In this document: positions 1 to 46,393 of the stretch, piece after piece
How the letters are laid out: each line of letters opens with the position of its first letter
Numbering within the stretch: position 1 is the first letter of the stretch
Origin: a virus
Virus record (IMG/VR): IMGVR_UViG_3300022602_000166
Span: 1 to 46,393 of that record
DNA: 46,393 bases
Direction: 5' to 3' (one strand)
Notes under the pieces: generated by a model
Database searches by the model: none
Seen by the model: the letters and a program-made list of their open reading frames with translations, nothing else
What the model was told of the DNA's origin: nothing
Program-made: the position numbers and the translations under genes

Positions 1-1997
1 ATCAAAGACTCTGGTATCCCTGTGAAAAAGTTAATCACGGCTGACCATGCTGAGTGCATCTTGTTGAGAATGTTCACACCGAATCCTTCAAAGATTCCGA
101 GGATACCGGCGAACGCCCCTTGAAGTATTCCCTTAATGGCATCCCACACGCCCTTGAAAATTTCCTTGACGCCTTCCCAGATTTCGCTCCAGTTCCCGCT
201 AAAGATTCCCTTGATGATGTCAATGAAACCCTTGATAAAGGAGATGAAACCTTTCACAACCTCAATCGAACCTTCAAAAATGTTCTTGATTTCATCGAAG
301 GAAATTTTGAAAGGAATACTAATTTCTGCCCAGTGCTTCACAATCCACTGTGCGGCCTCGGCAATGACCTGAGCAACCTTTGTGACGATTGGCATGAGTT
401 TTGTTCCAAGTGCGGTCACCGCATCCTCAACCGCCGCTTTGGTTTTTTCCATCGAAGCGTGCAGGCCAGCCGTTGCCTTTGCCGCAGACGCTTCCGCCAC
501 TCCCTTTTGCTCTACTTGTTTTGTGTATTTTTCGTAAGCCGCTGGACCTGCTTGGATTGTTGCTACTAACTTCGCAGAAGAACTCCCAAATCCGTCTGCA
601 CTGAGGGTTGCCTGTGCTTGTGCTGTTCCCATGCCTTTGATTTGATTGCTTAGTTTGCCAATAATGTCTTGCATTGGAAGAAGTTTTCCGTTCAGTCCAA
701 CGGCATCGAATCCAAGTTTTTGGTAAGCCTCTGAGTTGAGGCGTGCGGCATCTGCGGCACTTTTGAACTTCCCCCAAAGTTGTGTCTGTGCAATATCTAA
801 ATCTTTGGTAGCCGCCGAAACTTGCGTGGCTTGCATCGTTCCGTTCTCGTATTCCTTCGCAAGATTCTTGAGGTTTGGAGGAAGATTGGAAAGGGTGTCG
901 TTCATGTTCTTGTTTGCCTTGGCAACGTCTGTTGCTGGTTTCAAGAACTGGGTGAACGAGGAACTCATGGCTTGCATTGCGGCACGGCCAGTTTCGCCAT
1001 GAGCGGTCATGTCAACCATCAAGCCAGCCAACTCTCCCATCGGAGGGGCCATTCCTCCAAGTTTGGATTTCGTTCTATCGAGCGAATTGCCAAGTGCCGA
1101 AACACTTTGCCCCGTCGCATTGGCGGCAGAAACCAAAATGTCGGCAACCTTTGAGGAGTCACTCGTTTGCATCCCAAACGTTTGCAAGGTTTTGGTAAGT
1201 ATTTTTGTTGTGCCGTCGAGATTGCCACCTGTTGCTTCAGCGGCATCCATAGATGCCTTCATGAGGTCTAACCCCTGCTTGGCTGTTAAGGTTCCACCGT
1301 TAAGCGTTTTTGCTTGTCCCGCAATCTTGGAAAAAGAATCTGCAATTTGCTGTGCGGTAAAGGTGGATGTTCCCGCCGTTTGAAAAAAAGCATCACTAAT
1401 TTTTCCGGCATTGGCAATGGAGATGTTTGCGCTTGCGGCAATTTTGTCGGTAGTTGATTGGTACTTTTGACCAAAGTCAACGGAAATTGCGGCCACTCCA
1501 GCAACAGCCGCTCCAGCCATGATGTATGGGCTTGGAATGCTTCCGATTACTGACAACATTCCAGTTCCGCTAGCGCCAGCCTTCTCCATGCTTGCGGCAA
1601 CTTCGTCGGTCTTTCCCTTCATCGCACCAAGTGGTCCAGGAAGGTGATTGAGGATTGAACCTAGTGTTCCAAACTTCCCACCGGAATCCTTTGCCGCTGT
1701 TCCAGCATCTCGTGCGGCTTTTTCCGCTTTGGATAGACCGCCCTCCGCCTCTGATGCGCCCTTAGAAACCCCCCCACCGAAAGCGCCACCAGCATCCGCT
1801 CCAGCGGTCTCCAGATCGCCCTTGATGCCCGTTGTCGCGTTTTTGACGCCACCCTCCAGACCAGCGCCCGCACCGTCGCCAGCGGCCTTTGCTTCGACGG
1901 CAAAAGCCTCCATCTCGCCCTTGGTCTTGGTGAGACTGGCGGTGAATTCTTCTGTATTAGCGAGTAGCGTTGCTACGACTGGTTCAAGGACGGCCAT
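1..1997 (-). CDS. Tail tape measure protein (C-terminus cut off by window edge)
   Basis: This is the N-terminal 665 codons of the protein that sets tail length and fills the tail tube before DNA ejection. It starts at an ATG preceded by AAGGAGACG and stays open to the left edge. The first 130 residues are Ala/Gly/Lys-rich and probably coiled. A phage tape-measure core follows, with alternating MKAS, TKTLQTFGM and MAPPMGELAGLMVDM segments. From about residue 560 come amphipathic, Ile/Phe/Trp-rich repeats of the type IxxIFxGxW, as expected for the membrane-active part of tape measures. It sits directly downstream of the frameshifted tail chaperone, its canonical position. The C-terminus and any lytic domain lie outside the window. 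Confidence 0.93.
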   Translation of the reverse strand, partial: MAVLEPVVATLLANTEEFTASLTKTKGEMEAFAVEAKAAGDGAGAGLEGGVKNATTGIKGDLETAGADAGGAFGGGVSKGASEAEGGLSKAEKAARDAGTAAKDSGGKFGTLGSILNHLPGPLGAMKGKTDEVAASMEKAGASGTGMLSVIGSIPSPYIMAGAAVAGVAAISVDFGQKYQSTTDKIAASANISIANAGKISDAFFQTAGTSTFTAQQIADSFSKIAGQAKTLNGGTLTAKQGLDLMKASMDAAEATGGNLDGTTKILTKTLQTFGMQTSDSSKVADILVSAANATGQSVSALGNSLDRTKSKLGGMAPPMGELAGLMVDMTAHGETGRAAMQAMSSSFTQFLKPATDVAKANKNMNDTLSNLPPNLKNLAKEYENGTMQATQVSAATKDLDIAQTQLWGKFKSAADAARLNSEAYQKLGFDAVGLNGKLLPMQDIIGKLSNQIKGMGTAQAQATLSADGFGSSSAKLVATIQAGPAAYEKYTKQVEQKGVAEASAAKATAGLHASMEKTKAAVEDAVTALGTKLMPIVTKVAQVIAEAAQWIVKHWAEISIPFKISFDEIKNIFEGSIEVVKGFISFIKGFIDIIKGIFSGNWSEIWEGVKEIFKGVWDAIKGILQGAFAGILGIFEGFGVNILNKMHSAWSAVINFFTGIPESL

Positions 1998-2063
1998 TAG
2001 CGTCTCCTTGGATGCGTTCAATAAATTTCATGAACTTGGAAATGTCGGCGATGAGTTGCACTG

Positions 2064-2686
2064 CTAGCGTCTTTCTTCCTGTAACTCGTTAACTGCTTCT
2101 TCGTAGGTGTCGTGAATCTTCAGAAGCCACGTTGTTTCCTTGAAAGGCCGACTCTCATATTCTGCCACAGAACAGGAAAACAGTTTGCAGTAGCGGTACG
2201 CCCGTGCGAGTTCCTCCAACTCTGGGTCTATTTCGTCAAGCAGTAATCCACCCTTGAAAGCCGCCTTTAGTTGACGGAGTTTTCTGTAGGCGCTTTTGGG
2301 TCGGCGGCTCCCTCCATGCCATATTGCTCACCGAAATTCAAGTCAACTGCGGCTGTCGTTAGTGGTTCGTAAATTGAACGTGGCAAGTCATCAACCTCAT
2401 CAACGTTTGTGGGAATCGGTTGATCTAGTGTCCATGACTTCAATCGAAGGACAACACAGGTCCGTTGAAAAAGGTCAATGGAGTTGTAGTCGTCGTCCGG
2501 CATTTCGGCAATTACGCGCCAAGCCTCTGGGTCTCCATCAACAAATCCCATGTCTTCTAGCGACTTTGCCACCGATGCCGCAACGCGTGTTGACTTTTGA
2601 ATCGTCTTGATTTCCTTGTTGGTCAATTCGTCGTCGTCCTTTAGGACCGCACTGTGGTTGTTGGGAAGTGAAATAATCGTACTCAT
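2064..2686 (-). CDS. Tail assembly chaperone, -1 frameshift product (gpGT-like)
   Basis: After the AAA codon at 2296-2294 a -1 shift continues as SAYRKLRQLKAAFKGG and reads an open frame to TAG at 2066-2064. The predicted fusion is 207 residues: 131 from frame 0 and 76 from the -1 frame. The downstream frame has no ATG or Shine-Dalgarno of its own at a useful place but encodes a plausible protein containing PELEELARAYRYCKLF and ending in LQEERR, so it is best explained as expressed only by frameshifting. Lambda gpG/gpGT is the classic precedent for such fusions beside the tape measure gene. I see the heptamer and both frames directly; the frameshift itself is inferred. Confidence 0.82.
2267..2686 (-). 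CDS. Tail assembly chaperone, short form (gpG-like)
   Basis: This 139-residue acidic protein sits between the tail tube region and the tape measure gene, the canonical place for the chaperone that coats the tape measure during tail assembly. The ATG is preceded by AAGGAACC. Sequence similarity alone is weak. The call rests on position, size and a perfect -1 slippery heptamer near its 3' end that leads into an otherwise startless downstream frame. It is the frame-0 product; most ribosomes would be expected to terminate at the TAA at 2269-2267. Confidence 0.85.
   Translation of the reverse strand: MSTIISLPNNHSAVLKDDDELTNKEIKTIQKSTRVAASVAKSLEDMGFVDGDPEAWRVIAEMPDDDYNSIDLFQRTCVVLRLKSWTLDQPIPTNVDEVDDLPRSIYEPLTTAAVDLNFGEQYGMEGAADPKAPTENSVN
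2294..2300 (-). promoter_or_regulatory. -1 ribosomal frameshift slippery site CCCAAAA
   Basis: On the minus strand the heptamer is C CCA AAA in the chaperone frame, fitting X XXY YYZ. Both the P-site and A-site tRNAs can re-pair after a one-base backward slip (CCA to CCC, AAA to AAA). It lies eight codons before the frame-0 stop and connects exactly into the open -1 frame that ends at 2064. Confidence 0.85.
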
Positions 2687-2700
2687 GGTCGGTTCCTTTT

Positions 2701-3024
2701 TTATCGGTTGTTCTTGCGGTTTTGAAAGTTTGCTGTTTCTGCTTCATGCACGGCAATCAGCCAGTCAATAGCCTTTGGGTCCTCGTTGTCCAGCGTAACG
2801 AAGTCCTGGTGAGATGTCCCAGTAAAGATTTTTCGGTAGGTGTATTCCCGCAGGTAATTGAGTGCAACGGAGCAATCGGTGATGTCCTCTGCCTTTGCAC
2901 TGTCTTGGCTTAGATAAACGGCGAGACGGCGAAGTTGAGAAAATGCACTCGAAATATCGGCATCGGGACGAAAGTCCACTTTTTGCTCGGTATCTCTCCT
3001 GCTAAAAAGTTGAAAGTTTTTCAT
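2701..3024 (-). CDS. Hypothetical tail-region protein, 107 aa
   Basis: No family is recognised. The protein has a basic N-terminus (KNFQLFSRRD) and a helical middle rich in Leu and Tyr (FSQLRRLAVYLSQD). It lies between the tail tube gene and the chaperone, with 42 bases to the former and 14 to the latter, so it belongs to the tail operon. A small tail completion or assembly factor is the natural guess from position only. Confidence 0.7.
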   Translation of the reverse strand: MKNFQLFSRRDTEQKVDFRPDADISSAFSQLRRLAVYLSQDSAKAEDITDCSVALNYLREYTYRKIFTGTSHQDFVTLDNEDPKAIDWLIAVHEAETANFQNRKNNR

Positions 3025-3066
3025 GTTTTGCGCCCGTCCTTGTTTTGGGTTTCCGAATTGCTTCGA

Positions 3067-4029
3067 TTAGTAAGCGGTACTAACTCCGTTGTTGATGGTT
3101 ACCTTGACCGGCGAGTAGCCAGCGCTAGTGGCGTCGGTCGTGTTGGCAACTGCCGTGAACTTTGTATCCAACGAGATGTATGCCTTTGACTGGTCAATGA
3201 ACGGGTCCATCAACTGAACGTTCGACATCTGGAACTGAACAAAATAGCCGGTAGCCGGGTCCGTGAACTTAAGGATGACTTGTTGCTGGTCACGGATAAG
3301 TGAATTGGCATAGAAGGTTTCGTTGGATTCAACAACGAACTTCATTGTTCCAGTTACCTCGATTGGGCCTTGGAAGTTATTGTATGGAGCCTGTTGTCCA
3401 AGCGTAAAGATTGGTGCAGTGTTCCTTTTGATATCCAATGCCGCTGACTCAACGACGGCAACCGAAGCGCCACCGATTGAGGCCGAGCAAGCCCACGAAG
3501 GAACGAGGTGTTGGGTTGACTCATTTGCGGTAACCGATGCCACGGTTGTTGAAATGTTTCCAACAAAGTTGAACGATGTTTCCACGGCGGCGTCGGCGGC
3601 AAATGCGAGGGCGATGTCCACACAGCGTGCGGCTGTGATTTGGTATGTGTTATCAACCGAGTCGTTAATCAAGGTGTAAGAGGGAGCCTGAGAACCTTGG
3701 TTGGGGGCGTTTAGCACCCCGATGGTGTGTGACCAAACGCTTGCCCCAACCGAAGCAACGGCGTCCGCTCCACCAAGAACCGAACGAATGAGTTGAGGAT
3801 AAACGTCGGAGTACATGAACGTTTTGCCGCTGAACATGTCGTGACGAACACCGGGAACCTGGTCGTAGTGACCGACGGGAGAACCACGGAAGTCGCTGTC
3901 GTCGAGCCATTTCAACGTTGGTGTGAGTTTCGGGCTACCGATTGGCGTGAAGGTAGATACGCTTGCGGCAGTTCCGTAGGTGGATTCGGTTGCTAAACCC
4001 CAGTAGGAGTTTGCGGTCATGAAAGGCAT
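3067..4029 (-). CDS. Major tail (tube) protein
   Basis: This 320-residue protein would form the stacked hexameric rings of the tail tube. Its N-terminus (NSYWGLATESTYGTAASVSTFTP, in part) has the form common in siphovirus tail tube proteins. The rest is beta-rich with few charged residues and ends in a domain with SAGYSPVKVTINNG. The ATG overlaps the previous stop as TAATG and follows AAGGAGAAC, a strong ribosome site fitting a highly expressed structural gene. Position after the connector and terminator genes and before the chaperone supports the call. A second ATG three codons in is a possible alternative start. Confidence 0.85.
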   Translation of the reverse strand: MPFMTANSYWGLATESTYGTAASVSTFTPIGSPKLTPTLKWLDDSDFRGSPVGHYDQVPGVRHDMFSGKTFMYSDVYPQLIRSVLGGADAVASVGASVWSHTIGVLNAPNQGSQAPSYTLINDSVDNTYQITAARCVDIALAFAADAAVETSFNFVGNISTTVASVTANESTQHLVPSWACSASIGGASVAVVESAALDIKRNTAPIFTLGQQAPYNNFQGPIEVTGTMKFVVESNETFYANSLIRDQQQVILKFTDPATGYFVQFQMSNVQLMDPFIDQSKAYISLDTKFTAVANTTDATSAGYSPVKVTINNGVSTAY

Positions 4030-4265
4030 TAGTTGTTCTCCTTGGAATCGTCAGCCGTTTCCGGTGACTCTGTTATTTCTTTCCGTTCTTCAGTGGTCTT
4101 TGTTTGGCTAACTTTTGGATTATCTGCAATAAGTGCAAGCAATGGATGGTCAACCGTCGCGTCTACGTCAATCGTGTCCCCAGTCTTGGGAACCCATGTT
4201 TCTCCGTCTTTTTGCAACGTGATGAAGACCGTCGGCAAATCTCCTGTGTATTGGTATCTTGGCAC
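4029..4265 (-). CDS. Small acidic hypothetical protein before the tail tube gene
   Basis: I place the start at a GTG at 4265 because AGGAG lies four bases upstream. A TTG ten codons earlier is open but has no such site. The 78-residue product has a short beta-like N-terminal half (TVFITLQKDGETW) and a highly charged tail (TTEERKEITESPETADD). No family is recognised. It overlaps the tail tube gene by one base, so the two are translationally coupled; a head-tail joining role is possible but only from position. Confidence 0.6.
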   Translation of the reverse strand: MPRYQYTGDLPTVFITLQKDGETWVPKTGDTIDVDATVDHPLLALIADNPKVSQTKTTEERKEITESPETADDSKENN

Positions 4266-4371
4266 AAATCTCCTAAACTCAACACTTTGGGTCAATCAAG
4301 TTGACCTAAGTACAGCGTACATGATGGCCAGGAAAGCCGTTTGATGGCCTCGTGAATCTTGTAAATTGCCT

Positions 4372-4884
4372 CTAAACGTCCAGAACCTCGCACACCGAAA
4401 CGTGAGCGACTGCTTGAAATAATGTCACGCCTCCGTCAAGTGTTCGTGGAATCGTGTAGTCAAGACGGATGTCCGTACCACCATTCTCGTTGCCTTCGCC
4501 CCACTGGAATACGACATTTGCGTTCCCGGCATTTCGGTCGGCTTGAATCCAAGCGGTCAAGTTGTCAATGAAGGTGTCGAACTCATGTTGGCCTTGAACG
4601 GTTTCTGGCTGGTTTGATTTGAAAATAATGAGGAGGCCGAGGTCGTAGATTCGGAACTTCCGTCCATCGTGCGGTCCGCCCAGTGCAATACGACGCTCCT
4701 GCTGGGTCGTCATGAACATGTAGATAGCGGCACCCATTCCCACGCCCGGATAAGTGTTGGTGAAAAGGTCCGCCTCGTTTGAAACCTTCGGTAGTGCCGT
4801 GTAGACAACTCCGAGGTTTGGAATGTTCGACGATTGCGGCTGGAGGTACTGATAAACCGCCTGGGTAACTGTGACCTTTGGCAT
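4372..4884 (-). CDS. Putative tail terminator / head-tail joining protein
   Basis: This 170-residue alpha/beta protein begins VTVTQAVYQYLQP and carries a middle GGPHDGRKFRIYDLGLLIIFKS, ending in a strand-rich region (VTLFQAVAHVSVCEVLDV). Size, order and fold pattern fit tail terminator proteins that cap the tube and dock it to the head. It lies two bases after the connector gene and upstream of the tail tube gene. The 76 bases before the next gene hold no further reading frame. A neck or minor tail protein remains an alternative. Confidence 0.6.
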   Translation of the reverse strand: MPKVTVTQAVYQYLQPQSSNIPNLGVVYTALPKVSNEADLFTNTYPGVGMGAAIYMFMTTQQERRIALGGPHDGRKFRIYDLGLLIIFKSNQPETVQGQHEFDTFIDNLTAWIQADRNAGNANVVFQWGEGNENGGTDIRLDYTIPRTLDGGVTLFQAVAHVSVCEVLDV

Positions 4885-4886
4885 GA

Positions 4887-5846
4887 TTAGTAGCCGATAA
4901 ACCTTTGTCGGAAATTGTCCAGCAACTTCGAAGCCAACGCAATGTCAGCATTTCCGCCCTGGGGTATTCCTGAGTCAACTCTTGAAACAGCGCCCATGTC
5001 CTGAACAATCAAGGCTCCCGAACCACGTTGTTTGATGAGTGCAGTGGTCATAAGGATGGCCGCTTCTTTTACTGCCTTGGGAAGGTTGGTGATATTCATT
5101 CCCGAAACGTGGTTGTACAAAACGGGTGAGACAAGTGGAAGTACGGGTGTGTCCGGTATGTAATTACTCGCCACCGTCACAACCTCGTCATTGGGCGCAT
5201 CGTAAATCGTCAGTTGTGTTCCCGGATAAATGCCAAGCCCACTCTGCACCGTGATCGAAGCGGCTCCAGCAGAAACCGAAGCAGAAAGCGTGGTGTTTGG
5301 AAATCCGTTGACGTAGGTCCACTGACAAAGATAGGGTTGAGTTGAAACTCCTATGGGCCAAGCGCCAGTACCAGTTCCACCAGTTGTGTAGCCCTGGCCT
5401 CCTTGAAATGTGTTCCAGCCATACGTCGCATTTGGCTGAACGATGAACTCTTGTGGGTAGATGACTATGTTCCCCTGCGGCGTGATTGACGATGAAGTGA
5501 AAGATGTTCCCGGTGCCGAATAAGTGAACGCTTGAACTTCCAAGATTGGCCAAAGTTTTGGATGAACAACAAGTTGGCCTACTCGGTTGCCCCAAATTTG
5601 AGCGTTCTCTACGTTAGAGGTGGCACACAAAGTTCCCCAAGCGCTTCCCGTGACGTATTGGTCAATCCACGAGGAGGCTCGTCCGATGGTTTCTTGGAGA
5701 GCAATAAGTTGGCTCTGAGGCCCTCCGTTGATTAGGTTGAATGTGTCCATTGCCGTCGGTGCACGCTGGTACTCATCGGTCGTGATGTACGGAGTCGTTT
5801 GTCCGTAGGTCTGAAGATAAGGTGCGTAGGCTGACGTACTGCTCAT
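4887..5846 (-). CDS. Head-tail connector / adaptor protein
   Basis: The 319-residue protein has the helical pattern of gp6-like connectors: YITTDEYQRAPTAMD at the start, a helix with LIALQETIGRASSWIDQY, and a C-terminal helical hairpin (LPKAVKEAAILMTTALIKQRG). Between them is a beta-rich insert, residues about 110-240, with an SVSAGAASITVQSG segment that resembles an adhesion or Ig-like strand set and makes the protein longer than the usual connector. It opens the tail module and is followed by the terminator candidate. Confidence 0.72.
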   Translation of the reverse strand: MSSTSAYAPYLQTYGQTTPYITTDEYQRAPTAMDTFNLINGGPQSQLIALQETIGRASSWIDQYVTGSAWGTLCATSNVENAQIWGNRVGQLVVHPKLWPILEVQAFTYSAPGTSFTSSSITPQGNIVIYPQEFIVQPNATYGWNTFQGGQGYTTGGTGTGAWPIGVSTQPYLCQWTYVNGFPNTTLSASVSAGAASITVQSGLGIYPGTQLTIYDAPNDEVVTVASNYIPDTPVLPLVSPVLYNHVSGMNITNLPKAVKEAAILMTTALIKQRGSGALIVQDMGAVSRVDSGIPQGGNADIALASKLLDNFRQRFIGY

Positions 5847-5905
5847 GGTGCTCTTTCGCCGGGATTAACAGTTGTTTCTATCTTGCCACAATCGGCAAGA
5901 AGCCG

Positions 5906-7060
5906 TCACAGAATCTTGGCGTACCTGTTGTACTTGGAAACCCCATTATCCCAATCACTGTACCAACCGTCACTCCAAAGCGTGTACAACTGCTCAAAGT
6001 ACGCCTGGTATTGCTCGGCACAACGCTCTAAGGAAAAGTTTTGCAACGCGTAATTCCGTATTGCATGTGGGTCCAAGTCGCCCACGTTTTGAAGCCCCCA
6101 CACCGCCTCGCCAAGGGTACGGAACCGATAACCCGTTAGCCCGTGAATGTTGTTCTCTGGGAAGGCTCCCCAATCGGTTGTGAGTACCGGAGTACCGCAA
6201 AACATGGGCTCAATCGAAGTTCCACCAAAAGGCTCTAGGTAGTTCGTGCAAAGGAGTACGGCTTTGGCTTTGGACATCACCTCACTTCGGCGCTCTTTGT
6301 CCAAGTGTCCAATGAACTCAAAATGGTCACCCTCGATAGTGAACTCACTCGTTACCAATTTGCCTGGCTCGTAGTGAATCACGCCTTGACCGGCCAGAAG
6401 CAACTTATCTCCGCTTCGTCGTGTTGCCTCAACCGCCGTCTCCACTCCCTTGCGACTAATCATTCGACCGATGTAAAGGACGTAATCTTCCTTGCGCTCA
6501 TTGAACTCGAAGTCGGCTGGGTCAAAGTAGTTTGGAATCACACAGTCAAAAAATCGCCCGTTGTCCGTGCCGTTCATTCCATAAACATTGTGCATCCATG
6601 CGTATGACTCGAACACCTTGTAGTCACTCCACACGCCCGAGTAACCGATGCCGAACTCCACCGGAATCATGTCTGGCAAACCGTCGGCTATTTGTTTTTG
6701 GCAATTACCACCGATCAGGCAAAGGAAATCTCGCTCGGAATGACGTCGTTCTTTGATCTTTTCGATAGCCCGATTATTCATCGTTTGCCATGATGCGTGA
6801 GTGTTATCCCAAGACAATTCAAAGAACTTCGAACGGTGATCGTACTGCCCGAACCACGCCTGTTGCTCAGCCTTGCTTACCAACTGAACGTGAGTTCCTG
6901 GCGCTTCATTTTCCTCGGATGAATACACGAACACCTCGTGGCCGAGGTCGCTCATCATGCGCGCAAACTTATTGATCTTTTGCGTGTAGGCGCACGCCAC
7001 GTATTCTTCGGTGGTCTGCGTATGCGGGAGACTTACGATATGAAAAACAAACCTGTTCAT
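5906..7060 (-). CDS. GT4-like glycosyltransferase (GT-B fold)
   Basis: A 384-residue retaining-type glycosyltransferase that would move a sugar from a nucleotide donor to an acceptor in the host cytoplasm. The C-terminal Rossmann half starts near residue 190 with YVLYIGRMISRKGVE, and the donor-site motif EPFGGTSIEPMFCGTPVLTT lies near residues 290-310, with the conserved glutamate of the family. The ATG follows AAGGAAAAAGGC. It lies immediately downstream of the collagen-like fibre gene, separated by 35 bases, which suggests the fibre or another virion protein as acceptor. The acceptor is inference. Confidence 0.85.
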   Translation of the reverse strand: MNRFVFHIVSLPHTQTTEEYVACAYTQKINKFARMMSDLGHEVFVYSSEENEAPGTHVQLVSKAEQQAWFGQYDHRSKFFELSWDNTHASWQTMNNRAIEKIKERRHSERDFLCLIGGNCQKQIADGLPDMIPVEFGIGYSGVWSDYKVFESYAWMHNVYGMNGTDNGRFFDCVIPNYFDPADFEFNERKEDYVLYIGRMISRKGVETAVEATRRSGDKLLLAGQGVIHYEPGKLVTSEFTIEGDHFEFIGHLDKERRSEVMSKAKAVLLCTNYLEPFGGTSIEPMFCGTPVLTTDWGAFPENNIHGLTGYRFRTLGEAVWGLQNVGDLDPHAIRNYALQNFSLERCAEQYQAYFEQLYTLWSDGWYSDWDNGVSKYNRYAKIL

Positions 7061-7095
7061 GCCTTTTTCCTTTTTTGGGCGGACGGTTAGGTACT

Positions 7096-10000
7096 CTAAA
7101 CGCTAACAAGATGAACGTTCAACCAAGTGACGGTTGCTGTCGAGTCTACGTTGATGGTGCCTCCTGAAGATTGTGCTGCAAAGAGACTAATAACGTCACC
7201 GGCGCTGAGCGCACTGTCCACGGTAATTCCAGCCGTTTGAAAAGAGTTTGCATCACTGCTCCTCATTCCTGAAGCGTCATAAACAGGATTCGTTGTTGAG
7301 TTGACCCCAATGCCGATAGCAAATGAGTATGCAGCCGACGAGTCGAAACGGACCTGTGCGTTAATGCTGTAAATTCCAGCGACGGGAACAGTAATTCCAG
7401 CAGTACCAACGCTTGCCGAACCCTTGGCATACGCCTGCGTTAACGGAGTGATCTTTGTCCAAGATACAAGCGAATACGAGTTAGCGACCGATGCCGTGGC
7501 GTTTAAGTTCGCTCTAGCCGCCGTAAACGATTGCGGTGGATTTCCTCCCGCTGGATTAACCCAAGACGATGTGTTGGAGTTGTAGACAAGGTAGACGCTT
7601 TGCCCACCTCCTATGCGAGAAGTCGTCGTGTAGTCGAGAGTATTACCAGCGCCAGCCGCAACGGTGACGTAGGAGGTAAACGCCACCGTAGAGAGAACGT
7701 AAACGCCACATACCGTTCCATTTGGCGGTGACGCTGGAAGCGTGAGCACGAAGTTCGATGACGGGTTGCAGATTGTAAGTTGGCCAGCAACGGCAGTGGC
7801 CGTAGTGCCAACGCTCGCCGATGTTGGGAACTGCCCTTGCCACTGTGGAGCGCTCGCACCCGAGTTGACCGAAAGGATTTGACCCGCTAAACCAATCGGC
7901 AAAACGCTTCCGGCAACTGAAGCCGTCGAGTATGGGATTTGCCCAGCCGCTGTGTATTGACTTATTGGAAGGCTTGTTGTTGGTGTGACCGACGAGATGC
8001 GCCCATAGGAGTCTGTGGTGATTACTGGAATGACACTTGCCGAGCCGTAGGTCCCAGCCGCTCCCGTTGCTCCGAGTCCCACGCTTGCCGCTGTAATTGT
8101 TCCAGTATTTGTAATTGGTGCGATGGCATAGACACTCGCCGCAGAGCCTGTGTTTCCTTGGGGTCCGGTTGCGCCAGTATTTCCCGTTGGTCCAGTTGCT
8201 CCGCTGAATGCCGCTCCAGTAGCGCCGGTGCTTCCTTGCGGTCCAGTTGCACCCGAAAATGCTGGACCCGTATTTCCGGTTGGACCCGTGCTTCCAGTGG
8301 CTCCTTGTGGACCTGTCGCCCCGATTAGTCCGGCAATCGAAAATGTCCATGATGAATACGGTCCGCCCGAACCGCCAACGGTGTCGGCGTTGATTGTGAT
8401 GCTCGTGTTGGCTACAACCGCCGTCACAACCCCCTCCAGGTAATCGGTAGGTGTTGTTGTGTAGATTGCGCGTACGCGTTGACCCGCTTGATAGGCACCC
8501 GTATTAGTAACAGCGAACGCAACCGAGCCAATCGTTAGGCTCGCGCTTGTCGTTGAAGTGGATTGCGAATATCCCGGTCCGGTAGAACCAGTGTTTCCTT
8601 GAGGCCCGGTACTTCCCGTATTGCCACTAGCCCCAACGGAACCCGTGAAGCCTTGAGGACCTGTTGCCCCCGTCGCACCCGTGAAGGCAGGACCCGTCGA
8701 GCCGGTATTTCCTTGTGGCCCAGTAGAGCCCGTGAACCCTTGTGGACCCACTGAACCAGTAGCACCCGTGGCCCCTGTGAAACCTTGTGGTCCAACCGAG
8801 CCAGAAGAACCTGTCGCTCCTGTAAATCCTTGCGGTCCAATGGGTCCAGTGTTACCGACTGGTCCCGTGCTTCCAGTATTTCCGCTCGCCCCAACTGCTC
8901 CCGTGTTTCCGGTCGGTCCCGTTGCTCCTGTGGCGCCCGTGAATGCCGCTCCAGTCGCTCCTGTGTTCCCAATAGGCCCAGTGGCACCCGTATTCCCCTG
9001 CGGACCTGTAGCGCCGGAATAAGCGGCACCCGTAGCACCTGTTGAGCCCTGTGGTCCCGTTGGGCCAGTCGAGGTTTGAACTAACCACGTAGCGTTGTTC
9101 GCGTCGTACACCAATGAAATGCCGTTGTAGTAACCAGCGGCGAGCGTGTAGGTACTTCCCGTTCCAAGCGTGTCGCCCACTCCTGGTGCAACCGTGGTGA
9201 CAAAAGTGGAGGTTGAAAGACTAGCGACACCGGCGACCGTGCCATTGACCGGCGCTGTTGGAAGTGTGACCGTAACTCCGCTACTGACCGCATTGACAAC
9301 CACATAATCGTTTGCCGATGCGCTGTAACTTGTTGTCTTGGTCGAAGTTGGATTGAGCACAACACCTGTTTGCGGTGTCCACTTGCCCGTGCCTGAGTTG
9401 TATCGAAGAACTTGGTTAGCCGTTGGTGTCGTTGATGATACCGAGACTCCTTGTAAGCCAACAACTGTCGGGTTGGGGAAAATGCCAGATAAATCTCCAC
9501 CAGCATTTTCATATTCGATTGACTGAATAAGCCAAGAGGCGGTATTTGCATCGTAAATAAACGAGATGGAACTAAAGACACCGATTGGGAAGTCATACGG
9601 TGAGTTGGGAAAGAGGTCGGAGCCGCTCGGAATAACTCTTACCTGATAAGCCGATGTTGCAAGTTGAGCGACCGAAACAACCGTTGAGTTTGCGGGAGTT
9701 GTCGGAAGGGTCACTACAACCGAAGCCGAGGTCGCATTAACAACCACGTAGTCGTTTGCGACCGCTAGATAGTCAGCCATTTTCGTAGAAGTCGGCACAA
9801 GGACAACACCCGTTTGTGGAGTCCATACCGATGCCGCAGAGTTGTAGCGAAGCACTTGGTTGTTGGTTGGTCCCGTTGCGCTGATTGCGTAGCCCTGAAT
9901 CTTGGCGACGGTTGGGTTCGGGTAGTTTCCACTTAGGTCTCCACCAGCAACACCCGTACTCGGTCCCGTCGCTCCCTGCGGTCCCGTGCTACCCGTATTA

Positions 10001-12657
10001 CCAATAGGTCCCGTGCTACCTGTGGCTCCGCTCCCGCCGATGGGTCCTGTTGCTCCGGTATTTCCCGCTGGCCCTGTCGAGCCCGTAGCGCCCGAGTAAG
10101 CGGCTCCTGTCGCACCCGTTCCACCTGTGGGACCGGTGGCTCCCGAAAATGCGGCTCCCGTTGCGCCGGTATTTCCGATTGGGCCGGTGCTTCCCGTTGC
10201 GCCAATCGGACCCGTCGCTCCGCTTGGTCCAATTTGCGTGTACATCACTTGTTGTACGGTGAGCAGAACGCCAGGAGCAACAGGACTCGTCGGAGTAGTG
10301 CCCGCTGGAGTTGTTGCGATTGAAACTTGGGTTGACTCCGCCTGCCAATAGAACTCTACGTACTCATTGACTTGTGAGGTGGTGACGATGAACGGAATTG
10401 TGGCAACCGCAAATCCGTTGGTGCCGCCGTGCGCCGAAGGAACCGAGATTAAAGAGTTGGTATCGGCAACGTCTGTTCCATTTTGACGCAACCAGAGTGA
10501 TGCGTTTTGAGAACTTCCGCTACCCGCGCTACCCGTATTTTGGAACAGGATGCTGATATTGAGTTCGTAGGTTCCTGGTCTTGAGAAGATTACGTCACTG
10601 ACGCTCCCGCCAGTGCCAAGACTTATCCCGTTACCCGTCCCTAAGCCAATGGCTACTTGATAGGCCGTTGTCGTGGAAGTGATCGCTTGATTCGTTGTGT
10701 CGTAGAAGTTCCCGTAGTTTCCGAGGGCTCCACCCGTGCCCGTAGCGCCGGTCGCCCCAGTTGCTCCAATGCCAGATGTTGGCGTCCACAAGATTTGGTC
10801 GGTGCCGATGAGGATGTACCCGTCCGTCAAACTTCCGGAGGCGTACATGATGAACTGCTTGCCGTTATTTACAGTCCCCGAAACGATGAACGTATAGTCA
10901 CCTGGCCCAACCTCGTTGGTAGTGCTGTCGTTGTAATCCGATGATCGAATGAGTGACCACGGAGCCAGGATTGAGCCGGTCGTGTTGACAACATAAATGC
11001 CGTTGGCGATTGCGTTAGAGCCGGTGTTATTTGCCACAAGAACTCGTTGGCCTACCGCTAGGGTTATGCCGTCGAGAACAAGAGCGCCATTGGCTATCGC
11101 CGTAATCGAGGCACCAATACCCGTGCCACCCATCGAGTCTGTCGTTCCAGCCGTGTAAGTAGAGTTTCCTCCGGTTCCTACGTGCACATAAGTTCCAAGG
11201 CCGTAATCTGATACCTGACAAGACGCGTGGGCATTTAGGTTTGACGAAGCACCCGTCGCTCCTTGAGGTCCTGTCGCACCCGTCGCTCCGGTAAACGATG
11301 GACCAGTTGAACCCGTGGCTCCGCTTTGTCCGATGGGACCCGTACTTCCTGTAGCCCCTGAAAATGCCGCTCCCGTTGCGCCTGTATTTCCTTGCGGTCC
11401 CGTCGCACCACTAAATGCCGCCCCAGTAGCACCAGTATTTCCAGTCGGTCCGGTCGAGCCGGTCGCCCCGCTTTGTCCTATTGGTCCGGTCGAGCCGGTT
11501 GCTCCGCTTTGTCCTATGGGTCCACTTGAGCCCGTATTTCCCGTAGCACCACTCGGTCCAGTGTTCCCGTCTGGCCCAGTCGGTCCTGTGGCTCCACTAT
11601 TTCCCTGAGCGCCCGTTTCGCCCGTTGGTCCCGTTGCGCCCGTCGCTCCGATAACGCTTGCGCCAATCGGTCCAGTCGCTCCCGTGTTTCCAACAGGACC
11701 TGTCGAACCCGTTGCTCCTGAGTATGCCGCCCCAGTATCTCCTTGAGGCCCAGTGCTTCCAGTATTTCCTTGTGGTCCGGTTGCACCTGAGAATGAAGCA
11801 CCCGTTGCTCCTGTCGCACCCGTGAATGCCGCTCCTGTCGGTCCGGTTCCACCAATCGGCCCAGTGCTTCCGGTATTACCTTGAGGTCCCGTGAACGATG
11901 CACCCGTAGCGCCAGTTGAGCCAACGGGTCCCGTTGAGCCAGTTGCTCCCGAGAACGCCGCTCCTGTCGGTCCCGTTGAACCCGTGTTGCCAAGAGGACC
12001 CGTGCTACCCGTCGCACCGCTTTGTCCGATTGGACCCGTGCTTCCAGTGGCTCCGCTTTGCCCGGTCGGTCCCGTTGCGCCGGTGTTACCTTGAGGTCCG
12101 GTACTGCCGGTATTTCCAAGAGGCCCCGTAGCGCCAGTGTTACCCGTAGGTCCCGTAGCGCCCGAGAACGCCGCTCCTTGAACGCCTGTTGCGCCTGTAA
12201 ATCCTTGTGGACCTGTCGCTCCCGTGGCACCCGTGAACGCTGGCCCCGTGCTTCCTGTGTTGCCAACTGGTCCTGTGCTTCCGGTTGCGCCGCTTTGTCC
12301 GACAGAGCCTGTCGCTCCAGTACTTCCAAGAGGACCCGTAGAGCCCGTTGCTCCACTCCCTCCAACATTTCCTTGTGGTCCCGTTGCGCCTGTAGCGCCG
12401 CTTTGTCCGATGGGTCCCGTAGGACCAGTATTTCCAAGAGGTCCCGTAGGGCCGATTGGTCCAGTAGCGCCCTCTGCTCCACCCGCTCCAGTTTGAACCG
12501 TAAGTTCAACCGTGACCGTACCAACCTCGGTGCTGATTTCGATAGGGCCAATCTCACCAAAGTTCGCTTGGACGCCAACCGAGGAAGTGCTCACATAGGC
12601 ACCTACTTCAACGGGTCCCGCTGGCCCAACCGTTACGTCGAGGTATTCATCGGTCAT
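7096..12657 (-). CDS. Giant collagen-like tail fibre / virion fibre protein with C1q-like domains
   Basis: The 1853-residue product is a mosaic. Residues 1-57 are an anchoring head. Gly-X-Y collagen repeats of the GATGPTGN and [11 protein letters not shown] kinds fill about 58-465, 805-900, 1195-1360 and 1437-1500. Between them, about 471-640 is a phage-fibre domain with [16 protein letters not shown], and about 650-800 a C1q/TNF-like jelly roll. Residues 902-1195 are two tandem modules beginning GGDLSG and ending in YDANxAxWL, with a third partial copy near 1600-1710. The last 140 residues are a C1q-like head (WTKITPL...[12 protein letters not shown]). It should trimerise and act in adsorption. 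Its ATG overlaps the previous stop (TAATG). Thr/Ser at the Y position are potential O-glycosylation sites. Confidence 0.92.
11236..12486 (-). repeat. Degenerate collagen-coding repeat tract (Gly-X-Y), largest of four
   Basis: The minus strand repeats nine-base units encoding Gly-X-Y, arranged in higher-order units such as [19 protein letters not shown] and FSGATG. Individual units differ mostly at third positions. The same repeats recur at about 9950-10240, 8580-9070 and 8150-8345. The frame stays open throughout, so the repeats are protein-coding, not a CRISPR array. Confidence 0.9.
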
Positions 12658-13031
12658 TATGAGGATGTTTGGTTAGGATACTGAGGCGCAATCATGTTGA
12701 TTGGCCCAGAAACAAGCGTGTACGGTCCGTCACTGTCAAGGAAAATTGACAAGGCCATTCGTGGTTGTTGAATTTCTCCAAGCGTCTGAGTTTGTGATGT
12801 GGTCCAGATAATGCTTATCTGATAATTGCTCGGCGACGTAATTGCCGGAACAAGGTTGGGAAAGTAGGTTCCATACTGATCGGCAACTTGAACCTCATAG
12901 CCCGTTACCTGATTCCAGGGAATCGTATCCCCATTTGAGTCGGTTAGCGTTAAGGTGAAAAGAAGGTTGGCAGGATTACCGGCGACCCCATTGAATGTCA
13001 GCGCCGCAGGTAGTTGGTTGATTGTTGCCAT
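12657..13031 (-). CDS. Small virion-like protein preceding the fibre, 124 aa
   Basis: This beta-rich protein starts [20 protein letters not shown] and continues [17 protein letters not shown], a pattern seen in N-terminal attachment domains of phage baseplate or fibre proteins. It follows AAGGATA and shares a TAATG junction with the fibre gene, so the two are probably made together. A fibre-attachment or head-fibre base protein is likely; the exact family is not certain. Confidence 0.6.
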
Positions 13032-13081
13032 GTGCGAGTATCCTTGTTGGGTGTCAACAAAACCACCCTACCACTAGGGAG

Positions 13082-13978
13082 TTATTTGACACTGTTGCGA
13101 AGTTCGAAGAGTGATCGTTCCACCCCTTCTTCCAGTGTAATCCTTGGAGTGTAAAACAGTTTGAGGGTTGACATATCGGCAACTCGATACATCACGCCTT
13201 CCGGCTCATCGGCAAGCGGAGTTATTTCAGGAACCCACCCACACTGCTTTGCCGCCATCTGAGCAAGTTCGGCCATCGAAGTTCCACGACCCGTTCCAAT
13301 GTTGATCGGCCCTGGCTCGCTTGTGTTTAGAAGCGTCATCACTGCTCCAACAATGTCGTCAACGTGGATGAAGTCCCGCACTTGCTGGCCCGAGCCCCAA
13401 ACAACGAATGGATTTTCCTTGGCCAATGCTCGTTTCATAATTGCTGGAAACGGGTAGCAATCGTCTTGATCGGAGCCGTATCCCGAGAACGGTCGCACAA
13501 CCAAAATGTTGTGTCCCGCTTCCCTCGCCTTTATCGCCAATCTCTCGCCGGTCAATTTTGTCCACCCGTAGAGTTCGTCGGGCAAGTCTGGCCAATCGTA
13601 ATTAACGTGGACTTCCCTGAGTTTCACCGATTTGGCTTGCACCGTTTGAAGTTCAACTGGGTAAGCCGCTGAAGATGAGAAGTAGACCGTCTTGCCAACT
13701 TCGACCTCTCCTAGCCAACGGAAAAGCGCGGCGTCAAGTTCAAAGTCAACAATCTGGTCCATTGGGGACCGCTCAATCGTCTGTCGCCCATTAACAACTG
13801 CGGCACAGTGCACAACGAGGTCCCATGGTCCACTCCACTTGCGAAATACGTCCCGTGCGTCCATCGGCGTGTTCTTGTCCCTGACATCAACTCCACTAAC
13901 TAACCAGCCCTCACGCGTCAAGTGCTCGACAAAGTGCCTACCAAGAAATCCCTCGGAGCCTGTAACTAATGCCCTCAT
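13082..13978 (-). CDS. NAD-dependent sugar-nucleotide epimerase/dehydratase (extended SDR)
   Basis: A 298-residue short-chain dehydrogenase acting on nucleotide sugars. The N-terminal dinucleotide motif is VTGSEGFLG (residues 5-13), the strand motif is HCAAV near 57, the active site has SSSAAYP near 100 and catalytic YGWTK near 140, and a substrate loop RPFSGYG lies near 163. The C-terminal part has FIHVDD and NIGTG motifs. This is the GalE/dTDP-glucose dehydratase superfamily; the exact reaction cannot be read from sequence. It overlaps the GH130-like gene by four bases and would supply a sugar donor for the nearby glycosyltransferases. Confidence 0.87.
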   Translation of the reverse strand: MRALVTGSEGFLGRHFVEHLTREGWLVSGVDVRDKNTPMDARDVFRKWSGPWDLVVHCAAVVNGRQTIERSPMDQIVDFELDAALFRWLGEVEVGKTVYFSSSAAYPVELQTVQAKSVKLREVHVNYDWPDLPDELYGWTKLTGERLAIKAREAGHNILVVRPFSGYGSDQDDCYPFPAIMKRALAKENPFVVWGSGQQVRDFIHVDDIVGAVMTLLNTSEPGPINIGTGRGTSMAELAQMAAKQCGWVPEITPLADEPEGVMYRVADMSTLKLFYTPRITLEEGVERSLFELRNSVK

Positions 13979-14760
13979 GCAAACAGTCCTTTACTTTCGC
14001 CAAAAGGAATCCGAACAAGCAACGCCTGACGGTCCATCACGCCAAAACTAATCACCAAATCGTCCTTGTGCAACACAATGCCCGATGCGAAGTCAATGGG
14101 CTCGGTGCTCAACTTGAATGGACGAGACTCCGAGAGGAGTTTTCCGGTTCGGTCAAACCGTGCCAGCCGATGCACGTAAACGCGTCCTGGCCATCTCACC
14201 TCGTGAACAATTCCAATATAGCCATTCTCATTCCGAACTACTGCTCCGCCATGCAAACGATCTTCGCAAGCCTTGGCGTCAATGAACTCCGGCTCGCCAC
14301 CCGTCGGCATTTGATTCTTGATGATCGTTCCTGCCGATGCTTCTCGTATTTCCAAGAGTCCGTGCTCAACATCACAGACGGCAACGCGATGCTCTCCACT
14401 CGCATGATGTTGAAGAATCGTGCCGGTGTAACGCCAGCCGTTATGCCAATACAACCTGGGGTCTTCGATTCCCTGAACCGACGCAAAGTGGATGGGTGTT
14501 GATGGGCCAGCCAACTCACGCCACGGCTCCACAGCGTGCAACGTATCGGGGGAAAGTTGGGCAAAGAAATTGCGGGTGTGGATGTATCCGTTCGGGTCGT
14601 GAATTGTTTGAGTCGTGCCGGTGTGACGATAGATATTTCGGAACGTAACGATAGCGGCATAGCCATCGGGACCTTGGGCAATACTCGGATTACATGGATA
14701 CCAATTTGTTTCGGTTTGCTCCACAAGGATTTGTGTTGTTGCGCTATTGCACAACTCCAT
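13975..14760 (-). CDS. GH130/GH43-like beta-propeller glycosidase-related protein
   Basis: The sequence shows the repeating blades of a five-bladed propeller: NPSIAQGPDGYAAIVTFRN, GIEDPRLYWHNG, GGAVVRNENGYIGIVHEV, YVHRLARFD, IDFASGIVLHKDDLVISFGVMD. IEDPRL with a following His/Glu pattern is typical of the mannoside phosphorylase (GH130) superfamily. Such domains also occur beside or fused to glycosyltransferases, where the role is unclear. I chose ATG 14760; a GTG at 14796 is an in-frame alternative overlapping the previous gene by 22 bases. It may trim or phosphorolyse a glycan, or only bind it. Confidence 0.72.
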   Translation of the reverse strand: MELCNSATTQILVEQTETNWYPCNPSIAQGPDGYAAIVTFRNIYRHTGTTQTIHDPNGYIHTRNFFAQLSPDTLHAVEPWRELAGPSTPIHFASVQGIEDPRLYWHNGWRYTGTILQHHASGEHRVAVCDVEHGLLEIREASAGTIIKNQMPTGGEPEFIDAKACEDRLHGGAVVRNENGYIGIVHEVRWPGRVYVHRLARFDRTGKLLSESRPFKLSTEPIDFASGIVLHKDDLVISFGVMDRQALLVRIPFGESKGLFA

Positions 14761-14774
14761 CAGCGAGGGAGCGT

Positions 14775-15488
14775 CTACCTCGGTGTTGCCAACCACATTT
14801 CCGGCCAGTCAGTTCGATTCAAGTTGTAGTTGATTTCATCGGTAACGCAGGAGAACAATTCCTCGCGTCGTTGACCACGTTCGTCTTCCCAACATTCAAA
14901 GAAGATAACTGGTTGGTGCTCGGCAATAGTGCGACGTGCTCCACGGATAGCGTCAACCTCCGCCCCCTCCACGTCAACTTTCATTAAGGAAGGTTTGAGA
15001 TTTAGATTGTCGAGGTATGTGACCATTACACTCTCGTTGACCGGAGCATGACCGAAGTCACAAACGATTGAGGCCATACCTCCATCTATGCCCGGTGCCG
15101 TAAGTTGTGCATCGCCTTCATAGTCCGACAACGCATACGGCAAGATGGAAAGATTTGGCTCGTCGAATGAGGCGCGTTCAATTAACTGCCTAATCGCCGG
15201 ATTTGGCTCAAACGCAATCGTTTCCATTCCCGCCGCCGCAAATGGCAATGCCCACGAACCAACGTGCGAGCCGATATCTAGGAAAAGTCCTCCGGGCTTA
15301 CCGGCAATAGACCAAGCCCAATCTATGAGCGGAGCCTCTGGCAGTCCACCAGGACACGCGAGAAAGTGGGCGAACATATCACCATCGAGAAGCCAAAACG
15401 TTGGCTGTACATGGCAACACGGTTCGTGAAGTTTGTACTCAATCACGGATGGCCCGTATCTTAGCGATGTCGTCTTGAAGAAAGGCAT
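14775..15488 (-). CDS. FkbM-family SAM-dependent methyltransferase
   Basis: A 237-residue class I methyltransferase. Motif I is FLDIGSHVGSWALPF (residues about 69-83), followed by the acidic loop AFEPNP near 92, the YALSDYEGD segment near 117 and the FkbM hallmark LMKVDVEGAE near 168. FkbM enzymes commonly O-methylate sugars or glycan-bearing metabolites. Here it lies among glycosyltransferases and overlaps the upstream one by 50 bases. Methylating a sugar of the phage glycan is the likely role; the acceptor is unknown. Confidence 0.87.
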   Translation of the reverse strand: MPFFKTTSLRYGPSVIEYKLHEPCCHVQPTFWLLDGDMFAHFLACPGGLPEAPLIDWAWSIAGKPGGLFLDIGSHVGSWALPFAAAGMETIAFEPNPAIRQLIERASFDEPNLSILPYALSDYEGDAQLTAPGIDGGMASIVCDFGHAPVNESVMVTYLDNLNLKPSLMKVDVEGAEVDAIRGARRTIAEHQPVIFFECWEDERGQRREELFSCVTDEINYNLNRTDWPEMWLATPR

Positions 15489-16101
15489 CTCGGTATTCCA
15501 AATAACGAGTGTGGTCTGGCGTCATGAGGATGTTGGATTCGGCATAAACGGAATCGAAGGAACCCTTACCCGTGCCTGGGTGCATGTGCTCAATAATGAC
15601 ATCCGGTAAATACCGCAAGCAGTCGGCTCCTTGTCCCCAATCTTTCCAAGAGTTGTCTAGGTACATATGCAACAACGTTGGTGGGCAAAAGTAACCCAGT
15701 GCTTTCACGATATCCGCCGTCATAAATACTGCGGTCGGAATCATCTCACCTTGAAGTAAGTCGTTGCCGTACACGATGCCCGTACCGAGCCGCTCCAACT
15801 CCTCGGTAATTTTTTTGTCCCACTCGTGTGTTATCGGAAGATGATCGTCGCCCATGAATCCAATGGCGTCATATCGTTCAACGTTTTTCATAGCCAAGAA
15901 ATTGAGCGTCGGCCCAATTTTGATTCTTGGTCCTACGGCAATATGTGTACCAAGTGCGACGTATTCCGCAAGCGTTGGGTCGTCGTTGTCAACTCCGAAT
16001 AATAGATCGGCAGTTGCTCCGGTGGATTGCCAAGCATCCATTAACCGCTTCGCATTATTTGGGCGACAGCGCGATGGAACGAGGACTAATAGCCTAAGCA
16101 C
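15439..16101 (-). CDS. Glycosyltransferase, GT-A-like
   Basis: This 220-residue protein starts LRLLVLVPSRCRPNNAKRLM and has an FGVDNDDP strand near residue 35 and a DxD-type metal site FMGDDHLP near 82, followed by WDKKITEEL. This is the layout of a minimal GT-A transferase. The start is a GTG overlapping the preceding gene by eight bases. It precedes the FkbM gene and overlaps it, so the two products probably act on the same glycan. Confidence 0.75.
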   Translation of the reverse strand: MLRLLVLVPSRCRPNNAKRLMDAWQSTGATADLLFGVDNDDPTLAEYVALGTHIAVGPRIKIGPTLNFLAMKNVERYDAIGFMGDDHLPITHEWDKKITEELERLGTGIVYGNDLLQGEMIPTAVFMTADIVKALGYFCPPTLLHMYLDNSWKDWGQGADCLRYLPDVIIEHMHPGTGKGSFDSVYAESNILMTPDHTRYLEYRDAFLQDDIAKIRAIRD

Positions 16102-16342
16102 CAGAGTTAGGATACAACGGTTCCACAGTGACGATGTTTACCTTTGGCACGAAGGTGTATCCACCAACTTGCTCATCGGAAAGACTCATGACGACGGTAA
16201 CTCCAATCTCGTCATGTTGGTAAAGGAATCCAATTGTTGATACTTCGTAGGGCTTGTGCTCCAAAGCATCTTTTTCTTCCCATCCGACGTCTCCGCCATG
16301 GGCATCAATCCAGACCACCTTTACCGGCTGCCATTGTTCCAT
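16094..16342 (-). CDS. Small conserved-looking hypothetical protein, 82 aa
   Basis: Translation from ATG 16342, just two bases after the holin-like gene stop, gives a compact beta-rich protein with WQPVKVVWIDAHGG at the start, GFLYQHDEIGVTVVMS in the middle and FVPKVNIVTVEPL near the end. No enzyme motif is evident. Proteins of this size and pattern occur in many phages and act in unknown ways. A longer upstream extension would run through the holin-like gene and is rejected. Confidence 0.7.
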   Translation of the reverse strand: MEQWQPVKVVWIDAHGGDVGWEEKDALEHKPYEVSTIGFLYQHDEIGVTVVMSLSDEQVGGYTFVPKVNIVTVEPLYPNSGA

Positions 16343-16344
16343 GC

Positions 16345-16740
16345 CTAGAACTTTACATGAAAGAGGGACAGCACGGATACGGTTGCGAGTAGCACTGAGG
16401 CACCTACGGTGATTCTCGTTGTCCGATTTGACCAACGAGATTTGCTTTGCTCCTCGATGGCTTCCGTAGTTGCTTGTTCTTCTCGCTGTGCGTCCTTGAG
16501 CGCTCCAATCATCTTGCCGTGATCGTCGAGCCGACTTGTCATTTGAACGAGTTGATCGGCTTGAGCGCCCTGGTGGGTCTCTAAAATTGTGAGGCGATGT
16601 TCGTTGCTAGTAACGAAGGCGTCGAACTTTTCTCCAAGTCCGTCAATCCGTTCATTAAGTTCGACCCTGGTTTCATTAACTAGGTCGTAGGTCTCCCTGA
16701 TAGTTGCGTGGTTCGTGTAGTTGGGTTCGCCAGCGGACAT
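16345..16740 (-). CDS. Holin-like protein: coiled coil with C-terminal membrane segment
   Basis: The 131 residues are charged and helical up to about residue 105, with heptads in ETRVELNERIDGLGEKFDAF and the following LTILETHQGAQADQL region. A single hydrophobic segment (VGASVLLATVSVLSLF) ends the protein. It lies eight bases after the endolysin gene. Small membrane proteins of this XhlA-like form beside an endolysin are usually holins or holin partners. Topology and pairing with the endolysin support the call; there is no sequence hallmark. Confidence 0.65.
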   Translation of the reverse strand: MSAGEPNYTNHATIRETYDLVNETRVELNERIDGLGEKFDAFVTSNEHRLTILETHQGAQADQLVQMTSRLDDHGKMIGALKDAQREEQATTEAIEEQSKSRWSNRTTRITVGASVLLATVSVLSLFHVKF

Positions 16741-16748
16741 GACTCACA

Positions 16749-17588
16749 CTATTTCTTACTAGCCCAAACGGGCTTATTTTGAGGTGTGTAAATAACGAGG
16801 TTTCCGTCGTCTTGCATCTCTACTCTGTTCCCACCTTTGCCTTGAGTGGCGGACGACCACATTGCGTGGTTGTTCCATAGATAGTGGACGAGGTTCCCAT
16901 CGGTCTGCATTTCAACGAAGGTCTCTCCGTAAACGCTACTGCAACCGTCGGCCCATAGCGGCTGGTTGATGTTGTTGTAAACAACGAAGTTTCCATCCGT
17001 TTGCAAGAGCGCTCCGTACTGGCCATTGGGTGAGGCGAGGCATTTGCCTTGATGCAACGTTTCCCCTGCTTTCAATACCGAGGGACCGCTCCAAGTGTGA
17101 GGCTTAGCCGAAGGCGCTGGCCACGTTGGGTCGTTGATGACGCTTTCGTCGTAACCGCCGTGATCGGTCCACTGCACGGCAACGGCATTCACTCCGTTGA
17201 GGCTAAGTGCGTGTGGCCCGCTCGTGTAGTCGGCAATCCAAAAGTCGGGCAGAGCCACCCCAGCGGAGTTACAAGCGTCAATGACGTTTTGCCAACCGTA
17301 TCCCGGTGCTCCGACTCGTGAACAATAAACAGTTGGTCGTTGAATACCAGCGGCCCTCATGCGGTTGAGCCAAGCGGGTACGTCAACTGCGGCGGCATCG
17401 CCGTTTTCAACGTCGAGAACCTGTGCCGTTCCACCCGAGTTCACGGTGATGGAAACGTGTTGTGCGTTCGGGTACATCTGCACAAAGTCGTTGTAGGTAG
17501 GCCAATTTCCATTGACGTAACCAGCGTAAACGTTCGCTCCAGGTGGCACGGTAGCGGGATTAACCCCGTCGTACATCGTGGTGGTCAT
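16749..17588 (-). CDS. Endolysin: glycoside-hydrolase-like domain plus bulb-type lectin domain
   Basis: Residues 1-155 match the DUF1906/GH25-like barrel of actinobacteriophage lysins: YDGVNPATVPPGANVYAGYV, then HVSITV, QVLDVENGDA with likely catalytic acids, PTVYCS, FWIADY and VAVQWTDHGGYDESV. Residues 165-279 form a monocot-mannose-binding (bulb) lectin domain with three QxDxNxVxY repeats at 196-204, 228-236 and 259-267. The enzyme should cut the glycan of host peptidoglycan at the end of infection, with the lectin directing it to mannose-type wall sugars. It has no signal peptide, so release needs a holin. It is followed by the holin-like gene. Confidence 0.87.
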   Translation of the reverse strand: MTTTMYDGVNPATVPPGANVYAGYVNGNWPTYNDFVQMYPNAQHVSITVNSGGTAQVLDVENGDAAAVDVPAWLNRMRAAGIQRPTVYCSRVGAPGYGWQNVIDACNSAGVALPDFWIADYTSGPHALSLNGVNAVAVQWTDHGGYDESVINDPTWPAPSAKPHTWSGPSVLKAGETLHQGKCLASPNGQYGALLQTDGNFVVYNNINQPLWADGCSSVYGETFVEMQTDGNLVHYLWNNHAMWSSATQGKGGNRVEMQDDGNLVIYTPQNKPVWASKK

Positions 17589-17595
17589 TGCTCTC

Positions 17596-18384
17596 CTAGT
17601 AGTTCAAAATCCTATTGGCGTAGTTTTCCAGGTGAGTACCCGGACCAAACAAGTGAGAGAAAGTTTCGGGTTTTGCATCGTGCCAGTACCTGAGCCCTTG
17701 CAAAATTGAAGATTCCCAATCGTCCCTTGGACGTATCGAACTTTTTTCAATAGAGTTTGGTATTTCCTTCAACCATACACTAGAGCCAACAACGTCAGGA
17801 TAGCGGTGTGCCGCCGACCCCGGCATGAAGCCCGCGTCAATGAGCCGCATCTCCATTTCAACGTGCTCCCACGCGTTGTTGAAGTTCTCGTCGAACAGTC
17901 CAACCTTTTCCAGCGACTCGCGTGAATACATGCACCAAGCGCCGACACTGTGAAAGTGATACTCAACTTGACCGTCGCTAATGGACGGCCCAGCGCTATT
18001 TCCTTCTCCGTGATAAGCAAACGAAAAGTGATGGATGCCCGTTTCCTCCGCAACGCGAACGTACTCGGTTATCGCTTCTGGCGATTTGACAAGGATGTCG
18101 TCCTCGCAAAGAAACAACCAATCGGCATCGGTCTGTTCCAGCATGGTCTCCAAGAGCCGATTCTTGGCAAAGGCAACTCCGTGGTTTTCCTGAGCGTCAA
18201 TTATGGTGGCGTCCTGTAGTCGCCCGTACGCTCGCCGATACTCGGCTCGGTACTTCGCATCTGACCCGTCGTTGTAAACGCTCACAAGCGAAACTAGAGG
18301 CCTTACAGCGTCCCTGACGGACCGAAAGCATTTGTCGGCAAACGTGGGCCTGTTGTAGGTCGTAATTCCAAGCGCCGCACTCAC
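17596..18384 (-). CDS. GT2-like glycosyltransferase (GT-A fold)
   Basis: A 262-residue family-2-type transferase. It begins AALGITTYNRPTFADKCFRS, has the nucleotide-binding VSVYNDGSD near 34, and the metal-binding site WLFLCEDDILV near 90. A later segment FNNAWEHVEMEMRLIDAGF contains the ED/H catalytic-base region. The start is GTG in a TAGTG overlap with the upstream transferase. It likely acts on the same glycan as its neighbour. Confidence 0.85.
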   Translation of the reverse strand: MSAALGITTYNRPTFADKCFRSVRDAVRPLVSLVSVYNDGSDAKYRAEYRRAYGRLQDATIIDAQENHGVAFAKNRLLETMLEQTDADWLFLCEDDILVKSPEAITEYVRVAEETGIHHFSFAYHGEGNSAGPSISDGQVEYHFHSVGAWCMYSRESLEKVGLFDENFNNAWEHVEMEMRLIDAGFMPGSAAHRYPDVVGSSVWLKEIPNSIEKSSIRPRDDWESSILQGLRYWHDAKPETFSHLFGPGTHLENYANRILNY

Positions 18385-19529
18385 TATTTTGAATCCGTGG
18401 CTGTCCTTAGTGCATCATCCCATTGACTCCATTTTTGGGTGATGTCCCACTGCTCGGCTATTTCCCGATTGCGCTTGCCTTCCGCTCGTCGGGCGTCGGG
18501 GTCAAGCATCGAGTCGAGTGCCGCCCTCCAAGATTTCGGCTTGGCGTTGTCGGCCATTATTCCCGCTCCGAACGCTTCATACTCTGGCATCTTGGATGAG
18601 TAGATGAACGGGATGCCACAAGCCGATGCTTCCAGTCCCTTTAGATGGCTCTTGCGAACGTTGAATGGATGATGCTCCAGTGGCACAAGCCCGAGGTTGA
18701 TCGGCGTCCAGAGATTTGGGTATTCGGCAATGTGGCAAAGCGGTGAGGCGAAGCATTTGATCTTGGTTGGGTCAATGCCCATCTGCTCGTAAAACTTTGG
18801 CACGCCCTCCACGTTGCTGTCGCCTCCGTGGTAGATCGGCAAATCATTTTCCATCAAGAATTTCGGCAGTGATGTTCTAAGAATTTGCAGGTCGTTGGCT
18901 CTCCATTGAATTCCTCCAACCCAGCCAACGAATCCATCTTGGCCAGGGTCGTGCGGAATCCATCGCTCAAGGTCAATCGCATTTTTGCAGACGACAACGG
19001 GAACTCCTGGGCACATTCTCTCCATGTCTTTTGCTAGTGCGTCAGTTGAAACCGTGATGAGTGACGATTCCCGAAGGCAATTCAAGTAGTGGTCACGGTT
19101 GAAGTCTGGATTGTTTTTAGGGTTCGTTGTGTCGGCGGCAATGTTGGACTTCGGTAGATTCCAGAAGCCGTCGTCAAGGTCGGAAACAACAACTTGCCCG
19201 GCGGCTCGGGCTTTTCGCATTTGCTCTGGTCCGTCTTTGTGCATCCACCGCTGAGTCCAAACGATGTCTGGAGTGAACCAGTTGCCCTCGGTGTCCATCA
19301 TTGAGATACTGCCGTCTGGCTGTGTTTGGAAGCGCCACGAAAGTTTCACATCCCACTCGTCATGTTTGGCTAACTCCGTAAGCGGCATTGCGCCCCGGTA
19401 GTAGAACGTTCCACCGAACGACATTTGAGTCTTGCCTTCGATGGCAACTTGTCGGCCCTCGATACGAGACCGTTCCTCGTCAATGGCGGCGTGCTGTTGC
19501 CAGTCAGTTGTGAATGCACCAATAAGCAT
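18384..19529 (-). CDS. Glycosyltransferase, GT-B-like
   Basis: The 381-residue protein has an N-terminal domain with DIVWTQRWMHKDGPEQM and VVVSDLDDGFWNLP, and a C-terminal donor domain starting near residue 205 with DGFVGWVGGIQWRA. The region PINLGLVPLEHHPFNVRKS followed by LKGLEASACGIPFIYS (about 270-312) matches the donor site of GT4-type enzymes, with EASACGIP in place of the usual EAMACGTP. It opens the lysis and sugar cassette and has no obvious dedicated promoter in the 61 bases upstream. Confidence 0.83.
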   Translation of the reverse strand: MLIGAFTTDWQQHAAIDEERSRIEGRQVAIEGKTQMSFGGTFYYRGAMPLTELAKHDEWDVKLSWRFQTQPDGSISMMDTEGNWFTPDIVWTQRWMHKDGPEQMRKARAAGQVVVSDLDDGFWNLPKSNIAADTTNPKNNPDFNRDHYLNCLRESSLITVSTDALAKDMERMCPGVPVVVCKNAIDLERWIPHDPGQDGFVGWVGGIQWRANDLQILRTSLPKFLMENDLPIYHGGDSNVEGVPKFYEQMGIDPTKIKCFASPLCHIAEYPNLWTPINLGLVPLEHHPFNVRKSHLKGLEASACGIPFIYSSKMPEYEAFGAGIMADNAKPKSWRAALDSMLDPDARRAEGKRNREIAEQWDITQKWSQWDDALRTATDSK

Positions 19530-19590
19530 AAGGCCAATCCTTTGTTAGCGACCGGCCCCATGCTATCAGTTGAGGGTTGAGAAAGTTGAC

Positions 19591-20229
19591 TTAGAGCACC
19601 TCCCCTTTTGAGCGGGTGAGCACCGTGACTTTTCCGTCTTGACGCGTGAAGTGCTTCTTGACGGTTCCGGTCATTGTGACCTCGTTGCCAACTTCGATTC
19701 GGTAAAGCCAAGCGGCAGTTCCACCGGCTTCGACCAAGTTGCCGTCGGCGGTCTCAACGACGACGTGCTGAGTGGTGCCGTAAGCCCCGTCACGCTCGTA
19801 GGCCTTGACGATGTTTCCGGTCACCGTGACCTTCTCGCCAACTTCACCGACGAATGTGCGATTGCGATAGGTGGCTTCGGCTTCGGCTTCGGCTTCGGCC
19901 CTGCGAGCCAAGATGACCTCGCGCGTATCGCCGGTGATTTCAACTTCTGTCGCAAGGTTCGCTTCGACCCTTTCGGCGCAGGTCTTGTAGTGAGGGCTCA
20001 TTGGTAAGTAGATTCGCACTTCTCGGCCAGCACCCTCGAATGGGTTCGTGGTGTAATAACCAACGTCGCAGATGTAAGCCTTGCCAGCCTTTGATTTTGT
20101 CCAGGCGACCTGACCCGCGCACTCGGGGCAGATGTAGACATTTTCTGATGGTCGGTTCATGCTTCGGAACGTGCCGACACACTCGTCGGTTTTGGTGAGC
20201 GGCTTGCGGTCTTGATGGGTGATGGTCAT
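19591..20229 (-). CDS. Zinc-finger plus OB-like domain protein (paralog of the gene at 33426-34175)
   Basis: I start at ATG 20229 because AAGGAGACGAA lies just before it. An in-frame ATG at 20259 sits six bases after a -10 box and could initiate on a leaderless mRNA. The 212-residue protein has a Cys region YICPECAGQ and KAYICDVGYYT near residues 32-58, then a spacer with an (Ala-Glu)n run near 113, and a C-terminal beta-barrel-like domain: EKVTVTGNIVKAYERDG, HVVVETADGN, GNEVTMTGTVKKHF, VTVLTRSKGEVL. The last part aligns with the gene at 33426-34175. Such OB-like domains recur in phage proteins of unknown role; nucleic-acid binding is plausible. Confidence 0.75.
   Translation of the reverse strand: MTITHQDRKPLTKTDECVGTFRSMNRPSENVYICPECAGQVAWTKSKAGKAYICDVGYYTTNPFEGAGREVRIYLPMSPHYKTCAERVEANLATEVEITGDTREVILARRAEAEAEAEATYRNRTFVGEVGEKVTVTGNIVKAYERDGAYGTTQHVVVETADGNLVEAGGTAAWLYRIEVGNEVTMTGTVKKHFTRQDGKVTVLTRSKGEVL
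19873..19898. repeat. Hexanucleotide microsatellite (GGCTTC)4
   Basis: Four perfect GGCTTC units plus a partial fifth encode the alternating Ala-Glu run in the zinc/OB protein. Unit length six keeps the frame, so copy-number change would only lengthen or shorten the linker. Confidence 0.85.
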
Positions 20230-20265
20230 TTCGTCTCCTTGGTTCGGTGTCGTTTCCATAATCCA

Positions 20266-20295
20266 ATTATATACACGTATTTTATCCCGACGCAA
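20266..20295 (-). promoter_or_regulatory. Sigma70-type promoter upstream of the zinc/OB gene (copy B)
   Basis: On the minus strand TTGCGT (-35) is followed by an 18-base spacer and a perfect TATAAT (-10). The spacer holds GGATAAAATA, shared with copies A and C. TATAAT is followed by TGGATT and then ATG, so transcription would start at or next to an in-frame ATG at 20259. Upstream lies AAGGGTTTTAGGGGTATT, shared almost exactly with copy A. Confidence 0.8.
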
Positions 20296-20303
20296 ATACC
20301 CCT

Positions 20304-20323
20304 AAAACCCTTGTAACTAAGGG
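20304..20323 (-). terminator. Weak hairpin with T-run at the end of the FYDDHVSR gene
   Basis: Minus-strand CCCTT-AGTTAC-AAGGG forms a five-base-pair stem followed by TTTT. It overlaps the TAG stop of the gene at 20317-20853. The stem is short and part of it belongs to the conserved promoter block, so terminator activity is uncertain. Confidence 0.3.
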
Positions 20324-20853
20324 ATTTCCCCCTCCCACTCAGCGTCGAACTTGACATCGAACTCTTCTTTCCAAGCGGCTTGGAGATCACGGTCGGAAAG
20401 CCATTCGTTCTTTTCATGGAAATACATGTCCTTCATAAACGCTTCTCTTGCGACCTTTCGGGCATCGAATTTTGCGTCAAGGTAGAGCCGAACTTTTTGG
20501 AGGTGTTCTTGATCGGCTTTGTATTCGGCTTCTTTGATGGCGATTTCTTCGGCGGTCAAAACAATCTCTTCTGGCCAGCCGTGCTCCGCAACGTGCGCTT
20601 CGATGCGACGCTTCGTGCTCTTGGCGGAACCTTGAAGTCCAAGGTCGGCTTCACCGGCTTGGCGAATCTCCTTGTCGTCATAAAGTTCGATGTAGTAATT
20701 GGCGTCACCGAGTAAGTCACACAAATCCGCATAGTTGATTTCGACGGTGCTTAACTTGACGCCACTTTTGATTACGATGCCGCCACCAAGTCCACGACTC
20801 ACGTGGTCGTCGTAGAACTTTGTGGGGATTGTGATTTGTGTAGTTGTTTCCAT
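20317..20853 (-). CDS. Hypothetical FYDDHVSR-motif phage protein, possibly leaderless
   Basis: A 178-residue acidic protein with an N-terminal segment PTKFYDDHVSRGLGGGIVIKSG, then YADLCDLLGDANYYIELYD, and a charged helical C-terminal half rich in Lys, Glu and Trp. I recall similar small proteins in actinobacteriophages but cannot name a function. The ATG at 20853 lies six bases after a perfect TATAAT and no Shine-Dalgarno fits between, so it is probably translated from a leaderless mRNA. It is followed by promoter copy B. Confidence 0.78.
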   Translation of the reverse strand: METTTQITIPTKFYDDHVSRGLGGGIVIKSGVKLSTVEINYADLCDLLGDANYYIELYDDKEIRQAGEADLGLQGSAKSTKRRIEAHVAEHGWPEEIVLTAEEIAIKEAEYKADQEHLQKVRLYLDAKFDARKVAREAFMKDMYFHEKNEWLSDRDLQAAWKEEFDVKFDAEWEGEIP

Positions 20854-20859
20854 AAACCA

Positions 20860-20889
20860 ATTATATGTCTATATTTTATCTCTTGTCAA
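20860..20889 (-). promoter_or_regulatory. Consensus sigma70 promoter, leaderless geometry (copy C)
   Basis: Minus-strand TTGACA, an 18-base spacer and TATAAT are both perfect consensus boxes. The spacer contains GAGATAAAATA, as in copies A and B. TATAAT-TGGTTT-ATG puts the expected transcription start at the ATG of the gene ending at 20317. Confidence 0.88.
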
Positions 20890-20922
20890 GTATGCTCAAA
20901 GCCCTTGCAAAAAATTGGCTCT

Positions 20923-21408
20923 CTAGGGGTTGGCCTTTTCGATAAGACCGATCACATATTGGCTTGCTTCCCAATCCGAGTGACTGGCCGTGTGCGCACC
21001 TGCCGCTCCACGGTGATGCCAAGCGCAGAGCCAGCGAAAGTTCACGTCCGACTCGACCCACTTACCGAGCGTCGTCGGGTCGCTGATTCCAGGGTAATCA
21101 TGCTCCAGCGCCTTTAGGGAAATGCCGTTCTGTAAAGAGAACTCAACGTGGGCATGATGAAGTTCTAATCCGGGTTGTTCTCCGTTGTCGGGAGCGGGGG
21201 CATCTTTTCCCTGTGCATCCTTGCAGTCTTGGAAACCAATCCGTTCACCGATGAAGCAACGAGCGGTTGCTCTGTGCTCTCTGTGGTAGTGGTTGAAGTC
21301 CACGTAGTTTGGGTCACCCTCACGAGTCGGGTGTTCTGGGTAGTGCATTAGATAACGGTGTGCCGCTATCTGGTCGTGGGCCTGTACTTCCTTATTCTTA
21401 TCGGTCAT
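20923..21408 (-). CDS. HNH-like endonuclease-type protein, 161 aa
   Basis: The start MTDKNKEVQAHDQ at 21408 overlaps the previous gene by 11 bases. The protein contains ARCFIGERIG, LELHHAHVEFSLQNG (the His-His beta-hairpin) and NFRWLCAWHHRGAAGAHTAS, the order expected of an HNH/His-Me finger nuclease with two Cys positions that may bind zinc. It could nick DNA in packaging or be a mobile-element-type homing nuclease. No intron or intein was found next to it. Confidence 0.65.
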   Translation of the reverse strand: MTDKNKEVQAHDQIAAHRYLMHYPEHPTREGDPNYVDFNHYHREHRATARCFIGERIGFQDCKDAQGKDAPAPDNGEQPGLELHHAHVEFSLQNGISLKALEHDYPGISDPTTLGKWVESDVNFRWLCAWHHRGAAGAHTASHSDWEASQYVIGLIEKANP

Positions 21409-21778
21409 GGCGCAACCACCCAGTTGCCGATTGGAACCAATCTTTTCCGACAACTCCAAAGCCCTTTAGGATTACTCCGACTCCAGCGCTCTCGGAGGTC
21501 TCATCGCTTTGAATCGAGCGACTGACTGCCGTAAAGAACCTTCCGTCAACGTAGTCAACGATGAGCACGGGGATGAGGCACAGATATCCGGCGATGCCGT
21601 GTCCGTGAACAAGGCCCAGCGTTCCAACCGAATAGAACATGATGCTGGCAACAGTTCCGAATGGGTTGAGTGCGCCAGCAAGGCGTTCATTTCCTCGTGC
21701 CTGGGCAACGACTGAAAATACACTCACCAAGTCTTTGACAATCATGGACAGTACGGCAATGAGTACGAGGCTAAACAT
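21398..21778 (-). CDS. Small integral membrane protein, three hydrophobic segments
   Basis: The 126 residues contain hydrophobic helices at about 1-22 (MFSLVLIAVLSMIV), 42-58 (ASIMFYSVGTLGLV) and 62-78 (IAGYLCLIPVLIV), then a soluble tail. No family is recognised. It overlaps the DUF1003-like gene by eight bases, so three membrane genes are translationally coupled. A role in lysis timing or superinfection exclusion is possible but not shown. Confidence 0.68.
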   Translation of the reverse strand: MFSLVLIAVLSMIVKDLVSVFSVVAQARGNERLAGALNPFGTVASIMFYSVGTLGLVHGHGIAGYLCLIPVLIVDYVDGRFFTAVSRSIQSDETSESAGVGVILKGFGVVGKDWFQSATGWLRHDR

Positions 21779-22232
21779 TTGGTTCGAAATCTCCTGAGTT
21801 GGGCGATAGTGCGGTGACGTGCTTGTGTATTTCCTGAAGCAGGTCGGTATCCCTTTTTACCTCGTTTGTCAATGACGTGTTTTGCTCCATCATCCTAACC
21901 AGCGACTCGCTCACGTCCAGATGATGAATTGCCTGTTGAGATGCTATCGAATCGGCTCGCTTTGCGGCAATGAGAAGGATGGCTCCCTGTAGTCCAGCAA
22001 GCATTGACAGAAAAAGATTCAGGAACACATACGGAAATGGGTCGAAGGATTGGTGACGGACAACTTTCCCCAACACAATCGTATTGGTCGTTGCCCAAAT
22101 GAGCATGATTCCGAGGAACACGAACACAAACGGCCACGAGCCCATTGCGTTCCTCATCCGATCTGCCGCCCGTTCGCCGAGCGTCAGTTCATCTCCACTT
22201 GCCACTCCGGGATGCCGATGCCAGTTACTCAT
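21771..22232 (-). CDS. DUF1003-family membrane protein
   Basis: The sequence carries the DUF1003 signature: LTLGERAADRMRNAMGSW, a helix FVFVFLGIMLIWATTNT, then FDPFPYVFLNLFLSMLAGLQ followed by GAILLIAAKRAD. Two membrane segments (about 33-52 and 73-90) precede a cytoplasmic coiled tail (VRMMEQNTSLTNEVKRDTDL). DUF1003 proteins are common in bacteria with no settled function. It overlaps the second DUF1003-like gene by eight bases. Confidence 0.85.
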   Translation of the reverse strand: MSNWHRHPGVASGDELTLGERAADRMRNAMGSWPFVFVFLGIMLIWATTNTIVLGKVVRHQSFDPFPYVFLNLFLSMLAGLQGAILLIAAKRADSIASQQAIHHLDVSESLVRMMEQNTSLTNEVKRDTDLLQEIHKHVTALSPNSGDFEPNV

Positions 22233-22671
22233 TGGTCTTGTCCTCCAACATGGTGATGATTTTTTGGATTGCGTGTTTCAATTCCTGAACGTCCTCAAAG
22301 GTTTTTGTAGACCGAGCATCCGAAGCCAGATTCTGTAAGTTCTGCCCAACCATTAGTGCGGGTAAGAGAACCAACTGAATAAAGTTTTGACACATCCAAG
22401 CGATCAGCAGGGAAAATCCGAATGTCCGAAAGAATGGGGGAATCCAGTTGGCAGGAATGACGTTCGACAGGACCAATGTTGCAGGCAGGCTCAGCATGGA
22501 CAATCCGCAGAATATCCAAAAACAAGTCATCGTTCCGACGTGTTTTGTTAGCGCTGTTGCTAGTCGTTTGTTGAATCGCTGGTAACGGGTAACTTCGGGA
22601 AGGTGGTCGTGCACCTCGGCGTGTACGGGATTTCCGGTTGACGTGTAGCCGTGACTCGGTTCAACCGACAC
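22225..22671 (-). CDS. Second DUF1003-related membrane protein
   Basis: A 148-residue protein with two hydrophobic helices, about 47-68 (GTMTCFWIFCGLSMLSLP) and 82-105 (FRTFGFSLLIAWMCQN), then a helix QLVLLPALMVGQNLQNLASDAR and a coiled C-terminus with a cytoplasmic heptad pattern. The layout, with a soluble head, two spans and the ALMVGQN-AxR segment, parallels its neighbour. The start is a GTG with AAGGA seven bases upstream. Confidence 0.72.
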   Translation of the reverse strand: MSVEPSHGYTSTGNPVHAEVHDHLPEVTRYQRFNKRLATALTKHVGTMTCFWIFCGLSMLSLPATLVLSNVIPANWIPPFFRTFGFSLLIAWMCQNFIQLVLLPALMVGQNLQNLASDARSTKTFEDVQELKHAIQKIITMLEDKTNE

Positions 22672-22680
22672 TTGTTGTCC

Positions 22681-22950
22681 TTACTTCTGCACCTTTACCA
22701 AGTCGTTGCTGTCGCACTTTGAGCAATGGTTAAGCGGGGTTTCCCAGCCGCAAGGCTCGCAACGGTAAAAAGAACGAATCTTGGCAAGGTGAGTGCCAGC
22801 AACAACGTATCCACCTTCGGCCAATGACTTGATATCGCGTTTGTCCTCAACGTGAATAAAGCCTTTGCTATCGGTGTCATAGGAGCGACCAGTTGCTCCA
22901 GAGGTAACGCCCTTGCAATTTTGTGAACTAAAGAACATCTTTGTTGCCAT
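22681..22950 (-). CDS. Small zinc-ribbon protein, 89 aa
   Basis: I start at ATG 22950, which follows AAGGAGAGAACA; a longer frame would overlap the previous gene. The protein starts ATKMFFSSQNCKG and ends in a zinc ribbon CEPCGWETPLNHCSKCDS (four cysteines), with a variable middle KGFIHVEDKRDIKSLAEGGYV. Head-module position and a strong ribosome site suggest a virion-associated or capsid-binding role; function unknown. Confidence 0.75.
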   Translation of the reverse strand: MATKMFFSSQNCKGVTSGATGRSYDTDSKGFIHVEDKRDIKSLAEGGYVVAGTHLAKIRSFYRCEPCGWETPLNHCSKCDSNDLVKVQK

Positions 22951-22963
22951 TGTTCTCTCCTTA

Positions 22964-23284
22964 CTAAACGTTGACTTGGCGACTGCCGACTTCAATCGTG
23001 TATTGGACCGATGCGGCAGAAATCAACTGAACGATACTTCCGTACATTCCGTCATGTCGTACTGACACGCGAGTTCCTGCGTTAGCAACGGCAAAGCAGT
23101 TTTGACCATTGACCGTTGGCACGGGGCAAGGTCCACCCGGCCTGTCAACCGTGAAATAGATGGGAGCGGACCCCGTGATGTTGGTGACAATGACGGCTTC
23201 CCCAGGTGCGCTCATGAGGCAAAGGTCGGCAGAGCCTGCGGTCAATGTTTCGGTAAGAACTCGTCCACCGTTGTAGTTTGCCAT
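22964..23284 (-). CDS. Putative capsid decoration / head protein, 106 aa
   Basis: A small beta-rich protein (LTETLTAGSADLCLMSAPG, then VIVTNITGSAPIYFTV) preceded by AGGAG. It is the first gene after the major capsid gene, the usual place for decoration or head-fibre proteins, and its composition (Gly, Ser, Val, few charges) fits a sandwich fold. No family is recognised with confidence. Confidence 0.6.
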   Translation of the reverse strand: MANYNGGRVLTETLTAGSADLCLMSAPGEAVIVTNITGSAPIYFTVDRPGGPCPVPTVNGQNCFAVANAGTRVSVRHDGMYGSIVQLISAASVQYTIEVGSRQVNV

Positions 23285-23354
23285 CGTTACTCCTAAATAA
23301 TACTTGCCAATGCTAATCGCTAGTCACCTGCGTTGCATTTGTAATTTGTTGCGT

Positions 23355-23395
23355 TCCCGCCCGAGGAATCGAACCTCGACAAAACCATTGCGGGA
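23355..23395 (-). other. tRNA-like minihelix (acceptor plus T-arm) downstream of the capsid gene
   Basis: Minus-strand TCCCGC pairs with GCGGGA six bases. Inside it lies a perfect five-pair T-stem CGAGG/CCTCG with the consensus seven-base T-loop TTCGATT, and an 11-base 5' bulge. T-loop positions match T54 T55 C56 R57 A58 and the G53-C61 closing pair. D and anticodon arms are absent, so it is not a functional canonical tRNA. It could be a tRNA mimic, a processing signal, or the 3' half of a host tRNA kept in an attachment site. Confidence 0.55.
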
Positions 23396-23398
23396 GCC

Positions 23399-23412
23399 AA
23401 GACCGAAGTCTT
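23399..23412 (-). other. UUCG tetraloop hairpin after the capsid stop
   Basis: Minus-strand AAGAC-TTCG-GTCTT makes a five-pair stem closed by the very stable C(UUCG)G tetraloop, 13 bases after the major capsid stop codon. No T-run follows, so it fits an mRNA 3'-end stabiliser or processing block better than an intrinsic terminator. Confidence 0.6.
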
Positions 23413-23425
23413 AGTTTGGTGTTGC

Positions 23426-25204
23426 TTACGCGTCGCCGTATGAAGGAGGCGTCGTGCCGATACCCACACCCTGAATACCTTGGATAAGGCCATTCCAGGT
23501 TGGTGCGTAGTGACAGAACGTTCCGATTTCAAACGTGGAAGCGTCGTACGTGAACTGCGTGACAGGCCACTGAACGGCAACGTAGTCCTGAGGAAGAACC
23601 ATGACCGAGGTCTCCGAGACATTGCTGTCTGGAATCGGAAGGGTCTTCTGACGGATGAGTGCGTTACCTTGTGGGAACCACGGGTGAACGGTCAACGGAA
23701 TTTCGGTTCCGGTAACTTCGTTCAACAGTGACTGCACAACGGTTCCAGCCTTAACTCCACCAACAGCGTCGTTCGGAATGAACACACGGTAGGCCGAGTT
23801 AGCGGCGTTGTTAACGATGGCGTTAGAAAGTTGGAGACGGTCAAAACCGTTCAACCAGATTTCCTCCGGGTCACCCTTGACTGATTCGTACAGGCTACCG
23901 AATGCAACTTGGAATTCAGCACCAGGAGCGGTCGTTGAGAACGGAGCGTTCAAGCGAGCGGTGTAACCACCCGAAGCCGCAGTGTTCGTCAAGAGACCGT
24001 CGTAGTTGGTAGCAACGGCAGAAGCGTCACCAGCACCCGAAGTGGTCACAGGACCGCTTGTGGGTTGTGAGGTGATGTATCCAACGTTGTAACCCGTGCG
24101 TCCCGCGTAGTAGAACGGTCCACCGGCAACGGAAGCAACGTAGAAGTTGTATCCGAGAGCACCGGCAACGTCTGAACCGACGGTTACCTGAATGGCCTGT
24201 CCAGCCGACGTAGCAACAGAAGCGGCGGCGGTCGAAGGACCTTCGTGCATCGTTGTTCCGGTCGTACCGAGCAAGTCACCAGCGTCAGCGGCAACGACAA
24301 CCCAGGAGGTTGTTGAACCGAGTGTTGACTTCCCACCAGGAGCAACCGAAGCGCTCACGGCGGCAAGCGTCACGCTTGCGGGGGTTCCAAGAGCACCAGC
24401 GTAACCGTTTCCAGTTGTGCCACGCCCATAGATCATCAAACGCTCGTCAAGAAGCATGGTCGAATACAGGAGAGCAGTGTTGCTCAAGGAACGAATGTCC
24501 TCGAAGCCCTGTCCCTGGTATTCCGCCTGCCAGGACACTGAGTCGCTCAGTGAAGTGGTTACATAGTTCAACGTAACGTCGTAACCGGCGTAGTTGATGT
24601 ATGGTCCACGGATGTACGAGAGACCGCCAGGTCCGGCGTTCGTGGTGCTTTCCGTGATACCGGGCTGAGTCGTCGTAACGCCTCCGGTGCCGGTGCCAGT
24701 GAAGCCACTAATTACCTTGAACCTACGTGCTCCACCCTGTCCCTTAACACGCGGAATGCTGTTACGGATTGGGGTTGGGCGCGGGGTCAGCAGTTTTGCA
24801 GGAGCCTCAAGGTCGAATGGAACAAGACCCGTGCTAATTGGGGTCGAGAGTGTCCATTCCTTTGAGAGGCGGTCCCACGCTTGCGCTGAACCTTCGGTGC
24901 TCTTAGCCATTTCGTAGTCGGTGATTGCCTTGGCAACTTGACCCGAACGAGTGACATCGTGCTTAATTGGAGCGACTTGTGCGGTTCCAATGAATGCCTT
25001 CACGTCGGACTGTGAATCCCACGTGGTAGCACCATTAAGACCGGACACAACCGCCTTGGTCATTTCTTGCGTGAACTCGTTGTACTCGTCTGAAACTTCG
25101 CGAGCCGACTTAGCGGCACGGGTCATGCTTCCACGAGTGGCTAAATCCTCTGCGGAGTTAGCACCGTCAATAAGTTCGCGCGCTGAGGGGACTGGTAATC
25201 CCAT
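23426..25204 (-). CDS. Major capsid protein
   Basis: The 592-residue protein forms the icosahedral shell. An N-terminal helical region, residues 1-110, may act as an internal scaffold arm. The HK97-type core starts near 125 with STGLVPFDLEAPAKLLTP and IPRVKGQGGARRFKVI. SDSVSWQAEYQGQGFEDIRSLS is the long spine-helix region and LLYSTMLLDERLMIYGRG follows. An Ala/Thr/Ser-rich beta insert lies near 285-405 (VTLAAVSASVAPGGKST). The end has VTVHPWFPQGNALIR-like strands. It follows the scaffold/protease genes, as usual, and is followed by the tRNA-like and UUCG structures. Confidence 0.9.
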   Translation of the reverse strand: MGLPVPSARELIDGANSAEDLATRGSMTRAAKSAREVSDEYNEFTQEMTKAVVSGLNGATTWDSQSDVKAFIGTAQVAPIKHDVTRSGQVAKAITDYEMAKSTEGSAQAWDRLSKEWTLSTPISTGLVPFDLEAPAKLLTPRPTPIRNSIPRVKGQGGARRFKVISGFTGTGTGGVTTTQPGITESTTNAGPGGLSYIRGPYINYAGYDVTLNYVTTSLSDSVSWQAEYQGQGFEDIRSLSNTALLYSTMLLDERLMIYGRGTTGNGYAGALGTPASVTLAAVSASVAPGGKSTLGSTTSWVVVAADAGDLLGTTGTTMHEGPSTAAASVATSAGQAIQVTVGSDVAGALGYNFYVASVAGGPFYYAGRTGYNVGYITSQPTSGPVTTSGAGDASAVATNYDGLLTNTAASGGYTARLNAPFSTTAPGAEFQVAFGSLYESVKGDPEEIWLNGFDRLQLSNAIVNNAANSAYRVFIPNDAVGGVKAGTVVQSLLNEVTGTEIPLTVHPWFPQGNALIRQKTLPIPDSNVSETSVMVLPQDYVAVQWPVTQFTYDASTFEIGTFCHYAPTWNGLIQGIQGVGIGTTPPSYGDA

Positions 25205-25226
25205 AATAGATTCCTACCTATTCTCG

Positions 25227-27926
25227 TTAAGCGCTTAGGCCAGCAATGCGGTCACGAATTTCCTTCGATTCCTCACGGCTTGCCTTGCGAATGTCTTGGT
25301 CTGGTGTTTCGCGCGCAACACGCTCAAGGTGCGCGAGGCGCATCTCAAGTTCGTCACGCTCTACACTCTTGGTCAACGCGTCTTGTGGACGTGTGCGAAC
25401 AATCGTGCTTGGTGCCGCCATTTTCTCCACCGTGCTTAAGCGCTCCTGTAGGGCGATGACTGCCGTTGTGGCCTCTGCCACGCCCTCTGCGATTGCTTTT
25501 TGTACGGCGGCGTTTTCAGCCGCTTCTTTCTCCGCCTTTTGAGCAGCCTTGAGAGCCTTCTTGGCTTCCTTGCGTGCTTTCTTGGCTTCGATTTCTTCTT
25601 CGGTGAGTTCGGCCTTCATAGCCATCCCACACTTGGCACATTCCTTGTCGTCTGCTTTGCACATGGCACCGCAGTCCTTGCAAGAAACATCACCGTCCGC
25701 CTTGGCGGCACCCTCTGGCGAAGTGTTCGCTGAGTCGTGGTCGCCCTGAGCGGCCTCGTCCTCAAGGTCTGTCATTTCGGCCTTAGGGTTTTTCTTCTTC
25801 GAATTGCTGTTTACGGTTTTTGCGCTGTCAACGGATGCGGTCTGATCGTCGAGGACCTTGCCCTTCATCGCGTCAGCCAGCAACTCAACTAACCGCTCAT
25901 CGCGGGCGTTGAGAACTTTTTCAAGTTCATCGGTTGACATATCTTCTAACTCCTTAGATAACAGTGCCTTGTTCGCACTTTGAATGTATTTGGCGTCGGC
26001 GGAACTTCCGTCGGCGTCATCATCGGTTTGCAGTGCCGGGTCGTCTTGGCCCAACACAATGTTTAGGTGGTCACGTGCGGTCGCAAGTGCGGCCACCGCT
26101 TTACCCGAAAGGCGCTTCCCTGCTTTTTCTACAGTGCCTTCTTCTTCAAGACTCTTCTGAGCCTCAAGACCTTCGTGGAATGCAAGTTGCGCCATAACTC
26201 CGATTGCGGCTGTAACCCCAATCAGTGCCATCTCCGCCGCTTTTTCGTCGAAGAGGTCGTTCCCTTCGCCAGCCGCAACTTCGATAGATTCACGTTGTGC
26301 GAATTGACGAATCAACTCACTTGCTTCCATAAGGGATTGCGCCGCTTGCGTTGCGGTTGCGGCGTCCACTGCTTCCCAACTTGGTGAACCAGGTAGAACC
26401 GTGTCGTCATCATTTGGCATTGGCGTAACAACTGCTCCGAGAGATGGATTGACACCGCTCAACGAGCCGTCAGCCTTTTCAGCCATGTCGTCTTTCCATG
26501 CTTGGGGTAACTCGGCCACGAACTTCGGTCCTTTGCGTTGTGCGATTGCAATGATATTTGCCTTAATGGTATCAGTTGCGTAGTTGTCGGCTCCGGCACG
26601 TCCCATCGAAGAAGCGGCATCGCTCACGTCGGCTGGAGTAACGATTGGGAAACTGCGGTTTTTGCCTGCAAAGTCCTCGTCGGCAATCTTGGAGCGAACG
26701 GTTCCACCGCCCACGCTTGCGTCTGCCTTTTCCTTCGACACGACCAGTGACTTGCCACAATTCATGCACGAGTTGGAACAACTGACATTCTTTTTGGTGC
26801 AGAGGGTGCAGAAACCAGCGAGTGATTTGGTTGCGTCGCTGTCGTCGTATTTGGCTCGCATGGCGGCGCAGTCGGCTTCACTCTTGCAAGGTGGGTCACC
26901 GTGCATGGCGTGCCAGTCGTCGTGACCCTTGTCGTGACGGAGAACATCGTCAATGGTTTCGCCGCTTCCCTTGGTTGCGTCGTCGTCATCTTGAACCAAT
27001 GGCTGTCCGTCCATAACAACCTTGTCGTCACCGGCAAGTTGGTGTCCACATTGGTCACAGTAGGCGGCGTCCAGGTCGTTCATGAGTTCACACTTGGGGC
27101 AACCAACGGTCTCGTCGGCGTCGGGGTGATAGGGCATTGGGCGGAATCCACCAAGGTCGGCTGGCTTGCCGTCAACCGTAACGTCATCGTCACCTGCTAA
27201 TTCGTGACCGCACTGGTCGCAATATGCGGAGTCCAAGTCGTTCATGAGTTGACAGTCGGGGCATTGAACCGTTTCGTCTGCATCGGCTTGGTATGGAGCG
27301 GGACGGAAACCGTTCGGCTCAAAGTCGTGACCCTTTTCAACCTTGGCACCACACTCGGGGCACTTGTCGTCACCGTTCGCCATCGCTACCGCACAACCTG
27401 GGCAACCGCTTCCGCTTTGCTTGTCCATCGTTTCGCGTCCCTCGGGGTCTCCAACCGAGATGCGGCCTGGGTCGGCGGCAACTGCGTTGAGTTCCTTGGG
27501 GTTGGTCATCATTTGGTCAATCCCTGTGCCACCACAATCCGGGCACATTTTGCCATCGTGTGTGGCGTCAGCAATCGTTCCCGAACCATTGCACGTTGGG
27601 CAATCTTGCTCGGTGAGTTCGTAGGGTGCTCCAGAAGGTGCAACACCGTCCTCTTTCGTGACTGCTTCAATGAACTGCTTGGCGGACTCGCCCACTTTCG
27701 GAGCCTTGCCCGTCCCCAAGCAATCGGGGCACTTGCGTTGGTTGTTAAGAATCTTCCCGTCGCCCTCACAGGTTTTGCAATTGGAGCGGTCGTCGGCTTT
27801 TACCGCTTCGTCACCGATTGACTTGAGCATGAGGATGGGGAAGCCGTTGGCACCCTTACCCACACCGTCTACGCGTGAAGGTTCAAACTCCTCGATTTCG
27901 GTGATGGTGACTTCGTTCTTGGGCAT
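25227..27926 (-). CDS. Zinc-ribbon-rich scaffold-like capsid assembly protein, 899 aa
   Basis: Residues 13-36 (EFEPSRVDGVGKGANGFPIL) match the N-terminus of phage capsid-protease/scaffold proteins. Seven zinc ribbons follow, with Cys at about 50/53/66/69, 109/112/128/131, 175/178/189/192, 222/225/236/239, 276/279/290/293, 373-390 and 749-766; the fourth and fifth are near copies of a 54-residue unit. Residues 418-466 (DFAGKNRSFPIVTPADV) match a recurring phage module. The C-terminus from 770 is a Lys/Ala/Glu coiled coil (EAKKARKEAKKALKAAQK) like scaffold proteins. It lies between the protease and capsid genes and follows AGGAG. I infer a scaffold or minor head protein; the protease role belongs to the neighbour. 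Confidence 0.75.
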   Translation of the reverse strand: MPKNEVTITEIEEFEPSRVDGVGKGANGFPILMLKSIGDEAVKADDRSNCKTCEGDGKILNNQRKCPDCLGTGKAPKVGESAKQFIEAVTKEDGVAPSGAPYELTEQDCPTCNGSGTIADATHDGKMCPDCGGTGIDQMMTNPKELNAVAADPGRISVGDPEGRETMDKQSGSGCPGCAVAMANGDDKCPECGAKVEKGHDFEPNGFRPAPYQADADETVQCPDCQLMNDLDSAYCDQCGHELAGDDDVTVDGKPADLGGFRPMPYHPDADETVGCPKCELMNDLDAAYCDQCGHQLAGDDKVVMDGQPLVQDDDDATKGSGETIDDVLRHDKGHDDWHAMHGDPPCKSEADCAAMRAKYDDSDATKSLAGFCTLCTKKNVSCSNSCMNCGKSLVVSKEKADASVGGGTVRSKIADEDFAGKNRSFPIVTPADVSDAASSMGRAGADNYATDTIKANIIAIAQRKGPKFVAELPQAWKDDMAEKADGSLSGVNPSLGAVVTPMPNDDDTVLPGSPSWEAVDAATATQAAQSLMEASELIRQFAQRESIEVAAGEGNDLFDEKAAEMALIGVTAAIGVMAQLAFHEGLEAQKSLEEEGTVEKAGKRLSGKAVAALATARDHLNIVLGQDDPALQTDDDADGSSADAKYIQSANKALLSKELEDMSTDELEKVLNARDERLVELLADAMKGKVLDDQTASVDSAKTVNSNSKKKNPKAEMTDLEDEAAQGDHDSANTSPEGAAKADGDVSCKDCGAMCKADDKECAKCGMAMKAELTEEEIEAKKARKEAKKALKAAQKAEKEAAENAAVQKAIAEGVAEATTAVIALQERLSTVEKMAAPSTIVRTRPQDALTKSVERDELEMRLAHLERVARETPDQDIRKASREESKEIRDRIAGLSA

Positions 27927-27930
27927 TTGC

Positions 27931-28440
27931 CTAACTCCTTAGATTTGCTACGTCTGCCTTGTCGGGCATCCGTCGCTTCGCTCGTCCTTGCGGTGAAACT
28001 CCACCAATTAGTCCTTGTTTGACTAATGGCCAAGTTGCCTCGCTCCAAATAATACCCATCAGCCAGTCGCCCGCCTTGATGACCTGAGTCGAACCATCTG
28101 CCGCCTCGACTTCCCAGTCGGGACCACGGTAGATGTACGATTCACAAACCTCTCCGCTTCCGTCCGTGCCATCTTGATGCCATAAGCCGATGTTTGGAGA
28201 TTTCCGCAAGTATGACCAAGCCGCTTTTTCTACTGCGTTGGCACTGGCGTAATCACGGAACCCATCTTGTGCAACTCCGACATCCGGTTTGTTCGCTGGA
28301 TATGCAACTGTCAAGGTGTACCGTTGTTCTTCCTCTGATTTAACAACCATACCAGCAACGGAATCAGTGTCTATGTTTCCGCTTTTCTTGACTTCTTCTG
28401 GTTCAATGTTGATGCGCACTTGGAATACGGCTTCAGTCAT
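27931..28440 (-). CDS. XkdF-like phage prohead protease
   Basis: The 169-residue protein shows the XkdF/Peptidase S78-like layout: TLTVAYPANKPDVGVAQDGF, EKAAWSYLRKSPNIGLWH, the conserved GTDGSGEVCESYIYRGPDW, IKAGDWLMGIIWSEATW and GGVSPQGRAKRR. The conserved His (LWH) and the Ser of VSPQG are candidate catalytic residues. Such proteases trim the scaffold and capsid during head maturation. It directly precedes the scaffold-like gene and overlaps the upstream gene by eight bases. Confidence 0.82.
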   Translation of the reverse strand: MTEAVFQVRINIEPEEVKKSGNIDTDSVAGMVVKSEEEQRYTLTVAYPANKPDVGVAQDGFRDYASANAVEKAAWSYLRKSPNIGLWHQDGTDGSGEVCESYIYRGPDWEVEAADGSTQVIKAGDWLMGIIWSEATWPLVKQGLIGGVSPQGRAKRRMPDKADVANLRS

Positions 28441-29122
28441 CTTCGCCTTCTATCTCTACGTCTTGGTTGGCGGCGTCCTCAATGGATTGAGCGTCATCCG
28501 CTTCTTCGTTTTCTTGCTTGGCTTTTGGAATAGCGTCGGTGACGCGCTTGGAGTCGGCCTTCATGCTGGCGAGCCAGTCAATCGCTTCTTGTAAACGGTC
28601 GGTCGTGCCTTCCTGTTTTTCGTCGAAAGTGTTGTTTGATTTCGTCATGAGTGATTTCGTTTGCCAATCTTTAGGATATGAGTTGTCTTGTCCTGAGTGA
28701 TAATCTGCGGCCTCTTGGGCGTGTTCGCTTCCGGCTGGACTTATGGTGAAAGACGAACCCGCTTCTGCTCCCATATGGCTATCCGATGCGGCTTGATAAC
28801 TCTCACGGGCGGCGGCATGATCTCCGCTTCGAGCACTTTGGTCCCCTGCCTTCGAGTTTGCTAAAGCCGATTTTAGATTGTCATTACCTGGATTGCGTGC
28901 AACCGAATCTTTGATGGATTGTGTGGCAGGCGAGTTTCCCTTGGCTCCGCCCTTGACCCAAGCCTCATGAGTACCGCCATCATTACTGCCACCGCTCGCA
29001 TGTGGTCCCGAACCAGGGCCACCTTTGGCCACGCCAAGGTTTTCAAGCCGTTTCCACACTGATGCGGTTAGCGACTTTGCTAGTTCTAGGTTTTCGTCGA
29101 AGGTGTCGTTTGATTCGGTCAT
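28433..29122 (-). CDS. GGPGSGPH-motif protein 1: putative head-associated / ejected protein
   Basis: I start at ATG 29122, overlapping the previous stop by one base. Residues 33-41 are KGGPGSGPH, followed by a Gly/Ser/Asn linker, then a His/Ala-rich helical stretch (ARSGDHAAARESYQAASDSH). A second segment MTKSNNTFDEK near residue 159 repeats the protein's own N-terminus. The C-terminal 40 residues are very acidic. The GGPGSG motif recurs in phage head proteins near MuF toxins in my recollection. Function unknown; packaging into the virion is inference. Confidence 0.65.
   Translation of the reverse strand: MTESNDTFDENLELAKSLTASVWKRLENLGVAKGGPGSGPHASGGSNDGGTHEAWVKGGAKGNSPATQSIKDSVARNPGNDNLKSALANSKAGDQSARSGDHAAARESYQAASDSHMGAEAGSSFTISPAGSEHAQEAADYHSGQDNSYPKDWQTKSLMTKSNNTFDEKQEGTTDRLQEAIDWLASMKADSKRVTDAIPKAKQENEEADDAQSIEDAANQDVEIEGEDD
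28617..28648 (-). repeat. Copy of the gene's own start region (direct repeat with 29091-29122)
   Basis: About 32 bases ending in ATG match the gene start at 29091-29122 with roughly four differences. Both encode MTxSNxTFDE. It is an internal duplication and the internal ATG could start a short second product of about 72 residues. Confidence 0.75.
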
Positions 29123-29769
29123 TAGAATCCCCTGGTGGCCCAATCGTGACTATTGGCAGTGGAAGTCGCCATCTCCGCTTCGTGAGATGCGCTATCCGCT
29201 TTATCATTCCCCATGTAATGAAGAACACTTGCCATTCCGTGTGCCGATGTTGCTCGTTCGTTGGCGAGTGCCGCTTCAACATGTTTTCCGGCAGTAGCCA
29301 TGTGGGTTTGCGCTGTTTCGCCATCTTTATTATTCAACGCTTCTTTCGCTCTTTCCATCGCCTGGTTTGCTTGTTCCCGATGGAAATTAGCGTTTTTTTC
29401 GTGGGCCACTGCCATCCGATCGTGATGAGCCTCATCGGGCCTGGAACCGCCGCCGCCCTTGTGCGGTCCCGAGCCAGGGCCGCCTTTGGCAAGGCTGTCG
29501 GTGATGTCGGCTAGCCGCTCTTCAGCCTTGGCTAGTTCGGTTTTGAGATTTTCAATGTTGTCCACTTGAATTCCCTTGGTTGTCTTAGGAACCGAGTAGG
29601 TTCCACCTCGTCGTTTGTATTCTTGCACTACCCAACCGTTTGCTACGGCTGATGGATAAACCTCAAACTTTTTTGCGGCGTCGGCTTTGACTCGATCATA
29701 AAGTTTCTGGTCGTCGGGCTCGCCCTTTTTGTCTGAGATGAGTCCTTCGTATTTTGGTTCTTCTGCCAT
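29122..29769 (-). CDS. GGPGSGPH-motif protein 2: putative head-associated / ejected protein
   Basis: Residues 1-60 hold a common phage module: LYDRVKADAAKKFEVYPSA followed by NGWVVQEYKRRGGTY. A coiled stretch (NIENLKTELAKAEERLADI) leads to KGGPGSGPHKGGGGSRPDEA near residue 95, then a regular His/Ala helix (HHDRMAVAHEKNANFHREQA and on) to the end. It is 215 residues from ATG 29769; an upstream in-frame extension would run inside the phosphatase gene. Shares motif and architecture with the downstream gene, so they look like relatives. Confidence 0.68.
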   Translation of the reverse strand: MAEEPKYEGLISDKKGEPDDQKLYDRVKADAAKKFEVYPSAVANGWVVQEYKRRGGTYSVPKTTKGIQVDNIENLKTELAKAEERLADITDSLAKGGPGSGPHKGGGGSRPDEAHHDRMAVAHEKNANFHREQANQAMERAKEALNNKDGETAQTHMATAGKHVEAALANERATSAHGMASVLHYMGNDKADSASHEAEMATSTANSHDWATRGF

Positions 29770-29773
29770 CGGC

Positions 29774-30136
29774 CTATGACCTACTTGCCCACGGTACCAA
29801 TACCAACGGTACACCAGCGGCGATGGATGCCTTCGCGTTGTCTTTTGAGTTGTCAATGAGGATGTCCACGCCGTTGTCTTTGCACCACTGCGCTTTGAGT
29901 TCTGGCCCGTTTCCGTTCATGTGCGGAATAACGGTCATGTCCGTCCAGCAACTACCGCACCCAAGGTTGTTGAGGTAATCGGCCTTTGAGTTCCAGATGT
30001 CTTGCGTTGCTACGTCGCCATCTGTCCCGGTGAGTACCGTCACCTTATTTCCACCCGCAATCAGCGCCGACATCAACGATTGAAACTGCTTCGGCGTGGC
30101 GTCAATGGTGTTGTCGAGGTCAATGGCGATTCTCAT
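29774..30136 (-). CDS. Small HAD-superfamily phosphatase
   Basis: The 120-residue protein begins MRIAIDLDNTID with the nucleophile and acid Asp6 and Asp8 of the HAD motif I. VTVLTGTDGD near 34 gives motif II Thr, KAQWCKDNGVD near 82 a Lys, and ILIDNSKDN near 92 the motif IV acids. The size suits a minimal nucleotidase or polynucleotide-phosphatase-like enzyme without a large cap. Placement in the head gene cluster is odd; a nucleotide or DNA-end phosphatase role is possible. Confidence 0.78.
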   Translation of the reverse strand: MRIAIDLDNTIDATPKQFQSLMSALIAGGNKVTVLTGTDGDVATQDIWNSKADYLNNLGCGSCWTDMTVIPHMNGNGPELKAQWCKDNGVDILIDNSKDNAKASIAAGVPLVLVPWASRS

Positions 30137-30163
30137 GAAATGCTTTCGGTGTAGTGAAAATAG

Positions 30164-30625
30164 TTAGGCGGCGAATACGCTTTGCCATCTGCTCCTAAAA
30201 ATATCACTAATCGGCACGCGTGCTTTTTCCACGCCTGGGGCAAGATATAGATACGGAGGCTGGCCGGGGTTTGTGAAGTCTCTCCCAAGTGAATCCACTC
30301 CATGAAATCCGAGTTCGATTCGTCGGCCATAGATCATCGTTGGTGCGACTTGTGCGATGAATTGCCCAGGTGCGCTTTCGAAGGGTGATGTGACTACGTG
30401 AATAGAGTTCTTCAAATTCTCGCTGATGCTTTGAGGACGGTTGCCGCCAACAGTTCGTCTCGTTCCTGGTGGATGCTGTCCGTTGAATTGCAAGCGTGCC
30501 GCCCTCACGATGACTTCGGCGCTTTCCTGCATGGCAACATACGTAGCCGCTTTGATGGCCTCGGCCAGTGCGTCGAGCGATGCGTTGAATCCACCAAGGT
30601 TGCCGAACTCCCACTCAGAAGCCAT
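30164..30625 (-). CDS. HK97 gp10-like neck / minor structural protein
   Basis: The 153 residues fit the gp10-like family: helix ALAEAIKAATYVAMQESAEVI, HPPGTRRTVGGNRPQSISENL followed by KNSIHV, then GQFIAQVAPTMIYGRRIELG and FTNPGQPPYLYLAPGVEKA. It starts at an ATG overlapping the MuF stop as TAATG. In HK97-like phages this protein joins the tail side of the head; here it sits behind the MuF gene, far from the tail module. Confidence 0.75.
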   Translation of the reverse strand: MASEWEFGNLGGFNASLDALAEAIKAATYVAMQESAEVIVRAARLQFNGQHPPGTRRTVGGNRPQSISENLKNSIHVVTSPFESAPGQFIAQVAPTMIYGRRIELGFHGVDSLGRDFTNPGQPPYLYLAPGVEKARVPISDIFRSRWQSVFAA

Positions 30626-33363
30626 TAGCCCGTTTCCTCTTGACTTGATTGGTCATTCGCTTGTGGCTCATCGGTCTGGTCTGCTTGCTGGCTTGGCTGA
30701 GTCCACGACTGTGATTCCTCATCCCATGCGTATGCCTCTCCATCGTCTTCGGGCGATAGCGCCTCACGGCTCGTGTCCGCTCCTTCTGTGGAAATAACCG
30801 GCAGGGTTACGCAACGGCAATTTGGGTGAAGTGGTGGTTGATTGGTGCCATTATCCTCGCCCCCACCTCCGTCGCTTGAGGAATCGCTTGAGGAATCCCC
30901 GCCACCGTCGTCGGCTTTTCCAAGATCGGATTCGTCTGCGCTTGCGTCGTCCGATGCGCTTGTGTCACCACCGTCATCCGATGAAGTGTCGCTGCTTGAT
31001 GCGGCATCGTCCACTTCAAAGATTTTACCGTCTTTGTCCGAGCAATCCAAGCATGTGCGCTCATCGTTTTCGGCCAACCATTCATATTGAGCAATACCGT
31101 TCGCTTGGTAAGAATCAATGTTGGCTTGTGTCATCACGCGTGATGTCTCGGTCGTGGCAATCATCAAGGCATTGTCCGAGACGATGGAGTCCTCCGTTAC
31201 TTTTCCAGCGTCGTCCGTTGTGTAGAGAGCATTGGCGATCGTTTGGCTTGAGTCACCGTTGCGGAGCCCATCGGCAATCGCACTGGTGAGTCGGTCCAAG
31301 CCCGTGTCCAAGCACGATTTGATCGTAATGCCCGCACTATCCAAAAGGCTTTGAAGTCCGCCGAACTCAGCGAGGTCTGCGGCTTCCGCCCATCCCGGCT
31401 CCCACGAACTCCAATCAAGCATTGTCTCCGCTCCGCGCAAGGCCGATGAGATTGCCGCACCCGAGCCGATTTGATTGAGCGCTACCGTGGTGCCACCAAT
31501 GAAACTATCTCCGTAGATCATCTGCAAAACACTCATCGCCTCGTCGGGTGAGATGTTCATGTACTGGGCAACTGCTTCGGCGGCGGCTTCGTAGGCCGGG
31601 TCCGATGCGTCGCTACCTGTTGCTTTGGTCGCCACCTTTGTCGGTACATATTTGCGTTGTGCGCCAGCAATCGCTTGTGGGATTCCGGTGATGGCCTTCG
31701 TCATCGCCTTCTTGAGTTTCGGCGTGTAGAGGTCAATGATTTTATCAGCGATTCGGTGGTTGGGATGTTGACCCCAATCAATGCGTCGTGCTTTTTCCAA
31801 GCGTTCAATCTCGGCGTTCACAACTTCCATTTCTTTGCGCAAGGTTTGTTGTGCCTCGTCATAGAGCGTGTCAATCAAAGCCTTTTTACTTGCTTCAAGT
31901 GTTACCATGACACCGCGTTGGCTTAGTGCCGACTTGGGAATGGTTGAGTTGTCCAACAACCACGACCGATATTTTGACGGCAGTTGGTCAAGGTTTTGCG
32001 CCCTACCGCACTCGTCAATGATTTTTGTATTCTGTACGTCAATTTTATTGCCGCCTGATGTCCCGCCATCGCCACTACCGAACCGTCCATCCGAATCTCT
32101 TGGCTGATCGGGGTTGTACGATTTTGCCGTTTGCTCAAGATACGTCGTCGCTTCATCCTTGAGTTTCTGTGGTGCTGGAGTCCATGACGGCAAGGCCATG
32201 CTGTTCTTGAGTTTGGCCGACAACATTTGCGTTGCTTTGAGATTGATGTGGTTCACCGATGCGTAGGAGGCTAGATCGGTGATGTCGGGGAAGTCCCAAA
32301 AGCCGGTCTTTATCCAGTCCGAGTTGATGAGGTTGTTGTCTACATTGATTGTTTGTTTGGCCGCTTTTGCTGCACCACTCTCGTCGGGCAATCCTTGAAC
32401 TTTTGGGAATGGTCCATCCGTGATACTTAGAACAGTAGACTCTTTGACGCCTCCGAGAACGACCATTTCCCTCTCGTTCAGGCAACCGTTTCCTGTTGCT
32501 GGCATCGAGAGGATGTCTTTTGCCTTCACTTCGGTTGCGAAACAAGAATCATCAGCATCTGCGAATTTCCTCGCTATTCGCGGGTCTGTGCTGTAACTGC
32601 TGAGTGGTCGAAGTTCGGCGTCGAACGTTTTGCCTATCGAGCCGAGGGGGAAGGCCTCCACCCCCCTGTAAAGCAATAGCGTATCATCCGGACCGATTCC
32701 CTGCTTGGCAAACTCTGCTTGTGTGGCGTTGTACTGAGTTCGGAGAAAATCCTTGTAAACCTCGCCATTCTCATTGAACTCTTTCTGCGCCATTTGCAAG
32801 GTGTCTTGATCGGACTCAGTCCATTCGGCGTGGTTTTTGATTCCGAACTCCTCGGCCGCTGCTTGCTGTATAGCCAGGGCAACAGAATTGCTATCGTTTG
32901 AAGTTCTTGCCCACTGGCCAACAAGGGTTGATACGCATTCTTCTCTTACCATCCTATACCCATCTTCGCTCAATGGCTGAAGGTTGTCACTAGGGTTCAG
33001 CCTGCCCTCGGCAACGCCCAGGCTCAAGGTTGAAGAGGTCATATTTTTTGCGATCTCAGCACAAGTTTGCGCTTTGAGAACTTGGCTTTGAATCATCTCA
33101 TCGTTGAACGATGGTTTGCCAGTCCTAGCAAGAGCCTCTTGAGTTATTTTGTCAAACGGTTCTCTACTATTGACAATGCGCCGACTCTCGCCTTCTTTCG
33201 GCGTTTTTGTTTCGCCATCACCTTCACCAAACCGACCGCCCGCTCCGCGTGGATGCGCGCTCTCGTCCCATTCCTTGGCGAGCGCCTTGGCAAGAGGCGT
33301 TTGACCGTCGGCATCCACCGTGATTAGTGAACGCAAGCGCGTGGCAAGATCAATGGGGGTCAC
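30625..33363 (-). CDS. MuF-type head morphogenesis protein with an N-terminal putative ADP-ribosyltransferase
   Basis: The 912-residue protein starts at a GTG. Residues 33-46 carry WDESAHPRGAGGRFG, a phage linker motif; a second RDSDGRFGSGDGG lies near 422. Residues about 140-310 look like an R-S-E ADP-ribosyltransferase: LLLYRGVEAFPLG (Arg233), LSSYSTDPRIARKF (Ser258-Thr259), and CLNEREMVVLGG with the ExE pair Glu297/Glu299. Residues 731-855 are the Mu gpF domain: MIATTETSRVMTQANIDSYQ, then WLAENDERTCLDCSDKDGKI and PPLHPNCRCVTLP, interrupted by an acidic Ser/Asp/Gly insert at 787-838. MuF proteins sit at the portal and can be injected. The ART may modify host proteins on DNA entry. Target unknown. 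Confidence 0.82.
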   Translation of the reverse strand: MTPIDLATRLRSLITVDADGQTPLAKALAKEWDESAHPRGAGGRFGEGDGETKTPKEGESRRIVNSREPFDKITQEALARTGKPSFNDEMIQSQVLKAQTCAEIAKNMTSSTLSLGVAEGRLNPSDNLQPLSEDGYRMVREECVSTLVGQWARTSNDSNSVALAIQQAAAEEFGIKNHAEWTESDQDTLQMAQKEFNENGEVYKDFLRTQYNATQAEFAKQGIGPDDTLLLYRGVEAFPLGSIGKTFDAELRPLSSYSTDPRIARKFADADDSCFATEVKAKDILSMPATGNGCLNEREMVVLGGVKESTVLSITDGPFPKVQGLPDESGAAKAAKQTINVDNNLINSDWIKTGFWDFPDITDLASYASVNHINLKATQMLSAKLKNSMALPSWTPAPQKLKDEATTYLEQTAKSYNPDQPRDSDGRFGSGDGGTSGGNKIDVQNTKIIDECGRAQNLDQLPSKYRSWLLDNSTIPKSALSQRGVMVTLEASKKALIDTLYDEAQQTLRKEMEVVNAEIERLEKARRIDWGQHPNHRIADKIIDLYTPKLKKAMTKAITGIPQAIAGAQRKYVPTKVATKATGSDASDPAYEAAAEAVAQYMNISPDEAMSVLQMIYGDSFIGGTTVALNQIGSGAAISSALRGAETMLDWSSWEPGWAEAADLAEFGGLQSLLDSAGITIKSCLDTGLDRLTSAIADGLRNGDSSQTIANALYTTDDAGKVTEDSIVSDNALMIATTETSRVMTQANIDSYQANGIAQYEWLAENDERTCLDCSDKDGKIFEVDDAASSSDTSSDDGGDTSASDDASADESDLGKADDGGGDSSSDSSSDGGGGEDNGTNQPPLHPNCRCVTLPVISTEGADTSREALSPEDDGEAYAWDEESQSWTQPSQQADQTDEPQANDQSSQEETG

Positions 33364-33425
33364 GGAACTACATTACTGCGCTTTTTGGAGAGCCGCGCTT
33401 CCCTCGTTGGCTCACCCCAATGGAT

Positions 33426-34175
33426 TTAGGCAAGCACCTCGCCCTTGGTGCGGGTGAGAATGGTTTGCTTGACGTCTTGGTACTCGGCAAGGTCCTTGAC
33501 GGTGCCGCTCATTTTCACGGCGTCGCCACGCTCGGTGCCCCAAAGCCAATCTGCCGTACCGAACGTCTTGACTTGGTTGCCCTCGGCCGTTTCGATCACG
33601 AGAATGAGCGAGATGCCGTAGCGGGTTTCGCACGGTGTCCTCACGATGACGGTGCCTTCAACCTCAACCTTGTCGCCCACTTCAACGGCGAGGTATTGGG
33701 GAACGGGCTTGGCGGCTTGGATGGCACGGGCCTCAAGGGTCTCCTCAACGATCTTCACAACGAGTGCGTATTGAGCGTCGGAGATTTCCCACTTGCTTGC
33801 CTTGCCGATGATGTCGTCGCAAATCATTGGGAGCGAGTCAATCGCCTTGAATTCCACAAGGCGTGGGAAGCGAGCAACGTTGGCGTTCCAAACGGCGTCA
33901 CGGTCTGCGATGCGCTTGGCCTCGGAGCGAGCACGTGACTTGGCGTTGCGTGCTTCGCGTGCTTCGTGCCATGCAACGATTTGCTCGTCGGTCCACGATG
34001 CGGGAACGGACCAAAGGCGCGCGGTTGGGTCACGACGATCGCCCAAGCAACGGTAGCAAGTTCGTCCTACGGATGGGAACATTCCGGTGCCTCCGCAACG
34101 ATGGCACTTGTCGCTCAGGTTTCGGGCTGGCTTGGTGATGTTGTCGGTCTTCGGGTAAAGGTTTGCGATAGTCAT
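33426..34175 (-). CDS. Zinc-finger plus OB-like domain protein (paralog of 19591-20229)
   Basis: The 249-residue product begins with a DnaJ-type zinc finger CHRCGGTGMF and CYRCLGDRR (Cys at about 23/26 and 39/42), then a helical, Ala/Arg-rich middle (WHEAREARNAKSRARSEAK) and a C-terminal OB-like barrel: GDKVEVEGTVIVRT, ISLILVIETAEGNQ, GDAVKMSGTVKDLAEYQ, KQTILTRTKGEVL. The C-terminal 80 residues align with the protein from 19591. It overlaps the upstream small gene by four bases (ATGA) and both lie behind promoter copy A. Nucleic-acid or protein binding is plausible. Confidence 0.75.
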   Translation of the reverse strand: MTIANLYPKTDNITKPARNLSDKCHRCGGTGMFPSVGRTCYRCLGDRRDPTARLWSVPASWTDEQIVAWHEAREARNAKSRARSEAKRIADRDAVWNANVARFPRLVEFKAIDSLPMICDDIIGKASKWEISDAQYALVVKIVEETLEARAIQAAKPVPQYLAVEVGDKVEVEGTVIVRTPCETRYGISLILVIETAEGNQVKTFGTADWLWGTERGDAVKMSGTVKDLAEYQDVKQTILTRTKGEVLA

Positions 34176-34432
34176 GACGCAACCGCCACGTTGTTGTTGA
34201 GATCGAAGATGAATCGTGTTGGGTCGTATTTCCGACCCCGCGCCGCCCTACGAATCACGTCAAGGTTGTCACTACCTTTGATGATTACGATTCGGCGTGG
34301 CTTGCTGTACTTGGCCATGTCGGGGTCTGTGAACACAACCGCATCAGCGATGTGACAAAGAACAAAGCGGCTATCGCGTGTCGTGGCGAGCGTTGTGCCG
34401 TCCAATGCTGTGATGATTTTTTTAATCTTCAT
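34172..34432 (-). CDS. Small hypothetical protein, 86 aa
   Basis: I start at ATG 34432, preceded by AAGGGAGCCAAC; an in-frame ATG at 34459 sits six bases after TATAAT and could serve on a leaderless mRNA. The protein has alternating strands: IKKIITALDGTTLATT, RFVLCHIADAVVFTDP, RRIVIIKGSDNLDVIRRAAR. No family recognised. It heads a two-gene unit with the zinc/OB protein. Confidence 0.65.
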   Translation of the reverse strand: MKIKKIITALDGTTLATTRDSRFVLCHIADAVVFTDPDMAKYSKPRRIVIIKGSDNLDVIRRAARGRKYDPTRFIFDLNNNVAVAS

Positions 34433-34465
34433 GTTGGCTCCCTTGTTCGTTGTTCCCATGACTCA

Positions 34466-34495
34466 ATTATATACACCTATTTTATCCCATTACAA
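34466..34495 (-). promoter_or_regulatory. Sigma70-type promoter (copy A) behind the portal gene
   Basis: Minus-strand TTGTAA, an 18-base spacer and a perfect TATAAT. The spacer holds GGGATAAAATA. TATAAT is followed by TGAGTC then ATG. The region from 34514 to the ATG is strongly similar to copies at 20313-20257 and 20907-20851. The rest of 34496-34555 holds only this conserved block and an AT-rich gap after the portal stop. Confidence 0.78.
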
Positions 34496-34555
34496 ATACC
34501 CCTAAAAAGCCTTGGGATTATTGGGAAAACTGTATGCCGAATAGATCGGAAAAGG

Positions 34556-37438
34556 CTAGGAGCGGACCTTGGCTTGGGCTTGCTCAAGGAGCCCGTAGGT
34601 CCTTCGGAGCCGGTCAAGTTCTGGTCGTAGCATCTGCTCAACAACCATGGCGGCCTTCGTCACGTCGTCGTCGGCGTCAATCTCTTCGATTTGCTCCTCA
34701 ACGTCTTTGCCGTCCTCTTGGTCCGGTGTCGTCTTGGCGGGTTGGCTTGCGTCAAGAACGGGAAACTCATCTTCCGTTTTGTCGGCGTGTTGGACCACGA
34801 TGGTGTCGCCCGCCTTCAATGGTTCGGGCATCCTTACTTGACCGCTCGGAGTAAGGAATGCAACGTCACCATCCGATTTCTTGCCCTCGGTGGCAAGTAT
34901 TCCGTTCGTCCACGACACGGCAGGGTCACCACCCCAAGCGGCCCATGCAACGCGACCTGGCGATGGGTAGCCGTCGTCGCCGGGACTCCAACCTTTTCCT
35001 TGCTCATCAACTTCGTGACGTGCGAGGTAACTTGCCATGCGCTTGATAATTGCAAGGGATACGGGTCGGCCTGCGGCGAGGTCGCCAGCGCGCCCGCGAC
35101 CGACTGCCGTGAATCCTCCACCTGCGTGTCCGTCCTTAATCCACCCAACTGCTCGCTGTGCTTCTTCTTGTACGCCTTGTGGTGGTGTGTAAGTTTCGCC
35201 TGCCGCTTTTTTGCCTTCCGTTCCCGGTGCTCCACCTGTAGCGTCTTGGTGACGTAGATTGCAGAAGCCCTCGGGGTCGTCAACATACTGACCAGCGATT
35301 GCCACGCAAGCATCGAAGTCTCCGGGCTCGCCCCATTCGATTTGTCCGTCGGCTCCATCGTTGTACCACTCGATTAGAGCGGACGCGTCGCCGCCAGAAT
35401 CTTTTGCCAACTCATGTCGGATTGCGGTTAGTCCGCCTTCTCGACCTGCTTTGTTGAGGGCTTCCCCTCGCTCGGGTGTGAGGACCTCGAATCGGAAATT
35501 CCGCCAAGTAGCACGGTCAACGCGGGCCTTTGCGAACTTTGTGAAGGTGGCGATTTCTTTTTCGACCTCGGGTTGTCGGACGTCGTTTTTTGGCGTGACG
35601 CTTGGCGTCTTAGAATCTCCACCACCATTGGCGCTAGGGCTTCCGCCAGTAGGTCCAGGTCCAGCAGATTCATTAGCGTTGTCTGCATCTCCAGCAGTTC
35701 CTGCATTCCCTGCGGCGTCGTTGTTGTTATTTTGGCTGTCATCTGTCTGTCCTGTTGTGGATGGCTTTGGCTGTGCGCCTCCGGCCTGCGCCGCCTGCTG
35801 TTGGGCAAGTGTACCTGCCAAGAATGTTACTCCGGTTCCAACCGTGACACCGAGTTGGTCGGCTTCTGGTTCTGCCATGAGAGGGATGCCGCGCTCGGCA
35901 CGAATCTCGTTACGGGTTCGTATGCCAGCGTTGATGTCTATTTGATCGGCCTGTGCACGCGTAAGGTCGTCGTCGTCATTACCTCCGCCAGTTGCGGTAA
36001 TCGTCAACTCCGGCCCTATGCCCATGAATCGTCGCGCTAGGTCGTTGATGCAGTCAACCAAGAAGTTCTTCAAGGCTTCGGTTGCGTATGCCTCGTACTG
36101 GTCGGACTCTCCCTTTTCGTGGCCGCTCCCTAGTGACGACTTTGCTCCGATACCGAGCATGTTCGACGGGATGCCAAACTTCGCTCCGATTTGTTGGACT
36201 AGCCACTGGTCGTAGGTTGACTTGTATGCCTCGTCCACGCCCTTTAGTTGATCGGCCTTCATTCCGGGACGGAGAAGCATGAAGTTTTGGCGACGCGCCG
36301 TTTGTCCAGAAAACTGGTCGTTGTAGATTCGCTCGTAGTAGGCGAGTTGTTCTGGTGTCCATGATTCCGAGCCGTCAGTAGTAACAACCATCTTCGGCGT
36401 TACGCCATTGGAGTATTCGGCATGAAGCCACGCTTGTCGTTCCATGTAGATCGTGGCAATGTTGATACACTCTTCGACCTGGCTGTAGCCATAGATACTG
36501 TTCGGTCGTGGGCGTCGGATGTAATACGCCATTTGGTCACCCGTGTATCCGTTAGGAACCTTGCCATCTTGCTCGACGTTCTCGGCTTGGAATTCGCCAC
36601 GAGGAAAGCCGTAGAGGATTTGCTGGAAGGCAGGTGCTGGTGGACGAGGGATGAAGCCTTGGTTGTCCAAAAGAATCTTGATGGTACTGGTGTCAATCGT
36701 TGACAATGAGGTGAGTTCCCCGCCAAGGTTGTACTCGGGCGAGATAACGATTCCGTCGTAGACCAGGTGAGAGTAAATGATGTCCGTCAACCATTGGGAG
36801 AATGTGAAGCCCATCCGTTTGTCGGGGTAATCAAAGAACTGTTGCACGCGTGCGAGTTCGTCACCGTACTTTTCTCGTGCGAGTGTTGCGGCCTTGGAAG
36901 TGTTGGTTATCCCCTCTTCCGTCATGACCTGTTGAAGAATTTGCGAACTGAAGCCCCACGACCACTCCAAGCCAACGATGGCGTCTTGAACGATCTGGAT
37001 ACATCGTTGGATGATGTCTACGTCCTCGGCCAAACCCTTGAGTACCGACCACGGAACCCGACGGTCAATAAGGTTGACGTTGGCCGCAATCAGATACTCG
37101 GTGCGTCGAGCGAGGGTGCGACCGCTGGGGGTAAGTGGGTCAATCGCGTCAGGGAACAGCGGATTTGCAGGACCGAAGCCACTGTCGAACATTCCTGGGG
37201 GTCTTGGTAATGGCTGGAAGCCTTGACCTGGGCCTACTTGATTGAACGGCGAGTCTGAACTTCGGTTGAACACTGGATACGTTGCGCCAGACGACATAAC
37301 GCCACCACTGCCATTTGCCGATGCTTGTGCCAGTGCCGGTGAGATGGCCTTTTCGACCTCTTCGCCTACGCGCTTTTCAACAAGTGCTTCTATCTCTGCT
37401 TGCTTACGCTCTCGTCGTCGCCCTATCGGACCTGCCAT
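34556..37438 (-). CDS. Portal protein with long C-terminal extension, 960 aa
   Basis: Translation starts at ATG 37438 (MAGPIGRRRERKQ), preceded by AGAGG; the longer open frame overlaps the terminase nuclease gene. Residues 1-480 are a typical portal: ARRTEYLIAANVNLIDRRVP, WLTDIIYSHLVYDGIVISPE, EYNLGGELTSLSTIDTSTI, then the FGIPSNMLGIGAKSSLGSG and ESDQYEAYATEALKNFLVD stretch near 430-465. A Pro/Asn/Ala-rich linker follows. The extension contains KARVDRATWRNFRFEVL near 640, DDPEGFCNLRHQDATGG near 715, and a DGHAGGGFTAVGRGRAGDL...PSPGRVAWAAWGGD module near 760-846 known from other phage head proteins. A dodecamer channel for DNA entry is expected. Confidence 0.88.
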   Translation of the reverse strand: MAGPIGRRRERKQAEIEALVEKRVGEEVEKAISPALAQASANGSGGVMSSGATYPVFNRSSDSPFNQVGPGQGFQPLPRPPGMFDSGFGPANPLFPDAIDPLTPSGRTLARRTEYLIAANVNLIDRRVPWSVLKGLAEDVDIIQRCIQIVQDAIVGLEWSWGFSSQILQQVMTEEGITNTSKAATLAREKYGDELARVQQFFDYPDKRMGFTFSQWLTDIIYSHLVYDGIVISPEYNLGGELTSLSTIDTSTIKILLDNQGFIPRPPAPAFQQILYGFPRGEFQAENVEQDGKVPNGYTGDQMAYYIRRPRPNSIYGYSQVEECINIATIYMERQAWLHAEYSNGVTPKMVVTTDGSESWTPEQLAYYERIYNDQFSGQTARRQNFMLLRPGMKADQLKGVDEAYKSTYDQWLVQQIGAKFGIPSNMLGIGAKSSLGSGHEKGESDQYEAYATEALKNFLVDCINDLARRFMGIGPELTITATGGGNDDDDLTRAQADQIDINAGIRTRNEIRAERGIPLMAEPEADQLGVTVGTGVTFLAGTLAQQQAAQAGGAQPKPSTTGQTDDSQNNNNDAAGNAGTAGDADNANESAGPGPTGGSPSANGGGDSKTPSVTPKNDVRQPEVEKEIATFTKFAKARVDRATWRNFRFEVLTPERGEALNKAGREGGLTAIRHELAKDSGGDASALIEWYNDGADGQIEWGEPGDFDACVAIAGQYVDDPEGFCNLRHQDATGGAPGTEGKKAAGETYTPPQGVQEEAQRAVGWIKDGHAGGGFTAVGRGRAGDLAAGRPVSLAIIKRMASYLARHEVDEQGKGWSPGDDGYPSPGRVAWAAWGGDPAVSWTNGILATEGKKSDGDVAFLTPSGQVRMPEPLKAGDTIVVQHADKTEDEFPVLDASQPAKTTPDQEDGKDVEEQIEEIDADDDVTKAAMVVEQMLRPELDRLRRTYGLLEQAQAKVRS

Positions 37439-37448
37439 TGAAAACCTC

Positions 37449-38249
37449 TCATCGCCTATTGAACGGTGTCCACTGTTGCGGACCAAACTGTTTGATTGCG
37501 TCAACAACCGCCTGGTTCCGATCATAGGTCATGCCACCGACTTGCGTTCCCGATGTTAAAGTGAATGCTTCGGGTTCTAGCAATTCCGGTTCTGAAGCCT
37601 CTGGAACCTCTAACTCCGCACCACACTTGGAACACCGCAAACGACCACGTTCATTGAGTTGGCCGCAAGTGCATTCGATTGCCATTGACTCTATCCACTC
37701 TTTGCCGCCAGAGAACTTGGTCAAGCCGAGTTCACTGAGTCCCCAAACCAGTGCATCCAACCTGTCTGGGCTCTCTCCGCTATCCGTTGTCCATGTTGTG
37801 AGTTGATCTTCGAGGATTGGGAAAGAACCGCAGTGGTGGATTCTTCCCTGTTCGTACAGCGCCGCTACCGGCTCGGCACGCGTGCGCTTTCCCTGTCTTG
37901 CGTGAACCCTCTTGAACGGCGCTCCTGGGAAAACTGACCGAACAACCGTTTCGACCATCTCGCCGCCTTGGTTCCCTTCCGCAACGATTCGGTCGGCTTT
38001 CCATTTGTGGAATGCGTCGGCAATAACGTGAGCCCATCCGTCTGGGGTGTACTTGCCCGACAAGTCATCGAGTACAAAGCCGTGCTTTTTGCAGTTGGCA
38101 ACCGTGCAAAGAATTCCCGAGTTCTCCACTTCGTAGTGTGGTCCCTCGGCTACCACAATGATTCCTGTTTCGTCGGAGTCGTCGCCAGATGTTGTTGCTG
38201 GGTCAACAGCCACGATAATCCGTCGCATATTTTTCAGGCTGATGGTCAT
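37449..38249 (-). CDS. Large terminase nuclease domain, separate gene
   Basis: This 266-residue protein is the RNase-H-like nuclease half of a large terminase: RRIIVAVDPATTSGDDSDETG with Asp16, RIVAEGNQGGEMVETVV with Glu91, and ESPDRLDALVWGLSEL with Asp162/Asp165. C-terminal to it is a zinc-ribbon (CTCGQLNE and RCSKCG, Cys 193/195/206/209) and a tail. In one-piece terminases the ATPase part runs straight into VAVDPA. It begins with an ATGA overlap with the small gene 38246-38497 and is followed by the portal gene. It should cut the concatemer during packaging together with the ATPase gene product. Confidence 0.88.
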   Translation of the reverse strand: MTISLKNMRRIIVAVDPATTSGDDSDETGIIVVAEGPHYEVENSGILCTVANCKKHGFVLDDLSGKYTPDGWAHVIADAFHKWKADRIVAEGNQGGEMVETVVRSVFPGAPFKRVHARQGKRTRAEPVAALYEQGRIHHCGSFPILEDQLTTWTTDSGESPDRLDALVWGLSELGLTKFSGGKEWIESMAIECTCGQLNERGRLRCSKCGAELEVPEASEPELLEPEAFTLTSGTQVGGMTYDRNQAVVDAIKQFGPQQWTPFNRR

Positions 38250-38497
38250 AGGGAATCTTCCAAACCTACCAGCGTGACCTCATGCTGGGTTTCAATCCAA
38301 ACCCTCGCGCCGCAACTTAACGGCTTATCTGGTTGATACACAACGCGAGCCAACTCCTCGCCGTTATCAGATTTGATAACAACCTCGTGAGCGTAGCGAT
38401 TTTCCTTGTACGTCTTGACGGTTAGCACTGGCTCGGTCGTTCCCTCTTTGGCGTTCCGTCGGATGACGTGCTGGTTAACGTGAATGATGGTCTTCAT
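38246..38497 (-). CDS. Small protein gene lodged between the two terminase halves, 83 aa
   Basis: The ATG at 38497 follows GGAAAAGGGCA. The product starts MKTIIHVNQHVIRRNAKEG, continues VLTVKTYKENRYAHEVVI and ends SCGARVWIETQHEVTLVG. It looks like a small conserved phage protein; I recall relatives in actinobacteriophages near head genes but cannot assign a function. It is not a homing nuclease (no HNH or LAGLIDADG motif). It separates the ATPase gene (76 bases upstream) from the nuclease gene (ATGA overlap). Confidence 0.75.
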   Translation of the reverse strand: MKTIIHVNQHVIRRNAKEGTTEPVLTVKTYKENRYAHEVVIKSDNGEELARVVYQPDKPLSCGARVWIETQHEVTLVGLEDSL

Positions 38498-38573
38498 TGC
38501 CCTTTTCCAATCATACGAATCAAGAGACAAGGTGTTTCCTGCGTGCATGTGAATGCCTCGGACGCGCCCACGA

Positions 38574-39464
38574 TCAGTCTATTTCCAGATCAACTCGAAG
38601 GTCGTCAATGTTTTCTAAAGTCCACAACGCTCCGTCTACATCGGTCAGCATTTCACCCATCAACTCCTGGCGACCAATGCGTGTGCCCTCGTAGGTTGAG
38701 ATGACTTGCTCACGGAATGAGCCCGCCAAGTTCTTGAGGTTGGAGTATGTGCTGTCGGTTGTGATGGCGGTTGACTTCCGGTCCATGATTTCTCGGATAA
38801 GCCGCACGCGCTTTGGCGTTGTGGTTACGAAGCACTGAGGATTCTCACCTAGACGGAGGCCAAGCATCAAGTTGTTCCATGAGGTGTCTAGTACGTCGCC
38901 CTTCCTTGCGTCGAACCATGCCGCCGTTTCATCACACCAAGCCGCGTCATGTTGTGGCCCTCGCAACTGCGATGGCGCTGCCGCCGAGTAAGTGAATGCT
39001 TGCGCCCCATTCGGCCAGATGAGCCGACGCTTCGTTGGTTCGTGTATCGGTCGCTCGTGAGGGTCACTGACTGCCATAATCCCCGAGTCTCCATAGATCA
39101 TGACGTCACGGGCATCGGCTGGGGTTCTTGCGATTAGCGCGATGCGCTTCTTCCCCTGGTTCCACACCTGGTCGAGCACCCACTCTGCTCCGGCTCTTGT
39201 TTTGCCCGTACCTCTTCCCCCCGAGAAAAGCCAGACCAGCCAATCGCCTTTCGGGGAACGTTGTGATGGGCGTGCGTGCCGACAGGCGAAGGTGTGTGGG
39301 CCTTCCATCGGGTGAATGCACCAGTGGAAACCTTCGTGCGGTTCTCCGTCGCACTCATCATTCGGACACCACCACCGCCTCGATAGCGTCGGGGTCTCCA
39401 ACTGAGAGACCACCGATTCTAAGAGCGGCGACAAAGTAGTTTCGGAATTCATCAACTCGGTCAT
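38574..39464 (-). CDS. Large terminase ATPase domain, separate gene
   Basis: The 296-residue protein is the packaging motor half of a large terminase. An N-terminal Cys/His region, residues 31-65 (WWCPNDECDGEPHEGFHWC), may bind zinc. Walker A is SGGRGTGKT at 81-89, Walker B AAWCDE at 174-179 and the coupling motif CFVTTTPKRVRLI near 212. It ends at the linker (GALWTLENIDD) where one-piece enzymes continue into the nuclease. Its start overlaps the small terminase gene by 107 bases, which is unusually long; no later start keeps the Cys region and has a better ribosome site. Confidence 0.9.
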   Translation of the reverse strand: MTELMNSETTLSPLLESVVSQLETPTLSRRWWCPNDECDGEPHEGFHWCIHPMEGPHTFACRHARPSQRSPKGDWLVWLFSGGRGTGKTRAGAEWVLDQVWNQGKKRIALIARTPADARDVMIYGDSGIMAVSDPHERPIHEPTKRRLIWPNGAQAFTYSAAAPSQLRGPQHDAAWCDETAAWFDARKGDVLDTSWNNLMLGLRLGENPQCFVTTTPKRVRLIREIMDRKSTAITTDSTYSNLKNLAGSFREQVISTYEGTRIGRQELMGEMLTDVDGALWTLENIDDLRVDLEID

Positions 39465-39984
39465 TTAATCCCATCGCCTCTAGTGCTTCAGTTTGTGCCT
39501 CAATCATCCGGGCTGTGTCGCTTTGTATATCATAGACAACCATTTCGCCACGAGTGAGTGTTGGAGCGTTCAGTCCGAGGAGTCGAGCGCGAGCCGCCTG
39601 TGCTTTCAGGATCTTGTCAACTGCCTCCATGCGAACACCCTCGTCGATGACGACTTCACCTTTGTCGTCCTTGACTATTCTGCCGGACGCTGAGACCCGA
39701 GGCTGTGGATTCTGAATCACGCTCTGAAGGTAACGCTCGGCGTTGTCAATCTTCTCTAGTTCAATCTTCCTAACCTGTTCTGCTCCCTCCGTCGGGATCT
39801 CCGCAACTGCTCGGGTCACCATTTTGTGCGCTGTGCTCACTGCCACGTCAAAGCGATCAGCGATCATCTGGTAGGTGTAGCCAAGTGAACGCAGGTCAGC
39901 CGCTCTCCTGTCGTCGGCAATCTTGTCCGGTGTACGAACGAACTTTCCGGTGGTGGCGTGTTGGACTGATTTTTCGACGGTCAT
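39358..39984 (-). CDS. Small terminase subunit candidate (HTH DNA-binding)
   Basis: From ATG 39984 the 208-residue protein has a helix-turn-helix of the resolvase/sigma type near residues 18-60: KIADDRRAADLRSLGYTYQ, MIADRFDVAVSTAHKMVTRA. A long helical linker (RKIELEKIDNAERYLQSVI) and a second helix (AVDKILKAQAARARLLGL) follow, as in small terminases that recognise the packaging site and oligomerise. It directly precedes the ATPase gene. The longer open frame to 40236 overlaps the methyltransferase gene and is rejected. Confidence 0.78.
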   Translation of the reverse strand: MTVEKSVQHATTGKFVRTPDKIADDRRAADLRSLGYTYQMIADRFDVAVSTAHKMVTRAVAEIPTEGAEQVRKIELEKIDNAERYLQSVIQNPQPRVSASGRIVKDDKGEVVIDEGVRMEAVDKILKAQAARARLLGLNAPTLTRGEMVVYDIQSDTARMIEAQTEALEAMGLNDRVDEFRNYFVAALRIGGLSVGDPDAIEAVVVSE

Positions 39985-40000
39985 AGTGCTTTCTACGGTA

Positions 40001-41263
40001 CTACTCGTTGAGGAACGAAACTTCTTCGCCAGTTGCTTCGTGTATTGGAGCGATGCCGGTGACACCCTGGAAACGGTTGCAGATGACGTCACAGTAGGCA
40101 GGGTCAAGTTCAATCGCCGCCGCTTTGCGTCGCAGTTCTTCACAAGCGATGACAATGGTTCCCGATCCAGCAAAAGTGTCCAAAACAATGTCGCCGCTAA
40201 CGCTGGAGTTTTTGATTGCCCTGGCCCACAGTTCAACAGGTTTCATCGTTGGGTGAAGTTTTGATGCGTGGGGTTTGTTGATGCTCCAAACACTTGTTTC
40301 GTTGTTTTCGCCGTAAAACTTGTGAGATCCTTTCACCCACCCATAAATAATCGGTTCGTGTTGGTAGTTGTAATCCGAGCGGCCCAAGACAAAGTTGTTT
40401 TTAGCCCAGATCAGCATGTGCCGTAAGGGGAAACCGTTATCGGCAAGGCTTTGGAGAAGAAGGACGAGGAGATCGCCGCCCTGCGGCCCAGTGACGTAAT
40501 AGCACGCTCCTTTGCTCAAACTTGGAAGAACCGCCTGCCAAGTTTTTTGCCACAAGTCCGCCACCTCGTTTGGCGTTAGATGATCGTTCCTGATGGGAGT
40601 TTGAACACGATTACCCTTGTCCATTGAGTTTAGAAACTGATTTTTGTCAGCGTAAGAAACGCCATACGGCGGATCGGTGATGAACAGTTGTGCCGATTTG
40701 CCATTCAACACTCGTTTGATAACTTCCTGGTCGGTAGCATCTCCACAGATCAAACGATGTGGGCCAAGTAGCCAAACGTCTCCAGGCTTTGTCACGGGGT
40801 CAAGCGGTGGTTCGATCTCTCCAGGTTCTTTGACCTCAGCCATCGGCTCCGGCTTGAACTCGGCAATCAAGTCGTCCAAGTCGTCGCCAGTGAAGCCAGT
40901 TCCCGTAAGACCAAACTCACTATGAATCAAAGACTCAAGCAGGTCGGTCAGGATTGCTGGATCGTTCTGTGCTTTGTTTGCGGTCTCGTTGTCGGCCAAC
41001 ATGATGCGAAGCGCCTGATCGTCGTCGATGTCGTGAATGATGACGTCGATCTCCGTGAGTCCGTCAATCTTGCAGGCCTGAACCGTGTGATTACCGGCGA
41101 TGATGTTCATGGTGGACTTCTGAACCAAGACGGGTCTGAAGTATCCGTGAGCCTCAAGTGATTCAACGATTGCCCCAACGTCTCCCTGGTTTGGATTCAA
41201 TGGGTGCTGGTTCAGGTTTCCAATCTTGACTCTAGTGAGTTCAAGTTTGCCGATTTTCTTCAT
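40001..41263 (-). CDS. ParB-like domain fused to DNA methyltransferase
   Basis: Start is ATG 41263, giving an ATGA overlap with the upstream ParB gene and a strong AGGAGA site. Residues 1-95 are ParB/Srx-like (MKKIGKLELTRVKIGNLNQH, AGNHTVQACKIDG). Residues 155-420 are an amino-methyltransferase: HRLICGDATDQE near 170, catalytic DPPY at 197-200, and the SAM motif DTFAGSGT at 362-369 with IELDPAYCDV beyond. DPPY suits adenine-N6 or cytosine-N4 methylation. ParB-methylase fusions are frequent in phages. It probably protects phage DNA against restriction or marks it; target site unknown. Confidence 0.87.
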   Translation of the reverse strand: MKKIGKLELTRVKIGNLNQHPLNPNQGDVGAIVESLEAHGYFRPVLVQKSTMNIIAGNHTVQACKIDGLTEIDVIIHDIDDDQALRIMLADNETANKAQNDPAILTDLLESLIHSEFGLTGTGFTGDDLDDLIAEFKPEPMAEVKEPGEIEPPLDPVTKPGDVWLLGPHRLICGDATDQEVIKRVLNGKSAQLFITDPPYGVSYADKNQFLNSMDKGNRVQTPIRNDHLTPNEVADLWQKTWQAVLPSLSKGACYYVTGPQGGDLLVLLLQSLADNGFPLRHMLIWAKNNFVLGRSDYNYQHEPIIYGWVKGSHKFYGENNETSVWSINKPHASKLHPTMKPVELWARAIKNSSVSGDIVLDTFAGSGTIVIACEELRRKAAAIELDPAYCDVICNRFQGVTGIAPIHEATGEEVSFLNE

Positions 41264-41688
41264 GTTGTCTCCTCTGATAGTTCCTGGATCATGACCCAGT
41301 GCCAATCGTGGCCTTCGGCTATGGAGTGCTCCGAGATAAAGTTGCGCGCCGGACCTGGACCCTTTGATTTTGTGTCGCCCAGATCGTCAAGGGTCTCGTA
41401 GTCGCGTTGGTAGATCGGGTCCAAGATCATGCGCAACGCTTCTTCGTCCGTACAATCCCGCAAGATGACGTCAATCTCCTCAAAGCCCTCAATCTCAGTC
41501 GCTTGTACCGTGTGGTTTCCTGCGATGATGCGCATGGTGGACTTTTGGACAAGCACGGGTTTCATGTAGCCATGTGATTCCAATGACTCAACGATGATTC
41601 CGATGTCGCCTTGGTTGGGGTTGTTCGGGTGCTGTCTAAGGTCTCGGACTTTCACACGCGTTAATTCAAGCGCTCCAACTTTTTTCAT
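41260..41688 (-). CDS. Free-standing ParB-like domain protein, paralog of the fusion's N-terminus
   Basis: Residues 1-90 align with the ParB part of the downstream fusion at about two-thirds identity by eye (LELTRVKVRDLRQHPNNPNQ; AGNHTVQATEIEG). The C-terminal 50 residues are unrelated (RDYETLDDLGDTKSKGPGPA) and carry no methylase motifs. It looks like a tandem duplicate that lost or never had the catalytic domain. ParB-like folds may act as CTPases or nucleases or just bind DNA. It is joined to both neighbours by ATGA overlaps. Confidence 0.82.
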   Translation of the reverse strand: MKKVGALELTRVKVRDLRQHPNNPNQGDIGIIVESLESHGYMKPVLVQKSTMRIIAGNHTVQATEIEGFEEIDVILRDCTDEEALRMILDPIYQRDYETLDDLGDTKSKGPGPARNFISEHSIAEGHDWHWVMIQELSEETT

Positions 41689-41918
41689 TTGTTCTCCTCC
41701 GCTAAAAACTCTAAAAGCAGTGTGTAGGCGTGGCCGAAATGGTCCATGCCCTGTTTCACTTCCCCAAAGATTTTAAATCCAAGCGGGTGTAGCGATTCGT
41801 TGATCAATGCCAATGACCCGTTGAGACTTTGCAGTCCGGCATTATAGGCGTCAAGGACCATCTCTGCTTCGGTCATCACCACGATTTTATCGGGAATGCC
41901 GATGATGTCGTTATTCAT
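41685..41918 (-). CDS. Small hypothetical protein, 77 aa
   Basis: Largely helical: VVMTEAEMVLDAYNAGLQSL, LALINESLHPLGFKIF and FGHAYTLLLEFLAEEN. No family recognised. It overlaps the ParB gene by four bases and the HNH gene by eight, which is the evidence that it is a real gene. Confidence 0.68.
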   Translation of the reverse strand: MNNDIIGIPDKIVVMTEAEMVLDAYNAGLQSLNGSLALINESLHPLGFKIFGEVKQGMDHFGHAYTLLLEFLAEENK

Positions 41919-42300
41919 TGTTCACTGCCTCCATGTGATCTACGATACAGTCCTTCTCGTTGCACTTCACGCGCACCCGTGCCGCTTTGGCAATTACCTC
42001 CGGCTCGTATTGCCATGCCGAGAGTGAGAGACCGTGCCCATTTGCCCATTTTGGGTTTTGTGTGACCCATGAATGGCACCTCCTACACAGAGATACGAAT
42101 AATTCCGGCTCTAACCACGCTGTGCTTCGCTGTGAGCGATTGATTAGTTCGTGAACATCGGTAGCACTGCTTTGGCATAGCGTCGCTATACGGGCCTCAC
42201 AGAGGCTTTTGCGGGCAAGTTGGGCTCGGCGCAGTTCTTGGCGCTCGGGGATGGCTTCGGAGCGCTTTTTGCTCACAGGGTTGATGCGGCTCCGTTTCAT
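41911..42300 (-). CDS. HNH-type endonuclease-like protein
   Basis: The 129-residue protein has a basic N-terminus (MKRSRINPVSKKRSEAIPER) and the HNH core CEARIATLCQSSATDVHELI, then LFVSLCRRCHSWV and NPKWANGHGLSLS, with Cys pairs (CxxxxxxC and CRRC) for zinc and catalytic His in DVHE. Phage HNH proteins next to terminase and methylase genes often help packaging or DNA maturation. It shares an ATGA overlap with the upstream methylase. NinG-like recombination nucleases are an alternative. Confidence 0.75.
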   Translation of the reverse strand: MKRSRINPVSKKRSEAIPERQELRRAQLARKSLCEARIATLCQSSATDVHELINRSQRSTAWLEPELFVSLCRRCHSWVTQNPKWANGHGLSLSAWQYEPEVIAKAARVRVKCNEKDCIVDHMEAVNNE

Positions 42301-43256
42301 CGGGTCCCAAACAATGTCGTCGGCTCGTTATCAATCCGAGTCTTTGCCATTTCCGCATACTCGGGATTGAGTTCAACCCACAAGAACTCTCGGCCATGAC
42401 GCTTAGCCACCACGCCAACGGTTCCCGAACCTGCAAACGGGTCAAGCACTAAATCGCCGTGTGCTGAACCAGCAAGGACACACGGCTCAACCAATGCTTC
42501 GGGCATGACGGCAAAGTGCGCTCCCTTGAATGGCTTGGTGTTGATTGTCCAAACGTCACGGCGATTGCGAGTTGAGTAACCCTTCTCGGCTAGTTCTTGC
42601 GCCAACTTTTTCTTTGCCTCAATCATTCCGCCATTACCTCCACCAATGCCGTGAGTTTTTCGTGTGTCTCGTTGTGGAGAACCTGCGCTATTGCCTGCGA
42701 CCATTACGCCACGTTCTCGCACCGCCTCGTGGTCGTAGTAATACCGAGCGGACTTGCTTAGTAGAAAGACGTACTCATGGCTTTTGACGCATCGGTCTTT
42801 GACCGGCTCAGGCATGGGATTTGGCTTAGCCCAGATAATGTCTTGGCGCAGATACCAACCGTCTTCCTGAAGCGCAAACGCAACTCGCCAGGGTATGCCG
42901 ATGAGGTCTTTGGGCTTTAGGCCATAGGTTGCGCCCTTGTTCGCATAGTCTGGTTGCCACCCCTCGCTTCGCATCTTGTCGGATTGACCACCTTTGCCTG
43001 AGCCCGCATACGAGTCCCCTAAGTTCAGCCATAGCGTTCCGTCGTCAGTCAAAACCTCACGCACCAAACGAAAAACATTGACCATTTGCTCAACATATTC
43101 ATCGGGCGTCTGTTCAAGTCCAATCTGTCCATCGTGGCCGTAGTCACGAAGTCCAAAGTACGGCGGTGAGGTAATGCAAGTGCGAACGCTCTTTGGCTCC
43201 ACCTCTAAAAGCCGTTGTCGAACGTCGCCAGTAATCACCACTTGACTCGCCTTCAT
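42297..43256 (-). CDS. DNA amino-methyltransferase with TSPPY motif
   Basis: The 319-residue enzyme has the catalytic motif TSPPY at 29-33 and the SAM-binding motif DPFAGSGTVG at 272-281, followed by VELNPEYAEM. TSPPY is typical of cytosine-N4 methylases, so the likely product is N4-methylcytosine. An internal region (WTINTKPFKGAHFAVMPEAL) is the target-recognition side. ATGA overlaps link it to both neighbours. It differs clearly from the other two methylases in the cluster. Confidence 0.87.
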   Translation of the reverse strand: MKASQVVITGDVRQRLLEVEPKSVRTCITSPPYFGLRDYGHDGQIGLEQTPDEYVEQMVNVFRLVREVLTDDGTLWLNLGDSYAGSGKGGQSDKMRSEGWQPDYANKGATYGLKPKDLIGIPWRVAFALQEDGWYLRQDIIWAKPNPMPEPVKDRCVKSHEYVFLLSKSARYYYDHEAVRERGVMVAGNSAGSPQRDTRKTHGIGGGNGGMIEAKKKLAQELAEKGYSTRNRRDVWTINTKPFKGAHFAVMPEALVEPCVLAGSAHGDLVLDPFAGSGTVGVVAKRHGREFLWVELNPEYAEMAKTRIDNEPTTLFGTR

Positions 43257-43810
43257 CGGTACTCGGCAAGCACGCTTGGCTTCTGCAATAGGTCCGGCTG
43301 GAACCAGCGCCGCTTCAAGTCGTTACCCCATGGCGTAGCCAAGTCCCAAACGTTGATTGCTCGGGCCTCACCAATTATTTCAACTCTTGGGTAATTGTTT
43401 TCTGCGTCGCACCCGTGGACTTGAGCCCAAACAATGAGGTGGTCGTTCGTGTAGTCCTTCTCGTCAATGGGAACGCGAGTGCCGGTGCGCCGTCGTTTTA
43501 CTTCAATGCCAAATGACACGGGCTCACCATCTTTGTTCAGGCGTCGCAAAGTAATATCAGCGTGTTTATCTCGGTGCTTATAGTGCTCGGTTGGTGCCCA
43601 ATGACCGGCGTGCCAATAACCACCGTAGGCACGGGCGACTGCAACTTCGGCTCGTGCGGCGTCAATACTTGCTCGGTCGTTATCGGGTTGAAGTTTGCTT
43701 TTGTCATATGAGGTGCGGTCGGCTTTGCCAGCATTGGCATAATGCACCGAGATGCCGACGTGATGAGCGTGTATATCCTCCCATGATTCAAGCGTTATCC
43801 AAATGCTCAT
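43253..43810 (-). CDS. Possible PD-(D/E)xK-type nuclease or restriction-like protein
   Basis: The 185 residues include KHADITLRRLNKDGE followed by FGIEVKRRRTGT, which fits the D...ExK core of the nuclease superfamily, plus later HLIVWAQVHG and PRVEIIGEARA strands. I cannot see a family name. It lies between two methylases with ATGA overlaps on both sides, the arrangement of a restriction-modification-like or DNA-processing set. Function is inference. Confidence 0.6.
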   Translation of the reverse strand: MSIWITLESWEDIHAHHVGISVHYANAGKADRTSYDKSKLQPDNDRASIDAARAEVAVARAYGGYWHAGHWAPTEHYKHRDKHADITLRRLNKDGEPVSFGIEVKRRRTGTRVPIDEKDYTNDHLIVWAQVHGCDAENNYPRVEIIGEARAINVWDLATPWGNDLKRRWFQPDLLQKPSVLAEYR

Positions 43811-45114
43811 GGCATATTAAACAGTGTCGGTTCTTTGATTTCGAGCGGCTGTTCTTTTGCCCACTCAACGCGAGCCTCAATGATCGGCCAGTAGTCCTCG
43901 GTCATCTCGCAACCAGCCCAGTCGAAGCCCTCCAAAATGGCGGCCACCGCAGTTGTGCCTGAACCAAGGAACGGGTCAAACACAACACCCCCAGGGGGCG
44001 TGACGAGTTTGACTAAGTAGCGCATAAGCGCAAGCGGCTTGACGGTTGGGTGGATGTTGGCGACTGGCTTGGCTTTGATTGCATCTTCGACGCTTCGCAT
44101 TCCCCCAGTGCCCCCGACTCCACCCTTCTTGTACCTGTTTGACTTTGGCAGCCCCTCAAGCCCTGCGTTCCTCTCGGACTTGCTCGCCTTGGCGCAGTAG
44201 AAGAATCGCGACGCGCCGCCCGTATCGCCGTAACCGATGTCGTCCATCGGCGGTTTTGCCTTATCGCCTCCGAAAGTGTTTCCACCGGCATTACCTCGAA
44301 CCGCAATTCCGCTTTTACCCACACCGCTCTGCGCGTCAAGTTCAACACCAGCGTCCTCGTCAAAGATGATGTTGGCGGGCCAGCGACCAGCGTTCAGTTC
44401 GGCAATCCCGTGGCCCTTCATGTTCTCCCACCCAGCATCGTTGGGTGTGTCCGCCTTGCCGTCCCGTCGGGTGCCGCCCTCGGTCCCGATCCGACACCCG
44501 TCGATGTTCAGCGCCCCAGTCCCATGCTCCAAGACATTGTTCGCCACCGTGCCGATGAGCGGCTTGCGTGCGACGACAATAGGCTCATGGGCTGGCTTTA
44601 GTGCTGTTCCCCAGCCGTCCCACTTTTGGGCCTCGGAAGTTGCCGGGGCTGTGAACTCAAATACATCTTGCTTTTCCGTTTCGCCAGCACCTGTTCCGTC
44701 TGGCTGGTGAAATCCTGAACGCATTGTCTTTGCCTTGCCCGTTAGTGGGCGACTTCCAACAACCTCGCGCTTAGCCCCCGCCGCCTTGTCAATCGCCTTG
44801 CTCACGTTGAGCGATTTCGGGAACCCCGAGCCGTATATCCAATGAATCGAATCACGGATCTCGAAGCCTGCGTCCTCAATGGCACACGCCATGCGGTGAT
44901 AGGTACGCGTTCCACCAAAAGCGAGCAGGTGTCCACCTGGTTTCAATATGCGCAACGCCTCGCTCCACATTTCAACCGAATAGGCGATGCCAGCGTTGTC
45001 CCAGGACTTACCCATGAACCCAAGTTCGTAGGGTGGGTCGGTGACGATGGAGTCAACTGAGTTCTCCGGCATTTCCTTCATGGCCGTCAGGCACTCCAAA
45101 CGATGCAGGGTCAT
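43807..45114 (-). CDS. DNA adenine/cytosine-N4 methyltransferase (DPPY type)
   Basis: I start at ATG 45114, whose ATGA overlaps the zinc-ribbon stop and which has GAAGGG five bases upstream; an ATG eight codons earlier lacks a site. The 435-residue enzyme has TDPPYELGF at 25-33, a large target-recognition insert (about 120-330, including RPLTGKAKTMRSGFHQ and a GGTRRDG stretch) and FDPFLGSGTT from about 379. The order DPPY before the FxGxG motif marks a class beta amino-methylase. It would methylate phage or host DNA; target unknown. Confidence 0.87.
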   Translation of the reverse strand: MTLHRLECLTAMKEMPENSVDSIVTDPPYELGFMGKSWDNAGIAYSVEMWSEALRILKPGGHLLAFGGTRTYHRMACAIEDAGFEIRDSIHWIYGSGFPKSLNVSKAIDKAAGAKREVVGSRPLTGKAKTMRSGFHQPDGTGAGETEKQDVFEFTAPATSEAQKWDGWGTALKPAHEPIVVARKPLIGTVANNVLEHGTGALNIDGCRIGTEGGTRRDGKADTPNDAGWENMKGHGIAELNAGRWPANIIFDEDAGVELDAQSGVGKSGIAVRGNAGGNTFGGDKAKPPMDDIGYGDTGGASRFFYCAKASKSERNAGLEGLPKSNRYKKGGVGGTGGMRSVEDAIKAKPVANIHPTVKPLALMRYLVKLVTPPGGVVFDPFLGSGTTAVAAILEGFDWAGCEMTEDYWPIIEARVEWAKEQPLEIKEPTLFNMP

Positions 45115-45290
45115 GGCACCCTTCGACAAGTGTGACATGAGACCTGGCCATACGAATCTGTTTTCCAGTCATGGTCACACCGATAAATTGGCTCGTGGCG
45201 TAATCCACACGGCGTGCAACGGAGGTCGCCGTTGCCTGCGGCTTTGTGGTGGGTTTGCTTGGCGCATCGAGGGCAGTAGTAGGTTGTCAT
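45111..45290 (-). CDS. Zinc-ribbon microprotein, 59 aa
   Basis: ATG at 45290 follows AAAGGGAGT. The 59 residues hold CPRC (6-9), CTPC (25-28), a Cys38/His40 pair and CHTC (52-55), so one or two zinc sites. Its stop overlaps the methylase start (ATGA). The strong ribosome site, the coupling and the regular Cys pairs make it a real gene. It may be a methylase partner or DNA-binding helper. Confidence 0.78.
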   Translation of the reverse strand: MTTYYCPRCAKQTHHKAAGNGDLRCTPCGLRHEPIYRCDHDWKTDSYGQVSCHTCRRVP

Positions 45291-45314
45291 TTTACTCCCT
45301 TTCTTTTGTGTACT

Positions 45315-45644
45315 TTATCTCAAAATGGCGAGTATGTCGTCCCAATCCCTCGGTCGCCACACGTACGCTTCGGCGACTGTAGCGAGGTCGTCAATCCAGG
45401 TGGCTTGCTCTTTGGAAAGCCGCCCCACGTTGCTTTTCAACTCGGCAAAGATCAAACGATGCGGACGGTTCTTGTCGTTGTAATCGCTTCGAACCATCAC
45501 GAGGTCAGGGAAGCCTTTGGCATCATAGGCAACAGGCGTGCGATAACGTCCGCTCGAATTTTGTGCGGCACGAAAGTGGGCCACGGTGTAACCATACATG
45601 TGTGCCAACTCAACTACTTGGTCCTGAAAGGACTTCTCATCCAT
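45315..45644 (-). CDS. VRR-NUC domain nuclease, 109 aa
   Basis: From ATG 45644, the product is a compact VRR-NUC domain: MDEKSFQDQVVELAHMYGY, then the GFPDLVMVR strand with the first acidic residue, RLIFAELKSNVGRLSKEQ with the ExK catalytic pair, and WIDDLA. Size and motif match stand-alone phage VRR-NUC nucleases, which act as Holliday-junction or structure-specific nucleases. It follows the DUF1599-like gene by ten bases. Confidence 0.87.
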   Translation of the reverse strand: MDEKSFQDQVVELAHMYGYTVAHFRAAQNSSGRYRTPVAYDAKGFPDLVMVRSDYNDKNRPHRLIFAELKSNVGRLSKEQATWIDDLATVAEAYVWRPRDWDDILAILR

Positions 45645-45654
45645 GACCAGCAGC

Positions 45655-46041
45655 CTAGTCCGTTGGCTCTTCCAACTCCTGTAGGTCGCCGTACTCCTCT
45701 TCGTAAAGAATGAGAGCGATGAGAAGGTAACCGGCCCAATCCAAAAGCGTGTCACGAACCGACTCGTTTTCCAGGTTTCCGCCGAGCGCGAGCGTTTGCA
45801 ATCGGTTGGACTTATCTTGCGCCCTAACAAGTGCTCCGACCCACGGCTCAACACCCCAAAGAATTGAGCCACGAAAATTGAAAAGTGGGTCCGACTGAAA
45901 AAAGTCCTCCCCAAAGTTTTCTGCCTCACCCAATCCATAGTCATTGGACTTGGACTTGTGCATCTTCGCCAGTTCGAACAAAAGGTCGTAGAACCTCGGG
46001 TCGCCGCCCGAACCATTTAGCAATTCATCGAGGTATGACAT
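45655..46041 (-). CDS. DUF1599 (Nmad1)-like protein
   Basis: The 128 residues show the DUF1599 pattern: ELAKMHKSKSNDYGLGEA, ALVRAQDKSNRLQTLAL and ESVRDTLLDWAGYLLIALILYE. The family is also called nucleotide modification associated domain 1 and is frequent in phages that modify DNA bases; the biochemical role is not settled. It lies upstream of nucleases and methylases, which fits a DNA-modification context. GAGGCC precedes the ATG. Confidence 0.8.
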   Translation of the reverse strand: MSYLDELLNGSGGDPRFYDLLFELAKMHKSKSNDYGLGEAENFGEDFFQSDPLFNFRGSILWGVEPWVGALVRAQDKSNRLQTLALGGNLENESVRDTLLDWAGYLLIALILYEEEYGDLQELEEPTD

Positions 46042-46067
46042 GGCCTCAGCATAGGCGTCGTCGCGTA

Positions 46068-46373
46068 CTAATGTGAACCTGTTTGCAATGCCGCCAGGAC
46101 ATCTCTGGCGCGCCCTGAGTCGTACATCCCTGACTGATCTGCGATGAGTGCCATTTCATCAAGAAGCCACTGATGGAGAGGCTCGGAAAGCACCACCTTG
46201 ACTTGGTTGACTTCTTCGTGATCTGCGAATGCTTTGGTAATAAGCACCGCATCTCGCAACTCTTCGGCAAGTTCTAGGCTCCCACTGCGTAGATACTGCT
46301 CCGCTGTAATGGCGATAGAGGTGAGCGCCCGATACTCTTCCTGGCTTATTTTGATCGTTGGTTCTTCGGTCAT
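46068..46373 (-). CDS. Small helical hypothetical protein, 101 aa
   Basis: An acidic helical protein: ISQEEYRALTSIAITAEQYL, LELAEELRDAVLITKAFAD, PLHQWLLDEMALIADQSG. No family recognised. It lies 26 bases before the DUF1599-like gene and may continue an operon from outside the window; the upstream region is cut off after 20 bases. Confidence 0.65.
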   Translation of the reverse strand: MTEEPTIKISQEEYRALTSIAITAEQYLRSGSLELAEELRDAVLITKAFADHEEVNQVKVVLSEPLHQWLLDEMALIADQSGMYDSGRARDVLAALQTGSH

Positions 46374-46393
46374 AAGTTGCTATCCCAATCTTT

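Follow-up and report, generated by a model that had tools for sequence, protein, structure and literature searches.

DraT (PF07357) is a dinitrogenase-reductase ADP-ribosyltransferase, a protein arginine ADP-ribosyltransferase (ART) that switches off bacterial nitrogenase, and it is known chiefly as a nitrogenase switch. The phage domain described here is homologous to DraT, including its LYRG, S-[FY]-[ST] and E-x-E motifs, but it forms part of a phage head protein, scores below the Pfam cut-off and probably has a different target. It also resembles MuF toxins, including EFV, in that an ART is joined to a MuF protein encoded near the portal gene; it has been proposed that these toxins are packaged and injected (PMC5576092). 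MuF genes usually lie close to the portal gene (PMC5576092), and the arrangement at our locus is near that. MuF toxins are recognized by a PF04233 or PF06152 domain, and the present protein has PF04233; it differs from them in that its ART is N-terminal, of the DraT type and bounded by HPRxxxGRF linkers, with no evident immunity gene. Alt/VIP2 and N4-type phage ARTs, which are fused to MuF in some phages (PMC9503650), are also head-associated and thought to be injected with the DNA, but they belong to other ART families. In its accessible part, the same paper brings in DraT only through a DraG-DraT comparison, and no DraT-like MuF fusion was found there. Several relatives of our domain occur in very large multidomain phage proteins of the polyvalent type (PMC5512222), some of them together with ART-PolyVal, InPase, NUDIX or zeta domains; the ARTs described in polyvalent proteins are of the H-Y-D clade (PMC5512222), whereas the present one is an R-S-E enzyme of the DraT type. 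SP15_258 of Bacillus phage SP-15 is, unlike our protein, the product of a separate 469-aa gene with no MuF fusion. MuF-ART fusions are therefore already known, while a DraT-type ART and a linker-delimited swap appear to be new; we found no description of DraT-like phage ARTs or of a linker-bounded exchange in a literature whose coverage was incomplete.

The window (the whole stretch of DNA analysed, 46,393 nucleotides of the IMG/VR virus record IMGVR_UViG_3300022602_000166, which may be incomplete) contains a complete reading frame of 912 aa with a GTG start on its minus strand. The features of this protein, and the portal gene, are as follows.

30625..33363, minus strand: MuF-family minor head protein with an N-terminal DraT-like ADP-ribosyltransferase domain, 912 aa (translation, Pfam PF04233)
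33226..33363, minus strand: N-terminal leader and linker 1, residues 1-46 (ending in KEWDESAHPRGAGGRFG), 98% identical in a sibling phage
residues 37-46 of the protein: linker 1, HPRGAGGRFG (motif scan of the translation)
32947..33126, minus strand: helical region before the ART core, residues 80-139 (AlphaFold, lower confidence)
32416..32946, minus strand: DraT-like ART core, residues 140-316 (viral relatives, hhalign, AlphaFold, PDB fold matches)
32665..32667, minus strand: Arg233 of LYRG (231-234), the R of R-S-E, invariant and aligned with the invariant R178 of DraT in A5
32590..32598, minus strand: S motif Ser256-Tyr257-Ser258, within SSYSTD (255-260)
32467..32475, minus strand: ExE motif Glu297-Arg298-Glu299, within NEREM (296-300), aligned with E246-G-E248 of DraT in A5
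32077..32100, minus strand: linker 2, RDSDGRFG, residues 422-429
32022..33226, minus strand: exchangeable segment (blastn of the window against L265/L270/L269)
30805..31290, minus strand: Mu gpF (MuF) domain, residues 692-853 (Pfam PF04233, E=1.8e-17; PHROG minor head families)
34556..37525, minus strand: portal protein, 989 aa (Pfam PF04860, E=8.7e-19; PHROG portal)

Two small ORFs separate the MuF gene from the portal gene upstream of it, and the next ORF after the MuF gene (153 aa) encodes a Neck1-like/tail-completion homologue (phrog_5). An earlier note on this DNA had named the motifs LYRG, SSYSTD, NEREM, HPRGAGGRFG and RDSDGRFG, and we located all of them in the 912-aa protein where it had placed them; the Mu gpF domain that it had assigned to the C-terminal part was found there by Pfam. 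The helical region before the ART core is partly common to actinobacterial plasmid proteins. The window also contains a split terminase, in which an Rfam check for a group I intron gave no match.

Used as a single sequence, residues 140-316 gave no match in Pfam (E<=1), PHROGs or PDB sequences, and a single-protein search of IMG/VR with the ART region returned zero relatives. Relatives were obtained by alignment-based scans of IMG/VR, the first giving 61 loci and the second 28, with partly overlapping records. The phage family to which the domain belongs is large and for the most part uncultured. A tblastn search of 50,697 records of cultured phages found SP-15 as the only carrier; its protein SP15_258 (27-32% identity, E to 2e-20) is annotated as hypothetical. 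Plasmid-encoded proteins of Streptomyces, Verrucosispora and Rhodococcus were also matched by tblastn, several of them fused to a NUDIX domain, and a scan of genome contigs for relatives found none.

Conservation was counted over 46 distinct rows, that is, the window and 45 viral relatives. The phage relatives are very divergent (21% mean column identity), and W151, Y211, T214, Q215, R233, G234, F267, G291, G293 and E299 are invariant in all 46 rows. Residue 297 is Glu in 45/46 rows, Ser255 and Ser256 are present in 42 and 41 rows, respectively, and residue 258 is Ser or Thr in 42. The motif order of the R-S-E superfamily (Arg, S-x-S/T, [QE]xE) is present as R233, S256/S258 and E297/E299. Because the relatives had been fished with DNA patterns limited to the [FV][LVI][RQ]..TQ and [VI]LS..TG.G stretches, the R, S and E columns lie outside them and their invariance is independent evidence. 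The R-S-E set in the right order, from which the earlier note had started, is thus not a matter of chance. That Ser258 is the catalytic serine, as it had assumed, is uncertain: the serine motif is S256-x-S258, and the near-invariant serine of DraT aligns with Ser256.

The relationship to DraT was observed in both directions. Profile comparison of the phage family with 16 DraT proteins by hhalign gave 98.4% (E=5.6e-15), with coincidence of the R, S and ExE columns, and 98.2% (E=3e-14) with a trimmed alignment. The approximately 190 shared columns include the helical lead-in (W...SN..), LYRG, S-[FY]-[ST], A..F, VP..KI and E-x-E...GG. The DraT genes had been fetched from nitrogen fixers found by a nifH DNA pattern, and DraT was identified by Pfam DRAT. 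The latter matched 25 of the 43 phage domains: L015, which is 42% identical to the window domain, scored 45.9 bits, above the curated cut-off of 25, and L056 was marginally above it (25.3 bits) with neighbouring stretches. The window domain itself gave no match to PF07357 (cut-off 25 bits) at E<=1, its link to DraT being through relatives and profiles. Conversely, a search of nitrogen-fixer genomes with the phage profile retrieved the DraT gene (best E=1.4e-9); within this set of 26, nearly every DraT-positive genome was matched except the Geobacter group, and DraT-negative genomes gave no match better than 0.006. An explanation of the link as an artefact of weak E-values was discarded after this whole-genome search and the profile-profile comparison. 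The presence of an ART domain, as claimed from the motifs, is therefore supported by homology to a bona fide mono-ADP-ribosyltransferase that is significant both ways. The profile also gave 20 matches in 399 Pseudomonadota genomes, almost all of them DraT-sized ORFs (~300 aa), and none in 397 Actinomycetota and 399 Bacillota genomes, a scan run without a positive control.

In a phylogenetic tree, the 16 DraT sequences formed one clade (100/100) on a long branch, with the window domain among the phage and plasmid members outside. Because of this separation, the domain is, as judged by the tree, a sister of DraT and not DraT itself. Mean column identity was 21% on the phage side versus 61% for DraT, and the diversity of the phage members allows that DraT may have derived from the phage family. 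The analogy with T4 Alt that had been drawn previously holds for the idea of delivery, but not for the family, which is DraT-like rather than Alt-like; PF03496 (ADPrib_exo_Tox/Alt-VIP2) had no match in the window or among the families listed for the 43 domain rows.

The ART core was modelled with AlphaFold (residues 138-318, 52 sequences), which gave a pLDDT of 91, a pTM of 0.86 and the helix-then-strands order expected for an ART. Its structural matches in the PDB were nearly all of the ART fold, with the mono-ADP-ribosyltransferase ART2.2 at the top (E=9e-3, probability 0.82), followed by ExoT, tankyrases and PARP12. Because the TM-scores were low (0.2-0.34) and no match reached E=0.001, we regard these as consistent support rather than as proof; an unrelated fold, which would have spoken against the earlier proposal, was not seen. 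In a viral structure library, the best match was the SP-15 protein (E=3e-14). A sequence profile search of the PDB returned only low-scoring matches to MRE11 and an isomerase, apparently by chance, and neither DraT nor the phage family had a relative of solved structure detectable by sequence.

Pfam analysis of 51 phage proteins with the domain identified MuF in 11, portal families in 5 and minor capsid 2 in one, and PHROG profiles identified a portal family in at least 14. Other domains fused to it were NUDIX, GNAT, ART-PolyVal, Arr, zeta toxin, topoisomerase IB and pyrophosphatase. The domain is near the C-terminus in most relatives and precedes MuF in the window (residues 140-316 and 692-853, in agreement with the N-terminal effector noticed before) and in L047, so this order is unusual but not unique. 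Because of the recurrent fusion to portal and MuF head proteins, it is probable that DraT-like domains are injected along with the phage DNA and act by modifying host proteins. We propose, with a probability of about 0.72, that the protein is a tailed-phage MuF minor head protein whose N-terminal half is an exchangeable R-S-ExE mono-ADP-ribosyltransferase module, of DraT's sister family, which is injected and modifies a host protein. The MuF domain or the leader would hold the protein in the capsid interior, next to the portal, and the protein would enter the cell together with the DNA. NAD would be bound via Arg233, the Ser256/Ser258 motif and the invariant Gly-x-Gly, and Glu299, with Glu297 of the ExE pair, would transfer ADP-ribose to a host protein. 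The acceptor would most likely be arginine, as in DraT, and a host process would be tuned or blocked at the start of infection; we do not think that nitrogenase is the target. What the sequences themselves show is the fusion, the conserved catalytic set, the homology to DraT, the repeated joining to head proteins and the natural swap described below; NAD binding, catalysis on arginine, a place in the virion, injection and an effect on the host are inferred from these.

It is unlikely that the domain is instead an ART-fold NAD glycohydrolase or phosphorylase-type toxin, draining NAD rather than modifying a protein. The ExE pair, which is the signature of R-S-E ARTs that modify proteins, is conserved almost throughout the family, and DraT, the closest relative of the domain in cells, is an ART that acts on protein arginine. 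Furthermore, no immunity gene is evident downstream, where the next ORF is the Neck1-like one. This has to be set against the facts that some ART-fold toxins are NADases (PMC13285283) and that phage ARTs possibly degrading NAD have been proposed (PMC9503650).

We give an equally low probability to a MuF polymorphic toxin, paired with a cognate immunity gene, that a temperate phage or lysogen would use against competitors. Of the known family of MuF toxins, 14% are putative ARTs, and EFV of E. faecalis has ART activity (PMC5576092). However, the toxin domain is C-terminal in MuF toxins, and no small unassigned ORF directly follows our gene, the 153-aa ORF being a homologue of a tail-completion protein. 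Phage-type copies of the domain were also absent among the ~1,195 bacterial genomes sampled, in which only DraT-sized ORFs were found, and this argues against common carriage by prophages.

That the N-terminal half is exchangeable was deduced from a sibling phage, represented by two contigs from other samples. By blastn, these were 98-99% identical to the window on either side of the ART, within the reach of each contig (window 39000-33227 and 32021-28433), while the ~1.2 kb at 33226-32022 was replaced by an unrelated stretch of ~1.13 kb. Of the two breakpoints, the upstream one is within the codons of HPRGAGGRFG and the downstream one 18 residues past linker 2. The flanking linkers pointed out in the earlier note are thus real, and the upstream one is a natural exchange point. 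In the sibling, what follows the shared leader is another ORF, of 287 aa, in which the motifs LFRG and GPGIYTTDN occur; MuF is encoded separately there, by an overlapping ORF that has its own DESEHPRGAGGRFG. Because the leader and MuF are kept (97-99% identical to those of the window) and the domain between them differs, the ART is, by this comparison, an exchangeable cassette in a head protein. The replacement domain had no Pfam family; it is ART-like by its motifs, and its weak similarity to a protein of L275, another phage stretch (E=0.005), is a lead only.

The ART allele was seen in one assembly only, which may mean that the contig is chimeric. Against this, the ORF is intact and L275, whose portal protein is 74% identical to that of the window, has a related gene downstream of the portal gene with a DraT-like domain (46% identical). 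This gene belongs to a row of ORFs that follow the portal gene, and several of these begin with, or soon after their start have, a leader and a linker of the HPR..G[RK]F type. From these comparisons, the window protein is best regarded as two fused modules, leader-linker-ART and leader-linker-MuF.

The sibling also bears on the idea that the domain is a dead or structural ART fold aiding head assembly, which we consider quite improbable. The domain is indeed fused to a structural protein, and phage Mu gpF itself has an inactive effector-like domain (PMC5512222); yet the catalytic residues are invariant despite the divergence of the family, and the sibling has a head protein without the domain, which therefore looks dispensable for assembly. 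A true DraT, down-regulating the nitrogenase of a diazotrophic host, is the most improbable reading: DraT is the nearest cellular homologue, but it forms a clade apart from the window domain, a DraG-type hydrolase (PF03747) is absent from the window and carried by only 2 of 37 related records, and the relatives occur in many phages, within head, portal and polyvalent proteins, as well as in plasmid proteins of Streptomyces and Rhodococcus.

We also looked for the leader and linker elsewhere. A degenerate DNA pattern for DExxHPR[GD/E]xxG[..]F was found in at least 120 IMG/VR stretches, and among the matches listed it was in frame within an ORF in 135/135. The 88 linker proteins among these listed matches contained, by Pfam, MuF, several portal families and prohead protease as well as ADPrib_exo_Tox, zeta toxin, RelA/SpoT, PBECR, SAM lyase, sigma factor and topoisomerase domains. 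This mixture of head-structure and injected-effector types suggests, as a hypothesis, that the linker serves as a tag for packaging or processing. Among the 51 DraT-like proteins, only 6 had the linker in a relaxed form (shuffled mean 0.11); the leader had no tblastn match in cultured phages, and a literature search found no paper on the linker string. More tentatively, the leader with [WF]DExxHPR[DG]xxG[RKQ]F might be a general address tag that loads interchangeable effectors, swapped at the linker, into the head, with DraT as a domesticated offshoot of such phage effectors, although we think this rather doubtful.

These results provide an evolutionary context for DraT, whose nearest kin are widespread phage head-associated enzymes, and add to phage biology a new class of protein modifiers that are probably injected. 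Near-identical phages with a different effector between leader and MuF are a natural experiment on exchangeability, and this phage pair makes the loading and swapping of injected proteins directly testable.

The only cultured relative found to carry the DraT-like domain, the ADP-ribosyltransferase (ART) core of the window's MuF head protein, was Bacillus phage SP-15.

L002:3278-4687, SP15_258 of Bacillus phage SP-15

The N-terminal half of SP15_258 contains YLTKDYELAQEAA, which looks like a piece of a second ART-type domain. The DraT-like domain was also present in proteins of Streptomyces and Micromonosporaceae plasmids (L003, L004, L007, L008, and L009), several of which have an N-terminal NUDIX domain. 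The plasmid genes are adjoined by a CehA/McbA-type hydrolase gene, and the neighbourhood of two of them, L003 and L007, further includes a type IV secretion coupling gene.

In the related phage L275, the portal gene is followed by an array of ORFs that are probable effectors.

L275:11610-19565, array of ORFs, probable effectors, downstream of the portal

Several of these ORFs have a leader and HPR..G[RK][FW] linkers. ART-like motifs were seen in some of them (LYRG..SSFS..EQE; LYRG..GNGIYTT), and the ORFs with such motifs gave no Pfam matches.

The other window genes considered were the following.

7096-12657 (-), probable fibre of 1853 aa, containing collagen-like repeats (PF01391, E=2.6e-67)
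34556-37525 (-), residues 779-883, portal protein with a C-terminal extension
37449-38249 and 38574-39464 (-), terminase large subunit, in two ORFs
38246-38548 (-), 100-aa ORF within the short stretch between the terminase parts
40001-45138 (-), three DNA methyltransferase-type genes upstream of the terminase, one with a ParB-like domain

A 100-aa piece of the portal extension matched phrog_2859 and shared 40-55% identity with parts of proteins from Synechococcus, Roseobacter, and other phages whose annotations name a capsid protein, a portal or a protease. The two terminase parts are almost contiguous in L275 and separated by a larger gap in locus L274; locus L271 has an additional gap within the N-part. 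An Rfam search for an intron at the split terminase gave no match.

A degenerate DNA pattern search of IMG/VR recovered the linker motif in further loci.

Window 33229-33252 and IMG/VR loci L280-L398, linker motif [WF]DExxHPR[DG]xxG[RKQ]F

Among the IMG/VR matches listed, it was widespread in phage proteins joining effector domains to head parts. One possible role for this peptide is as a tag for packaging or processing.
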